DNA of 64,000 bases, from assembly GCA_963971425.1 (NCBI GenBank), contig OZ020514.1, positions 45,847,527 through 45,911,526 on the forward strand, read 5' to 3'. Source of the DNA: Bryoerythrophyllum caledonicum. Its lineage: Eukaryota > Streptophyta > Bryopsida > Pottiales > Pottiaceae. The position numbers and the translations under genes are program-made. Below the pieces are notes generated by a model. It did not search any database. It saw only the letters and a program-made list of their open reading frames with translations, and was not told where the DNA came from. This document shows, piece after piece, positions 1-64,000 of this stretch (position 1 is the stretch's first letter; each line of letters opens with the position of its first letter).

Positions 1-11
1 TTTTCTGATAG

Positions 12-176
12 GAAGAAACGGTGGCCAAGGGCCAAGTGGCGTTGAAGTCCACGATGCGGAAGCTGAACCAGAGCTTGAATCAACGAGGCATTAGCCCGCT
101 TTACCTTGCAATCGGGTTTACACTCGTGTGCTTCTTCTTTGTATATTTGTACACCAAATTTTTCAGAAGGCACTAG
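12..176 (+). CDS. last exon of a tail-anchored membrane protein gene (partial)
   Basis: Positions 1-11 end in AG and look like an intron acceptor. From 12 an open frame of 54 codons runs to TAG at 174-176. The peptide begins EETVAKGQVALKS and has a basic, amphipathic stretch followed by a single hydrophobic segment of about 20 residues (residues 30-50, YLAIGFTLVCFFFVYLY) and a short basic tail, KFFRRH. This is the layout of a C-terminally anchored protein such as a SNARE or another ER/Golgi tail-anchored protein. I cannot name the family; a Sec20/USE1-like SNARE is one possibility. The gene starts outside the window, so length and upstream domains are unknown. The frame is undamaged, so this may be a live host gene. 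Confidence 0.6.
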   Translation, partial: EETVAKGQVALKSTMRKLNQSLNQRGISPLYLAIGFTLVCFFFVYLYTKFFRRH

Positions 177-1627
177 ACGTTTTCATTCACTTGTATAGTA
201 CAGTTCTTTTCTTTGACCTGTATGCAGTGTTTTCTTTAGTGGGTGATGCTAGAAACATGCAGAGAACATTAATGATGTACGCACTTCAGAAATCTATCTC
301 TTAAGTACATTGGGTCACATATTCGTTCTTCAGAAATATCATCCGATTTTTTATCGACATTATTGTCCACAGGTTTGATCGTGAACGATAATGTTCAATA
401 TTAAACCTAGAGAAAATATATTTAATGAAATATTCTCAACTATTTGTTCCCATGCCTAACGTTCTAGAGCTGGTTCGGTTCACCCTCTCATTAAGGAATC
501 TGATTTTGGAATGGTTCTTAAATTTTTGTTGGAATCATTTGAACCAAATCAGAAGAGATAAAGCCTTAAGGATGGGAGGCCCAGAGGCCCATATGTGGTC
601 ATTTTTGAATAATTTCCAAATTAGATCCGCCAGTCCATTGCAGCCTAAGCGCAAGTTGAGACTTGCTTGGATATGTGTGCTTCCAATGAATGTGGTGAGA
701 ATGTGCGTTGGAGTCTAGTAGGCAAACTACACTAATTACATCAATTTTGTGGATTTGGGATGAAATGTATCTTTTGGTGTTTTATACTATTTATTACACT
801 CATATATTTTCCGAGGCTTGATGATCTCGTAGGCTTTAACCCTTATTTGTGTAAGGTGCCATTGGTGGCCACAATATTCTACATGTATGGTGTTGTGTTT
901 GAATATGATAAAGGTGTAAATATAGAGATGACCTTCATGTGATTTCCGTCCATGGTCGCTTCAAGCCTAATCAATACAATATTGAAAGAATCTTTATTCT
1001 TTAAAATGGAGTGGTATCAAATGTCCATGTATCAATAGCTTTACATGTGAAGTAAAACTCTTATGCATAAATTTACTATAAATTTTGATATATTGTCTTT
1101 TTGATTGTATATAAAGATGATTAAAACCTTTGATTTATTGCAAAGAAGGATGGAAGTTCTAAATGTGATGAAAGAGAATAGCAATTACAAAATAATGAAG
1201 AATCTTCTCTCACAAAATTTTAATTAGTTTATGACAAAAAACATTTTTCTAGTGTAAATAATGTTATAGAATATATGGTAATATATTTGGAGGTATTTAT
1301 TGTATTCCATTGTATTTGTGTTTGATGTATTTAGCATGATATTCATGTGTTTTCTAAAAAATTTATAAATCCAAACCATGATTTGATTTTGCAAAGTTTG
1401 TGTGTAATGTGTATGTGTATTGCATATCAAGTGTGGATCTAATCCATGCTCGAGAGACTCTTCATCACTTTAGTGCTAGATAAGTTATAAAAGTTTTTTT
1501 TAATAGGGCAAAAATAGATATTTTCATTTTTCATTTCATTAAAAAAAAAATTGAAAATTAAATTCCTTTCGTATTTGAAAGCTGTTTAAATTTATTTTTT
1601 TGCTTAATCATATCGTCATGCATTGTA
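177..1627. other. 3' flank, no gene recognised
   Basis: AT-rich DNA after the stop of the first gene. It should hold that gene's 3' UTR; several TATA/AATAAA-like stretches are present but I cannot fix the polyadenylation site. The open frames at 425-718 and 760-942 have no recognisable domains and look like chance frames. Confidence 0.5.
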
Positions 1628-1850
1628 TCTACCTATATAATAGGCGATAGTCTATCTGTCCGCCGCTCCAACAGACCAAGAAGACCATCACCGCACAACA
1701 GACCTAGAGGACTATCACCAAGGACAACATCCTGCGCAACCATGAGACCAACGAGTCTGAGAAGAAGATCAACCGATCGTCCAGGGCCACGAGATGGGTG
1801 AGACATGCGAGCTGCGCCTGGAAGCGGCGCCATCCGGGCCGCCAAGAAGG

Positions 1851-1958
1851 GCGCCGCCTCCCATCATGCCCGCCATGATCACGCCGTCGGGCCTCGTGGA
1901 CCTGAGCACCCTCATGCTCTGCAACCGCATCATCTTCGTGGACTCGCCATTTATACAA
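1851..1958 (+). pseudogene. ClpR-like chloroplast protease subunit, exon fragment
   Basis: The frame reads APPPIMPAMITPSG, then LVDLSTLMLCNRIIFVDSPF. This resembles the start of the mature domain of plant ClpR/ClpP proteins (pattern PPxMPAVMTPGGxxDLSxxLLRNRIIFxGxP). These proteins form the stromal Clp protease core; ClpR subunits are the non-catalytic ones. Only this one exon's worth is present: the following sequence loses similarity at once, and no serine-containing catalytic region is visible. The GC-rich composition contrasts with the AT-rich surroundings, as expected of transferred coding DNA. It lies inside the Helitron, in the same direction as the other captured pieces. An in-frame ATG at 1794 exists, but I see no reason to think it is used. 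Confidence 0.6.
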
Positions 1959-2296
1959 GTTCGAGGGTTTTGGTGTGAAACTGCGAGTCGGAGTTTGGAG
2001 GAAATTTGGGATGGAGGATAGAGTTTTTTTCTTTCTTGAGCAGAGGTTTCTGAAAATGGATTTGGAATTATTTTAGTGTGTGATAGTGGAGGTTTTTGGA
2101 AACGAGAGAGTTGAGAGTGGAGTGGTTGAAGCGGAGAAACTATCTGAGAAGGAGCAGATGTCATGCAAATGTGAATTTCTAGTTTGAGAGCGACTTTTGG
2201 AAAGTCTGAACTTATTGTAATGTGTGGTATTGCAGGTGTGCTGCTTGAATTTCTTCCTCGGAGTAGGTAGTTGCTTAACTTGGAAGTTAATGTGAG

Positions 2297-2635
2297 ATGA
2301 GCATCGAGCCTTTTCGGAGGTTTGTGAAGTTAGTGGCAAGGGCCTTCTATAATGAAGAGATACTGCCAAAGGACCAAACCGGAGCAAGTCTGACAAGTCC
2401 GATAACAAGGGAATTGTTGTCGTCATTCTGGACGATCTCACCAGGTCGACCTTACACCGTAAGGTTTTGTAGCTTGCATTCGTTTCTTTGTTGTGATTTG
2501 CTTACTTTTGGATTTATCTCGGTTAGGCGACAATGGGTGAAGGAAGAGGATTTGGCGAAAGTCTTGCGGCTTCACTCCAAGCAGCTCAGGCGCACGCTGC
2601 GAGTTTTAGAATGTTGTCGTTGCAGGTACTACAAT
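2297..2635 (+). pseudogene. TFIIE alpha subunit (TFIIE large subunit) 5' exons, captured fragment
   Basis: Exon 1 starts at ATG 2297 (MSIEPFRRFVKLVARAFYNE), matching the winged-helix N terminus of plant TFIIE-alpha. After a one-base slip near 2380 the other frame gives SDNKGIVVVILDDLTR. It ends at a GT donor after 2444. The acceptor AG at 2525-2526 joins in phase to RQWVKEEDLAKVLRLHSKQL and RRTLRVLE, exactly the conserved LTRRQWVxEEDLAK core. TFIIE-alpha recruits and regulates TFIIH at RNA polymerase II promoters. The slip, the loss of similarity after about 2611 and the lack of the zinc-ribbon half show this is a broken partial copy. The retained intron shows it was copied from genomic DNA rather than mRNA. 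Confidence 0.8.
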
Positions 2636-3112
2636 TTGGTTGTGCCATTGACAGGGTCGGTGATTGTCGCGGCGGAGTATTTTCATTGGTTGAGTATGAA
2701 GCTCTTCAAGCATGTTTGAGGTTAAGTGGTGAACGGAACATCATGTACTGTTAGAGCTGTGATCTGTAGGTGACGTGGTGATCCCTGAGTGTGGTTAAGT
2801 TTATGTTGGTTTCCTAGGGTTTGGCATCTAGGATCATCTAGATAGTTATTTCGACATAATTGTGCCGAATCCGACCCTTGGATACGGTATGTCTTTTTTG
2901 TTGCTTTTTTAAAATCCAGGGTCTTGGTGTCGAGGTGATTGAGTTGGTGACGAGCGAGGAGCTACGGTAGGCGTGCATGAAGCAGCAGCTGTTGAACGTG
3001 TACCGAAGGTGTGTGCAATGTCTGAATTCTGCACCACATGGATGTAGAGGGTGCGATTGGTGGGGTAGTTCAACTGAGGTTGTGGAATTCTTCACGGCAA
3101 GGTCTCGCTTAA

Positions 3113-3918
3113 CCCCTAAAGGACCAAAGTCCCCTTCGGGGACATTTTGAGTTTGGGTAAGGTACCACGTTCTCAATTCTAGGCATTATTTTCTGAGATT
3201 TTTTATTGAATGGACAACTTTTGATTAGCTTTGCGTAGACACAAATTTTGTAGAATTCCAACTTACAGTTCAAAAGTTACAATTTATTTTCACTTACATA
3301 TACAAATAGTGTAGCAGTTTAGTGTGACATCACAAATACTGTCACCAAACTTTAATAACTTCCAAATTCAATAGAAAGTCGAGTTTTTGTCCATTTAAAA
3401 GAAAGAAAATGTCCTTTTGGAAAGGAGATTGAGATCTTTGCATCTAATGTACGGATTTGTAAATTTCAAATATTTGAGATGGATATGATATATGAAAAAT
3501 ATAAAGTGTATTGTTGATTCTCGGCACATAGTTGCATTGCAGAATTTTTTAGGACATCTTCTACACCTCTTCTACTTCTAAAATTTGGTGCACATGTGCC
3601 TAACATGATCCTTTTCAAGTTGACACAATAAATTTGCGGCCCGTAGTGCAAAAAGTTGCCATAGAAGGTGGTCGAATTTTGTTGAAGGTGTATAGTATGA
3701 CCTGAAAAAGAGATTATGTCGCACTTCAAAGGCTAATATCTTTCAATCCGTGCAATCAAACTTACCAAAGTTTTTACTACACAGTCTCATACAAGTCTAG
3801 TACAACATCCTACGGTTAAATTTTCAAAAAAATGATTTCATATCATCTTGTGTTGAATGTGCTGAAAATGGCAGTTTTGGAGTGTTTTTGAGGAAAAATT
3901 GCCTTGGTCCTTTAGGGG
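3113..3918. mobile_element. TTAA-flanked MITE with 15-bp TIRs (piggyBac-like ends)
   Basis: CCCCTAAAGGACCAA at 3113-3127 is repeated as its exact reverse complement at 3904-3918. TTAA flanks both sides (3109-3112 and 3919-3922). The 806-bp interior is AT-rich with no credible transposase; the longest frames are under 90 codons. TTAA duplications and TIRs starting CCC are typical of the piggyBac superfamily, of which this would be a non-autonomous derivative. It is inserted in the Helitron, so it is the younger of the two. Confidence 0.72.
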
Positions 3919-4347
3919 TTAAAGTATGTCCCCAAGTTGTGTGTTGAGTTTTAGGGTTTAGAGCTATAGTCGAGCTATTTGGAAAGTCATCCGATGTTTG
4001 AACCAGATATTTTGATGTTTTTTTTCTTCATTTTGAGTTGAATTAAACTAAGCTCGAAATAGTTCTGATCTGTATAAAATCAACTCAAAGGAGGGAAAGG
4101 CCGGGAAAATTCATTCAATCTCTTTCTGCATTTTCAAACAAAGATGGATTAAATTGCTTTGAGTTGAGTTTAGAGACCACCAAGCTCTAATGTTTCCTTA
4201 ATTGGAAGTCTCTTCTATTGATCTAATAATTTTATTAGAGTGAGGAAAGAGTATTCAACTTTAACATGCCTAAAGTTCATGACTAGCAATGTGTCCGGAG
4301 CTAAAACTAAGCTTTAGAGTTTAGGGCTCATGTCTACGGTTGCCAAT

Positions 4348-4435
4348 AAAACATGTCTCACAATCCATGAAAACATGTCTCAAAGTCCATGAAAACATGT
4401 ATCAAAGTCCATGAAAACATGTCTCAAAGCTCATG
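4348..4435 (+). repeat. 22-bp tandem repeat, four copies
   Basis: Four head-to-tail units beginning AAAACATGT at 4348, 4370, 4392 and 4414, with one to three mismatches between units. It lies inside the Helitron in a non-coding stretch. No function is suggested. Confidence 0.85.
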
Positions 4436-4574
4436 ATCGGTGAGGGGTCGGAACGACGGGTACTGTTACTTTTAGGGGTTGAATTCTTGCATTTGATTGG
4501 AAACCAGTGAAATTAGATCATGCGCGATTCATTTTGCTAGGGAGGGCTGCTGCAAGCGCGAGGCGGGACACACA

Positions 4575-4718
4575 ATGTGGAGCCGGTTCGAGAAGCTGAA
4601 GGACAACATTACGTGGATTGCCACCAAAGTCTTGGACAGCCAAGACGAGGATCTCGATGCGCTCCAGGAGTACCACAATGGCGCGCCGGACGATGCTGAA
4701 GATGCGTCGCCCCGTGAG
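4575..4718 (+). pseudogene. golgin-candidate-like first exon, captured fragment
   Basis: ATG at 4575 opens a 48-codon exon, MWSRFEKLKDNITWIATKVL then DSQDEDLDALQEYHNG. It ends in GAG directly before a GT donor at 4719-4720. The start resembles the N terminus of plant golgin candidates (pattern MWSSIENLKxNLNxIAxDVxD), which are coiled-coil Golgi tethering proteins. The rest of such a protein, several hundred residues of coiled coil, is absent. The exon sits in the Helitron in the same orientation as the TFIIE and ClpR pieces. Identification rests on this short N-terminal match only. Confidence 0.5.
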
Positions 4719-4833
4719 GTAGCTCACTTGGATAATCCTCAATTTTTAGGGACGGATTGCTTCTTCTGACCTAACATGTAGTGATTAGGGTTTTGATCTT
4801 ATTATTGTAGAATTTCATACTTACCGCGGTCAA

Positions 4834-5850
4834 TTGTTGATGTTACGTTTGAGAGCAAGAAAATGTTATGTTGAAGCAAACTTAAGCTCAAAAGTGGACG
4901 TGCAGTTTCCATATAGCTCAGTCTTTGGTTTGTGGAAGTTTTCAAAACCTATCCTAGAGCAAATATTCTATCACGTGACCAAGAGTTGTGTGGTGCCCAA
5001 GGTCCTCGAGCCAGATATCATTGCTTGCCCGCGCAAGGTGGTTCCCGCCTTGCCCACCCCCCCCCCACTCTACCCCCAAGACCGCACCCAAAACCTGGAA
5101 CGATACGGGTACCGATCGGGAGTCTTCTATGAACCGGAGCTCTCAGAAGCTCATTCTCATCACTACCGCAATCGAGCCTCAGGTGGTGAAGAAGGGCGGA
5201 GAGAATCATGTTGGTGCAGGTGCTGGGACGCAATGACAAGGAGATCATCAAGGGCAGAGTGCAAGTCTCGGAAGAGGTGTGCAGGTTTTTGCTCATTTCC
5301 TTTTTGGTGGCTTTTTTCACGTTTTCGGTTCAATCATAGCTCATGTGTTTGGTTCAAGCGGTGACCCGTATTGTTTTCCAGCTTCATCAGGTATGGCACT
5401 TTTACACATCCGCATTCATATAGTGATAAATCTCATGCTAATCTTCGTTTCCATTCAACAAAATGTCCTGATCAGCAAAACTTGGAAGCTCCTTATTCCC
5501 ATAGGTTTGAAACCAATCTACGGTACTGAATACTCCGGGACTACGGTGTCTGAGGTGTTCAGTTTGCAGTGGAGACAAAACCATCTATTCAAAGAAAAAG
5601 ATCGAAGAAATATTTGTGAAGGTCTAGGTGTTTTGAAGCATGAAGTATGGACAAGCTTTGACGCTAGAATTGGTTTCTTGAAGGTGTTTGAATGGTTTGT
5701 TGAACGATTCTATAGGGTTGCTGAAGAGGTGGGCCAAGAGTATGTTGAGATTCAAAACCTCACCGAATTTTATGATGATTACAAGTAGTGTAATATGTGC
5801 CTTCATGTTCCTCAAATAGACTTCATCAACAACAGACACTTATTTTAAAC
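4834..5850 (+). other. unassigned open segments within the Helitron
   Basis: Several overlapping frames (for example 4834-5364 and 5279-5788) lack a domain I recognise. A GC-rich patch at 5010-5270, with a run of ten C around 5060, has the feel of further captured exon DNA. The stretch 5590-5788 reads FLKVFEWFVERFYRVAEE with few stops. I cannot assign a source gene. From 5850 to about 6370 I see nothing. Confidence 0.3.
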
Positions 5851-6380
5851 TCTCAATGAAAATGCCCAAAGCGTGTCGTAAATACAGCCCATGTCTCTTG
5901 GTTGAAACTCATTATGGGTTGGCCGTGTGATAGATTATACCAAGATTACCTCACTTTGACTTCGTTGCATATCTACCATTTCCGAAAGTTACCTAAGAAG
6001 TTGAATGGCACTACAGGGTTGCTTTCGCCTCCATGCTGTAATGCAACTGTAAAAATCTACTAGATTTGAAGGGCCAACCCATGGTCGATTCCAGAGGCAA
6101 ACTTTCCATGGTTGCCACGGACGTATTAAGTAGGCCTCTCCTTCTCCATTATATCGTTTCATCTATCTCTTCATTTTGGCATGCATTTATTTTGTGTCTC
6201 ATCTAAAGTGTCAGAAGTGCAAGTGAGACGCTTACCAATCTATCATATCTTTCACTGTCAGGTTCCATAACCCATGGTAATGTGCCCCAACTCCTGAAGA
6301 TTTAATGCTAACAAGAGAGAGACTGGATTTTGTGGCGATGGTGTCAAGGGAGCAGATTGTTTCCGAGGCCGTACCAACAA

Positions 6381-6407
6381 GGTTTAGGGTTTAGGGTTTA
6401 GGGTTTA
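6381..6407 (+). repeat. short interstitial telomere-like repeat
   Basis: Three to four TTTAGGG units in a row near the 3' end of the Helitron. TTTAGGG is the plant-type telomere repeat. The array is too short to mark a chromosome end. Confidence 0.8.
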
Positions 6408-6699
6408 TGATTTTGTGAAGGGTTTTCTCCTCCTATATTAGGTAGTACCCTAATGACTCTTGATTTTGACCTCTTGATGTGAAGGGTTTTCTCCTCTTAT
6501 ATTATGCAAGTGATACTTATGTGCACAAAGGGTTGATCAAAATGCAAATGTAAAGCAAAAGTACTTTATTTTTTTAAGTGGTTTTAAACTAGGGTAACGT
6601 TTACATGTACTCCAAAAATATGAGTACTTCTCCATTTTGATTCAATTCGAGCTTATAGGTTTTAAAATACAAAACATACAAACGTAAATTTAACACACC

Positions 6700-6741
6700 A
6701 CCCTCCGCTCTTCCCGTCGGGACGATGGGTACCAACCCTAG
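6700..6741 (+). other. Helitron 3' terminal hairpins and CTAG end
   Basis: CCCGTCGGG (stem CCCG/CGGG) and GGGT-ACCA-ACCC lie just before CTAG at 6738-6741, and the next base is T. This is the replication-termination signature of a Helitron 3' end. Confidence 0.65.
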
Positions 6742-6900
6742 TCTACCTATATAAAATGTCCGCGGCTCCCGTTTACATGACCTTTGGATTTGCCATTTGA
6801 ATCAAATGTACCCTTTGAATTAAATGTGAACTCTGAAAGAATCCTCCAAATGTGCCGCTTGGAGGATTCCTTTATAGTGCCCTTTTATTCAAATTTGGCT
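6742..6900 (+). mobile_element. 5' terminus of a second Helitron
   Basis: The sequence from 6742, TCTACCTATATAAAATGTCC then GCGGCTCCCG, matches the 5' end of the Helitron at 1628 (TCTACCTATATAA ... GTCCGCCGCTCC). The base before it is the final G of the first element, but the A expected before a Helitron start is found at 1627. This fits insertion of the first Helitron between that A and this TC. I could not find the 3' end, so only the first part is annotated. Confidence 0.55.
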
Positions 6901-7640
6901 TATCAAGTTTTAAAATTGTACTATGTATCAAAAATAGAAAAATAAAACCATAATTTCCACCATATTGAAACTACACAATATACTATCTTGGGTGCATAAA
7001 ATAAATGATAGTTATCTAAAGACAATAACACGTATATGAAATAAATAATGGGTATTTAAAGTGACTAATAGGTATATTTAGTACATAATGCGTATATGAT
7101 GGGTAAATTTGATTTTTGCATTTACATACATTTATTTAACTTGGGATTGCCCCGGCGAGTTGATTGCAATGGGAGATGTATTAATAACGTCATAATAGTC
7201 TATTTTAGTAATTCAATTGATTTACCAATAATTAAGAATATTTGTAAACTCATCCGTTAGAGTTATATACTCAAGTTAGTAGTTTTATCGCTTTTTTATT
7301 TTTACGTATATACTCAAGTTAGAAGTAGTTTTAGCTGCATTCTAATAGGAAGGAGAAGCCATATTGTTCCAAGAATCTAAACCGCCTTTTCGCTCTTTGA
7401 GTTGAGAATAGAGCTATTTGGGGCTATTTAAAACCTTGAAGGACATTTTGTTCCTTACGGAATTTGAGCCATTTTGGGTGGGTTCCTATGATGTCAATTT
7501 TGATCACAAAATTTTGAAGTTTAGTATTAAGATGTGCCATAGTATCATCTTTATGAGAATATAATTTCTTCTCACATTGGACTTTAGTGAACAAAATATG
7601 GATAAATGAGTCAAGATATGGGGTTCCAAATTGAGTTAGG
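6900..7640. other. AT-rich, no gene seen
   Basis: No frame with a recognisable product. It may be the body of the second Helitron, but nothing proves it. Confidence 0.5.
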
Positions 7641-9250
7641 TTTTAAGAACTTTCTACTTCGTTATTATAATTAATCACCTCTATGGATACAAATGTAGTT
7701 TTAAAAAGGTATTCTATGTGATAGGGTTGAAGGTCCGGAGGAACAAGTCTATCCTCTTGTTCCTCAACTTCAGAAGACATTGCTACATCAAAAGAGGTGG
7801 AACTAACCCTTTCACTCTGAATTTCCCTGTTTAATTCTTTGGGCTGTTTAACAACATGAGATTGAAGTATAAAGTTTTTTCTTCTCTTTATCCTTATACT
7901 TCTATCTATTTTTAGGAGTGGCAAAAACCAATTTTTCAGTGGTGAAGGATGATTTGGATAAATTTTCTAGAGGAGTAGGAGGATAATTAGGCAAGGTTTT
8001 ATACTTCTTCTCATATCTAGAAAGTTTTAAATCTCTTGCAAATCTTAACTATTGATTTATAGATGAAGGTGTTATCTCGGTACTAAAGGTAGGATTATTA
8101 ACTACTATGACTATTTGTGCGTCTTTCTTATCCACTTGAAATTTTTAACGTCTTGCTCTTTCTACTTTCTGATTTTTTATGGTATCCTTACCTTCTCCCA
8201 ACAATAAGGACTTTTTTTTAAACAAAGCTATAGAGTTTCTTCTGATAATTCCATGACCATAATATCCTCTTGAGCATTTCTAGAATACCCAAATAAAGAT
8301 AATAATTCTTCCATCAAGTCGACCTATTCCATGTACTTTCTATTCCAATTAAATTATTTATATAGTCTCAAATTTTTTCTAATGATTGAATGTTATAAGG
8401 TAAGATGTTCCTATAATAATTCATCTTTCTTTTTAAGCTTATTAATACTTAGGATCTAGGACACTTAGAGTGATGCCTCATTGCTTGCTCTATGTAGGTG
8501 ATTAGTGGTGAAGCTATAGTAAAAGGTTATATCTTAGAAATTGTTAATGATGTTTCTATAAGCAATTCTCTAGAGTACTTAAACTTAATTTAAAGATGAA
8601 TTATAACAAGATTCCTCAGATGAAAATATCTATTTGCTTCTCTGATTTTTTCTATTTTCTTTCTTAAGAGGTTAAATAATTTTAATTCATTGTATTTAAT
8701 TTTTGAATAAACCATTAACAATCTTTCTAATCTAGCTCTTAATTTCTTAAGAGTTTCACTCAAAGGGGTCATTTTTAAATGCATAATGTGTCTAAATCAA
8801 TTTCATCAAAGTCCTTTGAATCTTTTAAGAAGAATTTAGGTTCATAGATATTGCTTTGAATATATCTTTGATTATATTTAATGACAAAGGTTTGTCGTAC
8901 AAACCTATATCCGTTCCATGATCCTATTTCCATTGATACTATTGGTTGAGTTTGAAATCTTAACCTACCACATTGAATAAATAAAAATTGCAGTTGATAT
9001 TTTAAATATAAAATATCTTTTCTAACGATTATCTCATTATAATCCTTTCGATTATTCCAAACCTTAGTTTGGATAATCTGTTTTATATAAGTAAGTAATG
9101 ACTCAAACTTTTCTTTGAAGAGTTTGTCAATATGAGGATGGGACTATAATAGACAATTTTGTATATTCAATACAAAGCCTCAAATAAATATGGGCTTTCA
9201 AAGAAATTGCTTAAATTTCTTTCATTGATCTTCCATGGGAATGTTGTCAT
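7640..9250 (-). other. degraded coding-like region, possible endogenous-virus fossil, family unassigned
   Basis: The minus strand holds several lysine- and isoleucine-rich open pieces. Among them is a 93-codon frame (7643-7924) containing RVSSTSFDVAMSS, then a coiled-coil-like piece at 8590-8784 (LKKLRARLERLLMVYSKIKY), then a further open piece around 8800-9110. The order and style faintly recall pararetrovirus polyproteins (Caulimoviridae-like), but no diagnostic reverse transcriptase, protease or zinc knuckle is visible. It is clearly broken and probably old. The family call is a guess. Confidence 0.25.
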
Positions 9251-12200
9251 GTTCTAAAACATGTTTTCTCATGTAAACACTCACTAGTTGCAATATCCGT
9301 CCCAATACGGATTCAACTTTAAGCTAAGTGCTTAACAATGAACCTCATTGTTCATTATTTGACTTTAACAAATATATCACTTAGATATTAAGTAAAGATG
9401 CGTTGTATTTTTAAAATTTAAGATTTGACACTACTAAAACTAGGCACTACCATGCTCAACAAGGTCTCTAAAAAAATGAAAACCGCAGAACGTAGTAAAT
9501 TTGCTTTAAAAATGCAATATCACAAGAAAGAAGAGTGACAAGAAGTGCATGAAGAAGATAGCCTAGACTATATTCCATTTGAAAAAGGTAGTACGAATCA
9601 ATTGTCCTCCTTTAGACTTCCATATTTCTAGGTGAGTACCATAATTAACTATTATTCGTGGTCGTGATACCAGTGTTTCTTTTTGTTTGCTAGTCGCATA
9701 TAGTAACAAAAAAAACATGTTTAGCTAAATTTCACAATTCTAATTGTAAATTTTTGCGCATGATTTGGTATTGCCACACTATTAATCATTAAATCCACAC
9801 TCTCAAATCACCCAAGACTCACTCTTGGTCTAAGTTCATTTCTCGGGGTGGTCTATTGTCTGGTATTAGATAGTTTTAGTCTAATTATATCATGAAAGCT
9901 ATCTTCTATCAAAATACTTAAGTTTATCTACTTACTTTACACAATTTTGAGGATAAACAATCTCCACTCTAAAGGATTGACGAAATCTTAGTTTTTAACC
10001 CCAAGGTAAAAGTGCTTGGACAAAACCTTGCTAGTCGCCTTTACTATGTGTGTGCCCCATTTTATACTATGCCACCTTGGGCCAATGGATCTTATCCATT
10101 CTTAGCTCATTGCTTTGGTTTATTGATTAATTCTTCTCAAACACAAAATCTTACCAAATGCAATAAAGCTCTGACTTTGTCACATCCGTCCATTATTTGT
10201 GGATTGGTTTCAATTTCAATCCTTCAATAACACATTAGTCCTTCCAAAAACCACACAAGTTAATTGAATTCCCTAAATTCTTCAATGGAATTCAACTCAC
10301 ATTAGATTTACTTGTACAAATAAGTTAATCCGTTTAGATTACTCTTTTTTAGAGCCTAAATTTAACTCTATCCACTTGTGTTTATATGATATTCCATAAA
10401 TTGCATTAAGTGTCTCACATTAAATGCAATCACTCTAATAAGACTGCTCAATCTAATTCTCAACAATTTTGATCATCAAGCATAATCCACTTACACTCAA
10501 ATAATCCCTCTTCTTCCACTTACGCATGCATTAATTTCTTATAATCATAATAACTTTCTTCTAAGAATATATATTCTCTTAAGATCATTCATTAAATACA
10601 TAAGGTCATTCTTTGATCGAATTAGGGTTTTTGTCCTAATTTAACATGAAGATCTAATATGCATAGGCTCATGCATAAACATAAACATAAACGATACAAA
10701 TACAATAACAAACAAATATATTAAAGAAAGACTCTTACAACCATAACTGCTTTTTATCTAGCTTTATTCCTTAAGCTAGGGCTCACTCCATCTTCACTTA
10801 AGGTGATGGCTAATATTTCATAATTAACTAGCTATTTATACTACCTATTTTCTAATGGTTGCACCTCTTAGCAAGAGGTTTTCTCTATTTCTAACCAGTA
10901 GGCTTCTTCTAATTGAATTCCTATACTTGTTCAAAAAAAGGTGTGTCATTCCCAAAAGATCTGAATTAAATCCTTTTCTCACTATAGAATAATAATTTTA
11001 GATATGAACAGGTACTTTTAATTAATTAGCTATTTAATGTGAACTTGATCACTATTTGACTAGTTTCCATTATATCTACAACTTTTTATACTATCAAAAT
11101 TGAAAAAATCTATATTAAATATTTTGGCTCTAGACACACCTTTTGGACGCTATGCATATTGAATAAAATATTGTAGTACCTCTTGTGAAGACACTTTCAA
11201 ACGCAAAGGGATCTAAGACTGATGGAAGGATTGTAAGAGAAGAATTGAAAGCAACACATACGATGCCAATTCTTCATGTACTAGAGTCTGTATAAATAGC
11301 CAAGAGGACTAGCAAGGAGAAATATAAGTACAAGAAGGCCCTCTGGATTTGGACACCACAACACTTTCAAAGTGTAATAGAAACAATATTCAGAATTCAA
11401 ACACCAAGAAACTATGCCTCATCCCTTGCATCCTCGTTTTGAACCAGCAAGGTAGTTGGGATGTAAACCTACAATAGGCACATGTTGAATGCTAACGTAC
11501 AATCTGCTGTATTCAAGCTATTTCACTTCTTTAAAAATTTCAGTGTGAGGGAAATCAAGCTTACTGAATTATGACAATTAGAAATGGATAGTTTGAAGCA
11601 ACGACGGTAATATGTGAGCAATGAGCAATGAGCAGTGAATAGTGAGGCTTGGTAGGAATATTCCAAATTCAAAAATATTCTTAAAATATTATAATTGTAC
11701 TAAAAATAGAAATTTGGGGATCTTATTATTGTGGATTTCGCAAGGTCTCCCGCGATAGCTAAGTTGTGAATAGACGTTTATGCTACTTGTTTGGAAGTGA
11801 ATTGTCAATTTTTTGTGTAGTGTTCAAGACATGATTTGGTTGCATGGTGTCCATTTGCTGGAATAAATTGGATGAAATCTTTGGGTGATATATTTCTTTG
11901 ATGCAACAAATTTTTTAGATTTCTTGGTCACATCTTTGATAGTATGTTCCAAGATTTTCAAATTTCAATGGGGGAGAAAATGAGCACTTTGGTACTGAAG
12001 TGCCTATTTTGGGCTCTTGGTTTTATTGAATTTCAGACACATAAATTTTTGCTACAATTAAACAAGGACTTTTTTTGTACAGTACATAAATGCCAAAGGT
12101 TGAGGCTACTGCAAATCACATCCACTGTTATAGAAAGTATTTCATAAAAAAATTCCAAAATTTCTATGGGGGAAAAAGAACACTTTGATACCAAAGTGCT

Positions 12201-12363
12201 TGTTTAGATTTCCTCATTTTTTGGAAATCTGGATCAAATTTCCGAAAATACCGAGATGCCAAAAATGGCATTTTAGTACCAAAAAGTCTATTTGACACAT
12301 CAAAATATGTACTATAGTTCATACATGAAAAACGAGGCAATAACTTGCCATTATTGTAGAAAC
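9251..12363. other. AT-rich intergenic DNA, nothing recognised
   Basis: No coding frame over 75 codons and no repeat array that I could see by eye. The frames at 10012-10230 and 11944-12147 have no domain and biased composition. Confidence 0.5.
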
Positions 12364-15100
12364 TTAGAGATCACTATCACGGAGTAGATGATTTATTTCA
12401 TTGAAGCTCACATTTGGGACGTGAATGAACTTGTTGTCCTCAGAATTTGCTTTGCAGAGGAAGCGGTAGACGTAATAAAGGTGCTTGCACTTCACCGAGG
12501 CTATTTGTTTACATATTTAAGCTCTACTAGTCATGGTAACGAAGTCTTTGCAAGTGTAGAAGGGGATGTCACAATGTTTAATCTGGTATGTCTTCTGCTT
12601 GAGATAGTCCCCTGAAATGATGGTGATGATCTTGCTAAAACCTAGATATGAAATGGGCATCACCTTCTTTACAGTGGCCTTGACGTTTTGTGCAAAAATT
12701 TTAAGTTGGTGCTGGGGTACCCTTCTTCAAATCCTTATAGACCTTCGCATTTCTTCTTTTGCCCCATTGAATGTTGTGGCATTCCTAGAGCCTTTTCTAT
12801 GAGGAGCAATGTGCCACTACAAAGGATTGTACGCGATCTCATGAATAGATGTAGCATGGGGATGAAGGATAGAAGGGGATTTAATGGCGGTATGGTCGGC
12901 ATTTGAAGCCCTAGCCTCACTTCGGGCTCGTGTTGAATGAGTTTGAACACGTGGGTGAGAGAAGTTAACTTTGGAGAGTCTTCTTCAAAATCGGTTAGAA
13001 GATCAAGCTTCTGTTTGTTTGAGCTGAACATCTTCTCGCCTTCTAGATGGAGAACTTCAGTGGTGAAGTTCTCTGTGCCAAAGAACTTAGTAATCCATGT
13101 AGAAATCTTGATTGGCTCCTTTGTACCCCTGGCAGCCTACAGTCAAAGCTTCTTAAGGTTGGGCCCAATGCCTAAAGCATGACCGTGCGGGTAGGCCCAC
13201 TAATTGGTGAATTGCATTATGGCCTGCATTATATTGTCGGTGGTAGCAACGTACATGCAAGTCCTTCTATTGCCGGACATTTGCAATTATTTGTTGTGCA
13301 CCGTCTTTGTTACGAAATAGGATGGAATTTCCGCCAATTGCCCTATATTGAGTTTCTACATGGCATTGAGCAGAGTTAGGATTTTGGATTAGGTGTAGGA
13401 GGAAGCATGACAAACTAATGTTAGAGTTTAGTGGTTGAGGAAGTGCCAAAACAAGCAGCTAAACAATTGAGATTTTAGGATATGTATACGCACCATATTC
13501 ATGAAGCCATCCCATTGATGATAGCAGAAAAGCCAAAAATCGAGCTAGTCGTCCAACTCACGTATCGCTTCTTTAGATGCCGCCCGGAAAAAAAGCCACG
13601 AAGCTTTGATTCCCAACTACAACTCTTTCGCCTTTTCAGACGTCTTTGCATCTTTGTACTGTTTGCAAAGTCGGTTGTTTTGTTTTCGTAACCATGAACA
13701 TATGAGCTTCGTAGTGTATATGTTCAAGGACGTCATAAAGTGCAGGAGATATCACCGCTCCTTGTCAACCATCTTCACGGTAGGGTCGCCGCTTTCAAAG
13801 ACCATGCGGACATTGTTCTAGTTGGCTTGAGCGCTGTCTACTATGAAGCCCCTAAAGATAGGGTTTGGTTAGCCGTGGCAAGCCCTCACCTTCTTGAAGG
13901 ACAACCACATGAGCTCCTAGGATTTAGCGTCCTTGCTTTGCATATCACAGATTGCGATAGTCATCACTTGATAGTATTCGGGTTCGTAGATGTGGCAAGC
14001 TATTGTTGTCTCGCCCTTCACTTGTTTTGCGTGGTCAAACATGATCCAAGAGTTTTGAAGGTCACCACCAACCTGCATTCGTGTGACGAGGTCAACGGTG
14101 CTATGCGGACCTTCGACGGATATCTTGAAAAGGTATAATTTCTCCTCGTCTTGTCCTTGAAAGACGTTGTCTTGGATGTATAGCGCATCTTCAACTTGAG
14201 TTTGATGATGTTATTGATTGATCCTCTATTTACAGTGGATCAAAAGGTAGAGGTAGCATTTTTGATGTTAAAAGAGCTAAGTATCCAAAATCTTTCCGTA
14301 ATTGAGACAAACAAGTCTCGATGAAGAAGTTTGGGCGTGCCCTCCCGGTCAAGTGCAAAGATCTCAATGGACAAGAACTCCTTGCTCGCACCTAGACCCA
14401 TGGCAGAGTTCTTTGCTGGAGGGGTTTTATACACCTCATCATCTACAATCTTAGTGGCTCTTTCGTCGGACTTAGGTCAAATGCCTTTAGCAGTGGGATG
14501 TTGGTGAATACAATGTGAATGCAAGCAATACTGAGGCTACTCTTATTGATGATGTAATACATTTGGCAAGAACAAGAACCAAGGGAAGAGGGAAAGGACT
14601 TATAGATCTAGCATAGCAAAGTCAAGTTTGGGGGTGGCGTGCCTTTTATTGCAAAGAGGTGTGAAGAAGCGCCCTTCCATTTGGTTTTGTTGTCTAAGTC
14701 GGTGGTGTACAACCTTGGACAAGCTTTGTTCATGCACTTCAGGTGGCCGACATACAAGGAGGATCTAAAAATAAGTCCATAGTTATTTGCAACGTTAGTA
14801 ATATATGTCTTTGTCTATGCATGTGGGTCAAATCTCTTGTCTATGTCTTTCATTTGCCAACCGTATGAGAGTGATATCATGATCAAAGTGGGAAAAACTG
14901 GAATAAAACATCTCCATTGAATTTGGGGGAAGACATTTGACCTTCTCGTAGCAAAAAGTATCCAGGTTCAAGAACTTCAGGTCATCCATCCGACACGGCC
15001 TACTCTGTAACTGCTTAAGAAATAAAAAAACGGTAGAAGATTCCAACTTGGGAGGTAAGGGCGACCGTAAATTCAACAACGGCTAGCTAGTATGTGACTG
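12364..15100 (-). pseudogene. Mutator-like SWIM transposase, copy A (degraded)
   Basis: Read on the minus strand this stretch aligns along its length with the better-kept copy at 49-52.8 kb. Visible pieces include DLVTRMQVGGDLQNSWIMFD around 14040-14110, a following segment like TIACHIYEPEYYQVMTIAIC, GFIVDSAQAN near 13820, and a C-terminal SWIM part: VKCKHLYYVYRFLC near 12470 followed by VSFNEINHLL. It ends at a stop whose complement is 12364-12366. The order is that of MULE transposases: a zinc-binding N-terminal part, a DDE/RNase H-fold core, then SWIM. It has many stops and frameshifts, so it cannot encode a working enzyme. The N-terminal border is vague, with weak similarity as far as about 15300. 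No TIRs were found. Confidence 0.65.
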
Positions 15101-15720
15101 AGATCCATTTTCAGGAATCTCTAGCACAATTTTAGTGATTGGAGAGAGAAAAGAAAGGTCTGGTTTTGATGTTGTGATGTATTCATCATCGTACAACTCA
15201 CTGAGCAAAATGGTGTCATTCTCGGAGGACTTGACCTTGACATGAGTTGTAGATGTCGTATGGATTGTAGACCTTCATGACTCAGGGGTGGGGATGAAAA
15301 GGCTATTAATGAAATTGCCAAAGACTTTGAAATTCCTAGCCAAGAGTCTCCGAGTCAATTCTCCATCCTTAATTCTTCTCATTTGCAATACAATTGAGAC
15401 TGCCTCCATTTCCTCGGCATTGCACACTTGTCAAAGAAATGATGCCCAAAGCATGTTTGAATACATACTTTTTTGCTCAAAATACACGTGCACATATTAT
15501 TTGTTTTTTGTTTTTTTAATGCTACTTGTTTGTTAAGGTCTTTGCTTTCAACTTTATAGATAAGTCCTATTTGGATTGTAATACAAATTCATTCTAATCA
15601 TCTCAATATCTTCTCCAGATTTTCCTATACCTTTATTTGAATTGTCAATATCTAAAATAATCAAAGTATTAGTAAATTGAAATGAAATATCATCAGAATG
15701 ATAATACCTAAACCAAGGAC

Positions 15721-15830
15721 CCTAAATCCTAAATCCTAAATCCTAAACCTGAACCTAAATCCCAAACCCTAAATCCTAAATCCTAAAACCTAACCCTAAC
15801 CTTGAGAGTTACCCTAACCCTTAATCCCAC
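15721..15830 (-). repeat. degenerate telomere-like array
   Basis: A run of CCTAAAT/CCCTAAA heptamers with frequent single changes; the consensus reads as TTTAGGA/TTTAGGG on the minus strand. It may be a decayed interstitial telomere tract or a simple repeat seeded by one. Confidence 0.75.
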
Positions 15831-16440
15831 AATTACGTGTGTACTGGTCGCATATGCAAGTATATTTGAAGTACGTATTCTTCCTAATTTAGTTGACTGG
15901 GGAATAGTAGATTCAGTTTTCCGTCGAGATTTCAAATTTGCACCTTTTAAAGGACTGTGGAAAGGTTTCCTCTGGCCAATTCTGAAATCGTAGCCCGCAA
16001 TTGAAACGGTCGTGTGTCCGTGACTGATCCCGGCGAACCTCGTCCAGTTTCTTCATTTCTTTCGTTCTCAATTTGGTTGCTGTACAAGGCTGGTGGGTGG
16101 GAGGCTTGGAGGTAATACAACTGTGGGAGGTAGAGGAGGGCAACATTTATAGGTTGCACACGGTTGAGCAGGGCGCTTGCGCGAGGCAACAATGCAGCGG
16201 TTGTCTACTTCATAAAGTACAAGGAGTTTACTTCTTGCAGTCTCCATGTATTCTAGCAATTAGGATGTGACAGTGATGCTTATTGCTCTAGTTCGAGTTG
16301 CTACTGTGATTTTGAAGCGTCACTACGAGTTCCTCGATTACTAACGCAAAGATTTGGGTTCTAGTATACTAAAAGGCAGATTTTCTAGGTTGAAGAGTTT
16401 GTCCATATTATGCCCGAAAATGACGGCGATAATCACGGAA
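15831..16440. other. unassigned stretch before the DUF7869 element
   Basis: Short overlapping frames on both strands around 15910-16270 have higher GC but no recognisable product. Nothing else is seen. Confidence 0.4.
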
Positions 16441-16843
16441 GGACATTTTAGCTCGAATCATGCTAATGTGTTAAACCTTATTTTCAACAATGGTTTAGCT
16501 CGACTTGAGCTAAACTGTCATAACATATTATTAACGATAGTTTAGCTCGACTCGAGCTAAACTGTCATACCTTATTTTCTACAATAGTTTAGCTCGACTC
16601 GAGCTAAATTGTCATACCATTAAATATTCAACATTTCAGCTCGGATCAAACTAAAATGTCATTGTCAAGGGTGTGATTATTTCATTTTCACATTAAAAGT
16701 GCTGATATGAAATTGTATTCTTGTCATACAATACCATCAGACTTTACCTCGAGTCGAGCTAAATTTGCATGTTCTACAATGTCAATTGAGTTGAATGCAA
16801 GTTATTTTTCAAGCACCAGACCTTACCTTGATTCGAGCTTAAT
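16441..16843. repeat. left palindrome array, 47-bp period
   Basis: Five units at a strict period of about 47 bp (motif starts 16447, 16494, 16541, 16588 and about 16634), then two outlying copies (16743 and about 16823). The best copy, 16541-16561, has perfect arms TTTAGCTCGA and TCGAGCTAAA around one C. Copies at 16494 and 16588 differ by one or no bases. Each unit could fold into a 10-bp-stem hairpin or bind a dimeric protein. Confidence 0.9.
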
Positions 16844-16903
16844 TACGGACTTAATATGCTTCTGCATTGATGCCCATTCCTACAAAGTATTCACCCATAC
16901 TAT

Positions 16904-19785
16904 TTGGAAGGATTCTTTAATATTTATCTCATTCGAATGCAAATGTCATCCTCAGAGGATGTCAATGTTCATGTTGACGCTCCCGTGAACCCAAACCTTC
17001 TTAAGTTTGATGTTATTCCTCGCCGTCACTCGGTCGGGATGACTGTTTTGCTTCACAATGGTTCGGGTGTTCGCGTTGCGGAGAGGTTGGTTCGCAATGT
17101 CCGGTCCAGTGCAGTTCTAGGTTCCTCTGGTCTTCTTGGAGTTTCCAATATTATAGTACAGGTGTCCAATACTTTTGTTGAGGAGGAAGCTCCTGATGAA
17201 TGGAGGTACTCATTTAAGTCCTGGCCAATTCAACAAGTCTTCTTAAACAGTGTGAGTCACTTTCATCATTGCCTTAGGGACGTTTACAATGACTGGTCGG
17301 TTGAGCGTAACAAACCTCTAGATGGGAGCACCCGTTCGTACGACAATTCTTCAAGGAATACACGTCCAACAATGTCTAGGAATGTTGAATTCCTCATGAC
17401 CCCTCATTCCATTAACGCAGTTGCGAGCAGTAGTTGTTGAATTCAAAACTATGTTGAACACTACCCTAGAGATAAAATAAAAGTCTTATGGCTGCGTTTG
17501 TACACTGAGACCATCGTGCAGTTTCAGAATTATATCAAACTCGACGTTCACAGACAGTTTTATAGAAACGCTGCGAGTATGAAGGTTGTGACCCTAAAGG
17601 GTGTGGACGTTTGTGCCCATGCTTGGATGAAAATCATGGGTGTAAGTTTGAGTACGTTCTATTGGAATCCGAAGGACGCTGCCGCTAGTCATGCGGCTCA
17701 ACACCACAAGAATACCGGTTTGTGTAAGCCTAGAGGTCATACGGTTGTGGCTACTGCCGCTCTTGGAGCCATCCTCGATAGACATGCGGACCACATGCCT
17801 CACAAGTCTCGTGTTCTCCCATCTGGCGAGAAGGTTGTGGCAAAGGTCATCCCTGCAAGTTTTTAGTGGAAGGATCAGATACAGCTTCTTGATGATCATC
17901 TCGTTGATTGTGGATTGCCGCCAATCTCAACGTCAAGCTTGAGTACCATTCGGTGAGTGAGCTTCCTTGAGTACTATGCCAAGAAAGGTGGAGACAACTT
18001 TGCCCGTTGTTCTACGTGTGATAAGTACCGAGATGAGAAGAAGCTTACTCAACCTGGAACACAAGCATCACTGCTATGGCAAAAGAAGATGCAAGTTCAC
18101 ATCGATTCTGCTTTCTCACATCGGGACTTGTACTACCTGAACCGATTTCAATCAAAGTCGTCGCCCCAGGAGGTTCTAACCATCATGCATGATAAGATGG
18201 ATCACTCAATGACCGCCTCCCCAATTTTTTCACATAAAACAAAGCTCTTAGATGGGCTTCTGAAGTTTACTCTTGCTATCACAGGCATGCTTGCCCTATG
18301 GTCATGTGGACCAATGTTACGCCCATTCCGGCCTTGATTTCTACACCCATGATGCCAATTACACGGTCGGGTCGTTCGCAAAACTATTGCGTGACCTGGA
18401 GGCGCCTCCGAAATCATCGTCCTGCCAACTCTTTCCAGAATCTAGTTATCATCCATTGTATGCGGCGATAGTACGGGGTGCAGAGATGAGTTTGGATCCA
18501 TTAGGGCAGATTCGAGATATCCCAGTTTCAGGGAGGCCTTTGCCTCCAATATTAAACGTGCAAATGGACAATGCTGCTGGTGATAACAAAAATAGATTTG
18601 TTTTCTGTTTTTGGTCTCTCCTTGTTGCAAAACGCATCTTCCGCGAGGAATATGTTAATTTCATGCTAGTTGGTCAAACACATGATGATATAGATGCATT
18701 ATTTTGACGTTGGAGTATGACACTGAGGAATGAGAGTTTTCCAACCATTCCTTTGCTCATGAGGTCGTTCATGAAAAATGAGAGTGTTCCCACAATCCCG
18801 CATCTCATCCAAGAGGTTCTTGACTTTAAGAAGTTCATTGGTGATATGATTGCGGGCAGAGATGAAGCTTTGCAAGGTCATACAAAGGCTCATCAATTTA
18901 AGTTTTATGTGGATTCAAGTGGTTGTCCGGTAATGAAGTATAAAATCCTTTGTCATGATGAGGATTGGGTTCCTAAAGGAAAAGAGAAGGTAGTGGCATC
19001 AAATTGTGGAAGGAGGATTCTGAAGGAAGGGCTTTATGGCCTCACGGAGAACCTGATGCATTGAAGCCTTCTACGATGCGGCATCTCCCTGAGGTGGTAA
19101 AGGGACTTTCAGGATTCAATGATCACTAGGATAAATCATCGCGGGAGTCTGTTGAAGTCAGATCACGTTTTGAGCCACTGTAGTAATATTGGCGCGACGT
19201 TAGAGATGCTCAGACTCTTCCAATGTATACGTCCATATCATTGGAAGACAAATTTTGGCCAACGACTCGAACTGCCCATGCCATTGAAGATGAATTCTCA
19301 GCGGAGGGTGAGGTTCGCGAGGAGTATCGTGAAGATGAGCATTTTATTGGCCAGAGATGCGATCATCCACCTCCTTCTTTTAGAGTTGGTCGTGATTTTT
19401 TTGCTGGCTATTTTGTTGCATTGCGGCCTTGTGATGGAGACGAGCGCCCATTTTGGATTGCTCAAGCAATTTCAGATCCTAACTCTAACCCAGATATGCC
19501 CAACATCGTGCATATCCAATTCTTCCGCCCTATATCGCGCGATTGGGATGTTATGAAGTTCTACAACGATTGGGATACAACGATTGGGATTGCAACCTTC
19601 GCTGGACAGTTGAAAAGGGGATAGCCATAACGTGGGAGAGTACCGATTCAATCTTGATAGCATGGAGACCTAGGTCTTCAAAGCAAGATGGAGGTCATGT
19701 ACAAGATTCAACTACAATAATTCCGAAGGGGCAAGTAGCGATTATCAAGGTCTCCTTGGAAGCACTTGCCAGGTCTGAATTGTAA
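16904..19785 (+). pseudogene. DUF7869-type transposase-like gene (broken)
   Basis: Open pieces occur in order. The N-terminal part (16904-17440) has no known domain. At 17957-18290 a Cys pair (ARCSTCDKYRDEKK) is followed by HIDSAFSHRDLYYLNRF and IMHDKMDHSM. At 18300-18707 comes ILNVQMDNAAGDNKNRFVF followed by FMLVGQTHDDIDALF. The motifs MHDKMD, QMDNxxGDNKNR and GxTHDDIDALF are the signature of DUF7869 proteins, common in non-seed plants and some animals, and look like the acidic centres of an RNase H-fold transposase. A C-terminal piece (about 19330-19785) reads RPPFRVGRD-like, then VHIQFFRPISRDWDVMKF and ITWESTDSILIAWRP, possibly a chromatin-binding fold. In-frame stops fall at TGA after 17437, TAG near 17866, TGA near 17954 and TGA near 18705. 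There are frameshifts near 18290 and between the last blocks. The gene is a recently decayed, near full-length copy. Confidence 0.7.
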
Positions 19786-20100
19786 TAGACTTAGATAAAA
19801 TGGACTTTCCTTTTCGTAGATTTTGGATTCTGATGCGTGATACTTCATGTAGTATGGTTAGATCCATTGGTGCCAAGATTATAGATATTTGTATTCGATT
19901 ACACTTTGTATGAGTATATATGATGCCAATGATTGCTCCGACATATTCTCTCCATTGTTTTTGCATATCAATGATAATTTGCAATATCTTTTTGTTTCTT
20001 TTTTAAAATAACAATGTGGTAAATTGCTCCTAATCTTGAAACCAATAATACCAGTAATTGCCTTCATGGTGAATGATAGAAAGTAAATGTTGGTTCACAC

Positions 20101-21032
20101 TTTAGCTCTAGTGGAGCTAATGTGCGAGCAAATCTTCTTTTTAGTTCACTGCACTTAGTAATGTTGCGCACTTTAGGTCAAATGGAGCTAATGTGTGTGG
20201 AATTGCTTTTTTGAATTCATTGCACCTCTAAGTGATGGAGACACTTTAGTTTGAAGAGAGCTACTATGTGTACAACTTTTTTCCCACTTTTGAACACCAT
20301 CATTTGAAACTCGTTACTTATTTTTTTAGCCAATGTGTATTCCTCAAGGTGAACTAAAATTCTTTTGAATTAAAAAAAAAGGCTCATAAGAATATGTTTA
20401 GCTAATTCTTTTACAAGTGGCTATATGTCCGTCATTTAGCTCACTTTAAGCTAGCTTGGAGCATGGTGTTAATCCGAGTTAGTAGGTTTGAGAGATTTTT
20501 GTAACCTCGAAGGCTTCAGTGTGAATATTTAGCTATTCATATTCAATGAACTCATGTGGTATAAAAGAAGTGTCGACTAATGTGTTCTTCTTTTCAATAA
20601 TATAGTTAGATTTGTAATGTAACCCTAGCCCGTAGTACTTATTTTTCTAGGAAATTTTGTAGTGAACATTACCTCCCAATTTAACAGAAACTCATATCCC
20701 TTCATAATGTAGAGTTTAGATGTGCACTTTAGCTCTTATGTTCTACATGTGTTAATTTGGGAGTCCCTATATCTCCCAATATAACGAAGATGTTGTTAAA
20801 ATAGGCTGAAAAGCCTCATTGGTGTTCAACCCTCGCCCAAAAAGTATAGTGGAAGCACTCTTCAGGTGATCTAATGAGGGGAGGCAATAATACTGACTCT
20901 TTGTATTCACCATAAATACAACAGCCTCGGAAAACTATTTTAGCGTACTATCTAAAGGGCAAAACATCATAAGCATTATTATTGGAGATTGAGAGCCTCC
21001 GAAAATAACATTGGAGCTTGACTTGAGCTAAA
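20101..21032. repeat. right palindrome cluster of the DUF7869 element
   Basis: Copies of the same motif occur at 20101-20120 (TTTAGCTCTAGTGGAGCTAA), 20172-20191 and 20245-20264, spaced 71-73 bp apart and each followed by a TGTG-containing tail. Looser copies are at 20434, 20728 and 21013-21032 (GGAGCTTGACTTGAGCTAAA). The copies are more diverged than on the left. Confidence 0.75.
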
Positions 21033-21651
21033 CAACGCACATATGATTGGTCAAAATGTTATAGTCTAAGATTTTCATTTCCAACAGATACGGAATGATG
21101 TCCATTAAAACGAGAGGTAAATACGCATATAAAATGCATTTATGAAAATATAGATCCTTAGAAACAAGTTTAGGGTTTAGGATTAATTTTCACCGTGAGT
21201 CAAGCATAATGATATACATCTAGATCATGTAGTAGAGCATATGCCACATTTAAGTAAATCTGGACTTTTGAAAGTCTAGATTGGTCAAAGTCCAGATTTA
21301 TTCAAGGAAAAGCTAACAAAATATGGTATAGAGGTGCTTCGTAAGATCCTATGATCTAACAAAGATGGTGAATAAATTTTGAAAGTTAGAAGCTTCACAA
21401 GAGAATCAATTGATAAATTTTAGGAATGTGTGATGTAGCAAGTGACCTTGCAAGAATAGGAGAATCATAGTAGAAGTGAGAAGTGACCTGGCATCACAGG
21501 ATAGAAAGATCCTACCATCACCATTTATTGTTAGTAGTAGAAGTGAGAAGAATTATGTATATACTGCATCAACAGTGAGAAACAAACGTAGCATGTAAGT
21601 GGTTCCAGTAGAACAGAAGTATTTGAGGAGGGCTAATTCATTATTAAGAAA
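21033..21651. other. no gene seen
   Basis: AT-rich stretch between the DUF7869 element and the minus-strand Helitron. It contains a TTTAGGGTTTAGG fragment near 21170 and a short self-complementary piece near 21260-21300 (TCTGGACTTT / AAAGTCCAGA), and no reading frame of note. Confidence 0.5.
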
Positions 21652-21685
21652 CTAGTGGGGTACCCCTGTCCTTTGGACACCTTTC
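21652..21685 (-). other. Helitron 3' hairpin terminus
   Basis: Minus strand: stem TGTCC/GGACA with an AAA loop, immediately followed by palindrome GGGGTACCCC, then ACTAG. This is the expected strand-transfer termination structure. Confidence 0.8.
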
Positions 21686-21836
21686 TTGTTGGATAATTTT
21701 TGTTGGATGAATTTATATATTGTTGAGCTAACCAATGCTATAACCCGAAAGAAACTCCAGCGCAAGACTTATAAACGGAGCTGCACATCCTCCCTCAGCG
21801 ATTGTGCTGGCAAAATCCGTACCAACTCAGACAAAC

Positions 21837-22090
21837 CTAATCATTGTCCTTGTACTCGGGCCAGTCGAGGTAGCGCGGCTGCACGCCCGTGCCCTGGCAC
21901 GTGGTGTAGGTCAGGGATCCGGAGCCCTCGTAGTTGATGCAGCGTGAGCCTTGCGCTGGCCGCCGCCGAGCTCCACCGTGATGTTGCCCGCACCGACGCA
22001 GAAGCGGCACACTTGCGAGCCAGTTTCCTTACATGGGAAGCACGGCTGGTCGTTCTCGCGCTGCTTTGAGCTCTTCACTTGTGACTCGCA
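21837..22090 (-). pseudogene. LQY1: LQY1-like zinc-finger protein, 3' part, captured fragment
   Basis: The minus strand gives PCFPCKETGSQVCRFCVGAG, then NITVELGGGQRK, and, after a one-base slip, CINYEGSGSLTYTTCQGTG and VQPRYLDWPEYKDND with a stop at 21837-21839. This matches the C-terminal half of LQY1, a thylakoid DnaJ-type zinc-finger protein with disulfide isomerase activity involved in photosystem II repair. Its family ending is VQPRYLDRREFKDDD. Two zinc ligands of the second CxxCxGxG pair are changed to Tyr (CINY, TYTTC), which with the slip marks a dead copy. The transit peptide and first exons are missing. It is joined directly to the last DUF971 exon. Confidence 0.85.
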
Positions 22091-22992
22091 TTAATTGGAA
22101 CTTGTTTCTGCCAAGGGAATGTAGGTAGTTCCAAGTGTAGATCCTTGTATCATGCAAGTCGTCGAAAGATATCCTGGTCCAAGACGACAACAACCGCCAC
22201 AATTTGAAAAAAATATTTCAAGTCTTACAACAACGCAATTGTCCCTGCTTAATAAGAGAACATTATGCGCGGTTTTAGATTCTAGGAAAAACCTGACGCT
22301 GAGAGCGCAAGCCGCATATGTCATAAGGAGGTCTGCAATGTGAAGAACTCAGAATGTGCTACAAAGACCAAAAAAAACATTTAAACAAATAGATTGATTG
22401 TACACGAAAACACCACAATTGACCAGGATATAAATGAACGTCAAGTATTGAGAAATCATCTTTACCTGATGGCATAATTTCCAATAGGCTCAACTGACAT
22501 GATAGCCACATGTTTCCTTCCAGCAACTACCTACACATTACCACTCCTAATGCTTCAAAACCCTGACCCTAGTGCTGCCAAACTAACTCTACAAAATCAT
22601 CAAGCACTGAAAACGCAATATCTCACAATTCATTTACCACCAAAGAAAAAATCCGCCTCGAGAGTTGGAGCATCACCGTTGTTTCCCCTCCTCTCAGTAC
22701 TCTTCCATGGCTATCCGCGGCAGGGCTCTTTACACAAAGAAACTCCGCCGAGTATGTAAACCTCTCTCCGTCGTCAAACTCCACTTCCAGAGTCTGCCAA
22801 AAGAAAAATCCATCTCATCACACCAACCAAAACCCTAAGCCCTGAACACAACATGGAGAACTCTCAATTGCACACACCTTGAGGCTGCGGCTTGCGGGAA
22901 ACGGATTGCAGGACAATGTTGGTGGCATGGACGGTGGCAAGGCAGCGCGAGTGTAGCTGGCCGGCTATGGCGAGGCCTCTAAGCATCTCCAT
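22029..22992 (-). pseudogene. DUF971 family gene copy, four exons, C-terminus replaced
   Basis: Exons on the minus strand: 22992-22878 (MEMLRGLAIAGQLHSRCLAT, looks like an organelle presequence), 22793-22677 (TLEVEFDDGERFTYSAEFL then CVKSPAADSHG), 22530-22466 (VVAGRKHVAIMSVEPIGNYA) and 22173-22029 (ISFDDLHDTRIYTWNYLHSL, GRNKFQLMR). All junctions are GT-AG. The order RTLEVxFxDG, AEYLRVxSPAADS, GRRHVGIMSAEPVGNY, FDDLHxTGIYTWDYL is the DUF971 domain (also called the GBBH-like N-terminal domain), found alone in plant organellar proteins of unknown role. The first junction does not keep phase as I read it. The last exon runs past LMR into the LQY1 piece in another frame, giving 18 foreign residues before TAA at 22029-22031. 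It is therefore a chimeric, probably non-functional copy. Confidence 0.8.
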
Positions 22993-23039
22993 TGCAACGG
23001 AGCTTCACAGAAAAGCCTTCAAAAAATAGAGTTAGGGTT

Positions 23040-23954
23040 TCAATCATGATCAAAATGATCATATCCGTTTTCAAGAGGGATGCCGCCGCTTCCGAGGCTC
23101 CCACTTGCCTCTTGAAACGCCAGAATGTGTTTGATGTAGAGATCCAAGTAGCAAGTCTCCGTGGTGATTTGAGAGGGCAAAACAATCTGAAAACATGTTC
23201 CTTAGAATACAATAATAATAGTAATAAAAAAGGCTTAAATTGCGGCAACTTTCAAGCTTCTTTTTTACCTTGATGCCACTGTAGCCAAGGCGCTCACCAA
23301 GGCCACCTGCGACCAAAACATAGATGGCATACTTCATTTCCTTCACGCCAACCTCCTCAAACTTCATGAAATCTTCGTCTCCATAATTCAGCAGCTCTAC
23401 CGTCGGCACCTCAAACATCCAAACATGTGACTTTCACGTGTCCAAACATGAGAAACCCTGAAACCCAAACCGAAGGCTAGCTTACCAAGGAAGTGTAGCC
23501 ATCGAAAGGCTTTCTCCCGGCTTTGGAATCCGCCAGTAGCTTCCTTGCATTGTGCACATACGCCGCAAGGCCTCCCGGGTAATTCCCATCCAACTTCTCC
23601 ACCTGTGTTCCATCAACAAAAGAAAAGGATAGAAAATGCTCACAATCCACTCCAAAAAAAACCCCTAGAAAGCGCAATCACCTGATTTAGGAAGCGGATC
23701 TTGTCCTCTTCATGTTGCCCAAGCTGCCAGTGCTCCAACAGTTGCCCCTGCCTCTCTCGCAATAAATGCCCCTGCCTCTCTCGCAATAGAAGCTCCACCA
23801 CCTCCCTCTGCACCCAATCAACCACCCAAATCATCAATCCAACCCAGAACCCAAAATTCTCCAAATTCAACCTACATGAACGCATCCAGCTCACAGAATT
23901 CATGAAGTTGCGGAAACCATCACCAAATTGCTTCAATGTTTTGAGATGGTGCAC
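23040..23954 (-). pseudogene. USP: UDP-sugar pyrophosphorylase, 5' exons, captured fragment
   Basis: Minus-strand exons: up to 23682 (ELLLRERQGHLLRERQ..., LEHWQLGQHEEDKIRFLNQ), 23602-23486 ([36 protein letters not shown]), 23409-23269 ([36 protein letters not shown]) and 23186 to about 23050 ([28 protein letters not shown]). The [16 protein letters not shown] segment is the nucleotide-binding loop of plant USP, which makes UDP-sugars from sugar-1-phosphates and UTP. A 24-bp tandem duplication in the first exon doubles RERQGHLL-type sequence. The last exon runs into a stop and then DUF971 upstream DNA, so about two thirds of the enzyme is absent. Introns are retained, so capture was from genomic DNA. 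Confidence 0.85.
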
Positions 23955-24120
23955 ACGAGAACGACAAAAGCTGCACCACCAGCGCCACGATCTCCCCGAG
24001 GGTCACCATGTGCAGCGGCGTCGAGCCCGGATCTCATCCAAAAGCTCGGATGTTTTTGATCGGCGCGTTCCTCCATTTGGCGCGCTCATTTCTCATCCTG
24101 AATTCTTATATAGATATAGA

Positions 24121-25320
24121 TTATGACATCGCCTAGGTTTATGTAGGGGATTGCTATTTTGCGTGCGCAGAGTGGTGAGCGGTGAGCATTTGTTTGTGAG
24201 CGTGGAGTCCAAAAAGTAAGTTATTTTTTGAAAATTGTGCAATAAAGTAAAAGTTCTAAAATATTTTTAGATGGAAAATATTAATATTAGTAAAAATGAT
24301 GGACCTATGACCTTGGAGTAGGATGCATGAATCTTGTGTAGAAAAGGTTGATTTTGGAAGTACATGTACCTTAAGGTAGAGAATAGTTGCATTTTTCAAA
24401 TAGAAAGGCCTATCACCGTGGTGGTTAGTGTTTTCAATGATGACATGATATAATCTTTTGAGGTTGTAAATATAAAGGAAATGAAAAGTTAGAGAAGGTC
24501 AGTTAGAGTTAGTTTGGGAGAGGAACAATGGGTGTTGGTTTAGGGCTAGGGAAAGAGGCAGTTGCAATGGGAGAGTTATAAAGTTTAGGAGAGAAGAGAG
24601 GTTAGGGAGTGTTAGAAGAGGGACATAGAAACCTAGGGAGAGTTAGAGAGGCTTATGGGAAAGGACAACTGGAGACAAAATAAGTAAGGGTTTGGGGAGA
24701 GGGTCAATTAGAAGGAGAGTCAAGGAGATGAAAAACAAAATCAAGGGAGAGATAAAGAGTGCGATAGGGGGATGTTAAGTTAGGAGGTCCACAAAGAGTA
24801 AGAAAGAGTGAGGAAAAATCAAGAGGACGATTTGTAGGAGCAAAAGTTAGGGAAAGGGATAACTCGAGGAAGATGCAATTGAAACAAGGAGAGTAAGAGA
24901 GAGTAAGAGAGAGCAATCGAGAGAGTTGGGCACAGCTGGACGGAGATTGAGGCGGCACAAAGAGAGTAGAAGAGAGAGTAAAAGAAACAAGAGAGAGTTT
25001 GGGAGATGGATAGTTGAAGTGGCAGAGTTAATATTGACCGTTTTCTTATAATTTCAAAGTAAGTGAGAATCTCTATTCCTACTTGCCATCCCTCCCCTCA
25101 ATCTCCGAGAAAATAGAACAAGTGGTCAGCAAGAACATGTTCATGTACAAACTACGTGGGTGGCCATTTTATTCTTACTGCCTTTTCATTATAGTAGAAA
25201 GGAGCAAGACATTGATAGAATACAATTCAAGATTACTCTGCATTATGGTATTTAAGGAGCATGATCTGCAAAACTTGTTTAATCTCATTTGAGCTGAAAC
25301 TAAGAGCATGCATGAAGGCA
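24121..25320. other. no gene; purine-rich tract at about 24480-25010
   Basis: About 500 bp of strongly purine-biased + strand (GAGAG, GTTAGGGAGAG, AGAGTAAGAGAG). It is probably low-complexity decay; no gene is seen on either strand. Confidence 0.55.
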
Positions 25321-25329
25321 TCTACCTTT

Positions 25330-27727
25330 GCACCTAATCCATAGACTACGTTGAAGATGTATTAGAGGTGCTTTCAATACGTCTATGCACCGCCCTTGTA
25401 GAGCCACTTATCTGACATCTCCTTGAAAATTGGCAGTCGCAGCTAGGAAACTAATCAATTGTCAACAAATATTTAGAAACATTGGAAATGCTTCTAGACT
25501 TGAAGGTCACGATGCAATCCAGAGTTGAAGGCGGAACCATCAGAATTCTATAGATCTTTCCACTCGTTGACAGGGCAGAGGCACAGTTGTTATGAAATTT
25601 TGTAGTTGGAGCTGAAGGGTTTTTTCAAACATGTTCTTCCTGTACCTTTTAAAGCTCGTCAAATAGATTTGATGTTTTGTAACCTAGTTGTAGTTGTAGG
25701 TGACTTTGGTGGAAGATCTTTGGCTTCTACAAGCACATATTTGGAATGAGATGATAAATCTTTTGTTGTGCGGTCAATAATTGTAGAATCAATTTGACGT
25801 ACCTTGAGCCAAGCACGTGAGACACACGTCTTGTCAGGGCGATGTCAGTCAATTTCTGAATGAGTTGGGAGATCTATTATTTATTTTAGAGAGGGATTGA
25901 AAACTTCTTCACATTCCAGGTGAGGTTCATGTGTGCAATAGTCGCCAACACTAGGCATGTTGGAGAGGGCGGCATAAAGGATCTTCGCATTTCCAAAGCG
26001 TTGAGTAATGCAATGGGTAGTATGTAGACAAATTCTTCCTTCCTAGAACTGGTATCCGACTTTTTATCTTTTAGAAATTGGTAGAAGGCAACAACTTGCA
26101 TGAATGCTCAAACCATGTCACTGATGGCCGCAACATACAAATTATTGTTCCTTCTCTTTGACTATTGCAACTAATTGTTAATGGTTGACTCCGCCAAAAT
26201 ACATGACGACATCTCGGCCAGTTCATATTTAAATAGATCATGCAAAGAAATACTTATGGTGAAGTTGGCACTAGATAGGACAAAGTTGACTGATAAATAT
26301 ACTATGATATCAAGGACTGCCTATAGCAACAAAAAATAATGCAATAAGATACGAATGGTAGCTCTCAAGAGAGAGTGCCATTCTTAGCACTGTTTTGTCA
26401 TGAACTTCATAGCACTGATAGAGGATGCCATTACCATACGAGATACGCACAACATTCAAATTGGCTTATGCATTGTTATCCATCAATCCTTTGAAATTTG
26501 AATTTGGAATGCTATGCCTCCTCAAAATTGCATTGAGATTACTTGTAAACACCTGTTGGGCTGCCACATCTTTGGACGACATATCGCAAATACCAATAGT
26601 TATGACGCGGCTGGAAGTAAAATTGTACACATGGTAGGCCATAGTGGTCCAGGACTTGACGCATTTGACATGGTCAGATATTTTCTAAGCGTCCAAGTCA
26701 CCTCCAAGTTGCATCTACTTTATCTTTTAACTATTTTTTATTTCTACATGGCTTTATTCAATCAACCCCACTCAAAGAACCCACCTCATCCATCCTAAAA
26801 GAGAAAACCTTATCGAACTTTGTTCTTTCTTCCAGAAAATGGTTCTTTTCGATGAAGGCCCACTTACTCAAACCTCTCATGTTGGTGATGCTATCTATTA
26901 TTCCTAAATATTGCAAATATAAAAAAGTAATTACCTTGTTGCAAATATTAGAGGAAGACATATGTTTAAACATGTCCAAGACGGGGACAAGTTCCTCAAA
27001 TTCAAGTGTCTTCTAGAGAACACGTTTCGGGTATAATAGTAATTCACTGAGGTACTCCTTGCTTGCTTCTAGGAAAATAGCTAACCTTGTCGCAAATAGA
27101 TCATCTCTACTTGTTCGTCAATTATGGTACGGAGCTTACTTGATGAGTCTCTATAATTTCCTTTCTATACAATTTGACCATGGATACCGAGACGCACGCA
27201 AGCACATGTTTGGTGGTTGTTTCCATGTAAGTAAGAGATCCTTGTAGGACAACTTCCAATACATGTCGATTGTATTTGACAGAATGAAATGACAATAGTA
27301 GAATGAGGAAGAGAGTGACAATTAGGAACAAAGAGAGACATCGCGGTACCCTTCCATTCAATCTCATTTATAGGTGGCATGTGAAGGAGACGCCGCAGAT
27401 AGTAGCAAGAACTATAGATAGCATGCACACCTTATGTGCTCCAAATAAGCCAACGTTATTAAAAAAAAGGTAAAACTCATATTGAATGTGCGTTGTAATT
27501 GTTTGAGTCCATGCGTAGCCATCATCTTTCTTATCCATTCTGTGCAGCTACCCAACCTTACTTGATGGCGGATACTTCTCCAATGGTGGAAGGAAGTTCC
27601 ATAAGAGGTCTCCGATATCGGCGTCTTCTTTGAAAGAATTACCAAAAGATATCTCTGACATCGGCATTCTTCTAGAGGACCCTTCATAAATGTAGAAAAT
27701 GAACTTTCAAAGGGGATGCTATGGGAG
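25330..27727 (-). pseudogene. Mutator-like SWIM transposase, copy B (degraded)
   Basis: The minus strand aligns with copy C from its zinc-binding N-terminal half to the SWIM region. Examples: KKDDGYAWTQTITTHIQYEF near 27500; YLHGNNHQTCACVRLGIHG near 27190; SIITNMRGLSKWAFIEKNHF-like text at about 26860; FYQFLKDKKSDTSSRKEE near 26060; NNCASALSTSGKIYRILM near 25580; and FPSCDCQFSRRCQ near 25420, which keeps the CxC half of the SWIM finger. Many breaks are present. Its N-terminal end stops abruptly near 27728, where an unrelated CCCGGG-rich block begins. That block may therefore have inserted there or truncated it. No TIRs were found. Confidence 0.68.
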
Positions 27728-29323
27728 TGTGAAAACTCCCACTTTATAGGCCCCACTAAAAAAATGAGTTAAAAGTATTTGTTTTGATTAATTGTTGTTA
27801 GAAAGTAGTTAATTGTACATATAATTAGTTAGTATAAGAATTAGGTAAAATAGGAAAATGCTTAACTTCTTAATTAGTTTTAGAATGGTAATAATACCGG
27901 GTCTTAAACTAGTAAATTCCTATACCCGGAAACACTATGAAAGATGCCCGGGAGGCCGGGAAAACCTTTCCCGGGATAGTCCGAAAACCTTCCCGGTACT
28001 TCTTTATGTGGAACCACCATTCTAATCAAATTTTTATAGTTAAGGTTTTCACATATTAGTTAATACCTTATTTAACTAGATTAGTAAGAAGATAGATTAG
28101 TTATATTAGTAATTGTAGTTTTTTATTCAAATTCTTTTAGTCAGTTAGTTAGTCTTTATGTTTTGTTTTGTAAATGAATTAGATTTTTATTTAATTGGAA
28201 AAGAATAAAATAAATTAGATTTTTTTTAAATATAAAAATTTAAAAAAATTAAAAAAAATTAAAAAAAATTAAAATAAAAAATATATATATAAATAAATAA
28301 ATAAATAAATAAATGGCCCAGGGCCGGGATCCCAACCCCGACCCTGTGGTGGCCGGGACCGGGTCACAACCCCCGGCCCGACCACCAGCCGGGACCGGGA
28401 CCCGATCCCCCGGCCCGGACAGGACTTTGTGTCAAAAAAAAAAAAAAAAAAAAAAAAAAGGACCGGACCGGGACCCTATCCCCCGGCCCGGACAGTAGCT
28501 TTTATTTTAATAGAGGAGGAAGAAGAGGAGGGCCGCGAAGACACCAAGGGGAGGAGAGGTTGTTTGTTTTTTTTTTTTTTTGTTGTTCTTCTTGGGTTGT
28601 CTCTCCTTTTTCTTGTCCTCTTTGATGCAAGGAAGTAAGAGACCGAGGAGTGTCTAGGGTAGATACAATTGGTGGGTTTGTGAGTAAAGAGGCTTGCACA
28701 ATTACAAGAGGAAGGATTTCCTCTTTTGTGTCTTTAAATTTTAGAAGTGAGGAAACTAAGTTTTGAGAGATTTAGAGTTAGGGTTTGAATCTTAAAAACC
28801 TTGGTGGAGCTTGGAGCTTGAAGGAAGAAGAAGACGGAAGAAAACCCAAAAACCTAAATCTATTTTAGATTAGGGTTTTTGGGGTTTGAAGGTTGTAAGA
28901 GTGCGAGAAGCGCAAAGAGACTAGGAGTGGCGGAAGCAACTCCAAGGCACTTGAATCTTTGTAAGCAAAGTGCCTCCACCTTGTAAATTTCATCTTTTGT
29001 GTATGTGCAACTTCTAGTTGTACAATTGCTTGTTTGTAAAATCTCCTTGTTTGTCATAAAAACTCCTACTCTCACTTCTATTGTTGTTTCTCTTCTTTTG
29101 TAAGAAGGCTTGTGATTGTTTGGATTTGTGAGAAGAGTTATGTAAATTTTGCATAACTTTGTCTTGCACAAATTCTAAGTTCGTCCCGGTCTCCCGGTGG
29201 TCACCGGTAAACCCTTGAGAAACCTCTTTACTTCAAAAGGGGTGTTGTACTTAAGTGTTGTTTTTGTGTAAGTCAAGTAGCATTTTTGAGACATAGGTGT
29301 CCCGGTGAATTTTCCGGGACAAC

Positions 29324-30796
29324 ATGGCTCTACCGGCTACTTTCAAGTTGTTGAAAGTGGATCCCAACAAGCGGGAAGGGACGGAAGAAGGAAGGCAACT
29401 TGAAGAGGATCTCATTCGGATGGGGTGTGGAGGATTATACGAAAAGCCTTGGAAGTTGGCGGGAGGTGGAGTAGTGGAAGAATTGGCATCACCCGGGACT
29501 TCCCGGGGAGCTTATCGGGCCAAGCCTCGGGTATGGACTCGAAGGAAATGGAGGAAGGTCTACTCATTCGAAAACCGGGAGGGTTGGAAGCCGAGAAATA
29601 ACAAGATATTGCTAGATTCTCACACCTCTCGGAGCTATGATTCCTCCGAGGGATATCAGAGCTCATGCTTCATCGATTTAAGGTTGAGAAGGGTGATTGA
29701 GTTTTTAAACTCGATTTTCCATCCCAACCGGAAGGAGCGAATCCCGGTGAGGTTGGCAACGGCTTATGTGCAAGCTTATTTCGACGTCTCCTCTCCGGAT
29801 TGGGCACTTCTTCTTCAAGAAGTGTTAACACCTCAAATTCGTACCATTCAAGAAGGTGAGAATACGAAAGTTTTCCTCACGCCATACCTATTTCACCTTT
29901 ACGAGCATTTTGAATGCTTAGAGGAGGAAGAGAAAAACATTTGGAGGCTAGCCTCATTATCTCAAGGAGCTTTTCCCGGGAAAACCTCCCGGGTGACTCT
30001 ACCGGTAAACTCACCGACGACCTCTCCTTTACTTCTTCCCGGGGAGTCTTCCCGGCCGCTCCAGCCTACACCGGAGGAGTCTCCCCGTTCTTCTGGATCA
30101 TCCACTTTAAGAGACACCTTAAACAAGTGTGCTCGCAAGGTGAATGATTTAGAAAACGAGCTCTTTGAAACTAGAAGTCTTCTCCGAGTGCTCCGGGGAA
30201 TTTTTGAAGTGGAGGACAACCGGGACATCGTGGCCGCTTCCCGGGAAATACATCGGAAATTATCGAAGGCTATGACGGACCTCAAAACAGCGAAGGAGGC
30301 CCAAGAGAAGACAAGCAAGACCATGGCCAAACTCACGGAGATGTATGTGGAAGGAAAGGAGGTCATTACCGGAGGTCCACCCGCGGGTCTTGTCCGGGCT
30401 CAACATCGGGATCTTGTGCAAGACAAGAGGAAGTATGTTCCTCAACAATCATCCTCTTCGGAGGAAGGTAATTCTCCTCCAAATTATTTTATTAGTGAAG
30501 TAGGCTCATTGTCCTCCAAAGGTTTGGAGGCAAGAGTTTACAAGAGGCAAAAAGGGCTTCCGGGAAATTCCACCGGGAAAGTCCCGGGACACCCTTCTTC
30601 CTCTTTGGGGGAGTCTTCGAAGGTTATACTTGAAGAGTTGAGGAATGATACTCACATTACGGAGAACAAGCCTAAGGAGCTTCGGATGGTGGTTTATCAA
30701 CCACCGGGATGCGGTGACAACAAGCTTTTCCGGGACAGCCTCCCGGTCTCTCCTATATCGGAGGAAGAGGAGGATGTTTATTATTTCTCCGACTAG
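29324..30796 (+). CDS. intact 490-residue protein of unknown family
   Basis: ATG at 29324 in good context (CAACATGGCT) opens 490 codons without a break, ending in TAG. I do not recognise the protein. Residues of about 1-100 are charged and Trp/Arg-rich. Residues of about 115-175 look like a compact helical domain (DLRLRRVIEFLNSIF, ATAYVQAYF, WALLLQEVLTPQIRTIQ). Residues 215-255 are Ser/Pro-rich. Residues of about 260-350 look like a coiled coil (KVNDLENELFETRSLLRVL). The tail is acidic and Ser-rich, ending EEEEDVYYFSD. There is no zinc knuckle, protease or polymerase motif. Coiled coil plus helical domain would suit a Gag-like or DNA-binding transposon protein. The CCGGG motif is spread through the frame itself (often read as Pro-Gly or Arg-Glu), which is unusual for coding sequence. 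Confidence 0.6.
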   Translation: MALPATFKLLKVDPNKREGTEEGRQLEEDLIRMGCGGLYEKPWKLAGGGVVEELASPGTSRGAYRAKPRVWTRRKWRKVYSFENREGWKPRNNKILLDSHTSRSYDSSEGYQSSCFIDLRLRRVIEFLNSIFHPNRKERIPVRLATAYVQAYFDVSSPDWALLLQEVLTPQIRTIQEGENTKVFLTPYLFHLYEHFECLEEEEKNIWRLASLSQGAFPGKTSRVTLPVNSPTTSPLLLPGESSRPLQPTPEESPRSSGSSTLRDTLNKCARKVNDLENELFETRSLLRVLRGIFEVEDNRDIVAASREIHRKLSKAMTDLKTAKEAQEKTSKTMAKLTEMYVEGKEVITGGPPAGLVRAQHRDLVQDKRKYVPQQSSSSEEGNSPPNYFISEVGSLSSKGLEARVYKRQKGLPGNSTGKVPGHPSSSLGESSKVILEELRNDTHITENKPKELRMVVYQPPGCGDNKLFRDSLPVSPISEEEEDVYYFSD

Positions 30797-31190
30797 ACTT
30801 ACCGGAAGTCTATGTTTCAATGCTACTGGTTATGTCATGTTATGTTTCGTTATGTTTTTTTTGTTAAATGTTATGTTTTGTTATGTAATTTTCCTACCAT
30901 TGGTGGGAAGATTTTGGAAGGTGGTTGATTGAACTAAGTGAGAGTAATGATGTCGATGGGGCCCTATTGTGCACCCGGTCATTGCCACTTAAGTGAATTC
31001 TTCCATTTTCCTCTTATTGTTGAGGATATGGTTACCGGGAAGGGAAACCGGGATTTCCCGGTGTCCCGGTGACTAGGCCACCCTAGATTATAGGATCTAG
31101 ATTCTTTTTTCCATGATTTGTGGATCTAGGTTTTCGTAGTTTAGTGAGTGGCCTTGGTGTACTTAAGGGGGGCTTGGTGCTCCTTTTAAT

Positions 31191-31330
31191 TCATTCCCTC
31201 TTTGTGTCTTTGCTTGTGTTTTTGTGTCTTTACACTCCTTCTTTGTATCTTCATTCCCTCTTTGTGTCTTTGCTTGTGTTTTTGTGTCTTTACACTCCTT
31301 CTTTGTATCTTCACTCTCCCTCTTTGTGTC
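31191..31330 (+). repeat. 60-bp tandem repeat (TTTGTGTCTT-rich)
   Basis: 31191-31250 is repeated exactly at 31251-31310 and then partly, with changes. Each unit is built of shorter CTTTGTGTCTTTG pieces. It is the reason several overlapping frames with Leu/Cys/Val repeats appear here; they are not genes. Confidence 0.85.
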
Positions 31331-32340
31331 TTTGCTTATGTTTATGTCTTTGCTCATGTCTTTGGTGTCCTTATATGTATCCTTGTGTCTTCTTTCTTTT
31401 CTTTGTGTCTTCATTGATATGTTGTCTTGACTTTTGTAGAGTTTGTTGCAAGTGAAGATAGAAAGAGGTGAGTCCTCCTAGTGTGTCTTTGCCTAGGTGA
31501 TGTGAAGTTGTCACTTGCTAGTGTGTGTTGTGAGCCCGAGGCTTTTGGAGGGTGTAGGGCATCCAAGTTAGAATAGGTGAAGGGAGGTCCGGGACCTACT
31601 TCAAACCCTAGAGACCGGTCCGGGACCGGGAAGGGTTGTTTTCACCGGATCCGGGATCCGGGAAAACCCACCGCTATTAATGATAGCGTTCCTTAAGTGG
31701 GAAGTGCTTGGATTGGTAGGAGAGGAGGGGTGATATCCCCACTCTTGGTACGCCGGTAGAGGTGCCGGTTAAGCCTTATCTTAGAGTATTCTAAGGTTTC
31801 TACCCTTGCGGCGGATGAGGCTCCATAATCCCCGTAGAAGGAAGTCTTGCTCATTTTGTTTGTATGACACTAGCTTGTTATGATTCTTACATTATTTTTG
31901 CTTTGATTCATTAGGTGTGGTTGTGGTGGGAAACCCGGGTTTGCGTGACCTATTCACCGGGAAGGCTTTTCCGGGAAAACCTCCCCGGGGTAGCCTTCCG
32001 GGAGATTGTGAAACCCGGGGAAACTAACTACAACCTTTTGTCTAAATCTAAGGGTAGTTTAGCTTGTGGATTTTTGATGGCCTCTGGACTGCGAGAACGG
32101 AGGGTAGTGATTTTCCGGGCACTATAAAAACTCACCGGAAATCTACTCCGACGCTCAACGGAGTTTAAACTAAACAAGTCGGTTGCTATTTGTTGGTCAT
32201 GAAAATGCCCGGGAAGCCATTCTCCGGGATGTGCTAAGGTATTTTGAAATGGCTTTGTGTTTAGAAGTAAATTGTTTAACGCACGATAGAAATCCCTGGA
32301 ACTAATCCGGTTAGGTGGGGCTTTCTTAAGGTTAATTTTG

Positions 32341-33850
32341 GTTAATTTTAAGAAATACGAACTACTGGACTACGACATGTGCCCAAAGGGGTTCCCAAAC
32401 CTTCCGAGATTCCCTCTCCTTGCGCTTGAGTTCGTAGGCCAACTTCTGGATAGCTCCGTCCGTACAACGTTCTCGGGGCTACGGACAATCCCGTCCACAA
32501 TCGAAATACAGATTCTCTTTCCTCTACTGGGCAAGATAGCGCTCGTCGAAAATCTCTTAACCACGGTTTAACCCAACTCCTTCTTCGTTGGCTTTTCCGT
32601 ACTCGATCCTCCCGCTCTCTAATTAGATTTCTTGTTCGCCATCGCCTTTCCCTTGTTGAAATCCAACGATCGACATTCCCTTCAGCATCCACATCTTTGT
32701 TGTTCATAATCTTCTCCGAACATTTCCAACATATTACACATAATTTTCTTAATATTTACAATTTTATCAGTTTCCCGGCAGCGGCGCCAAAATGTGAAGC
32801 ATAAAACCGAGATAGTTAAAATAACTATGACTCAGCGAATTCGTCCCTAGGGAATTGAAAGTTATGTTTTGCCGTAATATTAGTGTCACTATTATATGTA
32901 AGTGTGGTCCGTAATCCTTACGAAGCCTTGATTTAGCACCATAATCCGTTAATAATCCTCCAAGTCAAGTGCCATTAAGTCTTCCATAACATCCTCCACA
33001 TCCAAGTGCAAGTACTCTGCCCTCCCTATGGCTTCCGTTGTCTCGTACTCACCAAGGTTCCATTCCATTGCTTCTTCTATTGTTATCGGTTCAGCGGGAA
33101 TTCCGTTCTTCTCCTCTTCCGTTCCGTATCTCATTAACCAAGTGTAACCTTCTTCTTGTAATCTCGCTCCTATCTCCGTTCTTTGATTCGCTTTGATCCG
33201 TATGTAAATCTCGTGGTCGATTCTTTCCTTTTCCACCCGGTTTACAATTGTCACTCTTTCCTTATCGCTGTTCAACCATCCATACTTCAAATTCAACCAA
33301 CACCTGAATGCCTTGAATTTCTCCTCGTCCGTTAGTTCCAATCCTGGCATTACTTCATCTTCATAACCTGATTGTGAATTATGTTCAATTCATAACACAC
33401 TTTTATTCTGATCATTATTTGATCACTCTATCATTTATCTCCTAAATTATCCCGCAATTGCGGTCCTCAGATTTATTTTCATATCAGTTTCTTATGATTT
33501 TCTTTCTCTCGATTCTCTCATTTCTCCTTCTCGGTGTCCTTGATTTACTGTCAATTGACTTCATTCACAACGTAATCTTTCTCGATTATTCAATATGCAC
33601 AACTTCAATTACATTAACTTTCGGAAACAATACAGCAAAGAAAATAAAGAGATAGCACAACGTTTATCTCGGCACTACAACTGATCAACACAATTGGGCC
33701 TCGAGCCAGTTCCAAAAACTCCTACTTAAACACCCGCAACTCCCAACTGTCTACCTTTTCACCGCAACCAACACCCTTTCCGATCTCAAGTCCGTTGGAA
33801 ACCCCGTACTTAAGCTCCTAAACCTGTAACTAACTAACTTTAACTACAAA
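32341..33850 (-). mobile_element. Ty3/gypsy-type LTR retrotransposon fossil, LTR plus gag start
   Basis: On the minus strand a primer-binding site TGGCGCCGCTGCCGGGAA (32772-32789), of the tRNA-Asp type used by Athila/Tat-like plant elements, lies three bases after an LTR end (CTTCACA, edge at 32793). The LTR extends rightwards for at least about 1 kb; its outer edge is not certain. To the left, 32348-32707 holds the first part of a basic gag-like region, cut off at about 32340. The element is incomplete; age cannot be judged without its second LTR. Confidence 0.6.
32949..33350 (-). other. 133-codon open frame inside the presumed LTR
   Basis: An open, acidic frame (MPGLELTDEEKFKAFRCWLN ... 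LDVEDVMEDLMALDLEDY) lies within what I read as the LTR, upstream of the primer-binding site on the same strand. It has no domain I recognise. It could be a chance frame, a leader protein, or host sequence carried in the LTR. Confidence 0.35.
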
Positions 33851-34139
33851 AAAGGGTTAACTCAAAAAGAAAGACTATTCTACGTTCTACAGTATTTCTT
33901 TGCATTCACTTTAGCTCAATTCGACCTAAAGTGTAACTTACGTAATCCATCGGTATCCACATGTTGGATCTCGAGGCATTTTGAATCTCCCACGACACCG
34001 ATGAGCAGGACTTGGACGACGCAACAAAGGACCCATTGACGTTGGATCGGTCCGATTTCGTCGTTGGTGCATATCACGTCAACATGTTCCTATGTATGTT
34101 TTTCAGCGTGAAGTCTATGATTAGGTTCTATCCAGCTTC

Positions 34140-35260
34140 AACGCCTTGTAACCGCAATTGCAGCCTTTGTCCATACTGAGGTTGGGCTACCATTGATCAT
34201 TGGATTTTGTCGAGCCGCTTGTTATCACCCCAGGTGGAGCCAAATATGTGCTGGTAATAGTGGAGCACTTTAGCAAGTGGATTGAGCTTGTGGCGCTTCC
34301 ACAAAACTATATAGAGTTAGCGGCCATGGCATTGCTCAATCAAGTGTTGGCTCGTTTTGGAGCCCCAAGTCAAGTATTAATAGATCACGGGTGTGATTTC
34401 CTTGGGGCTTTTGAAGCTTTGTACATTAAAGCTTTGATTCATTGTACCACTTCTTGAAATCATCTCAAAGCGAAGAATTTGGTGGAGGGTGTGGTTCAGA
34501 CCGTTAAGCGGGGCCAACTTATGAATGTATTATTTCAGGGTGGCCACCATGATTGAGATTCAATAATACCATGGATTGCCATGGGGTACTGGTTTAGCCG
34601 GCAGGCTTCATTGGCTGCTTTCAACCCGTATCAGCTGTTGTACGAGCGGGAGCAAATTTTACCAAGTTTCGTTTGAGATAAGTTGGCTCCGGTTGTGGAT
34701 TTCGATGATCCAAAAGTGTGGGCCAAGTGTCTACGGAATCAAGTTGAGTTCTTCAAGCGGGCCATGCCAATGGCCATGGAGAACTTATCCATCACTCAGC
34801 ACCGTGACACCTAGCCGTACGCTTGTATTAATAGCGGTGCCTACCAACGTGAACTGCGACGTTTCCCCATAGGGAATTACGTTTATCTGCAACGTCAAGC
34901 GCCCATGAAGTAGGACGTCAAGGCTAGGCGCACTATTCTTCGCGTGAAAGATGTGTTGCCCAATGGCATCCTGTTGCTTGAAGGCAAGGGTGGCTAGGAG
35001 GGTTAGAGCATTGTAAGGATTGTGCTCCCTGCCATTTATCCATTGATGGCTCCATTCATCTTGAGTTGGTCGTAGTGCCTGATGGTCTTTTGTGTTTCAT
35101 GTGTAGTGAGATGGAGGACGCGGCTACCATGTTGCTATGTGACCATTATTTGCGCGGCTGGCATATGGCTTGCTTAACGCTGCCTCTCTTCTCTATCATT
35201 TGGAGATTGGACTTGCCCTCATTGTTGGAGGTCTTTGAGCTACGATCTACTCAATGAAAC
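34140..35260 (+). mobile_element. Ty3/gypsy retrotransposon fossil, integrase end with PHD-like segment
   Basis: 34200-34457 encodes integrase-core-like sequence (MDFVEPLVITPGGAKYVLV, VEHFSKWIELVALP, RFGAPSQVLIDHG). Further weakly similar pieces run to about 34980. At 35066-35200 comes a Cys/His pattern like a PHD finger (CFMCSEMEDAATMLLCDHY, then WHMACLTLPL). The order, integrase then PHD-like domain, suggests a chromatin-reading tail on the element. It is broken in several places and has no LTRs that I can see. It is on the opposite strand to the neighbouring LTR fossil, so it is a different insertion. Confidence 0.55.
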
Positions 35261-38200
35261 CGTTTAAATTCCTCCAAGACTTGTCAATATGTGGTGCATT
35301 GCCATCAAGTTGGAGGTCCTAGTTTTGTCTTAAAAATAGGCAACGTGGAGATTGGCCAAGGGATTGGCAACAAAGTTGCCTAAGGCGATTAGGGTTGAGC
35401 CTCACATTGCACCTAGCCCAACCTTTCTTAGTTACTTCTCCATTTGCTTATTGATTTGGCAATGGACAACATCTTTGACTGGAAGCATATTATTGTTGCA
35501 GCGTCGACATTGTAGCAATTGTCTTTTTAGTGCTGTTTGGTCCTAGCTAATTAGAGAGGTTCTTTATTAGCTACGGAGGCACTTGAGGGTGTCCTTAGCA
35601 AAGTTGTGTTTAGCTATATTTTTTGTATATTTAATATTGGTTGTGATTGTCGATCTCTTGTGTTTAGCTATATTTTTTTAATATTTATCATTGGTTGTAA
35701 TTGTCGATCTACTATATTTAGCAATATTTGTTTACACGAAAGCTATTCCGTAATGTGGCGTTGAGGACTGCACCACATCGCACGGTAATAGCGTAGATTA
35801 GATAGGTCAAACCTATGTCTGATAGTGATGTACGTTTGCCAAACTACAGCGACCCAACCGATGTATTTCACCTGTTAGCAATTTGCATGTGTGTGTATAG
35901 CTGCACGTACGCGCTTGACTTGACGTCTTTGTCAAGTCAAGCTTTGTGAGTGTGTTTAGAGAGTATTTAGTGAGTTTTTTTTGTTTCTAAGTAATGGGTT
36001 ATCATTAGTAAAGGCTCCATATTCTTTACTTTTACTCGCACTTGTTGATTCTCCCCTTGAAGAGTGCAATATGCTTGACTATTCTTGTGATTCACAACAT
36101 TCTCATTGTCGGTGTGCTTTCATAGTTGTATTCCGCTATGTTTTTTGTTTATATGATGTTGGTTGTGATTCTCGATTTGTTGTGTTTAGCGTTCTTTGTT
36201 TACACAACATTGTGTTTGCAATGGAGAAGAGGCAACTGCAAGGTTGTAGTTGTTGGAAGATATGTGGGTGGTGAGGCGGTCGAGACTTGCAATTCCGGCC
36301 GTTTCTTGTTACTATAGTTTGTTGTGGTGTTGTAGTGACTTTGAGGTGCAAAATTGTTGTCCGAGTGAGGCCCTAGCAATTTGGACAAGAAGCCACGACC
36401 TTTATACACGGCTTAGGTGGCACGTAGCGTAGAGGGGAGGAGGTCAAACCAAGTCCGGTTATACTTCTAGTGCTCATTTGGACATTTTTATTATAAAAGT
36501 TGTATTGTCATAGGTTGTGTTCTTATCATAAACTTGTTATCCAAATCTGATTGTTTTGGTTTGTTAGTGGAGTGTTTGTTATTGTCCAACAAGTGCAATA
36601 ATTATTGAATTTACTTAGAGGCTTAACAAAGGTAAAAATAACATGAATACAAAAGGAAATAAAAAGTTTTTAAAAAGGAAAAAAAAGAAATTGGCTGAAA
36701 GGTAAAAGCTATTGCCAAGGTGAGTAAAAATAAATGTATCTTTAGATTTCATAAAAATAATTCAAACTTCATTATTTAGGCATTCAATAAGACTATTTAA
36801 GATTGGAGTAAAAGTAATTTGAGAGGTAATTAAATGGGCCATGTTTACCTTTAGAGTTAAGGCTCGTAATGTAGAGTGTTAATTTAAGGTTGAGGATTAG
36901 GGTTTTATCTTTTGAAATCAAAGGTTGGTGTTAATACTAAGTGTAAGTGAGCAATATCCCACTACAAAACGCAATTAAAGGGCGGTGAAAACTTGCTTCC
37001 AATGATGATGTACTTCTTAGAAATATTTATGATTTTAGATTGCTCAGACATAGAGTCACAAAGCCGTAGATGTAGACGCGAATTTAGTTAATTTATCTAC
37101 TGAGTTTGTTAGAATCAGTTAATTGGCATACGCCACATGCACTTCCATATGCAATGGAGAGTTTTGTATAAATTAATTCAAAGTGGAGATTGTCAACTTT
37201 TTTTGGAAATCTTGTTTGAATTCGTCCACATGATCCCATGTAATGCCAATGTGATGTTCTTGTAAAATGTGGATTAAATCCAAGTAATACTATGGTGATA
37301 CCCATACAAAACCTAGGCAATAACTTTCAGACACCTAGGTGATATCCTTTAATACAGCTTGTGACCCTATCTCTGGATATTTATAAATAATAAATTTGGT
37401 TAGCCTAGATAAAAAATTTAACCTATTGTACGCAATTCTAGCACAATGCGGAGTTTTTGCAGATAATAAGGTATCTTTGAATGTGAATATGCCCCTTACA
37501 AATGTAGATCATTATGAACTAAAAAAATTAGACTTAGATTATAATCAAAGCACGGGAAAAAAAGGTCCAGACTAAAAAAAACTATGCCAAAAGTAACCAT
37601 GATTGTAGGCTACTTATTGGATTTAGTAATTTTTAAAAAGATGTCTCCAAAATTCATAGTTCTGTCAAGCTCGCCCACAATTTCACAATTTAAAGAAAAA
37701 CAATGATCTATTTCTGTTTGTAGAGTATTTAGGGTTCACTGCTTGCTGCTTGTAGCTCACTGCTCACTAGATAGCATTGCTGGTTGTGAGTAGTATCACC
37801 ATGTGTACCATATGCATGGTGTTTTGTTCAAATGGCACATGATCCTATATGTAGTTTGCCTTGACCAATTACAAAAGCACATATACTCAGTACATATATT
37901 CATCTTTTAGAATTATGATTTTTGATTGTCTCTAATGATGTATTTCATCAAAATAAAAATAAAATTGTAGTCCCTACAATATCAGCCAGTCATTATACTT
38001 GAACTCTTATGATAGGAAACAATATAAAATAATGTTTTTAAAAAACCACACTTAAATTAGAACATTTAATAAACTGGGTATGGTCTTAAAAAAAAAAAAG
38101 CAGTTTTTTTGAAAAAAGTACTACATAAATAGTTGAAACGTAATAGCACCCCTCTACAACATGTTCGGTTGTTGCAAGAAATCGACATTAAAAGTCTTAT

Positions 38201-38305
38201 GAATGTTGACATAAGACACTTTAACTCTAAATCACCAATTTATGAAATTAAATCAATTTAAACAAACTAAAGTAGGCCTTGAATAGAATCCATTTGGAAA
38301 AAAAA
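35261..38305. other. no gene recognised
   Basis: AT-rich intergenic DNA. Two similar stretches near 35610-35730 (TGTTTAGCTATATTTTTT and a diverged copy about 55 bp on) form a short local duplication. No frame with a recognisable product. Confidence 0.45.
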
Positions 38306-38824
38306 TCAATTCTCTAATTCTGATTCTACTGGAGAAGGTGGCACTCCCTCAGGTCGTCTCTGGAAGGCATTCATGAAGTCTGTCGCCTGCAGCTCCAATT
38401 ATTCATTTTAGATGCTGAACAGCGCACATGCAAGATGGCATAGCTATAGCTAACGTTTAGTAAATGTTTGCAACAGGAACTGGAGGTGAAAGTACCGCGT
38501 TGATAATAGAATCCCGAGCCTCATAGACAGATCGAAGATTTGCTTCACGCTCACATTTTGTATCTCCTCGCCATGTACGCTGCAATTGTTTCCAAAATCA
38601 GGCTCGTTAGTGTTGAAAACATACCTGACTAGTAACAGCAACGAGATACATACCTGATGATGCCGACACGCTTGAGAGCACTCAGGGTTGTCGCAGTGTA
38701 GATGCATAGTTGCAATCCCTGCACTATGAATCCTACTACTGTATCAGCAATTAAAGCAATTTTGGATGAGTTTTAGGGTTTCTGAAACACTCTAATATTG
38801 CCGACCTCTTGATCTTGTGAACAT
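38306..38824 (-). CDS. small four-exon gene, 82 residues, unknown function
   Basis: Exons on the minus strand: 38824-38806, 38718-38654, 38579-38496 and 38386-38306. All three introns are GT-AG and all four exons keep one open frame from ATG to TGA. The peptide begins MFTRSRGIATM, then HLHCDNPECSQACRHHQ (a Cys/His cluster that could hold a metal ion), then a helical, charged part (ANLRSVYEARDSIINAATDF) and a Pro-rich end, PEGVPPSPVESELEN. I do not recognise the family. The first ATG follows directly after a possible acceptor, so there may be an upstream 5' UTR exon, or these may be the last exons of a longer gene. The next gene upstream on the same strand ends 1.1 kb away. The perfect phase through three introns argues for a real gene. 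Confidence 0.5.
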
Positions 38825-39940
38825 CTGCAATTACGCAAACAATCCACCCGCCAAAATGAATTAAACAGTATTAGACCAAACCTTTGTCTCTCCTTTCTCT
38901 AAGCAGACATTTCGAGAGCAATTTTCAAAAACAGGTTTATACGTGACATGGTAAACCTCAAACACGCAAGTGATTGGTTGCACAAACTCAAACGACATCA
39001 TGCTTCAGATGTGAAGAATCACGTTGCTTGATACGTTCTCACAAAATACGACGTGTAATGCAATACATATTGATCAGAGAGTGAGCACGTGTGACGTTCC
39101 CGTTCTGCAATGACCTCACCGTAATTTTCTTGTTAGACTGCACAAGGAGGGGTAAAAATTCACTACTTGGTCTACAGCGCTGCTGCAGAGGAATGCTCAG
39201 CAGGAGAATCACGTTCATGCTCGATCCATACGATTATTAAGTGAATTGCTAGGCTGCACAGAACCTCAGATCAAATCAACAGAAATTTCCATATTCCGAA
39301 GCAGCCAGAAGCTCGACCAAGGATAGCACATACTGCTACAATCCTCTCAGAAACAAACTTCGCAAAATATTGGAGATACATCAATTTCTCCACTCCCAGA
39401 AGATTGCCCAAGAATGTACCCAAAGAACATCGAATCATAGCGGTATATGTATAAGGAAATAGGCGGAAAAACAAATCCGAGGACGGAAGGAGCGACGTTT
39501 AATGTGTTGGAAACCATATGTATTTACACTTTTGGATCGCAACACTAACTGCCAATACACAATGGATGCATGCTTGATCACCTATCAAATGACATCTAAA
39601 GCATGCAATGTAAACCTGACTACTAACAATAACTAATGGACGAAATATCCCCTGATTATGAGCATCGCTAACCCTCAGACATCTAAAGCCTCGGAAGCAT
39701 TTCTTCGGCACTTAACTACTAAACTCCGCATGAATACTTGATGGGTCAAATTTTCTATGTAGTACGGGAATTGAATACAAAGTTGATCTGAATGCACCTC
39801 TCAATACAAACCTGAAACTGATAAGTGTTTTTATTTCCTGCGCCGACAAATTTACAGGTGCCAAAGAAATTTATATTCGTCGACTCTCCTCCACCACGTT
39901 TCCGGCCATGTACCTTTGTCGGCAAGTATCCACAGTAAAC
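38825..39940 (-). other. 3' region of the CRAL-TRIO gene / spacer
   Basis: Follows the stop of the CRAL-TRIO gene. It probably holds that gene's 3' UTR and the promoter or first exon of the small gene. Frames at 39271-39474 and 39499-39711 have no domain. Confidence 0.4.
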
Positions 39941-42900
39941 TTACAGCCTCTCCAGAAATTGAACTCCATGATCACAATCATGTGGACAAAAATTGCTGTT
40001 GCACTTCCCTCCAAACATTGAAGGCAACAGGGTCAAATCAAAATGTTTCTGCAATGCATAGGTTATAGGTCAGAACCATGTACATATTCCTCCTACATCG
40101 ATAAGCCAAGAAGCCCCAACACGACAATGAATGAACTGAAAAATCGCCAGATGTTCGTGTACTCAAGAAATGACCGAACATACCTCTAATGCGTGTTTGT
40201 AATTCCGATTGAAGAACAGAATTTGATCCTTCTTTTCTGCAGGTGAGGAATACGAAAAGAAATCTGAGTCATAAATTTCACGCGGCAACTTCGGGATAAA
40301 GATCAACTTTTTTTTAATCAACATTCTTAAATAGCAGTTTGTATCTGATCATTATAATGATGCAGAAAAAATAAGAATTCAACACAGCTCCAGGTGCATT
40401 CTGCGCATGCTGCAAGTTACTCGAACTTGAGTTACTGAAAGATAGTAGGCCTATGAGCTGTTACTGACCTAAGAATCCTTTTTCAATTAACACTCCATTG
40501 TTGTAGCCAGGACGTAAAATAACCTTCTTGATGGCACCTATAACCATAGAGAGCATCACTGGGGCATTGATCAACAATATGGAGCCCCCACGACCTGCAA
40601 GTAAGTTCCAAGTGCGCTTGAGATTCGGCCTAATTTGCAACACTTAATAAAACTGAACATACCCTACAATTGCAATGCAAGAGCTCTCAAATGTAAATCA
40701 CTGATTGTATACACCTGCATAGTCTCGATTCATGATCATTCCAACGCGTGACAGGATCTCCAACGGTGGCATTCGCATCAATCCAGTTCCCCACAAATCT
40801 ATGATGATATTCATTTGCTTAGCTGATCCTCTGAAGAAGTTTAACTCAGCATACTCCATCTGGGAGACTGCACACAGGGCTACTCCTTTTAGAATCCTTA
40901 AAAGCGTCTATGGTTCCTAAATGGCAACCGTCAAAACAAGCCTTTCTAACCAAGAAAGTAGTCTGTAAATTCTGTATTAACAAGGTATCTGATAGAAAGT
41001 CCTCTCTTTCAAAAAATATTTATTAGACCATTTCATCCCACTTTGTTTACCATGAGAATGATAAGAAAGGAGTGGAGCACTTACTGATGACTGAGCTAAT
41101 TATTTGAAGCTCTGCCGCAGGCAATTGCTGAACAGCTTTTCCCAAAACGATGTAGAGCGAAGGGTTGCCTTGCCGACAATGACCGTGCCAGAAAACCAGT
41201 TTTCGCCAACGTGAAGTCTTTAATTCATCTGGAGTTAGGTGGTTTTGATCTCCATATTCATGTCGACGCTGAGTCACAAATACATACGATACTTGTGTTA
41301 AAAAGTGATGCCGATGACCGCATAAACAAATCTCATGCGAACCATTTAAGAAAATCTGTAAACGGCTTGAAAAGAGACTTGGCAATAGACATCATGTTCC
41401 GAAACAACAGAGAAAAGGATCGGTTGGCAATTTACCTCACGAAGAGAAATGCACGTAGGGTGATCAGCAAAGTGATGCGGAGGACATGTTGCGACGGCAG
41501 GAGACATCTCTTCACTGCACTTCGTAGTCGTTACGTTTAGACCAGTGTCTGCTCTGTGAATGGTCTGATGTGCTTCTGCGCTCTGAATCTCCGCCAATTG
41601 GTCGCCTAAAGCGTCCAGATCAGAGCTGTTCATACTATCATGGCATGCCCTTGTTTCTTCCGTAAGGGTATCATCGTCCCCATGAATACTCGACACATGT
41701 GAACAAGTACTTTTCCACCTCTCCAAATTGTCTGAGCTCGGACACATCTGCGGCTCCCGATGTTCCAAATGCTCTAGGTTGGGCAAACACATGGAGCAGG
41801 CTTCAAAGAAGTATTCCGACTCCACGTCCGATGCATAGAAGGACGACTTGGAACTATGTATCGAACCACTCTTGCACTTTTCCAACAAAATGGACTTCAG
41901 CAGAGCCGAGTTTTGAAATGCCCGCAGGTCTCCCTCAACAAAATGCGGTGACGATGTTTGGGCGCTCTGGAAATCAGGATCCATTACCGTCGCCGCTACA
42001 CACGTTCTATCCTCGTTATTCGGGGTGTTTCGAGGAAAAACAAGTTCAATTCCTTCCGAAAATTCCTTTGACAAAAAAGAGATGATGATTTGAGAGCCTG
42101 CTTGGCCGCATGAATTCTTTTCCTCAAATGCTGGTGGCAAGGCTAAGGGTTCAGAAAGCAACAATTTATCGAGAGAATGCTTTGGCATCGAGAGAGCCAC
42201 ATGAATAAGCTCTGCCAAGTGCACGACGAATTCTTCGCTTGTCGAATTACCATTTACTTCACGTCCTTTACGCGCAAGACCGACAAGCATGTGAGCAATG
42301 TCCTCCCTCCTGTCCAAGAGCAGTTTATCAATCACCAAGGCTTGATCGAGTTCTCCAGATGATTTGACGTGGCAGTTCTCAGCTGGTCTTGAAATCAGTT
42401 TAGAATGCTCAGAGCAAGTACAGCCCTGACTGCACGACGAAAAGCAGCTGCAACATCGAAGACCCACTTCAGTGTGGTTATTAAGCGCCAAATCGGCTAA
42501 GCGCTCGGAATCTATCACGTTGCGAAGCTCAAATGTGAGCAGTAAGAAGTGTGCGGCGATAACCGAGTTTGAAAGGGAGCCGCAGAAGCGACTGGAAATT
42601 GCAGTAGCAACCTGTACAGGGATGCGCCGCCAATTTCTCCGCTCCACTACTTCCATAGAATTTTGATGGCCATTGCGTCGAAAATATGGAAAAGAGAATA
42701 GCTCGGAAAGGAGAAGGCAAGGATATTTCAAGGAAATCAATCTTATGCCAGCTGCACCCGCTAGACCGCCAAACAATATCCTCCGCCACCAACCAGTATT
42801 CGGCTGTCGTTGCTGCATATCAGTTCGCGAATCCCACAGCCTCCGTTCTCCAAACATGCCAGCTTCCTGGAGAGGAAAAGATGAGCCATTCATACGACTA

Positions 42901-43493
42901 GCTGCCAGAGGTGGATTGTGGGACGGTACTCCAGCAAAAGCTTGATTCTGTGACTGCTTCTGACGATCTGTCCACACTAAGGAAAGACTCAAAGCAGGCC
43001 CTCGAGATATTTTGCATGAAAATGACGAACCGGAATTGCCTTTCGTATTGCCTTCGGCGCTATCATTCCGGTGAAGCTTCATTTGGGATTCATCGTGCAA
43101 GGAAGACAACACAGCACGTGCAAGCCCTTGAACATCAGGTTTTGTCAATATGTGTTGAACACCTAGTGTTTCTAAAGCCCTAGGAATCTCCTGCAAAGAA
43201 GAGAGCAAGTCAACTACATTGTCTGCAACGACCGTATCCAATCGTGGCTCCTCTTGAGGTACTGCGTCTGGATTATGACTCCTGATAATCAGATTTCTGT
43301 TGAGTTTCCTCGCTGCCAAATTAGGAAATCCCGGCAGATTTTTGCTCTCGCTGCGAAACAAATTCCAATTGAAATTCTCTCGCTTGCCCCTGCCATGGTC
43401 TCTGGACGCTTGCCCTGCGCTAAAAGGCCTCATCGACGCACGAGCGCCCCTATCATTACACGCCGATCGGTTCTCACCGCGGCCCCGATGCAT
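39941..43493 (-). CDS. CRAL-TRIO (SEC14-like) domain protein with long N-terminal region, six exons
   Basis: Coding exons on the minus strand: 43493-41436, 41268-41085, 40867-40715, 40594-40469, 40236-40184 and 40048-39941. All introns are GT-AG and phases agree, giving 893 residues. Exons 2-6 encode a CRAL-TRIO lipid-binding domain: WRKLVFWHGHCRQGNPSL, QMNIIIDLWGTGLMRMPPLE, GRGGSILLINAPVMLSMVI, then HFDLTLLPSMFGGKCNSNFC near the end. SEC14-type domains bind and exchange phospholipids or other small lipids at membranes. The 686-residue first exon is Ser-rich, with a Cys cluster (CCSCFSSCSQGCTC), two hydrophobic stretches (LFGGLAGAAG..., VIAAHFLLLTFEL) and no domain I know. The start is ATG 43493; the frame is open further upstream, but only through non-ATG codons. 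No breaks are visible, so it is likely a working host gene and the best intact one in the window. Confidence 0.78.
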
Positions 43494-45022
43494 TGCGCTA
43501 ATGTGAGCAAAGTACACAGAAACAATTTCAACGCATGTCGCCACAATCAATGGCCCCCTTTTCGCACGCCGCCGCTGCGAAAATCAGCACTAAATGAACT
43601 CCTGCACCTACACTCCTACCACCACCAGCCGCACCTCCAACTCGACCTGCACCGACCAAAACCATCCAAGATCGTCTTGAACTGCGCTTAATAAAGTAAC
43701 ACACCGATCCACCATCAAAAAACCCGACGCATCACCCGGTTCGTGCCACAGAATCTACTCCAGCGGCGCCTGACCTACTCATACCATCAATATGCACGCA
43801 CACATCGTCTAACAAATAACTTCACACTCCTTAAACATCACCGCTAGCTCGCCTTCCTGATCCGCCTCACAGCCAATAATCAAACCAAAAACTCTCGCAC
43901 CTCTCCCAGCATATTCTTAACGCATAAAAATCTCAAAACTCCCACCAGAAAAATAAAAACAAAAAGCTGCGCTATCCCTCTCTCCTCTCCTCCCTGTCGT
44001 TCGTCATTCTTAAGGCATCCCGCTCTTGAAACTCCTCTCTCCGCATATTCTTCCGTGCTCCTCACTCACCGATCGATCAAATGAACAACGGCCGAACAGC
44101 ATGCAACCTCCGGCCAAACGCTCCTCCTGGACAGAATAAACGCTCCTAACCAGATCGCAGGCTTCTTCAGTGATCAGCAAACTGGAAACGCATCGGCGAG
44201 CAGGGGCGCAAGAAAACAAGCCGCAGCCGGCTGCTGGAGCTGTCAAATGACGATTCATAAGTAACCACCTGCCATGACAACGACGATGAGCAGTGTACGC
44301 GCACCTGTCCATCGCCGCGCTACGAGCATCACGAGGTATGATACTCCGCGCACCTCGTCCCGGTTCCGTCGCCACCGTCACTGCCATGGCCACGCTTCAT
44401 CCCTCCTCTCGTCCTGCTGCACTTCAACAACTGTGGATCCTGATGCCCCTGCAGACAACATCTACATTAGCTCTAGTATCATTAACGAAGACAAATACCA
44501 TCTATGTAATCTTAGTTTCGTAAACCCCAAGTGTGCTCCCGAAGAACATATGAACGAGTTTTAGAGTATATTGGCGGTTATAGAGTATCATGAAGCGGAA
44601 CTTGTCGTTGCTTGATTGGTTCAATGCTCCTTATTCTCGGGTTTGGGTGGTGACGGGGTTGGGGAAGATGCGTTTTGGATGCCGGTTGTGCTTCCCCTGT
44701 TCGGAGAAGACTCCCAGATGCCAGTAATGTTCCGTTTGTGGCCCACCTGGCACATAAGGTAGGACGACCCAAAACCGATCTGCGATCCAATACTGCTCTC
44801 CTCTGTATCCTTCCTAGATTTTAGGGAGGATATCTAGCCTTTCTTTACATGACTTATGCAGTGACCAATGAATTCAAAAGGTATTAGTATGAAAAACTGT
44901 GGTCTCGAGAAGGTCAAGGGCTATTTCGACTCTATGATGAAGTAAAACTTGTCGAAAAATGGAAGCATCTTATTAAATTTTTGACAAAAACTCTAATCCC
45001 TCACTAATTCTACAAGATGTTT
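43494..45022. other. upstream region of the CRAL-TRIO gene
   Basis: A GC-richer stretch to about 44430, which should contain promoter and 5' UTR. A minus-strand frame at 44010-44393 (MAMAVTVATEPGRGARS...) could be an upstream exon or a chance frame in the leader. 44570-45020 holds nothing recognisable. Confidence 0.35.
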
Positions 45023-45653
45023 GTCTCGGTCCTGAGACAGTCAAATGCAGAACTCAAAATCAAGTTCAGACCTAGTCGCTTTAGGATCAACAACTACTTC
45101 TGAAGGCATTTTTAATTCAACCATTCATGCATATCGGGACCGAGACCTACAATATCTCAAATCAAAACATTTTTAATCAACCTTTTTAAGCTAATCACTT
45201 ACCATAGAACATTTAAACTAAACTCAGAACAATGCATTCACTGCTGCGCTTGGAATCGGACTCTATCTTCACTGAATCAGCAGAATGCAGTCTCGGTCCC
45301 GAGATATTGAAATGTGGACCTATTCGGACCAAAAGAGGCATCCCTTCATACCATCATGAAATATCTCATGAAACATATTTAGTACCTTGATAAATCTCGA
45401 AGTTCATGTTCGGAGCCAAGACACTCAAATTCGGATTATAAATAAAGTGAATTAGATGTCCAGCCTGCTCGGTCAACACATATATCTGCGAACTAAATGA
45501 TAGTTACTATCCTTGGGCTATACATTTGAAGTCAAAGATTCTAATCTAGGATTACTAGCAAGTATGACTCGGTCCCGAGACTACAAGAACGACTGCAGCG
45601 CTCTCACCCTCAACACACGGCAGAGTTGACAGTACCCGGTCCGTGGAGTCCAC

Positions 45654-46625
45654 AAATGTCTCTCTTGGCACCGATATGGACAAACAAGTAACTTCACCTT
45701 CACTCATAGTTCATACAATTTCATCGTGCTAATGGCTTTATTCTACCAAGAATCAATCCCATTTGTTTAGAGATCACTCGGTCACCCGGAGATAAGGAGA
45801 GCATTTCCAACATCTCTGCACAGATGTTCGTTCTCTTTCCTGCATGAATTGTTGCCTAAACAGGTCCTCTTCCTTAATACCATCTATTCGTCATATTGGT
45901 TCTGCATTGATTTATATATGAAAGTTGCATCGATGATGAGAATATTGGGGAATCTACCGACTGCAGTGACTGACTGACCAAGGGGAATGTGCGGGTGGAT
46001 AGCCATGGCAGATGAGCTCATTCGGACGGCCAAGTGCATCGGCACGCCAGGGAAAGGCATCCTGGCAGCGGATGAGAGCACGTCCACCATCGGCGCCCGC
46101 CTGACAGGCATCAATGTAGAGAACACCGAAGCGAACCGCGAGGCGCTCCGTGAGATGCTCTTCACAGCGCCCGGCACGCACCAATTCCTCAGCGGCGTGC
46201 TCATGTTCGAGGAGACGCTGTACCAGAAGACACTCGGGGGGAAGCCAATCGTGAAGCTCTTGTAGGAAGGCGGCGTAATGACCGGCATCAAAGTGGACAC
46301 AGGCGTGGTCCAGCTCGCAAGGACAAACGGCAAGACCACGACGCCCTGGGCGCGCGCTGCAAGAAGTACAACGACGCGGGCCCGCGCATCGCCAAGTGGC
46401 GAGCGGTCCTCAAGATCGGCCACACGGAGCCTTCCGAGCTCGGGATCCAGCAGAACTCACAGGGCCTCGCGCGCTACGCGATCCTATGCCTGGTGCCCAT
46501 CGTGGAGCCGGAAGTCATCTCCGTCGGCTCGCACGACATCCGCAAGTGTCAAGGAGGTTGCTATCCACTCTTAGTCAAAGATTACGTCTCAAATGTCTCT
46601 CTCGGCACCGATATGGACAAACAAG
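45654..46625 (+). repeat. 35-bp direct repeats flanking the aldolase fragment
   Basis: 45654-45688 and 46591-46625 match at 34 of 35 positions (AAATGTCTCTCT...GGCACCGATATGGACAAACAAG-type sequence). They enclose 902 bp containing the aldolase piece. They are either two members of the palindrome array or a duplication made when the gene piece was taken up. Confidence 0.85.
46005..46549 (+). pseudogene. cytosolic fructose-bisphosphate aldolase, N-terminal half, captured fragment
   Basis: From ATG 46005: [56 protein letters not shown]. After a stop (TAG 46263-46265) and a frameshift near 46330 follow [50 protein letters not shown] and GSHDIRKC. This is class I aldolase of glycolysis, roughly residues 10-200 of about 358. 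Four residues (the QENG between AILC and LVPIVEPE in typical plant enzymes) are missing. The Schiff-base lysine region is beyond the break, so it cannot be active. The fragment is GC-rich and intron-free over its length, against AT-rich surroundings. It starts and stops inside a palindrome array and between 35-bp direct repeats, which points to capture by a transposon. Confidence 0.85.
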
Positions 46626-46752
46626 CTAAGAAAAAAATTCAGACCAGCCCTACTCAGGACTTCACATACTATCCCGATATTCTCATTGTGTACACTCCTT
46701 AATGGATCAGCTATAGCCCGTGAGCCAACAGAAGTCTCTCTTGGGGCCGAGA

Positions 46753-48169
46753 TTGTAAATCTAGACAATTCCACGTCACAAAGTCGGCTACAATGTTCCT
46801 ACCACTATCCCGTATATACCATCTCATCTAAACACAAATCTGAATCAAACCCTAAACCGCAAAACAAGTCAACAGCCTTGGGGATCTGCAAACCCTAAAC
46901 CAAAAAACTCATTCAAAGAACGCCGTAGGTTTATACGAAAGGTCCACATAAGATTTTTGGGTGTGACAGCCTACTTCTTCCCTGAAGTACTGCTCGTGAT
47001 TATCCATGCTGCCTTCGACCAGATGAACTACCTCAGGGTCGCGATCGAGTTCTCCTACGCTCTGTTGAGTCTGCGGAAATCAATGTCATGTGCTCATTAG
47101 CTATAAAGTTGACCTATAAAACGTAAGCAATGGAATGCAATCATCACTCCGTACCAAAAACCAGCCAGCAATGAAATGCACTTATTGCAAACCTGCTGCT
47201 CACTATGATGTGATGTTGAGGCACTCGAGGCTGCCCCAGGTTGAGGCTGTGTCTGCTTCAGTCCCTGTTCCAGATGCCGATGCCAATTCCAAGTCACATT
47301 CGAACACCAGTGATAAAAAAAATAGCATAAAGGAGCCGATAACATTGCCCACACGACAACGGAAGCGAATGGGTCGAAACTATTCTAACAATCCTAGATA
47401 GAAGTTAACATTACGAATGCAAAAAAAAGAACATCTTTAGGAATGCAGATAAACAACACCTCACTGCCCCCATTGTCAACCGGGTTGTCTTCCTCTGATA
47501 CTGGAAATAAAACGATGGGAGCTACCACTGAGACATCAAACGTCTTATCCCCTTTGGAACCTCTACCAGTACCCCTCGAAGAATTACCCCCTCGTCTACC
47601 CATTGTTGGCCGCAAGTTGTACGGCGTCCTTACGCTCACTCTTGATTCTAACCTTTGCCTTCTCTCAATACGCCTCTGTTTTTCTATAGTCCTCTTGACT
47701 TCTCTATCTGCTCTGGCTCTCGATCTAGTGATCATCTCTCACAATACTGAAGCAAAGAGATCCAATTTATCATTGTCAAGTCTATCATAATTAACATCAA
47801 TGCGCGATCATTATGTTCACATTCTCTTAGATATATTTATTTAATCTACAGTTTCTAAAATTATTTGCGATAGGTTGTAAGAGTTAATCGTCACTCAAAT
47901 AATTCACTATAAAAGCCGGCGCTCAAATCTAATCTAGATAATCATATCCTGCCATGTCAGATATTTGGTGGCCATAAAGTTATGACTAGTATTTTAGTAC
48001 ATTCTAATCCTTGCTAAACAGGTTGTCTAGAAATAACATAAATAAGTATTGACTAATAATTGATAAAACCAAGGTTGCCATAGATTCGGGCATTGGTGTC
48101 CACCCTAGGCGTATATAATAATCGAGCACTTATACCCATACCTTCCTCTCCTCTCCATCTCCTATTCCA
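46753..48169. other. unassigned stretch with small frames
   Basis: A short + strand frame around 47160-47400 (start of the readable part MKCTYCKPAAHYDVMLRHSR, ending RQRKRMGRNYSNNPR) has a CxxC and a basic tail and could be an accessory exon of the transposon downstream. Nothing else is recognised. Confidence 0.3.
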
Positions 48170-48625
48170 ATGGAAACTGACTCAAGTCTACCATGCGTTG
48201 CTAGTACAGGTTCTCCTAGGTCATCTCAAATAAACTGCACGTTATCCATAGATGGTTTTCATGGTCCTTTTGTTTGTATCGGAGTTTCAGACGACAACAA
48301 CATGAAGATTGCCAACCCAACTGACTGCGCAGTTACACCGGCGGACGTGGTTCACAGTCCAGATCCACGGACTCCATCGATGCAGGCGGATGAAACAACC
48401 CGGATAGATGTCAAGTCTACTCTAAAGAGTCATGTCTACTCTAGAGTAGGGGTAATAAAACCAGGCAGGTACTCAAGATCTTTATTAAGGAGTACCCCAC
48501 GTCCCAAAGGACGGAAACTCGGCTCAGCAGGATGCACTGCAGTTCATAGTTCAAACACTGACCATTGTCATAACAATGACGGTGGCAATAATGCCAAAGG
48601 TTCCCATAAGCGTGTTCATCGTTAA
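48170..48625 (+). CDS. 151-residue open frame upstream of the transposase, unknown
   Basis: ATG at 48170 to TAA at 48623-48625. The peptide is Ser/Thr-rich with a basic C-terminal half (KPGRYSRSLLRSTPRPKGRK). No domain is recognised. It lies 0.5 kb upstream of, and on the same strand as, the transposase copy C, whose first long exon begins after an acceptor at 49134. It may be an accessory protein or a 5' exon of the same transposon gene. Moderate length, and no related sequence elsewhere in the window. Confidence 0.35.
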   Translation: METDSSLPCVASTGSPRSSQINCTLSIDGFHGPFVCIGVSDDNNMKIANPTDCAVTPADVVHSPDPRTPSMQADETTRIDVKSTLKSHVYSRVGVIKPGRYSRSLLRSTPRPKGRKLGSAGCTAVHSSNTDHCHNNDGGNNAKGSHKRVHR

Positions 48626-49134
48626 TGACAATATAGCATCCGTACATTCTGATGTATGGAATTTATTATTTCAGAGCTATTATCATGCTCTCCACATTAT
48701 TTGTGGAAGCCGTCATTCATATGACCTGATTTGCTAATCTATATTATAACCATCAATGTTTAGATTATATGCCTGTACTTGGATTCTACTATTTGAAAAC
48801 AGATAAACATAACAGCTTTTGAGTGTGTATGATAGAACTACTTCTAAAGCAATCTTTATATTGGTAAAGTATCTTTAAGAGAAATATCGATTTCTTACAT
48901 ATCTCGGGCTTACATCTAAAATTGTTCATTGGCAGTCGTCTTTCAGCTTAATCTGCAGGACTCTCTATTTACTTCTTCCATTCCTCTTTTTGTGATATAG
49001 AATAACCAGTTTACACTGTAATTCCTTCCCTGTTATATATTCATGTCATTTCAATGTTCAGTGTACTTGTTGGGTCAAACTGCTCTTCAAGTCCTTCACT
49101 AGATGCGAATTGAATTAAGTGGTTGAACGTTTCA

Positions 49135-52100
49135 GTGTGGAATACTATGGCCCTTGTTCGTACTGATCATCATTCTATTCCGGTCCTTTTTCCATTAGGT
49201 GAAGACGGTCATGCCTCAGTCACTTGTACATTACTAAGTTTGAGGTTTCAGTTTCGTGCGGACACTATCTTTGTCGAAGAAGTTTTTGACGATCAAACCG
49301 GTCTACTTTCACATGCAGTTGGTCAGACAAGAGGAGAGAATGATGTCGGTTCGTTCTGGTTGCTCAAGCCCGGAAAATATCTTGTATATGGAGTCTCAGA
49401 GTCTGTGTTAGATGGTTCGACTGAACTTGTAACACCTAGGGAGTCGTCCACTGTTAGCATTGAGAGACTAGTGCTGTCTAGGGTCAAAATTGAGCCCGGT
49501 CTAGAAACAATTTATGAGTTCAGTGATGATTCCGACAGTGAGGTTGATATTCTAAGATCAGAGAGAAAAGTCCAAGCTGCGTTGTCTCCACAAGTAGTTT
49601 GGAAGGAAACAACTCCTCCACTGAGTCCGTCTCGTCATCCTTGTCAGTCCGAGGTTGTGGCAAGTCCTGTTGTCAGTATCATTCATTCTTTGATGCGCCT
49701 TGGAGCTCGTAAACGTTCCAAAAGTGTGTTCTCTCGAATTAACTTTGATGCAATCAAACTCCAGCAGGTTGATTACCTCCCCCCTCGTTACGATGGGGAT
49801 GTTATCTTCGAATTTCCACCTTTAGGTGACCATGGCCAGAACACAAAGGCCAAGCAGCTTTGTGGAATAGATAGACGGTACGATGGCCATGCTTGGTCTC
49901 GCACAATTACATCCAATATTCAAAATGATCTGAATCTTTTGTTTCGTACATCCTCTTGTTTAGTCCACCTCCGTTGCGACAACCGTGACTGTGAGTATCT
50001 TCAGCGAGACCACTCAACTTCCGAAGTGAATGAAACAGAGTAGGAAGGATTGTCTGAGAAGGTGTTTGAGGAGGGGTCCAAGCCTCCCACTAGTTCGACA
50101 GTTGTTTGGAAATCCTGTAACGTCCCTCCCACTTGTGTTGTTGTCTGCCCTGCTAAGATCTACTATGTTACTTCCTCACCTCACAATACGAGGGCTTGTG
50201 TGCACTTGGGATCTCACGACCATCCCGTCAAGTCAGGTGATCATCGGGACTTCATCGAACTGACAGACAACTTGATTGAGGAGCAAGTCGAACGCACCCC
50301 ATCAGCCACTTGCTCGGCTATTGTGCTTGAAACTGCTAAGGATGTACTAGGCCCACTCCTCCTTGCTAAAGAAGGAGAACCACAGAAGATCTTGGAGGTT
50401 GACGAGCTGCAAGGTATTTTCGATCGATGTAAGCAACTCACCTCGCCCAACATTCGTAACGCAGTCACCACGTTCAGGACTATCTGTCGCTTTGGAGTCA
50501 TGGAGAATATTACCAAGTTACGCGGTGCTAGCAATTGGAAGTTCGTGCAGCAGAATAAGTTTCTAGGGCAAGGGGCGGACATGGACAAGGTCTTTGTCTT
50601 CAAGATGTCTGAAGTTGGACCGGGCAGTAAAGTCGACCTAGTGAAACGAATGCAAACTGGTGGTGACTTGGAGAACTCTTGGATAATGTTTGACCATGTC
50701 AAACGGGTCAGGTCGTGGACGACAATGGCTTGCCATGTGTACGATTCCACATATTGCCGTATCATGACAATTGCAGTATGCGACATGCAGTCTGAAGATG
50801 TTGCAGTCCAATCAATCTTATGGAAGAACCTCAACGCCCTCATGGCTGCGTATGGAGTAGACAATGTCAATTTCAAAGGTTTCATGGCCGACAGTGCACA
50901 AGCCAACTGGAATGCGGTTTGAATCATATACGGAAGTGGAGATGTGTCTAAAAAGATGGTGGATAGAGAAAGGACTTGTCTTTTCCATTGGACGCAGTCC
51001 TTGGAGAAACATACCAAGGCCGATATCCGTCAAGACCTGCAATCTCAGCATCGAAGACTATGCCAACAGTACAAGAATGCAAAATCGATGGCGGAGGCCG
51101 AGACGAAGTATCTGGCAATTCGGGCATGGTGGATGTCATCTGGTGCTGCAACTGAACAAGCACTACCTTGATTGGAGCTCTGGCTCACCTTCTGGCATTT
51201 CCGTTACCGCCACTAGGGTGGATTTATGGAATTGGTAAGTCTGGGTTTCCCTCTATATTTCCTCTATAGTTCATTCTGTATAGTACAACTACATTAATTC
51301 CACCATTATTCTAATATGGGAGTGTATTCATATTGCAGGATCTCAATGAAGACGAACTAGCGGAAATGCCGTCCTGTAACCTTGCTGAATCTATTCATAA
51401 CAAGTGGAAGCAGCAATCTGGCGATAGAGGCAGCGACCTATATGTGGCAACAGTCGATGACTTCGTGCGTGCTTTCATGCAGTGCTCAGAATATTACCAA
51501 TTCCTAAAGGGAGAGAACCCTGGTACTCGACCGTCGAGGGAGCAATTGAAGCTGAGGAGTGCTCAGAGGTTAGCCACAAAAACATGAAACTCCAAACGGC
51601 TTCATGAGGCCATCTTGAAGATGCTTGGCGGTGACGAGTGGTGCACCAAGACTCCCCACCTCGAAGGGGAAGAGGTTTTTGTTTCTCTGAAGCGTAAACC
51701 AGATACTGCTTTTAGTGACAAACGTGAATCTCACAAGCCAGATAAGATCAGTTTATCCCGACCACGCTTCCAAACCAGATCTGCCCGACTGAACGACTCT
51801 CCACCTCCTGTGATAACTCCTGATTCTCCCACAACTACAGATGACGAGCAGCCGCAACTTCCATCAGACGACGCTCCGCAGCAGCTCGATCGGTACCACG
51901 TCACCGCAGTTGAGGAGACAGCATGCAACCCTGCCCAGTGGCACATCGCACGTCTGCCTAAGACATCTGCAAAGGCTTGCTTTGCTCTACAAGCAATCAC
52001 CAAGAAGAAGTGCGTTGCTCGGATTGTACAAGACGGGAAGAGCACCGCTGCACCTACCTACTCGGGCCTCATGAAGAACTATCGGAAGAATAGGACCGAC

Positions 52101-52772
52101 CCCATGGACTTCTTTTGCAACGATGATATTGTGAGATGCGTCAAGGGCACAAGGAGGAAGTGGGTTCTCTTAGTGCCGAGCGTTCCAGAGGTATGGCCGA
52201 TTAAGTTGGGGACCAACTTAACCTGCAAAGAGATCCTCTCTGTAGAAAACGCAGGCTTTAGACTGCCCCAATAGAAGGAGATGACACCTACAAGACTTTT
52301 TCAGGACCACCCGTTGCCTGTGGACTTAGCAAGCTACAGGACTCCAGCATATCCGAATGAGTTTCCCACCCGGCGTTCAGGGAAGTTGATTCAGCGCAAC
52401 AAGAAGGCCCCGTCAACAAAGCACGCCAATAATTGTACCTCAGCCCTATCACTAAAAGGCAGAGTGCGCAAATTGTGCATGCTTCCAGCACCTGCCTTAA
52501 GATGCATTGTCTCATTGGATTTCGGCACGCCCCCAAAGGTACAGCAATACTACTTGACAATTTCGCAGCTGCCAGCATGTAGTTGTCCTAACTTCAAGGA
52601 GATGGCGACTAAAGCAATTGGAAAATGGGGTCAATGGGCCAACTGTAAGCATTTGTACTATTTGTTTACTGTATTGTGTGGTTTGGACTCAGAATCAGAT
52701 ACTACTCGTTTTAGCTTCAACGAAGTGAATAGAGTTTTGAAGGGTGGTTTACTGAAGTACCTTCACTCTTAG
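49135..52772 (+). pseudogene. Mutator-like SWIM transposase, copy C (nearly intact)
   Basis: The first exon starts after the acceptor TTTCAG at 49134 and stays in one frame to about 51170; the second starts after CAG at 51338 and runs in one frame to TAG 52770-52772, joined by an intron with donor GTAAGT at about 51236. Order of parts: acidic N-terminal part (49135-49900); Cys/His region (LVHLRCDNRDCEYLQ, CPAKIYYVT, ACVHLGSHDHP; 49960-50230) like the WRKY/FLYWCH-type fingers of MULEs; catalytic core (NSWIMFDHVKR, FMADSAQANWNAV, RTCLFHWTQSLEKH; 50660-51010); CNLAESIHNKWKQQSG near 51380; and a SWIM finger (ACSCPNF then WANCKHLYYLF) at 52570-52670. In-frame stops are few: TAG 50041-50043, TGA 50920-50922, TGA 51169-51171 (with a possible slip), TGA 51585-51587 and TAG 52272-52274. 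It is the youngest of the three copies. Confidence 0.75.
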
Positions 52773-52929
52773 AGTTTTTTGTTTCTTCAGAGAAACATTT
52801 GTATGGAGGATTTGTTATAATCATGATGTAGTGAGACTAAAAGGGCCACTACAAGATATTTGACTCACCACATGTATTTCACTGTTCCAAAGTTGCTCAA
52901 TGACCTTTTAGAATACGTATAATTCTCAT

Positions 52930-53180
52930 TATACTGAAACAATTCGTCTTTGACTTGAGACAGTAAGTTATTTATTACTGATACAATAAGTCTCAATTTA
53001 CTAAAATAGTAAGACCCATTCACTGAAACAGTAAGTGATATCATATAATTAATACAATATGCCTCATCTTAGTGATACAGTTAATTTCATTTTAAAGTAT
53101 ACGAAATGCTCATTTGACTAAAATTATATGTTATCCCAACTCTAATACAATGAAAATCCATTTACTGATCTAGAATGTTT
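52930..53180. repeat. subterminal-like array of ACTGAAACAGTAAG units
   Basis: About ten loosely similar units of roughly 22 bp follow the transposase stop: ACTGAAACAATTCG, ACTTGAGACAGTAAGT, ACTGATACAATAAG, ACTAAAATAGTAAG, ACTGAAACAGTAAGT and so on. Arrays of this kind are typical next to the ends of plant DNA transposons. Confidence 0.65.
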
Positions 53181-53556
53181 CTAAATCACTAGACCCTAGG
53201 TAGTATTCAAATTTTTCACGGCCGTAGGCCCTCATTGTACACGATCATAATTCCAAATGTTCAATTTACCAGATTTACCAGATTTTTCACTGATATATTT
53301 ATATTTTTTTCTGTACCAGAACCCTTAATTGTCCACAGTCATAGGTCCCAATATTTACTAAGTTTAGAAAAAAAAATTACAAAAAATACGGTTAGTCCAA
53401 AAATATCCTAAGCTTACTACTTAAAGTTACATTTTAATCAAAATATCTCAGAACTTACCGCTCACCGCTCTATGCTCGCAAAATAGCTTCGTCCGGTTTG
53501 CGGCCATCAAACACACGCAATGCCTTCAAAACATCCCCAGTCATGTGCACGTAATT

Positions 53557-54843
53557 CTAACATCGTTGCCTAAAGGCCACATCTTCGATGGTGAGCACCA
53601 CATTACGCGCTGCGGTTGTTGCTTGCTCTCCATTTTGTTTATTCCGTAGGGTTGCAAAGTAGTTTACAACACGGAGGTGGTCTTTCAAGTGCTCCAACAC
53701 TCCTTTGAGTCTCACCAATCGATCCAACATAAGGAAATTACAAGCAAAGCGGGTTTCAGTGGGCACTACAATATGCAGGTTTGGACTCAACTCACGAAGT
53801 ATCCCCATTGTCGAATGATGGTTTCTAATATATTGGCACAATTTCTTTGCCCTCTCTATTAAATCTTTAAATTCTTGGACCTTCGCCCAATCTTCCAACA
53901 TGCAATCCAATGCATGTGCCATGCACCACTGCTTGTGAATGTGCGGGTTTGTGAAAATAATATCATCCATTGCTCCAAGCATGTTGGGAGCATTGTCTGT
54001 ACAAATTTGTGTCACATTCTTGGAACCCACCTTCTCAATGTAAACTTTCACTTAGTCAGCTATGTACCGCATGGACTTCTTCTCACCACTAGTGTCTATG
54101 CTCCCCAAGAATACGTCACCAATGGGGGACGACATCATTAAATTCATGAGGGGTCTCAGGTGGACATCATCCCAACCATCCATGCATATCGACACCCCAT
54201 AATTCTTGATTGCAAAACCAACTTGGGCTTCAATCTCTTTCTCAATTTGCAACCTCTTAGGTTCAATCAATCTAGTCCTCAACTAGTGATAGGTAGGAGG
54301 AGTATACTCTAACTTTGCCACGGATGTTGCCCTCACTGCATCGATGAACGCTTGATTTCGTGCCACATTAGAAGGCACATTCACCTGATAGAAAAAAGTC
54401 GCCCACTTCTCATCAAGTTCCTTCCTCTTTGCAATGTTAAAAGCATCAAGCATCCATTGTTGATGTAGTTGCCCAGATCTAGTGGAATTCGAGGCGGTAA
54501 GACCACCCGACACATGTTCGCGGTCGTTTCCTTCAGAGAGATTAGGCACTCCTTCCCGAGGCCTACTTGTTACCCCACCCGCCACATTATTTTGAGCATT
54601 GGATTGGCTTGAAGTGTCAATAGTTGGTGCCCTTGATGGACCACTCGGACCTGAATCTCCGCCATACATGTCCCCGCCCGTCATTTGTTGCGGAACAATG
54701 TTTCCACAATTGGCAAATCGACTTTGTATATAGGGAGGTAGGCTACGACAAATCGACCTCTTTAACTTGGCGCCATATCCAAAGTGAGCGAACACACGCT
54801 CACGTTTGTAGCTAAAAGTATAGTTACAGAAAACACAACTCAC
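53557..54843 (-). pseudogene. hAT-family transposase with DUF659 domain (two in-frame stops)
   Basis: One minus-strand frame of about 429 codons, interrupted only by stops at 54283-54285 and 54052-54054. It starts with a BED-type zinc-finger-like part (MSCVFCNYTFSYKRERVFAH), followed by a Ser/Gly-rich linker. Then comes a helical segment (LDAFNIAKRKELDEKWATFF) and the DUF659 core: GVSICMDGWDDVHLRPLMNL, IYADxVKVYIEKVGSKNVTQ-like text, CTDNAPNMLGAMDDI, and WCMAHALDCMLEDWAK. This is the first two thirds of a plant hAT transposase of the DUF659 type. The C-terminal dimerisation domain is not seen to the left of 53557. hAT enzymes cut and paste elements with 8-bp target duplications. No TIRs were identified by eye. 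Confidence 0.82.
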
Positions 54844-55209
54844 TTTGCCCCCGTTGTCACCAAAATTGTACCAAGGATCTCATTCTTTTGTTTGCTTCCT
54901 TTGACATCCCATTGCATTCACGGCTTATGCCAAATAATGTGCAAGTCCCGTCTAAGCCAAAATACGGGGCTAGTTATAGTATAGAATCGGGTGAAAATAT
55001 GAGGTCTGATAGCGCTGGTGCACTGCTTGAACCAATTTTTACATCACCTCAGCCGCACACATGTGTGGCCTGCCACCCAAGTAGACTCGCAAGGAGCTCA
55101 AAGTGAATTGAGGTCCAAGGGATAGAGGCCAAGATGACAAGCGTGCAGACAATCGGCCCTACCCGAACCTTTTATACACGAGCCAAGAACGGGTGGGACC
55201 TAACGTGCC

Positions 55210-55295
55210 AACGGCGGGCACGTCTCCGCCTCCACCAGGGCAGGGCGGAGACGTCCCCGCCTGTACCCGGGCAGGGGCGGGGACGTCTCCCCAAC
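55210..55295. repeat. GC-rich GACGTC-centred tandem repeat
   Basis: CGTC cores at 55221, 55252 and 55284 (period 31-32 bp), each in a CCGCC...GGGCAGGG...GGGGACGTCTCC setting. It is a sharp GC island upstream of the hAT transposase gene. It could be that element's subterminal or promoter repeat. Confidence 0.65.
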
Positions 55296-55867
55296 CCCGG
55301 AGAAGGAGGCCTTTGGGGCATTTTGGGCGCTCAGGGACTCCTCTTCTCAATAAGGTGGGTGGAGGTTTTAATATTGGGTGCCTTATTTTTGGTTCCGACA
55401 AGATTGCCACACACTTAAAATAAGAAGCAAATTATGTCTTCAAAGGTAGGCTAAATGGTAAGTACTACTTTTGTACTTTAACGGCATGCTCTCCAATAAT
55501 GAACACCTTTATTTGCTCCCTTTTAGATCAAGTAGTGAATAGCATGGGAGCTATGCAAGTCCCCATCCATAACGGGTAGTATAAGCCTTGAGTAGAATGT
55601 AATGTCCAAGTTCTCTAAATAAATAATTTAAACACAATTTCCCCACAAAAGAAAAGGAATGTACCACATAACGGATATTTAACTAAATAGGGACAAAACA
55701 AAGTCCTGAAATAAAAACGAGTAAAAAACAAGTCACTGAGAAAAAACTCAGTGGGCGGGCAGCAGAGGCCAAAAGTAATAAAGCAAGAAAAACTCAATCG
55801 ACAAATCCGATGTTCCAAAATAATATATACCAGTTGCAGAAAAGAGACATTTATTGATCAGAACAAA
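55296..55867. other. no gene recognised
   Basis: Spacer between the hAT region and the FCP1-like tandem. Only short frames without domains. Confidence 0.45.
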
Positions 55868-57945
55868 TTACAAATATTCAGGCACGCTTGAAAATCTGTG
55901 GATCGGATGGATGAAGGGAAGGATGTCGGTCACCACGTTAGGAATAACATGGTCATTTTCTCGAAGGCTCAAATGACCCTGAAATGGCCAGGGAATATAA
56001 CAAATATTGTCGGGGTTTTTCCTGAGAGACCTTGGGTTCACATCCACGAACAGAACTTGATGAGGCAGGCAGACAAAATGCGAATGATTCTTCTTAGAAA
56101 GAATAGACATCGTTTTGTAACTCCAAGGAAAATTTATGCTGTACGCTAAGTCACGTCTGCTATAGACAAATGACAGCCTATCCATAACACCACCCGGAAG
56201 AATATGCCGCAAGACAAGTTGTAACTCTTCCATCGGCAACGTTGACCAAAGCGCGACGTTAAAGCAAGGGAGCAACATATCAAAAAGCTTCTTCAGGCTC
56301 GGCCGGCGAACTATATTCTCACGAGTGCAAGAACCAGAAATTGGCACACGCTGTTTTACAAAGCAAAGGAGCCCACTGACACAGAGGACAACACACTTTC
56401 GATACCGTGAAGGGGTTTTATATAAGCATATGAAATAAAAGGATGACCCTCGGAAAATCATAAAGAAGACAATCGTCATGATGCCGAAAATTAAGGAAGG
56501 ATGAAAACACTATACCGTCGGCTGCCAACCGACGGGGCATAACAACGCACATGACCATCATCAGAGATGAAGCACAGACATGTGATAAAGGCAATACATA
56601 CACACAGGAAAGCTGGAATTAGAAAATATATCATAAAATCACAAAAATTCAGAAATTACAAGGAAAGGAAGGATCAGTTTCTGATTGTCAGTAGCAATAA
56701 AGAAGAATAGAAACTCGAAAAAGCCCATTCGAGAATAGATGGATACTTAGTTCCAGTAGGTTATTAACAGCTTCGATTCCACTTCATCGGGTCAGTATGG
56801 AGCATTGAAACCCAAGGCCTGGGGATAGATGACCTCCCTCTACTTTTGATGTTGAAACGACCCAAGGTAAAGTCGAGAAGTTCCAAATTCCCAATTTGCA
56901 TGGCAGTACTCCTGAACATTGACTCGAGACTTCAAAAGTCCCGAGAGAAAGGGAACTAACGCACTCAATAGATAAGGCTGCATCCCGGGAACTGAGATCT
57001 CCGGAATATTATACTTAAATAGAAAAGGATGAACAACATTATAGGGGCTATTGAGGATATTCTGGAGAGGAAAGGGATCAACGAGAAGCGTGTTCCGCTC
57101 ATTTGCATCAGGCCCGATTAAAAAGCGTCTATCAGAAACATTAGGGCCAACCTCTTGAGCAGCGGCGCAATTAAAGTCGAGGGATTCTTGGCCGTAGAGG
57201 AATCACAGTAGGTAGTGCCAAACACTTTTGTGTTCTTTCGCAAGTTGGGAAAAACATCGAACAAGTGATCCATGTGTCGATGGATCTCTCTAGAATTATC
57301 GGTTGACCAAAAGGCCAACAAAAAGGACGACTAGCAGAAAGCAAGGAACTCTCGAAGCCCAGGCCTAGATTCCTGATAAAAGCTCTTCCTCTTAGCATTG
57401 CCACGACAAACAAAACTTTCGGCGAAGAGAAGCCCCCTTAGTTCAAGGACGAGGTAGTAGCTTGAAGGACCCACCTGAATGTTCCTGTGAACCTAATCGG
57501 AGCTGAGGTCGGCAGTTGGAACTGAAGCAGACGAAGGTGTCGGTTGGGAGCCGACGACATTGACACCTATAGGACAAGCACCATCCAAAACAAAATCGTC
57601 GGTGTCTACCACCTCGATGTGACAGCGGGTGGAGCCGGAAGCGACACCGACATTCCCAGGACGCATCGGTGACACGATCTCAACTACGACAGCAGGTTTG
57701 ATTACAACTGCAGGCTCCTCGACACACTGAAGTGAACATTGGCTAGAATCGACATGAAATCCAAGACCGCTAGCGGCACCAGGTAATTCTTGATGCTCCA
57801 GTCTCTCGTAATCTCCCAACAGTGAGTGAAAGCCGCTGAAGCGCGGGGAGATATCCGTCAAGTCAACGTCTCCTAGATCAGTCGCAACGGCAAATTGGTG
57901 CGAAATATCCCTAGGAACTCCGACTTTAAGGAATAAATTTTGCAT
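55868..57945 (-). pseudogene. FCP1-like pseudo-phosphatase, unit 1
   Basis: Minus strand. A leader exon starts at 57945 (MQNLFLKVGVPRDISHQFAV, Ser/Val-rich). In the same frame after TAG at 57493-57495 comes the FCP1/HAD-like fold: SSYYLVLELRGLLFAESFV, RPGLREFLAFC, LLAFWSTDNSREIHRHMDHL, up to about 57118. The second half lies at about 56360-55868 (VLFVDVNPRSLRKNPDNICY, then IPWPFQGHLSL). The catalytic DxDGT of HAD phosphatases reads ELRGL here, so both nucleophile aspartates are absent. Plants have a family of such FCP1-like proteins with LVLGLGGLL-type motifs, presumed non-catalytic. Two or more stops and separated halves suggest this unit is broken. It is the leftmost of three tandem paralogues. 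Confidence 0.6.
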
Positions 57946-58170
57946 CTGAAGTCAATAAAGCAGACATGCATAGATTCAGTGAGGCACCAATCACAAATAA
58001 TTGTTCAAAAAACAAAAGAGCTTTATTACCAAAAAATTGTATTTATAGCAAGTCAAGAAAGGTCTGACAAAATGAACATTTGAGGGCGTCGGCTACCAGC
58101 CGACGCTACAATCTTAAGAGGAAGAAATACTAAGACGCATCGAGCTGGGATAAGCTTAGGCGTATTCCGC

Positions 58171-58828
58171 CTACTTTGGGTCATCGGGCCAGAGTCGAGG
58201 ATATCCGGTCAAATCGATTTTCTCACGAACATACTCAGGAACAGGCAATCCTGATGAAACCAAACCGGAAAGGAACTGAACAACAATAGGAAGAACGACA
58301 TTCTTCACGGTCTCCTTCAAAGTCAGATCAAACGTCAGGGGATGCATGACATTGAGGGGACTGTTCCGAACATTAGCAAAACGACAGCAGCCGAGAAGAA
58401 GAATATTTAGGCTATTCGCTCTAGTGCCTAACAGGCCGGACGGATGCAAAAACAGAGTAGAAAGCCTCCGAATTTATAGAGTCCGACCGTTGAACGATGT
58501 CGTCGATGTGTCGCAGAAACTGTTGTGGAAACAATGTCTAATTTCTCTAACGGTGCCACACTGTCCCTCGAGAGCTATCATTTGTAATTTCAGAAAAGAG
58601 TTGGATTGGTCACTCCAAGCTGCCACTGTGAAGTTGGAAACATAGAACTCAAGAAACTCTTTCAGCATCGGCCGAAAGATGATATGCCATTTCCTGTCGG
58701 CTCCAACACCTTGCGCCATTAGAAGACCGTTCAAGGATAAGACAAGGAAGTACTTATTGACCTTCTCAGATGGTCCGGCGCGGAGCGATAAAGACCACTC
58801 ACTTGCGTTGCCAACTCCAGAGTCAACC
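58171..58828 (-). pseudogene. FCP1-like pseudo-phosphatase, unit 2
   Basis: Minus strand, after a CAG acceptor near 58829: SEKVNKYFLVLSLNGLLMAQ, IIFRPMLKEFLEFYVSNFTV, AAWSDQ, then HCFHNSFCDTSTTSFNGRTL and a stop at 58474-58476. The last third follows in 58449-58171 (SLNILLLGCCRFANVRNSPL, NVMHPLTFDLTLKETVKN). It ends YPRLWPDDPK, similar to the NPRLLPGEPEW ending of unit 3. The DxD position reads SLNGL, so catalytic aspartates are missing as in the other units. The layout matches the NIF/FCP1 fold (VW/WS, NTLLIDD and NxxNxI positions recognisable). It has at least one break. Confidence 0.62.
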
Positions 58829-59038
58829 TGAAGAAATGAATGGATGACAATGCATGAATTAAGAACCCATCAAGTGCATAGGAAGTTGAGATAATTACAA
58901 TCGATGTTTATTAGGGGTAAGCATTCACACAAAGAAAATATCAATGTGCAAACAAAAAATAAATTTCCATAGTCATGACGAATGTCATGAAAAGAAATGT
59001 AATGAATTTAAGCGTCGGCTGGCAGCCGACGGATTGAT

Positions 59039-60000
59039 CTAACGTCTACTTGGAAGTGACCTTGGACGCTTCTCGCTTGGAAAGGACCAAACAAACTGCT
59101 CCCACTCAGGTTCTCCAGGAAGCAATCGAGGGTTCCCCGGGACGGCTACCAGCCGAGTCTTATAAAAGTCGACAGGCTTAGGTTCAAGAAAGATCACCCT
59201 GCGACCGAGAGGCACATCAGAGACGACGGCAACATCAGGCAAGACCGTATCCACACTCGCTGAGAGCTCATCATTCAACTCCGGATTCGCAACTTGAGGA
59301 CGAGGACGACGAGGCTTGTCACTTTCAAAGGGCAAGGCGAACTTCTTCACCAAGATAAGGCGGTCCATAGTTGAGGTGTACACGGGTACAGTCCAGCCCA
59401 CTTCCTTCATCGCACTCAGAAAGGAAGTTATCACGGAGAGGGCTTGCCTACTCTCTTTGGCAGTCTCAGTTGAAGTGAGAGTGTAGGGTATGGGATGAAT
59501 GGCGTTATATGGAGAATTCTTGACGTTCGAGTACGGATGAACGTCAATCAAGAGGGTGTTGGCGCTATTGGCTCCTTTCCCTATCAAATCCCCATAACTA
59601 AGAAATAACGTTGATAGCCTCTTGAGGTAGAATTTCTTGCCATCGATAGAATACCGAGCTACGTCGCAAAGGGTATTATCGAAGACATGTTTGATTCTTT
59701 GAAGAATGAATTTGAACTGATCTTGCAGGTCGTTAAGAAGAGTCCCCACTCCAGCCGGACTTTCGGAACTCCAAATCACGACAGTAAAATTATCAGCACA
59801 ATACTTGAGAAATTCTTCGGTGTGAGGCCAGAACTTTGTAACAAGGTCAGCGCCATGCGTGAGAACGAAACCATTCAATTCAAGTACAAGGAAGTAATCT
59901 TTAAGGGGTGTCAAACCCACCTGAACCATGTGCTCAAACGCTTCGGATTCTCGATTTGCACCAACCTGCTCCACTGCTCTAGAAGCAGCAAGTACAGGAG
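59039..60000 (-). CDS. FCP1-like pseudo-phosphatase, unit 3 (open)
   Basis: An uninterrupted minus-strand frame of over 310 codons follows an acceptor near 60010 and ends at 59039-59041. The FCP1/HAD-like domain covers the first 190 residues: DYFLVLELNGFVLTHGADLV, FWPHTEEFLKYCADNFTVVI, WSSESPAG, HVFDNTLCD, then ANTLLIDVHPYSNVKNSPYN. The DxDG motif is ELNG, and NTLLIDD is NTLLIDV, so the metal-binding and nucleophile aspartates are lost. A ligand- or protein-binding role is more likely than phosphatase activity. The C-terminal third is basic and Pro-rich. The gene sits in a minus-strand run with upstream exons at 60250-61988. Of the three units this is the only one that looks whole. Confidence 0.62.
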
Positions 60001-60249
60001 TACTAGTCTGCTGATCAGCTGATTTAAAGAAAGACCATTATAGGACATTAGATCCCTAATCGGCTGCAAGCCGACGAACCGACTCAGAAGATTAGACAAG
60101 GTCAGTGAATAATTCAGAAAATCAAACATGAAATTAGCAGTGTACCCGAGCACAGAATCATGATGGGTTTATAAATATTTCAGAAAATTAGTTGCATGCT
60201 AGGTCACTAAATTCTGAACCTACAGAAAGCTAACTTTAAAACTAACCTC

Positions 60250-61988
60250 TAAATGGATTGCATGGGCGATCCACGATTGGAGAGAGGGACTCGTTCGGGA
60301 GATCTTTGCCATCGGGGGTCATTGGGGTGTTCGGTCTGGAAGAAAAATTGCTTCTTAAACCGCGCTTTGCAGCAGAACCCTTCGTCTTTGCCGATGGAGA
60401 CGTCGCCCGCTTCTTCCCTGAAGTTTTGCTGGTAGTCTTTGCCTTCTTTGCTTTAGGGCTTCCAAGAGGGACGTCAGTACCCGTTGAAATTGCGGGAACT
60501 TCATTCTTAGGTCCCGGCGGGACAACTCGAGAATCTCGAGTAATCGATCTTCATGCAGCAGGGTCCGTTGCGAGATTTGGAGGATGGACAGTCTTTGCAT
60601 TAGTACCCGCTACAGATGTGAGGCTAGTCCGGACAACTGTTTCGACTTGCGGTTGCTCGGCCAAATTGATGACCACAGACCCGGAAGGCATCGCTACTTC
60701 CACTATTGTAGGCAACACAACCGGCATGGTTGATTGAGGTCCTTGGCCGATATGGGTAATGAGATGGTCAAGACTGGTCTTCTCTTTATTTAACCCGACA
60801 TCACGATCAGAAGTCTGGTCGTCCGATAAATCATACACATCCAACAAATTCCGTGACATGGATGCTTGGGTAGATTGAACCGCAAACTCATCCACAACCT
60901 TCCGAGCAACACGAGAAAATTCATCGTCTTCCACAACCTTTGGCGGTGGCGCAGAATTCTCTCCAAGCTGGGTAACCCCAAATGTCGAATCCGACGGCTG
61001 AGGCTAGGTGATTCGATTAGGAACACCAGACGGCTGCAGGAGAAACGACATGTTCTTAACGTGCTCCTTCGCGATAGCAATGTCAGCTTCCTCGCGCACA
61101 AACTCAATCACAGTTGCTTTCGCCCGCTGAGAAAAAATACGAGAAGATAAGTCAGAAACCCGCTGCAAAAAACTGTTGGCTGCTAGCCGACGAGATGCAA
61201 TGACATGAATCGGTAAATGCAGGACAAAAAAAAGAGCAAGCACAACAAGGGTTAAGGAAACCAACCAAGGCCAAGGCTGTGACATTTCCACCACTCCAGG
61301 CATTGAAGACAGTCAGGTTTGATTCCTTCACCGCTAAGGTGAGACTCAATATTGCGGTGAGCAAACCCATGCATGGATGGCACACATCTCCACACCAGCT
61401 CTCGGTCGAGGGCGAAGCAGCGTCGTCATTGACAGGATTAAGAGGCTTCGTCAATCCCGTCACCTTCTTGAACTCGCTGAATCTTTCACGCACATCACTC
61501 GGTTTGTTGTAGAGGATTCCGACGTTAGCCAGAGGTTTGTCGTGCATGGCCGACACCTTGAACTTCCGGCTACTGTCAGGGAGGTAGCGAATTATGTGGA
61601 CGGCACATACTCCTGTCGAACTGCGACATTCCGACTCAATTTGGAAATTGGAGTTGTCGTCGGTAATAAGAATTGTAGTAGCAAAAATCTCAGACTGATC
61701 ATCATCACTCACTCGCAGCACCCTCTGCACAACTGCTTTGAGCCCGTCTCTGCCTATAAAGATCGATTCCCTGGCTTCGTCGAATCCAAACACAACAAAC
61801 ATCTTGCGAGCTCCCTTCTCGAGTTGCACATATCTTTTGTCTTCGATCTTCTTCACCAGTTCGACAAGCTCCTTTGTGAGCCGCAAAAACGGCTCACGGT
61901 GACGAATGGACCATGCATTGTGTCCATTAAGGTTAACAAAGTAGTGGGAATAGGTTATCCCATTGATTAGTTCATGGTTTTTGATCAA
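60250..61988 (-). CDS. upstream exons of the FCP1-like locus (unknown N-terminal region)
   Basis: Minus strand. 61988 to about 61290 encodes a basic/acidic domain without a name (SHYFVNLNGHNAWSIRHREP, KKIEDKRYVQLEKGARKMFV, ATTILITDDNSNFQIESECR). 61130-60551 continues QRAKATVIEFVREEADIAIA, then a Ser/Thr-rich linker with a TAG near 61006. 60550-60255 gives a Lys-rich nuclear-signal-like piece (GSPKAKKAKTTSKTSGKK, SPSAKTKGSAAKRGLRSN). Together these look like the 5' exons of a multi-exon gene leading into unit 3, with introns marked by palindromes at 61176 and 60060. The exon joins are not proven, and the in-frame stops (also one at 60551-60553) mean it may be a decaying gene. Confidence 0.42.
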
Positions 61989-62769
61989 GATGGCTAAATA
62001 GCCTTTCCATGCGCTAATTCTTTAATTAGGAGCCACATTGTGGCAACCAAGAATTTTATGAAGTTAACCAAAAAAATGAATAGAAAGGAAAAAAATGAGA
62101 AAAGGTAGAAAAAACAAAAACAATAGAAAAGAAGTAGAAATAGAAGTGGTGGAGAAGAATTTACCTCCTACTGAGTCATGGACCACAATTGGCCACGATG
62201 AGGAGATCACGGAAGAAAGAATTAGGAGAAGAAGCGAAATGATGGTGAGGGGAAGGAAAAAAGAAGGAGGCTTAAAAAGCCCTTAAAAAAGTAGGTAAAA
62301 AGGTCCAAAAGGCTTGGGCAAACCCTTCACCAATTACTAAGTAAAATTAGGAATTACCCCAAGCAAGGGAAATTCAATCTAGGTAGATTAATTAGATTTA
62401 GCATCCTTGGAATTAGCTTAATAGCTCACTTATTGGAGATCATGCGCACCCCATGTGGCATGAAATTAAAGTAGGAGATTTAGATATTCCTTGGTTAGTG
62501 GGACACCCACTTTTGTTAATGCAAGGGTGGCACGGAGATTGGTAGTCATAGGTGAATAGTTGTTTTAAGAGGAAAGTCTTTATTGGAAGGTGGAAAAGGC
62601 GGCGGGGAACATCCTTGGGAACGCAAGGAGAGCAAAGGCTTGGGGGGTTTACCCCCTGAAGAGGCTCATTTGGTAGTGTGCAAGGAATGTGGTGAGAAGG
62701 GAGAACAGGGAGAGAGACTGAGAAACTGAGAGAGAGCCGGAAGCCCCGGCCACGAACAGGAGAAAAATC
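61989..62769. other. no gene recognised
   Basis: Lysine/glutamate-rich chance frame at 62095-62286 in purine-rich DNA; otherwise nothing. Confidence 0.45.
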
Positions 62770-63430
62770 AGGTTAGGAGCAAAGGTCGAATCACGAGCAA
62801 GATCACAAGAGCTGGAGCAAGCACGACGAACAAGAGGAGCAAGATCACAAGAGCTGGAGCAAGCACGACGAACAAGAGGAGCAAGATCACAAGAGCTGGA
62901 GCAAGCACGACGAACAAGAGGGTGAAGATCACACAAACTGGAACGGAGCACAATAAGGTCGAATCACGAGCAAGATCACACGAGCTGGAGCAAGCACGAC
63001 GAACAAGAGGGTGAAGATCACGAGAGTTGGAGCAAGCACAAGAAGGCCGAATCACGAGCAGGATCACGAGAGTTGGAGTGAGCACAAGAAGGCCGAATCA
63101 TAAGCAAGATCACACGAGCTGGAGCAAGCACGACGAACAAGAGGGTGAAGATCACACGAACTGGAACGGAGCACAAGAAGGTCGAATCACGAGCAAGATC
63201 ACACGAGCTGGAGCAAGCACGACGAACAAGAGGGTGAAGATCACACGAACTGGAACGGAGCACAAGAAGGTCGAATCACGAGCAAGATCACACGAGCTGG
63301 AGCAAGCACGACGAACAAGAGGGTGAAGATCACACGAATTGGAGCTGAGCACAAGAAGGCCGAATCACGAGCAAGATCACATGAGCTGGAGCTGAGCACA
63401 ACGAACAAGAGGGTGAAGATCACGAGCCGG
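62770..63430. repeat. minisatellite, 42-bp and 89-bp periods
   Basis: GAGCAAGATCACAAGAGCTG units start at 62795, 62837 and 62879 (exact 42-bp period). The array then changes to an 89-bp unit (for example AAGGTCGAATCACGAGC at about 63177, 63266 and 63355). The 42-bp unit is a multiple of three and gives a repeating RACSSSCDLAPLVR peptide on the minus strand, which explains the overlapping frames here. I see no reason to call a gene. Confidence 0.9.
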
Positions 63431-64000
63431 AGTTGAAGTTCAAAGGCGAAGGACGGAGGGTGAACCGAACTAAATCAGGGAGCCTCTCCTCTCCCGTGGA
63501 CTAGTGAACAATTCCTTGTGCATGATAGGAACCCTAATTTTCTAAATACAAAAATCATGCGGAAGCGCTGCCAATTTTTTACTAGCGTTAGGGTTTGCTA
63601 TATGTTCAACCCAACAATTGGTTTAATCGTCATTAGTAAGTGAACGGAGCTGGAGGCTCATGCATGGTGTAAGTTTCGAATAGGATTACTTGTGTAAATG
63701 TATGTGGTGTACACGTGAATGTGTGGTGCATGATCTTGAATAAACGCATATGTTAAGTGTACACTGCTGGTCGTTGGCTGTGGGTCCAGGATTGAGTCAA
63801 ACGGTTAATTAAAGGCTGCCATTGTGTTAAGCAAGAAAAACTAATAAGAATACAAAAAACAAACATAGAAAACGGAGTCACAACCACGAAGATAATGAAG
63901 AATTAAACTTTGGGGATAATAAGAAGAAGCCTGTCTGCTGGCCACTGCTGTCAGGGTCGCACTTAATTCTGGAATTGGTTGTTGAGGTTCTAATCAAGTT
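63431..64000. other. no gene recognised
   Basis: The last 570 bp hold no frame above 60 codons and no repeat that I can see. Confidence 0.5.

Follow-up and report, generated by a model that had tools for sequence, protein, structure and literature searches.

The window analysed here, a stretch of 64,000 nucleotides from Bryoerythrophyllum caledonicum, contains a broken gene with a DUF7869 domain, and copies of a palindrome, TTTAGCTCGA-N-TCGAGCTAAA, lie on both sides of it (Table 1). They are part of a decayed, left-truncated copy of a multicopy DNA transposon. The preliminary description of this DNA had already read the locus as a candidate DNA transposon, which is borne out by the shared ends and target duplications of the genome copies. 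It had placed the element at 16441-21032, limits that are corrected here to 15432-20797.

Table 1. Positions of the transposon copy, its parts and related repeats in the window.
Feature	Positions	Strand	Remarks
Decayed copy of the DUF7869 transposon (~17.8 kb when complete), truncated on the left	15432-20797	+	Right 5.4 kb only
Transposase pseudogene (gene 2)	16943-19785	+	Several stops and frame shifts; limits from the open frames of other copies
DUF7869 domain match	18531-18956	+	Broken by an in-frame TGA at 18705-18707
Seven palindromes	16447-16842		Starts 16447, 16494, 16541, 16588, 16635, 16743, 16822; the first five spaced by 47 bp
Two palindromes	20101-20192		Starts 20101 and 20172, 71 bp apart
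Right terminal inverted repeat	20771-20797	-	25 of 27 bases as in the left end of copy A (92.6%)
Different, old repeat	14000-15429		Adjoins the copy at its cut left end
Relic of gene 1, exon 3	33890-34083	-	With one palindrome (33910)

The right edge is sharply defined, as similarity ends at 20797-20800 in 21 of the 24 other loci with an alignment to the right end, and the flanks beyond are, by eye, unlike one another. The palindrome site at 21012-21032, which had set the right edge in the preliminary description, falls outside this terminus. On the left, the sequence common to the other copies reaches further than the cut edge of the window copy, which matches positions 12513-17794 of a complete copy, copy A, at 86%. 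Of 733 candidates for the repeat adjoining this edge, 40 were scored, the window being one of them, and 41 aligned rows resulted. Four rows extend to window positions 15420-15429, and past there only the window itself continues among the rows listed.

Copy A measures 17.8 kb and has a 29-bp terminal inverted repeat that is identical at both ends. In the genome, the 27-bp terminus is present 1109 times in forward and 1100 times in reverse orientation at up to two mismatches (reversed control, 0 + 0). The sharp common ends with target duplications that had been proposed as support for a transposon were found in genome copies, with exact 4-bp duplications at six of the eight convergent end pairs fetched from this first family and no exact one at the other two. 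These were read at other copies in the genome, since no such duplication can be seen at the window copy. A second DUF7869 element family, known here from end pairs and enclosed DUF7869 matches, has different ends and exact 4-bp duplications in eight of ten pairs, the remaining two being without an exact one; the chance expectation is 1/256 per pair. Among the 150 matches listed, two of these ten pairs enclose DUF7869 (C3:18225463-18242778 and C6:28415162-28431847). By eye, no TTTAGCTC palindrome is present in the last ~0.6 kb of the second family.

Stops and frame shifts interrupt the frame of gene 2 in the window, and this copy is therefore a pseudogene; other copies carry open frames of 951-1042 aa. 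The domain PF25273 (DUF7869) matches in two parts, at 18531-18704 (E 3.9e-23) and 18714-18956 (E 6.6e-6), and is the sole Pfam family above its cut-off in the long gene-2 proteins scanned. The motifs MHDKMD, QMDNAAGDNKNR and GQTHDDID that were claimed for the window gene are all present. Three aspartates are conserved in all 11 DUF7869 sequences compared (a count that leaves out L006, L008, L065 and the window copy), including relatives at 24-27% identity. Sequence searches of the PDB gave no convincing match, and no relative with confirmation was found in a viral collection searched with the DUF7869 alignment. DDD/E transposases generally share an RNase H-like fold; a single-sequence structure model of L062, a relative of 963 aa, had a mean pLDDT of 32.6 and is unusable for judging the fold.

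The complete element carries another gene, gene 1, which contains introns and is transcribed divergently from the strand opposite to gene 2, as read directly in copies A and C. For 33 of the 48 gene-2 copies, the list has an opposite-strand gene-1 copy no more than 40 kb upstream, and 30 of these gene pairs are separated by 7.8-11.0 kb; the other 15 have no gene 1 within 40 kb among the matches listed. Besides its ends, their high number and the target duplications, the element is characterized by these two divergent genes, which usually occur together. Gene 1 encodes the motifs INGQHSVAASK, DWGPPDS and FCGTKLL, which we take to be, at the motif level, ParB-like and methyltransferase-like; the latter look degenerate. 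A ParB or methyltransferase match was found neither in Pfam, PHROGs and NCBIfam profiles nor by sequence in the PDB. Searching phages by tblastn with gene 1 gave nothing at E<=1, and a viral collection searched with two gene-1 exons yielded no relative with confirmation. Among the weak Pfam matches of gene 1 is a transposase HTH of the Tc3 type that stays below cut-off (E 0.008-0.012).

Sites of TTTAGCTCGANTCGAGCTAAA at up to four mismatches number seven in 16441-16903, none in 16904-19790 and two in 19791-20797, a region with four sites at up to six mismatches; shuffles of window pieces gave a mean of 0.0 at up to four. The 47-bp period on the left was recovered by Tandem Repeats Finder, and the two best sites on the right lie 71 bp apart (~72 bp in the preliminary description). 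Palindromes are indeed rare elsewhere in the window, with two sites at up to five mismatches (21012 and 33910). Copy A has 32 palindromes at up to four mismatches, compared to 0.02 in shuffles, and 33 at up to five. They run along its whole length, in the introns of gene 1 and in intergenic sequence, with none in exons as placed. At 7337-7705 they form a ~52-bp tandem array; many other sites are solitary, in introns and intergenic DNA. Exact sites in the genome number 3707 (reversed control, 0), and in the first 13.8 Mb of C1 six of the 11 palindrome clusters have no terminus nearby among the termini listed, which are the mismatch-free ones only. As the preliminary description had it in substance, the palindromes are part of the element; they also turn up next to a related gene elsewhere. 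The layout that it proposed, a matched pair of subterminal arrays, is not supported, because the palindromes of copy A span the non-coding parts, introns included.

That related gene is L062, which comes from another organism and the protein of which is 76% identical. Its contig has ten palindrome sites at up to six mismatches, none in the coding part. Upstream of the open reading frame, all blastn matches to copy C fall on or span palindromes and little else aligns; on the right side the palindromes are too worn to align. In a more distant relative, L064 (26-27% identity), the palindrome is another one, CTTGTGTTCGTTTCCGAACACAAG, and lies in a tandem of two 89-bp copies ~0.3 kb past the DUF7869 frames. 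For the four GTDB hits (L062-L065), a prokaryotic source was considered and dropped; their contigs of 4.3-8.7 kb come from metagenome bins, in which they are presumably contaminants.

The Sola superfamily was reportedly founded in a paper by Bao et al. in 2009. In the sections of later accounts used here, Sola elements are described as having 4-bp target duplications, a DDD transposase and terminal inverted repeats of 11-1124 bp, with some members exceeding 15 kb, and Sola1 is recorded for Physcomitrella (PMC10741241, PMC9033089). The present element resembles them in its 4-bp duplications (6/8 and 8/10 pairs), three aspartates (putative DDD), 29-bp inverted repeats and length of 17.8 kb, a likeness by description and not by sequence; those sections mention neither palindrome arrays nor DUF7869 (PMC10741241, PMC9033089). 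In the brown alga Ectocarpus, the 21.5-kb element Sola1-1_Ec32 has an opposite-strand gene with ParB-like and DNA methyltransferase domains, and for transposons with such genes it is proposed that they bind to, and modify, the DNA of the element itself (PMC12477816). Giant size and a gene opposite the transposase strand are shared with it, as may be, at the motif level, the ParB-like and methyltransferase combination, whereas the degenerate look of the methyltransferase-like motifs and the visible candidate target palindrome (33 in copy A) set the present element apart (PMC12477816). Judged from these descriptions, the element likely belongs with the Sola (Sola1) superfamily. Its proposal as an undescribed type is weakened and finds no support, because the duplications, three aspartates, size and opposite-strand gene agree with Sola/Sola1, features that are comparable at the level of published description.

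CACTA/EnSpm and Ac/Ds elements likewise have short element-specific motifs repeated many times in non-coding sequence, but their subterminal repeat arrays are confined to subterminal regions, and termini and duplication lengths differ. CACTA/EnSpm, with CACTA termini and 3-bp duplications, was dropped in view of the AACAC termini and 4-bp duplications found here. Pfam includes a KDZ model, and KDZ was dropped as DUF7869 was the only family over cut-off in the long gene-2 proteins scanned. The likeness to the giant KDZ elements is that of giant DNA transposons with accessory genes, as far as the consulted part of the source describes them (PMC12477816). Ginger1, which has a gypsy-integrase-like core and 4-bp duplications (PMC10045372), was dropped because no integrase family came up when the long gene-2 proteins were scanned against Pfam, and AcademH, with duplications of 9-10 bp (PMC10045372), because those found here are of 4 bp.

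Because elements with shared ends and 4-bp duplications occur in two DUF7869 families, the DUF7869 protein is, on sequence grounds, very probably a transposase; as a putative DDD enzyme it would cut and paste the element. This would assign a probable role to a domain that Pfam lists as of unknown function and that has 150 or more scored matches in the genome (3608 candidates at first look). It is highly improbable that DUF7869 is a passenger of elements moved by an unseen transposase: most second-family pairs fetched enclose no DUF7869 among the matches listed, but the domain is enclosed by the termini of copy A and by those of two second-family pairs, families with different ends and equal duplication length, and the three aspartates persist down to 24-27% identity. 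A separate, unnamed DDD superfamily outside Sola seems unlikely. It would suit the Pfam status of the domain, the absence of the name DUF7869 from the literature searched and the lack of another Pfam family in gene-2 proteins; against it, duplications, aspartates, inverted repeats and a length above 15 kb agree with Sola as described in the sections used, and an opposite-strand gene is present as in Sola1-1_Ec32 (there ParB/methyltransferase; here putative motifs only).

Taken as a whole, the locus is quite probably the remnant of a ~17.8-kb transposon with a DUF7869 DDD transposase and Sola (Sola1) kinship, in which the palindromes are candidate binding sites for an element protein. The best guess for their reader is the gene-1 product with its ParB-like and methyltransferase-like motifs, which may coat the element along its non-coding length or, more hypothetically, mark it chemically. 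The main alternative, that the transposase binds them, as in the subterminal repeats of CACTA or Ac/Ds, and that gene 1 is unrelated to them, is a real if lesser possibility. In the window as in L062, palindromes lie on either side of the transposase gene, and L064 has its own palindrome, as if there were one site per transposase. However, the binding sites of transposases are usually concentrated in the last few hundred bases before the termini, and the palindromes of copy A are spread over 17.8 kb, introns and intergenic DNA included, and not gathered at the ends. Hairpin-forming or neutral by-products of tandem repetition that bind no protein appear distinctly unlikely: unequal exchange can spread 47-bp and ~52-bp arrays such as those in which some palindromes lie, but many are solitary, and the same palindrome is present in L062, where it underlies the upstream blastn matches. 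Also improbable is a giant DDD class separate from Sola that marks itself through a ParB-like, methyltransferase-derived protein on palindromes, introns included. If this were true, the DNA of the element would be recognised, coated or modified by the element itself, in aid of segregation or of evading silencing. The palindrome may also supply, as a candidate bound sequence, the missing half of the published idea of self-binding and modification (PMC12477816).

Elsewhere in the window, the gene-1 relic matches copy A 2998-3192 at 79%. There are few repeats of the plant telomere type; of the two present, the one at 15721-15793 falls within the element.

Two neighbouring pieces of the DUF7869 gene in the window (gene 2) are matched by the Pfam profile PF25273 (E 3.9e-23 and 6.6e-6). 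The genome comprises 437 Mb in 894 contigs, and the window lies within contig C1. A similarity search with window 16300-21200, in which the best 30 of 2126 candidates were scored (the window itself included), gave right-end alignments for 24 other loci; similarity ended at window 20797-20800 in 21 of these, and at 20782, 20792 and 20811 in the remaining three. By eye, the bases past 20797-20800 are unlike between loci. The window copy is truncated, as its left side stops at 15432 while the shared sequence of other copies continues leftward, and it can therefore have no visible target duplication. The DNA left of 15432 is a separate old repeat; of the 41 rows compared, 4 extend as far as window 15420-15429, and the window's own row alone continues past that point.

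Coordinates of the features in the window
Feature	Position	Strand	Remarks
Palindrome sites, left	16441-16903		7 sites
DUF7869 gene (gene 2)	~16943-19785	+	interrupted by stops and frame shifts
Palindrome sites, right	19791-20797		2 sites (4 at ≤6 mismatches)
Palindrome-like site	21012-21032		4 mismatches; beyond the right terminus by 215 bp
Gene-1 exon 3 relic, same element family	33890-34083		one palindrome (33910)
Two frames, NLI-interacting-factor-like phosphatase matches	55871-56479; 59042-59974	-	E 4.6e-7, 6.8e-10
Tandem repeats	62795-63423		periods ~42 and ~89 bp

The element is a real, large, high-copy DNA transposon. By stepping leftward along copy A, the complete reference copy on contig C7, an inverted copy of the right end was located; copy A measures 17,794 bp and its two ends share 29 identical bases. 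With at most two mismatches allowed, the genome has 1109 forward and 1100 reverse occurrences of the 27-bp terminus (reversed control, 0 and 0). Target sites were compared for copy A (17.8 kb) and seven convergent pairs seen on C1 among 100 listed places, 16.1-18.4 kb apart and chosen by termini and spacing rather than by DUF7869 gene content. Six of these eight are flanked by an exact 4-bp duplication (CATG, ATTA, GACA, AATG, CAAT, TATT), copy A matches at three of the four bases, and one pair is without a duplication. Sharp ends common to several copies, with target duplications, are what the preliminary description named as support for a transposon.

A second family of DUF7869 elements has different ends. 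Many of the PF25273 matches listed (best 150 of 3608 candidates scored) lie in frames of 1066-1087 aa; L003, a sequence of this high-scoring kind, is 24% identical to the protein of copy C, a second copy of the first family. Two copies with 1087-aa frames, at C3:18240523 and C9:4860007 (both E 6.4e-51), are alike up to a sharp right end and differ beyond it, and the family's inverted repeat AACATGGAATTCG... occurs 69 times forward and 75 times in reverse at ≤3 mismatches (control 0). Among ten convergent pairs, sampled from roughly two dozen visible among those listed, eight show an exact 4-bp duplication and one shows none; the flanks of the last (L076 and L077) are mutually reverse-complementary over the 20 bases seen, which probably reflects an inverted duplication, or else an assembly artefact. 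Two of the ten (on C3 and C6) enclose one of the 150 listed DUF7869 matches, and the other eight may contain lower-scoring matches or be deleted copies; DUF7869 is known in this family from PF25273 matches and frame lengths.

Since two families with unlike ends and equal duplication length both carry DUF7869, the simplest reading is that DUF7869 is the transposase, as was proposed from the sequence of the window. All 11 sequences compared, a set that leaves out L006, L008, L065 and the window copy, retain three aspartates (DGM/DKM, xDN/xDG and HTHxxxD), while adjacent acids are variable. A single-sequence structure model of the 963-aa relative encoded by L062 gave no usable fold (mean pLDDT 32.6). 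By its anatomy, the element would move by cut-and-paste, with the transposase acting on the 29-bp ends. A 1249-aa DUF7869 protein adjoining two other long plus-strand frames is also found on L063, an 8.7-kb contig from a Shimia bin that is probably of eukaryotic origin.

Gene 1, made up of three or more exons, lies in the left half of the element on the strand opposite gene 2. Its frame in copy C is preserved across two predicted GT-AG introns (225 and 287 bp), and a stop separates two frames in the upstream part of that copy. We take the motif INGQHSVAASK to resemble ParB-like proteins, and DWGPPDS and FCGTKLL to resemble permuted DNA methyltransferases; the latter motifs look degenerate. This reading had no match in the profile libraries searched, and the sole sub-threshold Pfam match of possible interest was to a Tc3-type transposase HTH (E 0.008-0.012). 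When 48 gene-2 copies were compared with 93 gene-1 copies, both lists being best-scoring copies, 33 of the 48 had, no more than 40 kb upstream, a listed gene-1 copy on the opposite strand (30 at 7.8-11.0 kb and three at 24-30 kb); for these 33, the count covers that arrangement alone. None of the 93 gene-1 copies, however arranged, comes within 40 kb of the remaining 15. At least one gene-1 copy is arranged otherwise (C3:24729588, plus strand), by eye about 12 kb past a gene 2, and may be part of an adjacent element.

As had been described, the palindrome TTTAGCTCGA-N-TCGAGCTAAA flanks the window gene on both sides; it is absent from the coding stretch (shuffled-sequence mean for the window, 0.0 at ≤4 mismatches). 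Its described rarity elsewhere also holds, the remainder of the window having just the sites 21012 and 33910 (≤5 mismatches). Genome-wide, 3707 exact sites were counted (reversed control 0). The first 13.8 Mb of C1 contain 11 clusters (61 sites). Five of them are next to a mismatch-free terminus from the list; the remaining six, two of which are single sites, may mark worn termini or be part of something else. The 963-aa protein of L062, a 4.3-kb contig in a Synechococcales bin presumably from desert crust, shares 76% identity (730/962) with that of copy C; the contig has 10 palindromes at ≤6 mismatches, including one perfect 27-bp palindrome, with none in its coding part. Upstream of the ORF, every blastn match between L062 and copy C lies on or spans palindromes (longest, 101 bases with three sites); downstream there are just two weak short matches (E 0.019 and 0.82), the palindromes being too worn to align. 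Just past the DUF7869 gene of L064, a relative with 26-27% identity, a tandem pair of 89-bp copies (4972-5149) contains another palindrome, CTTGTGTTCGTTTCCGAACACAAG. In the second family, the TTTAGCTC palindrome was not seen by eye in the last 0.6 kb.

The palindromes are putative sites for a protein of the element. They had been described as matched around the DUF7869 gene, which stands insofar as they lie on both sides of gene 2, but the count for copy A is 32 at ≤4 mismatches (shuffles 0.02) and 33 at ≤5, the sites spanning positions 285-17460 and lying in gene-1 introns and intergenic DNA as well; comparison by hand placed none within its exons as drawn. Because the sites spread across the whole copy, introns included, the gene-1 product is tentatively favoured over the transposase as their reader. 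The transposase, whose gene they flank, is the less probable candidate for that role, albeit one to be taken seriously.

Sola transposons, by published description, encode DDD transposases, make 4-bp duplications, end in inverted repeats of 11-1124 bp, sometimes exceed 15 kb and are present in the moss Physcomitrella (PMC10741241, PMC9033089). A further source describes Sola1-1_Ec32 of Ectocarpus (21.5 kb) with a gene for a ParB-like and methyltransferase protein on the strand opposite the transposase, and gives the proposal that such proteins bind their own element and modify it (PMC12477816). The comparable features of the present element agree with these accounts, a likeness by published description. 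On this comparison the suggestion of an undescribed transposon type is not upheld, and the element probably belongs to a known superfamily. What is new is the link of DUF7869, a name found in no paper of the literature searched, to transposition, and the recurring palindrome as a candidate site for a DNA-binding protein that the element itself encodes.

By eye, the DNA following the gene-1 relic in the window resembles a gypsy-type retrotransposon integrase, and open frames resembling a PIF/Harbinger-type transposase adjoin copy A on the outer side of its left end (3433-4902 of L043, the DNA around that end).
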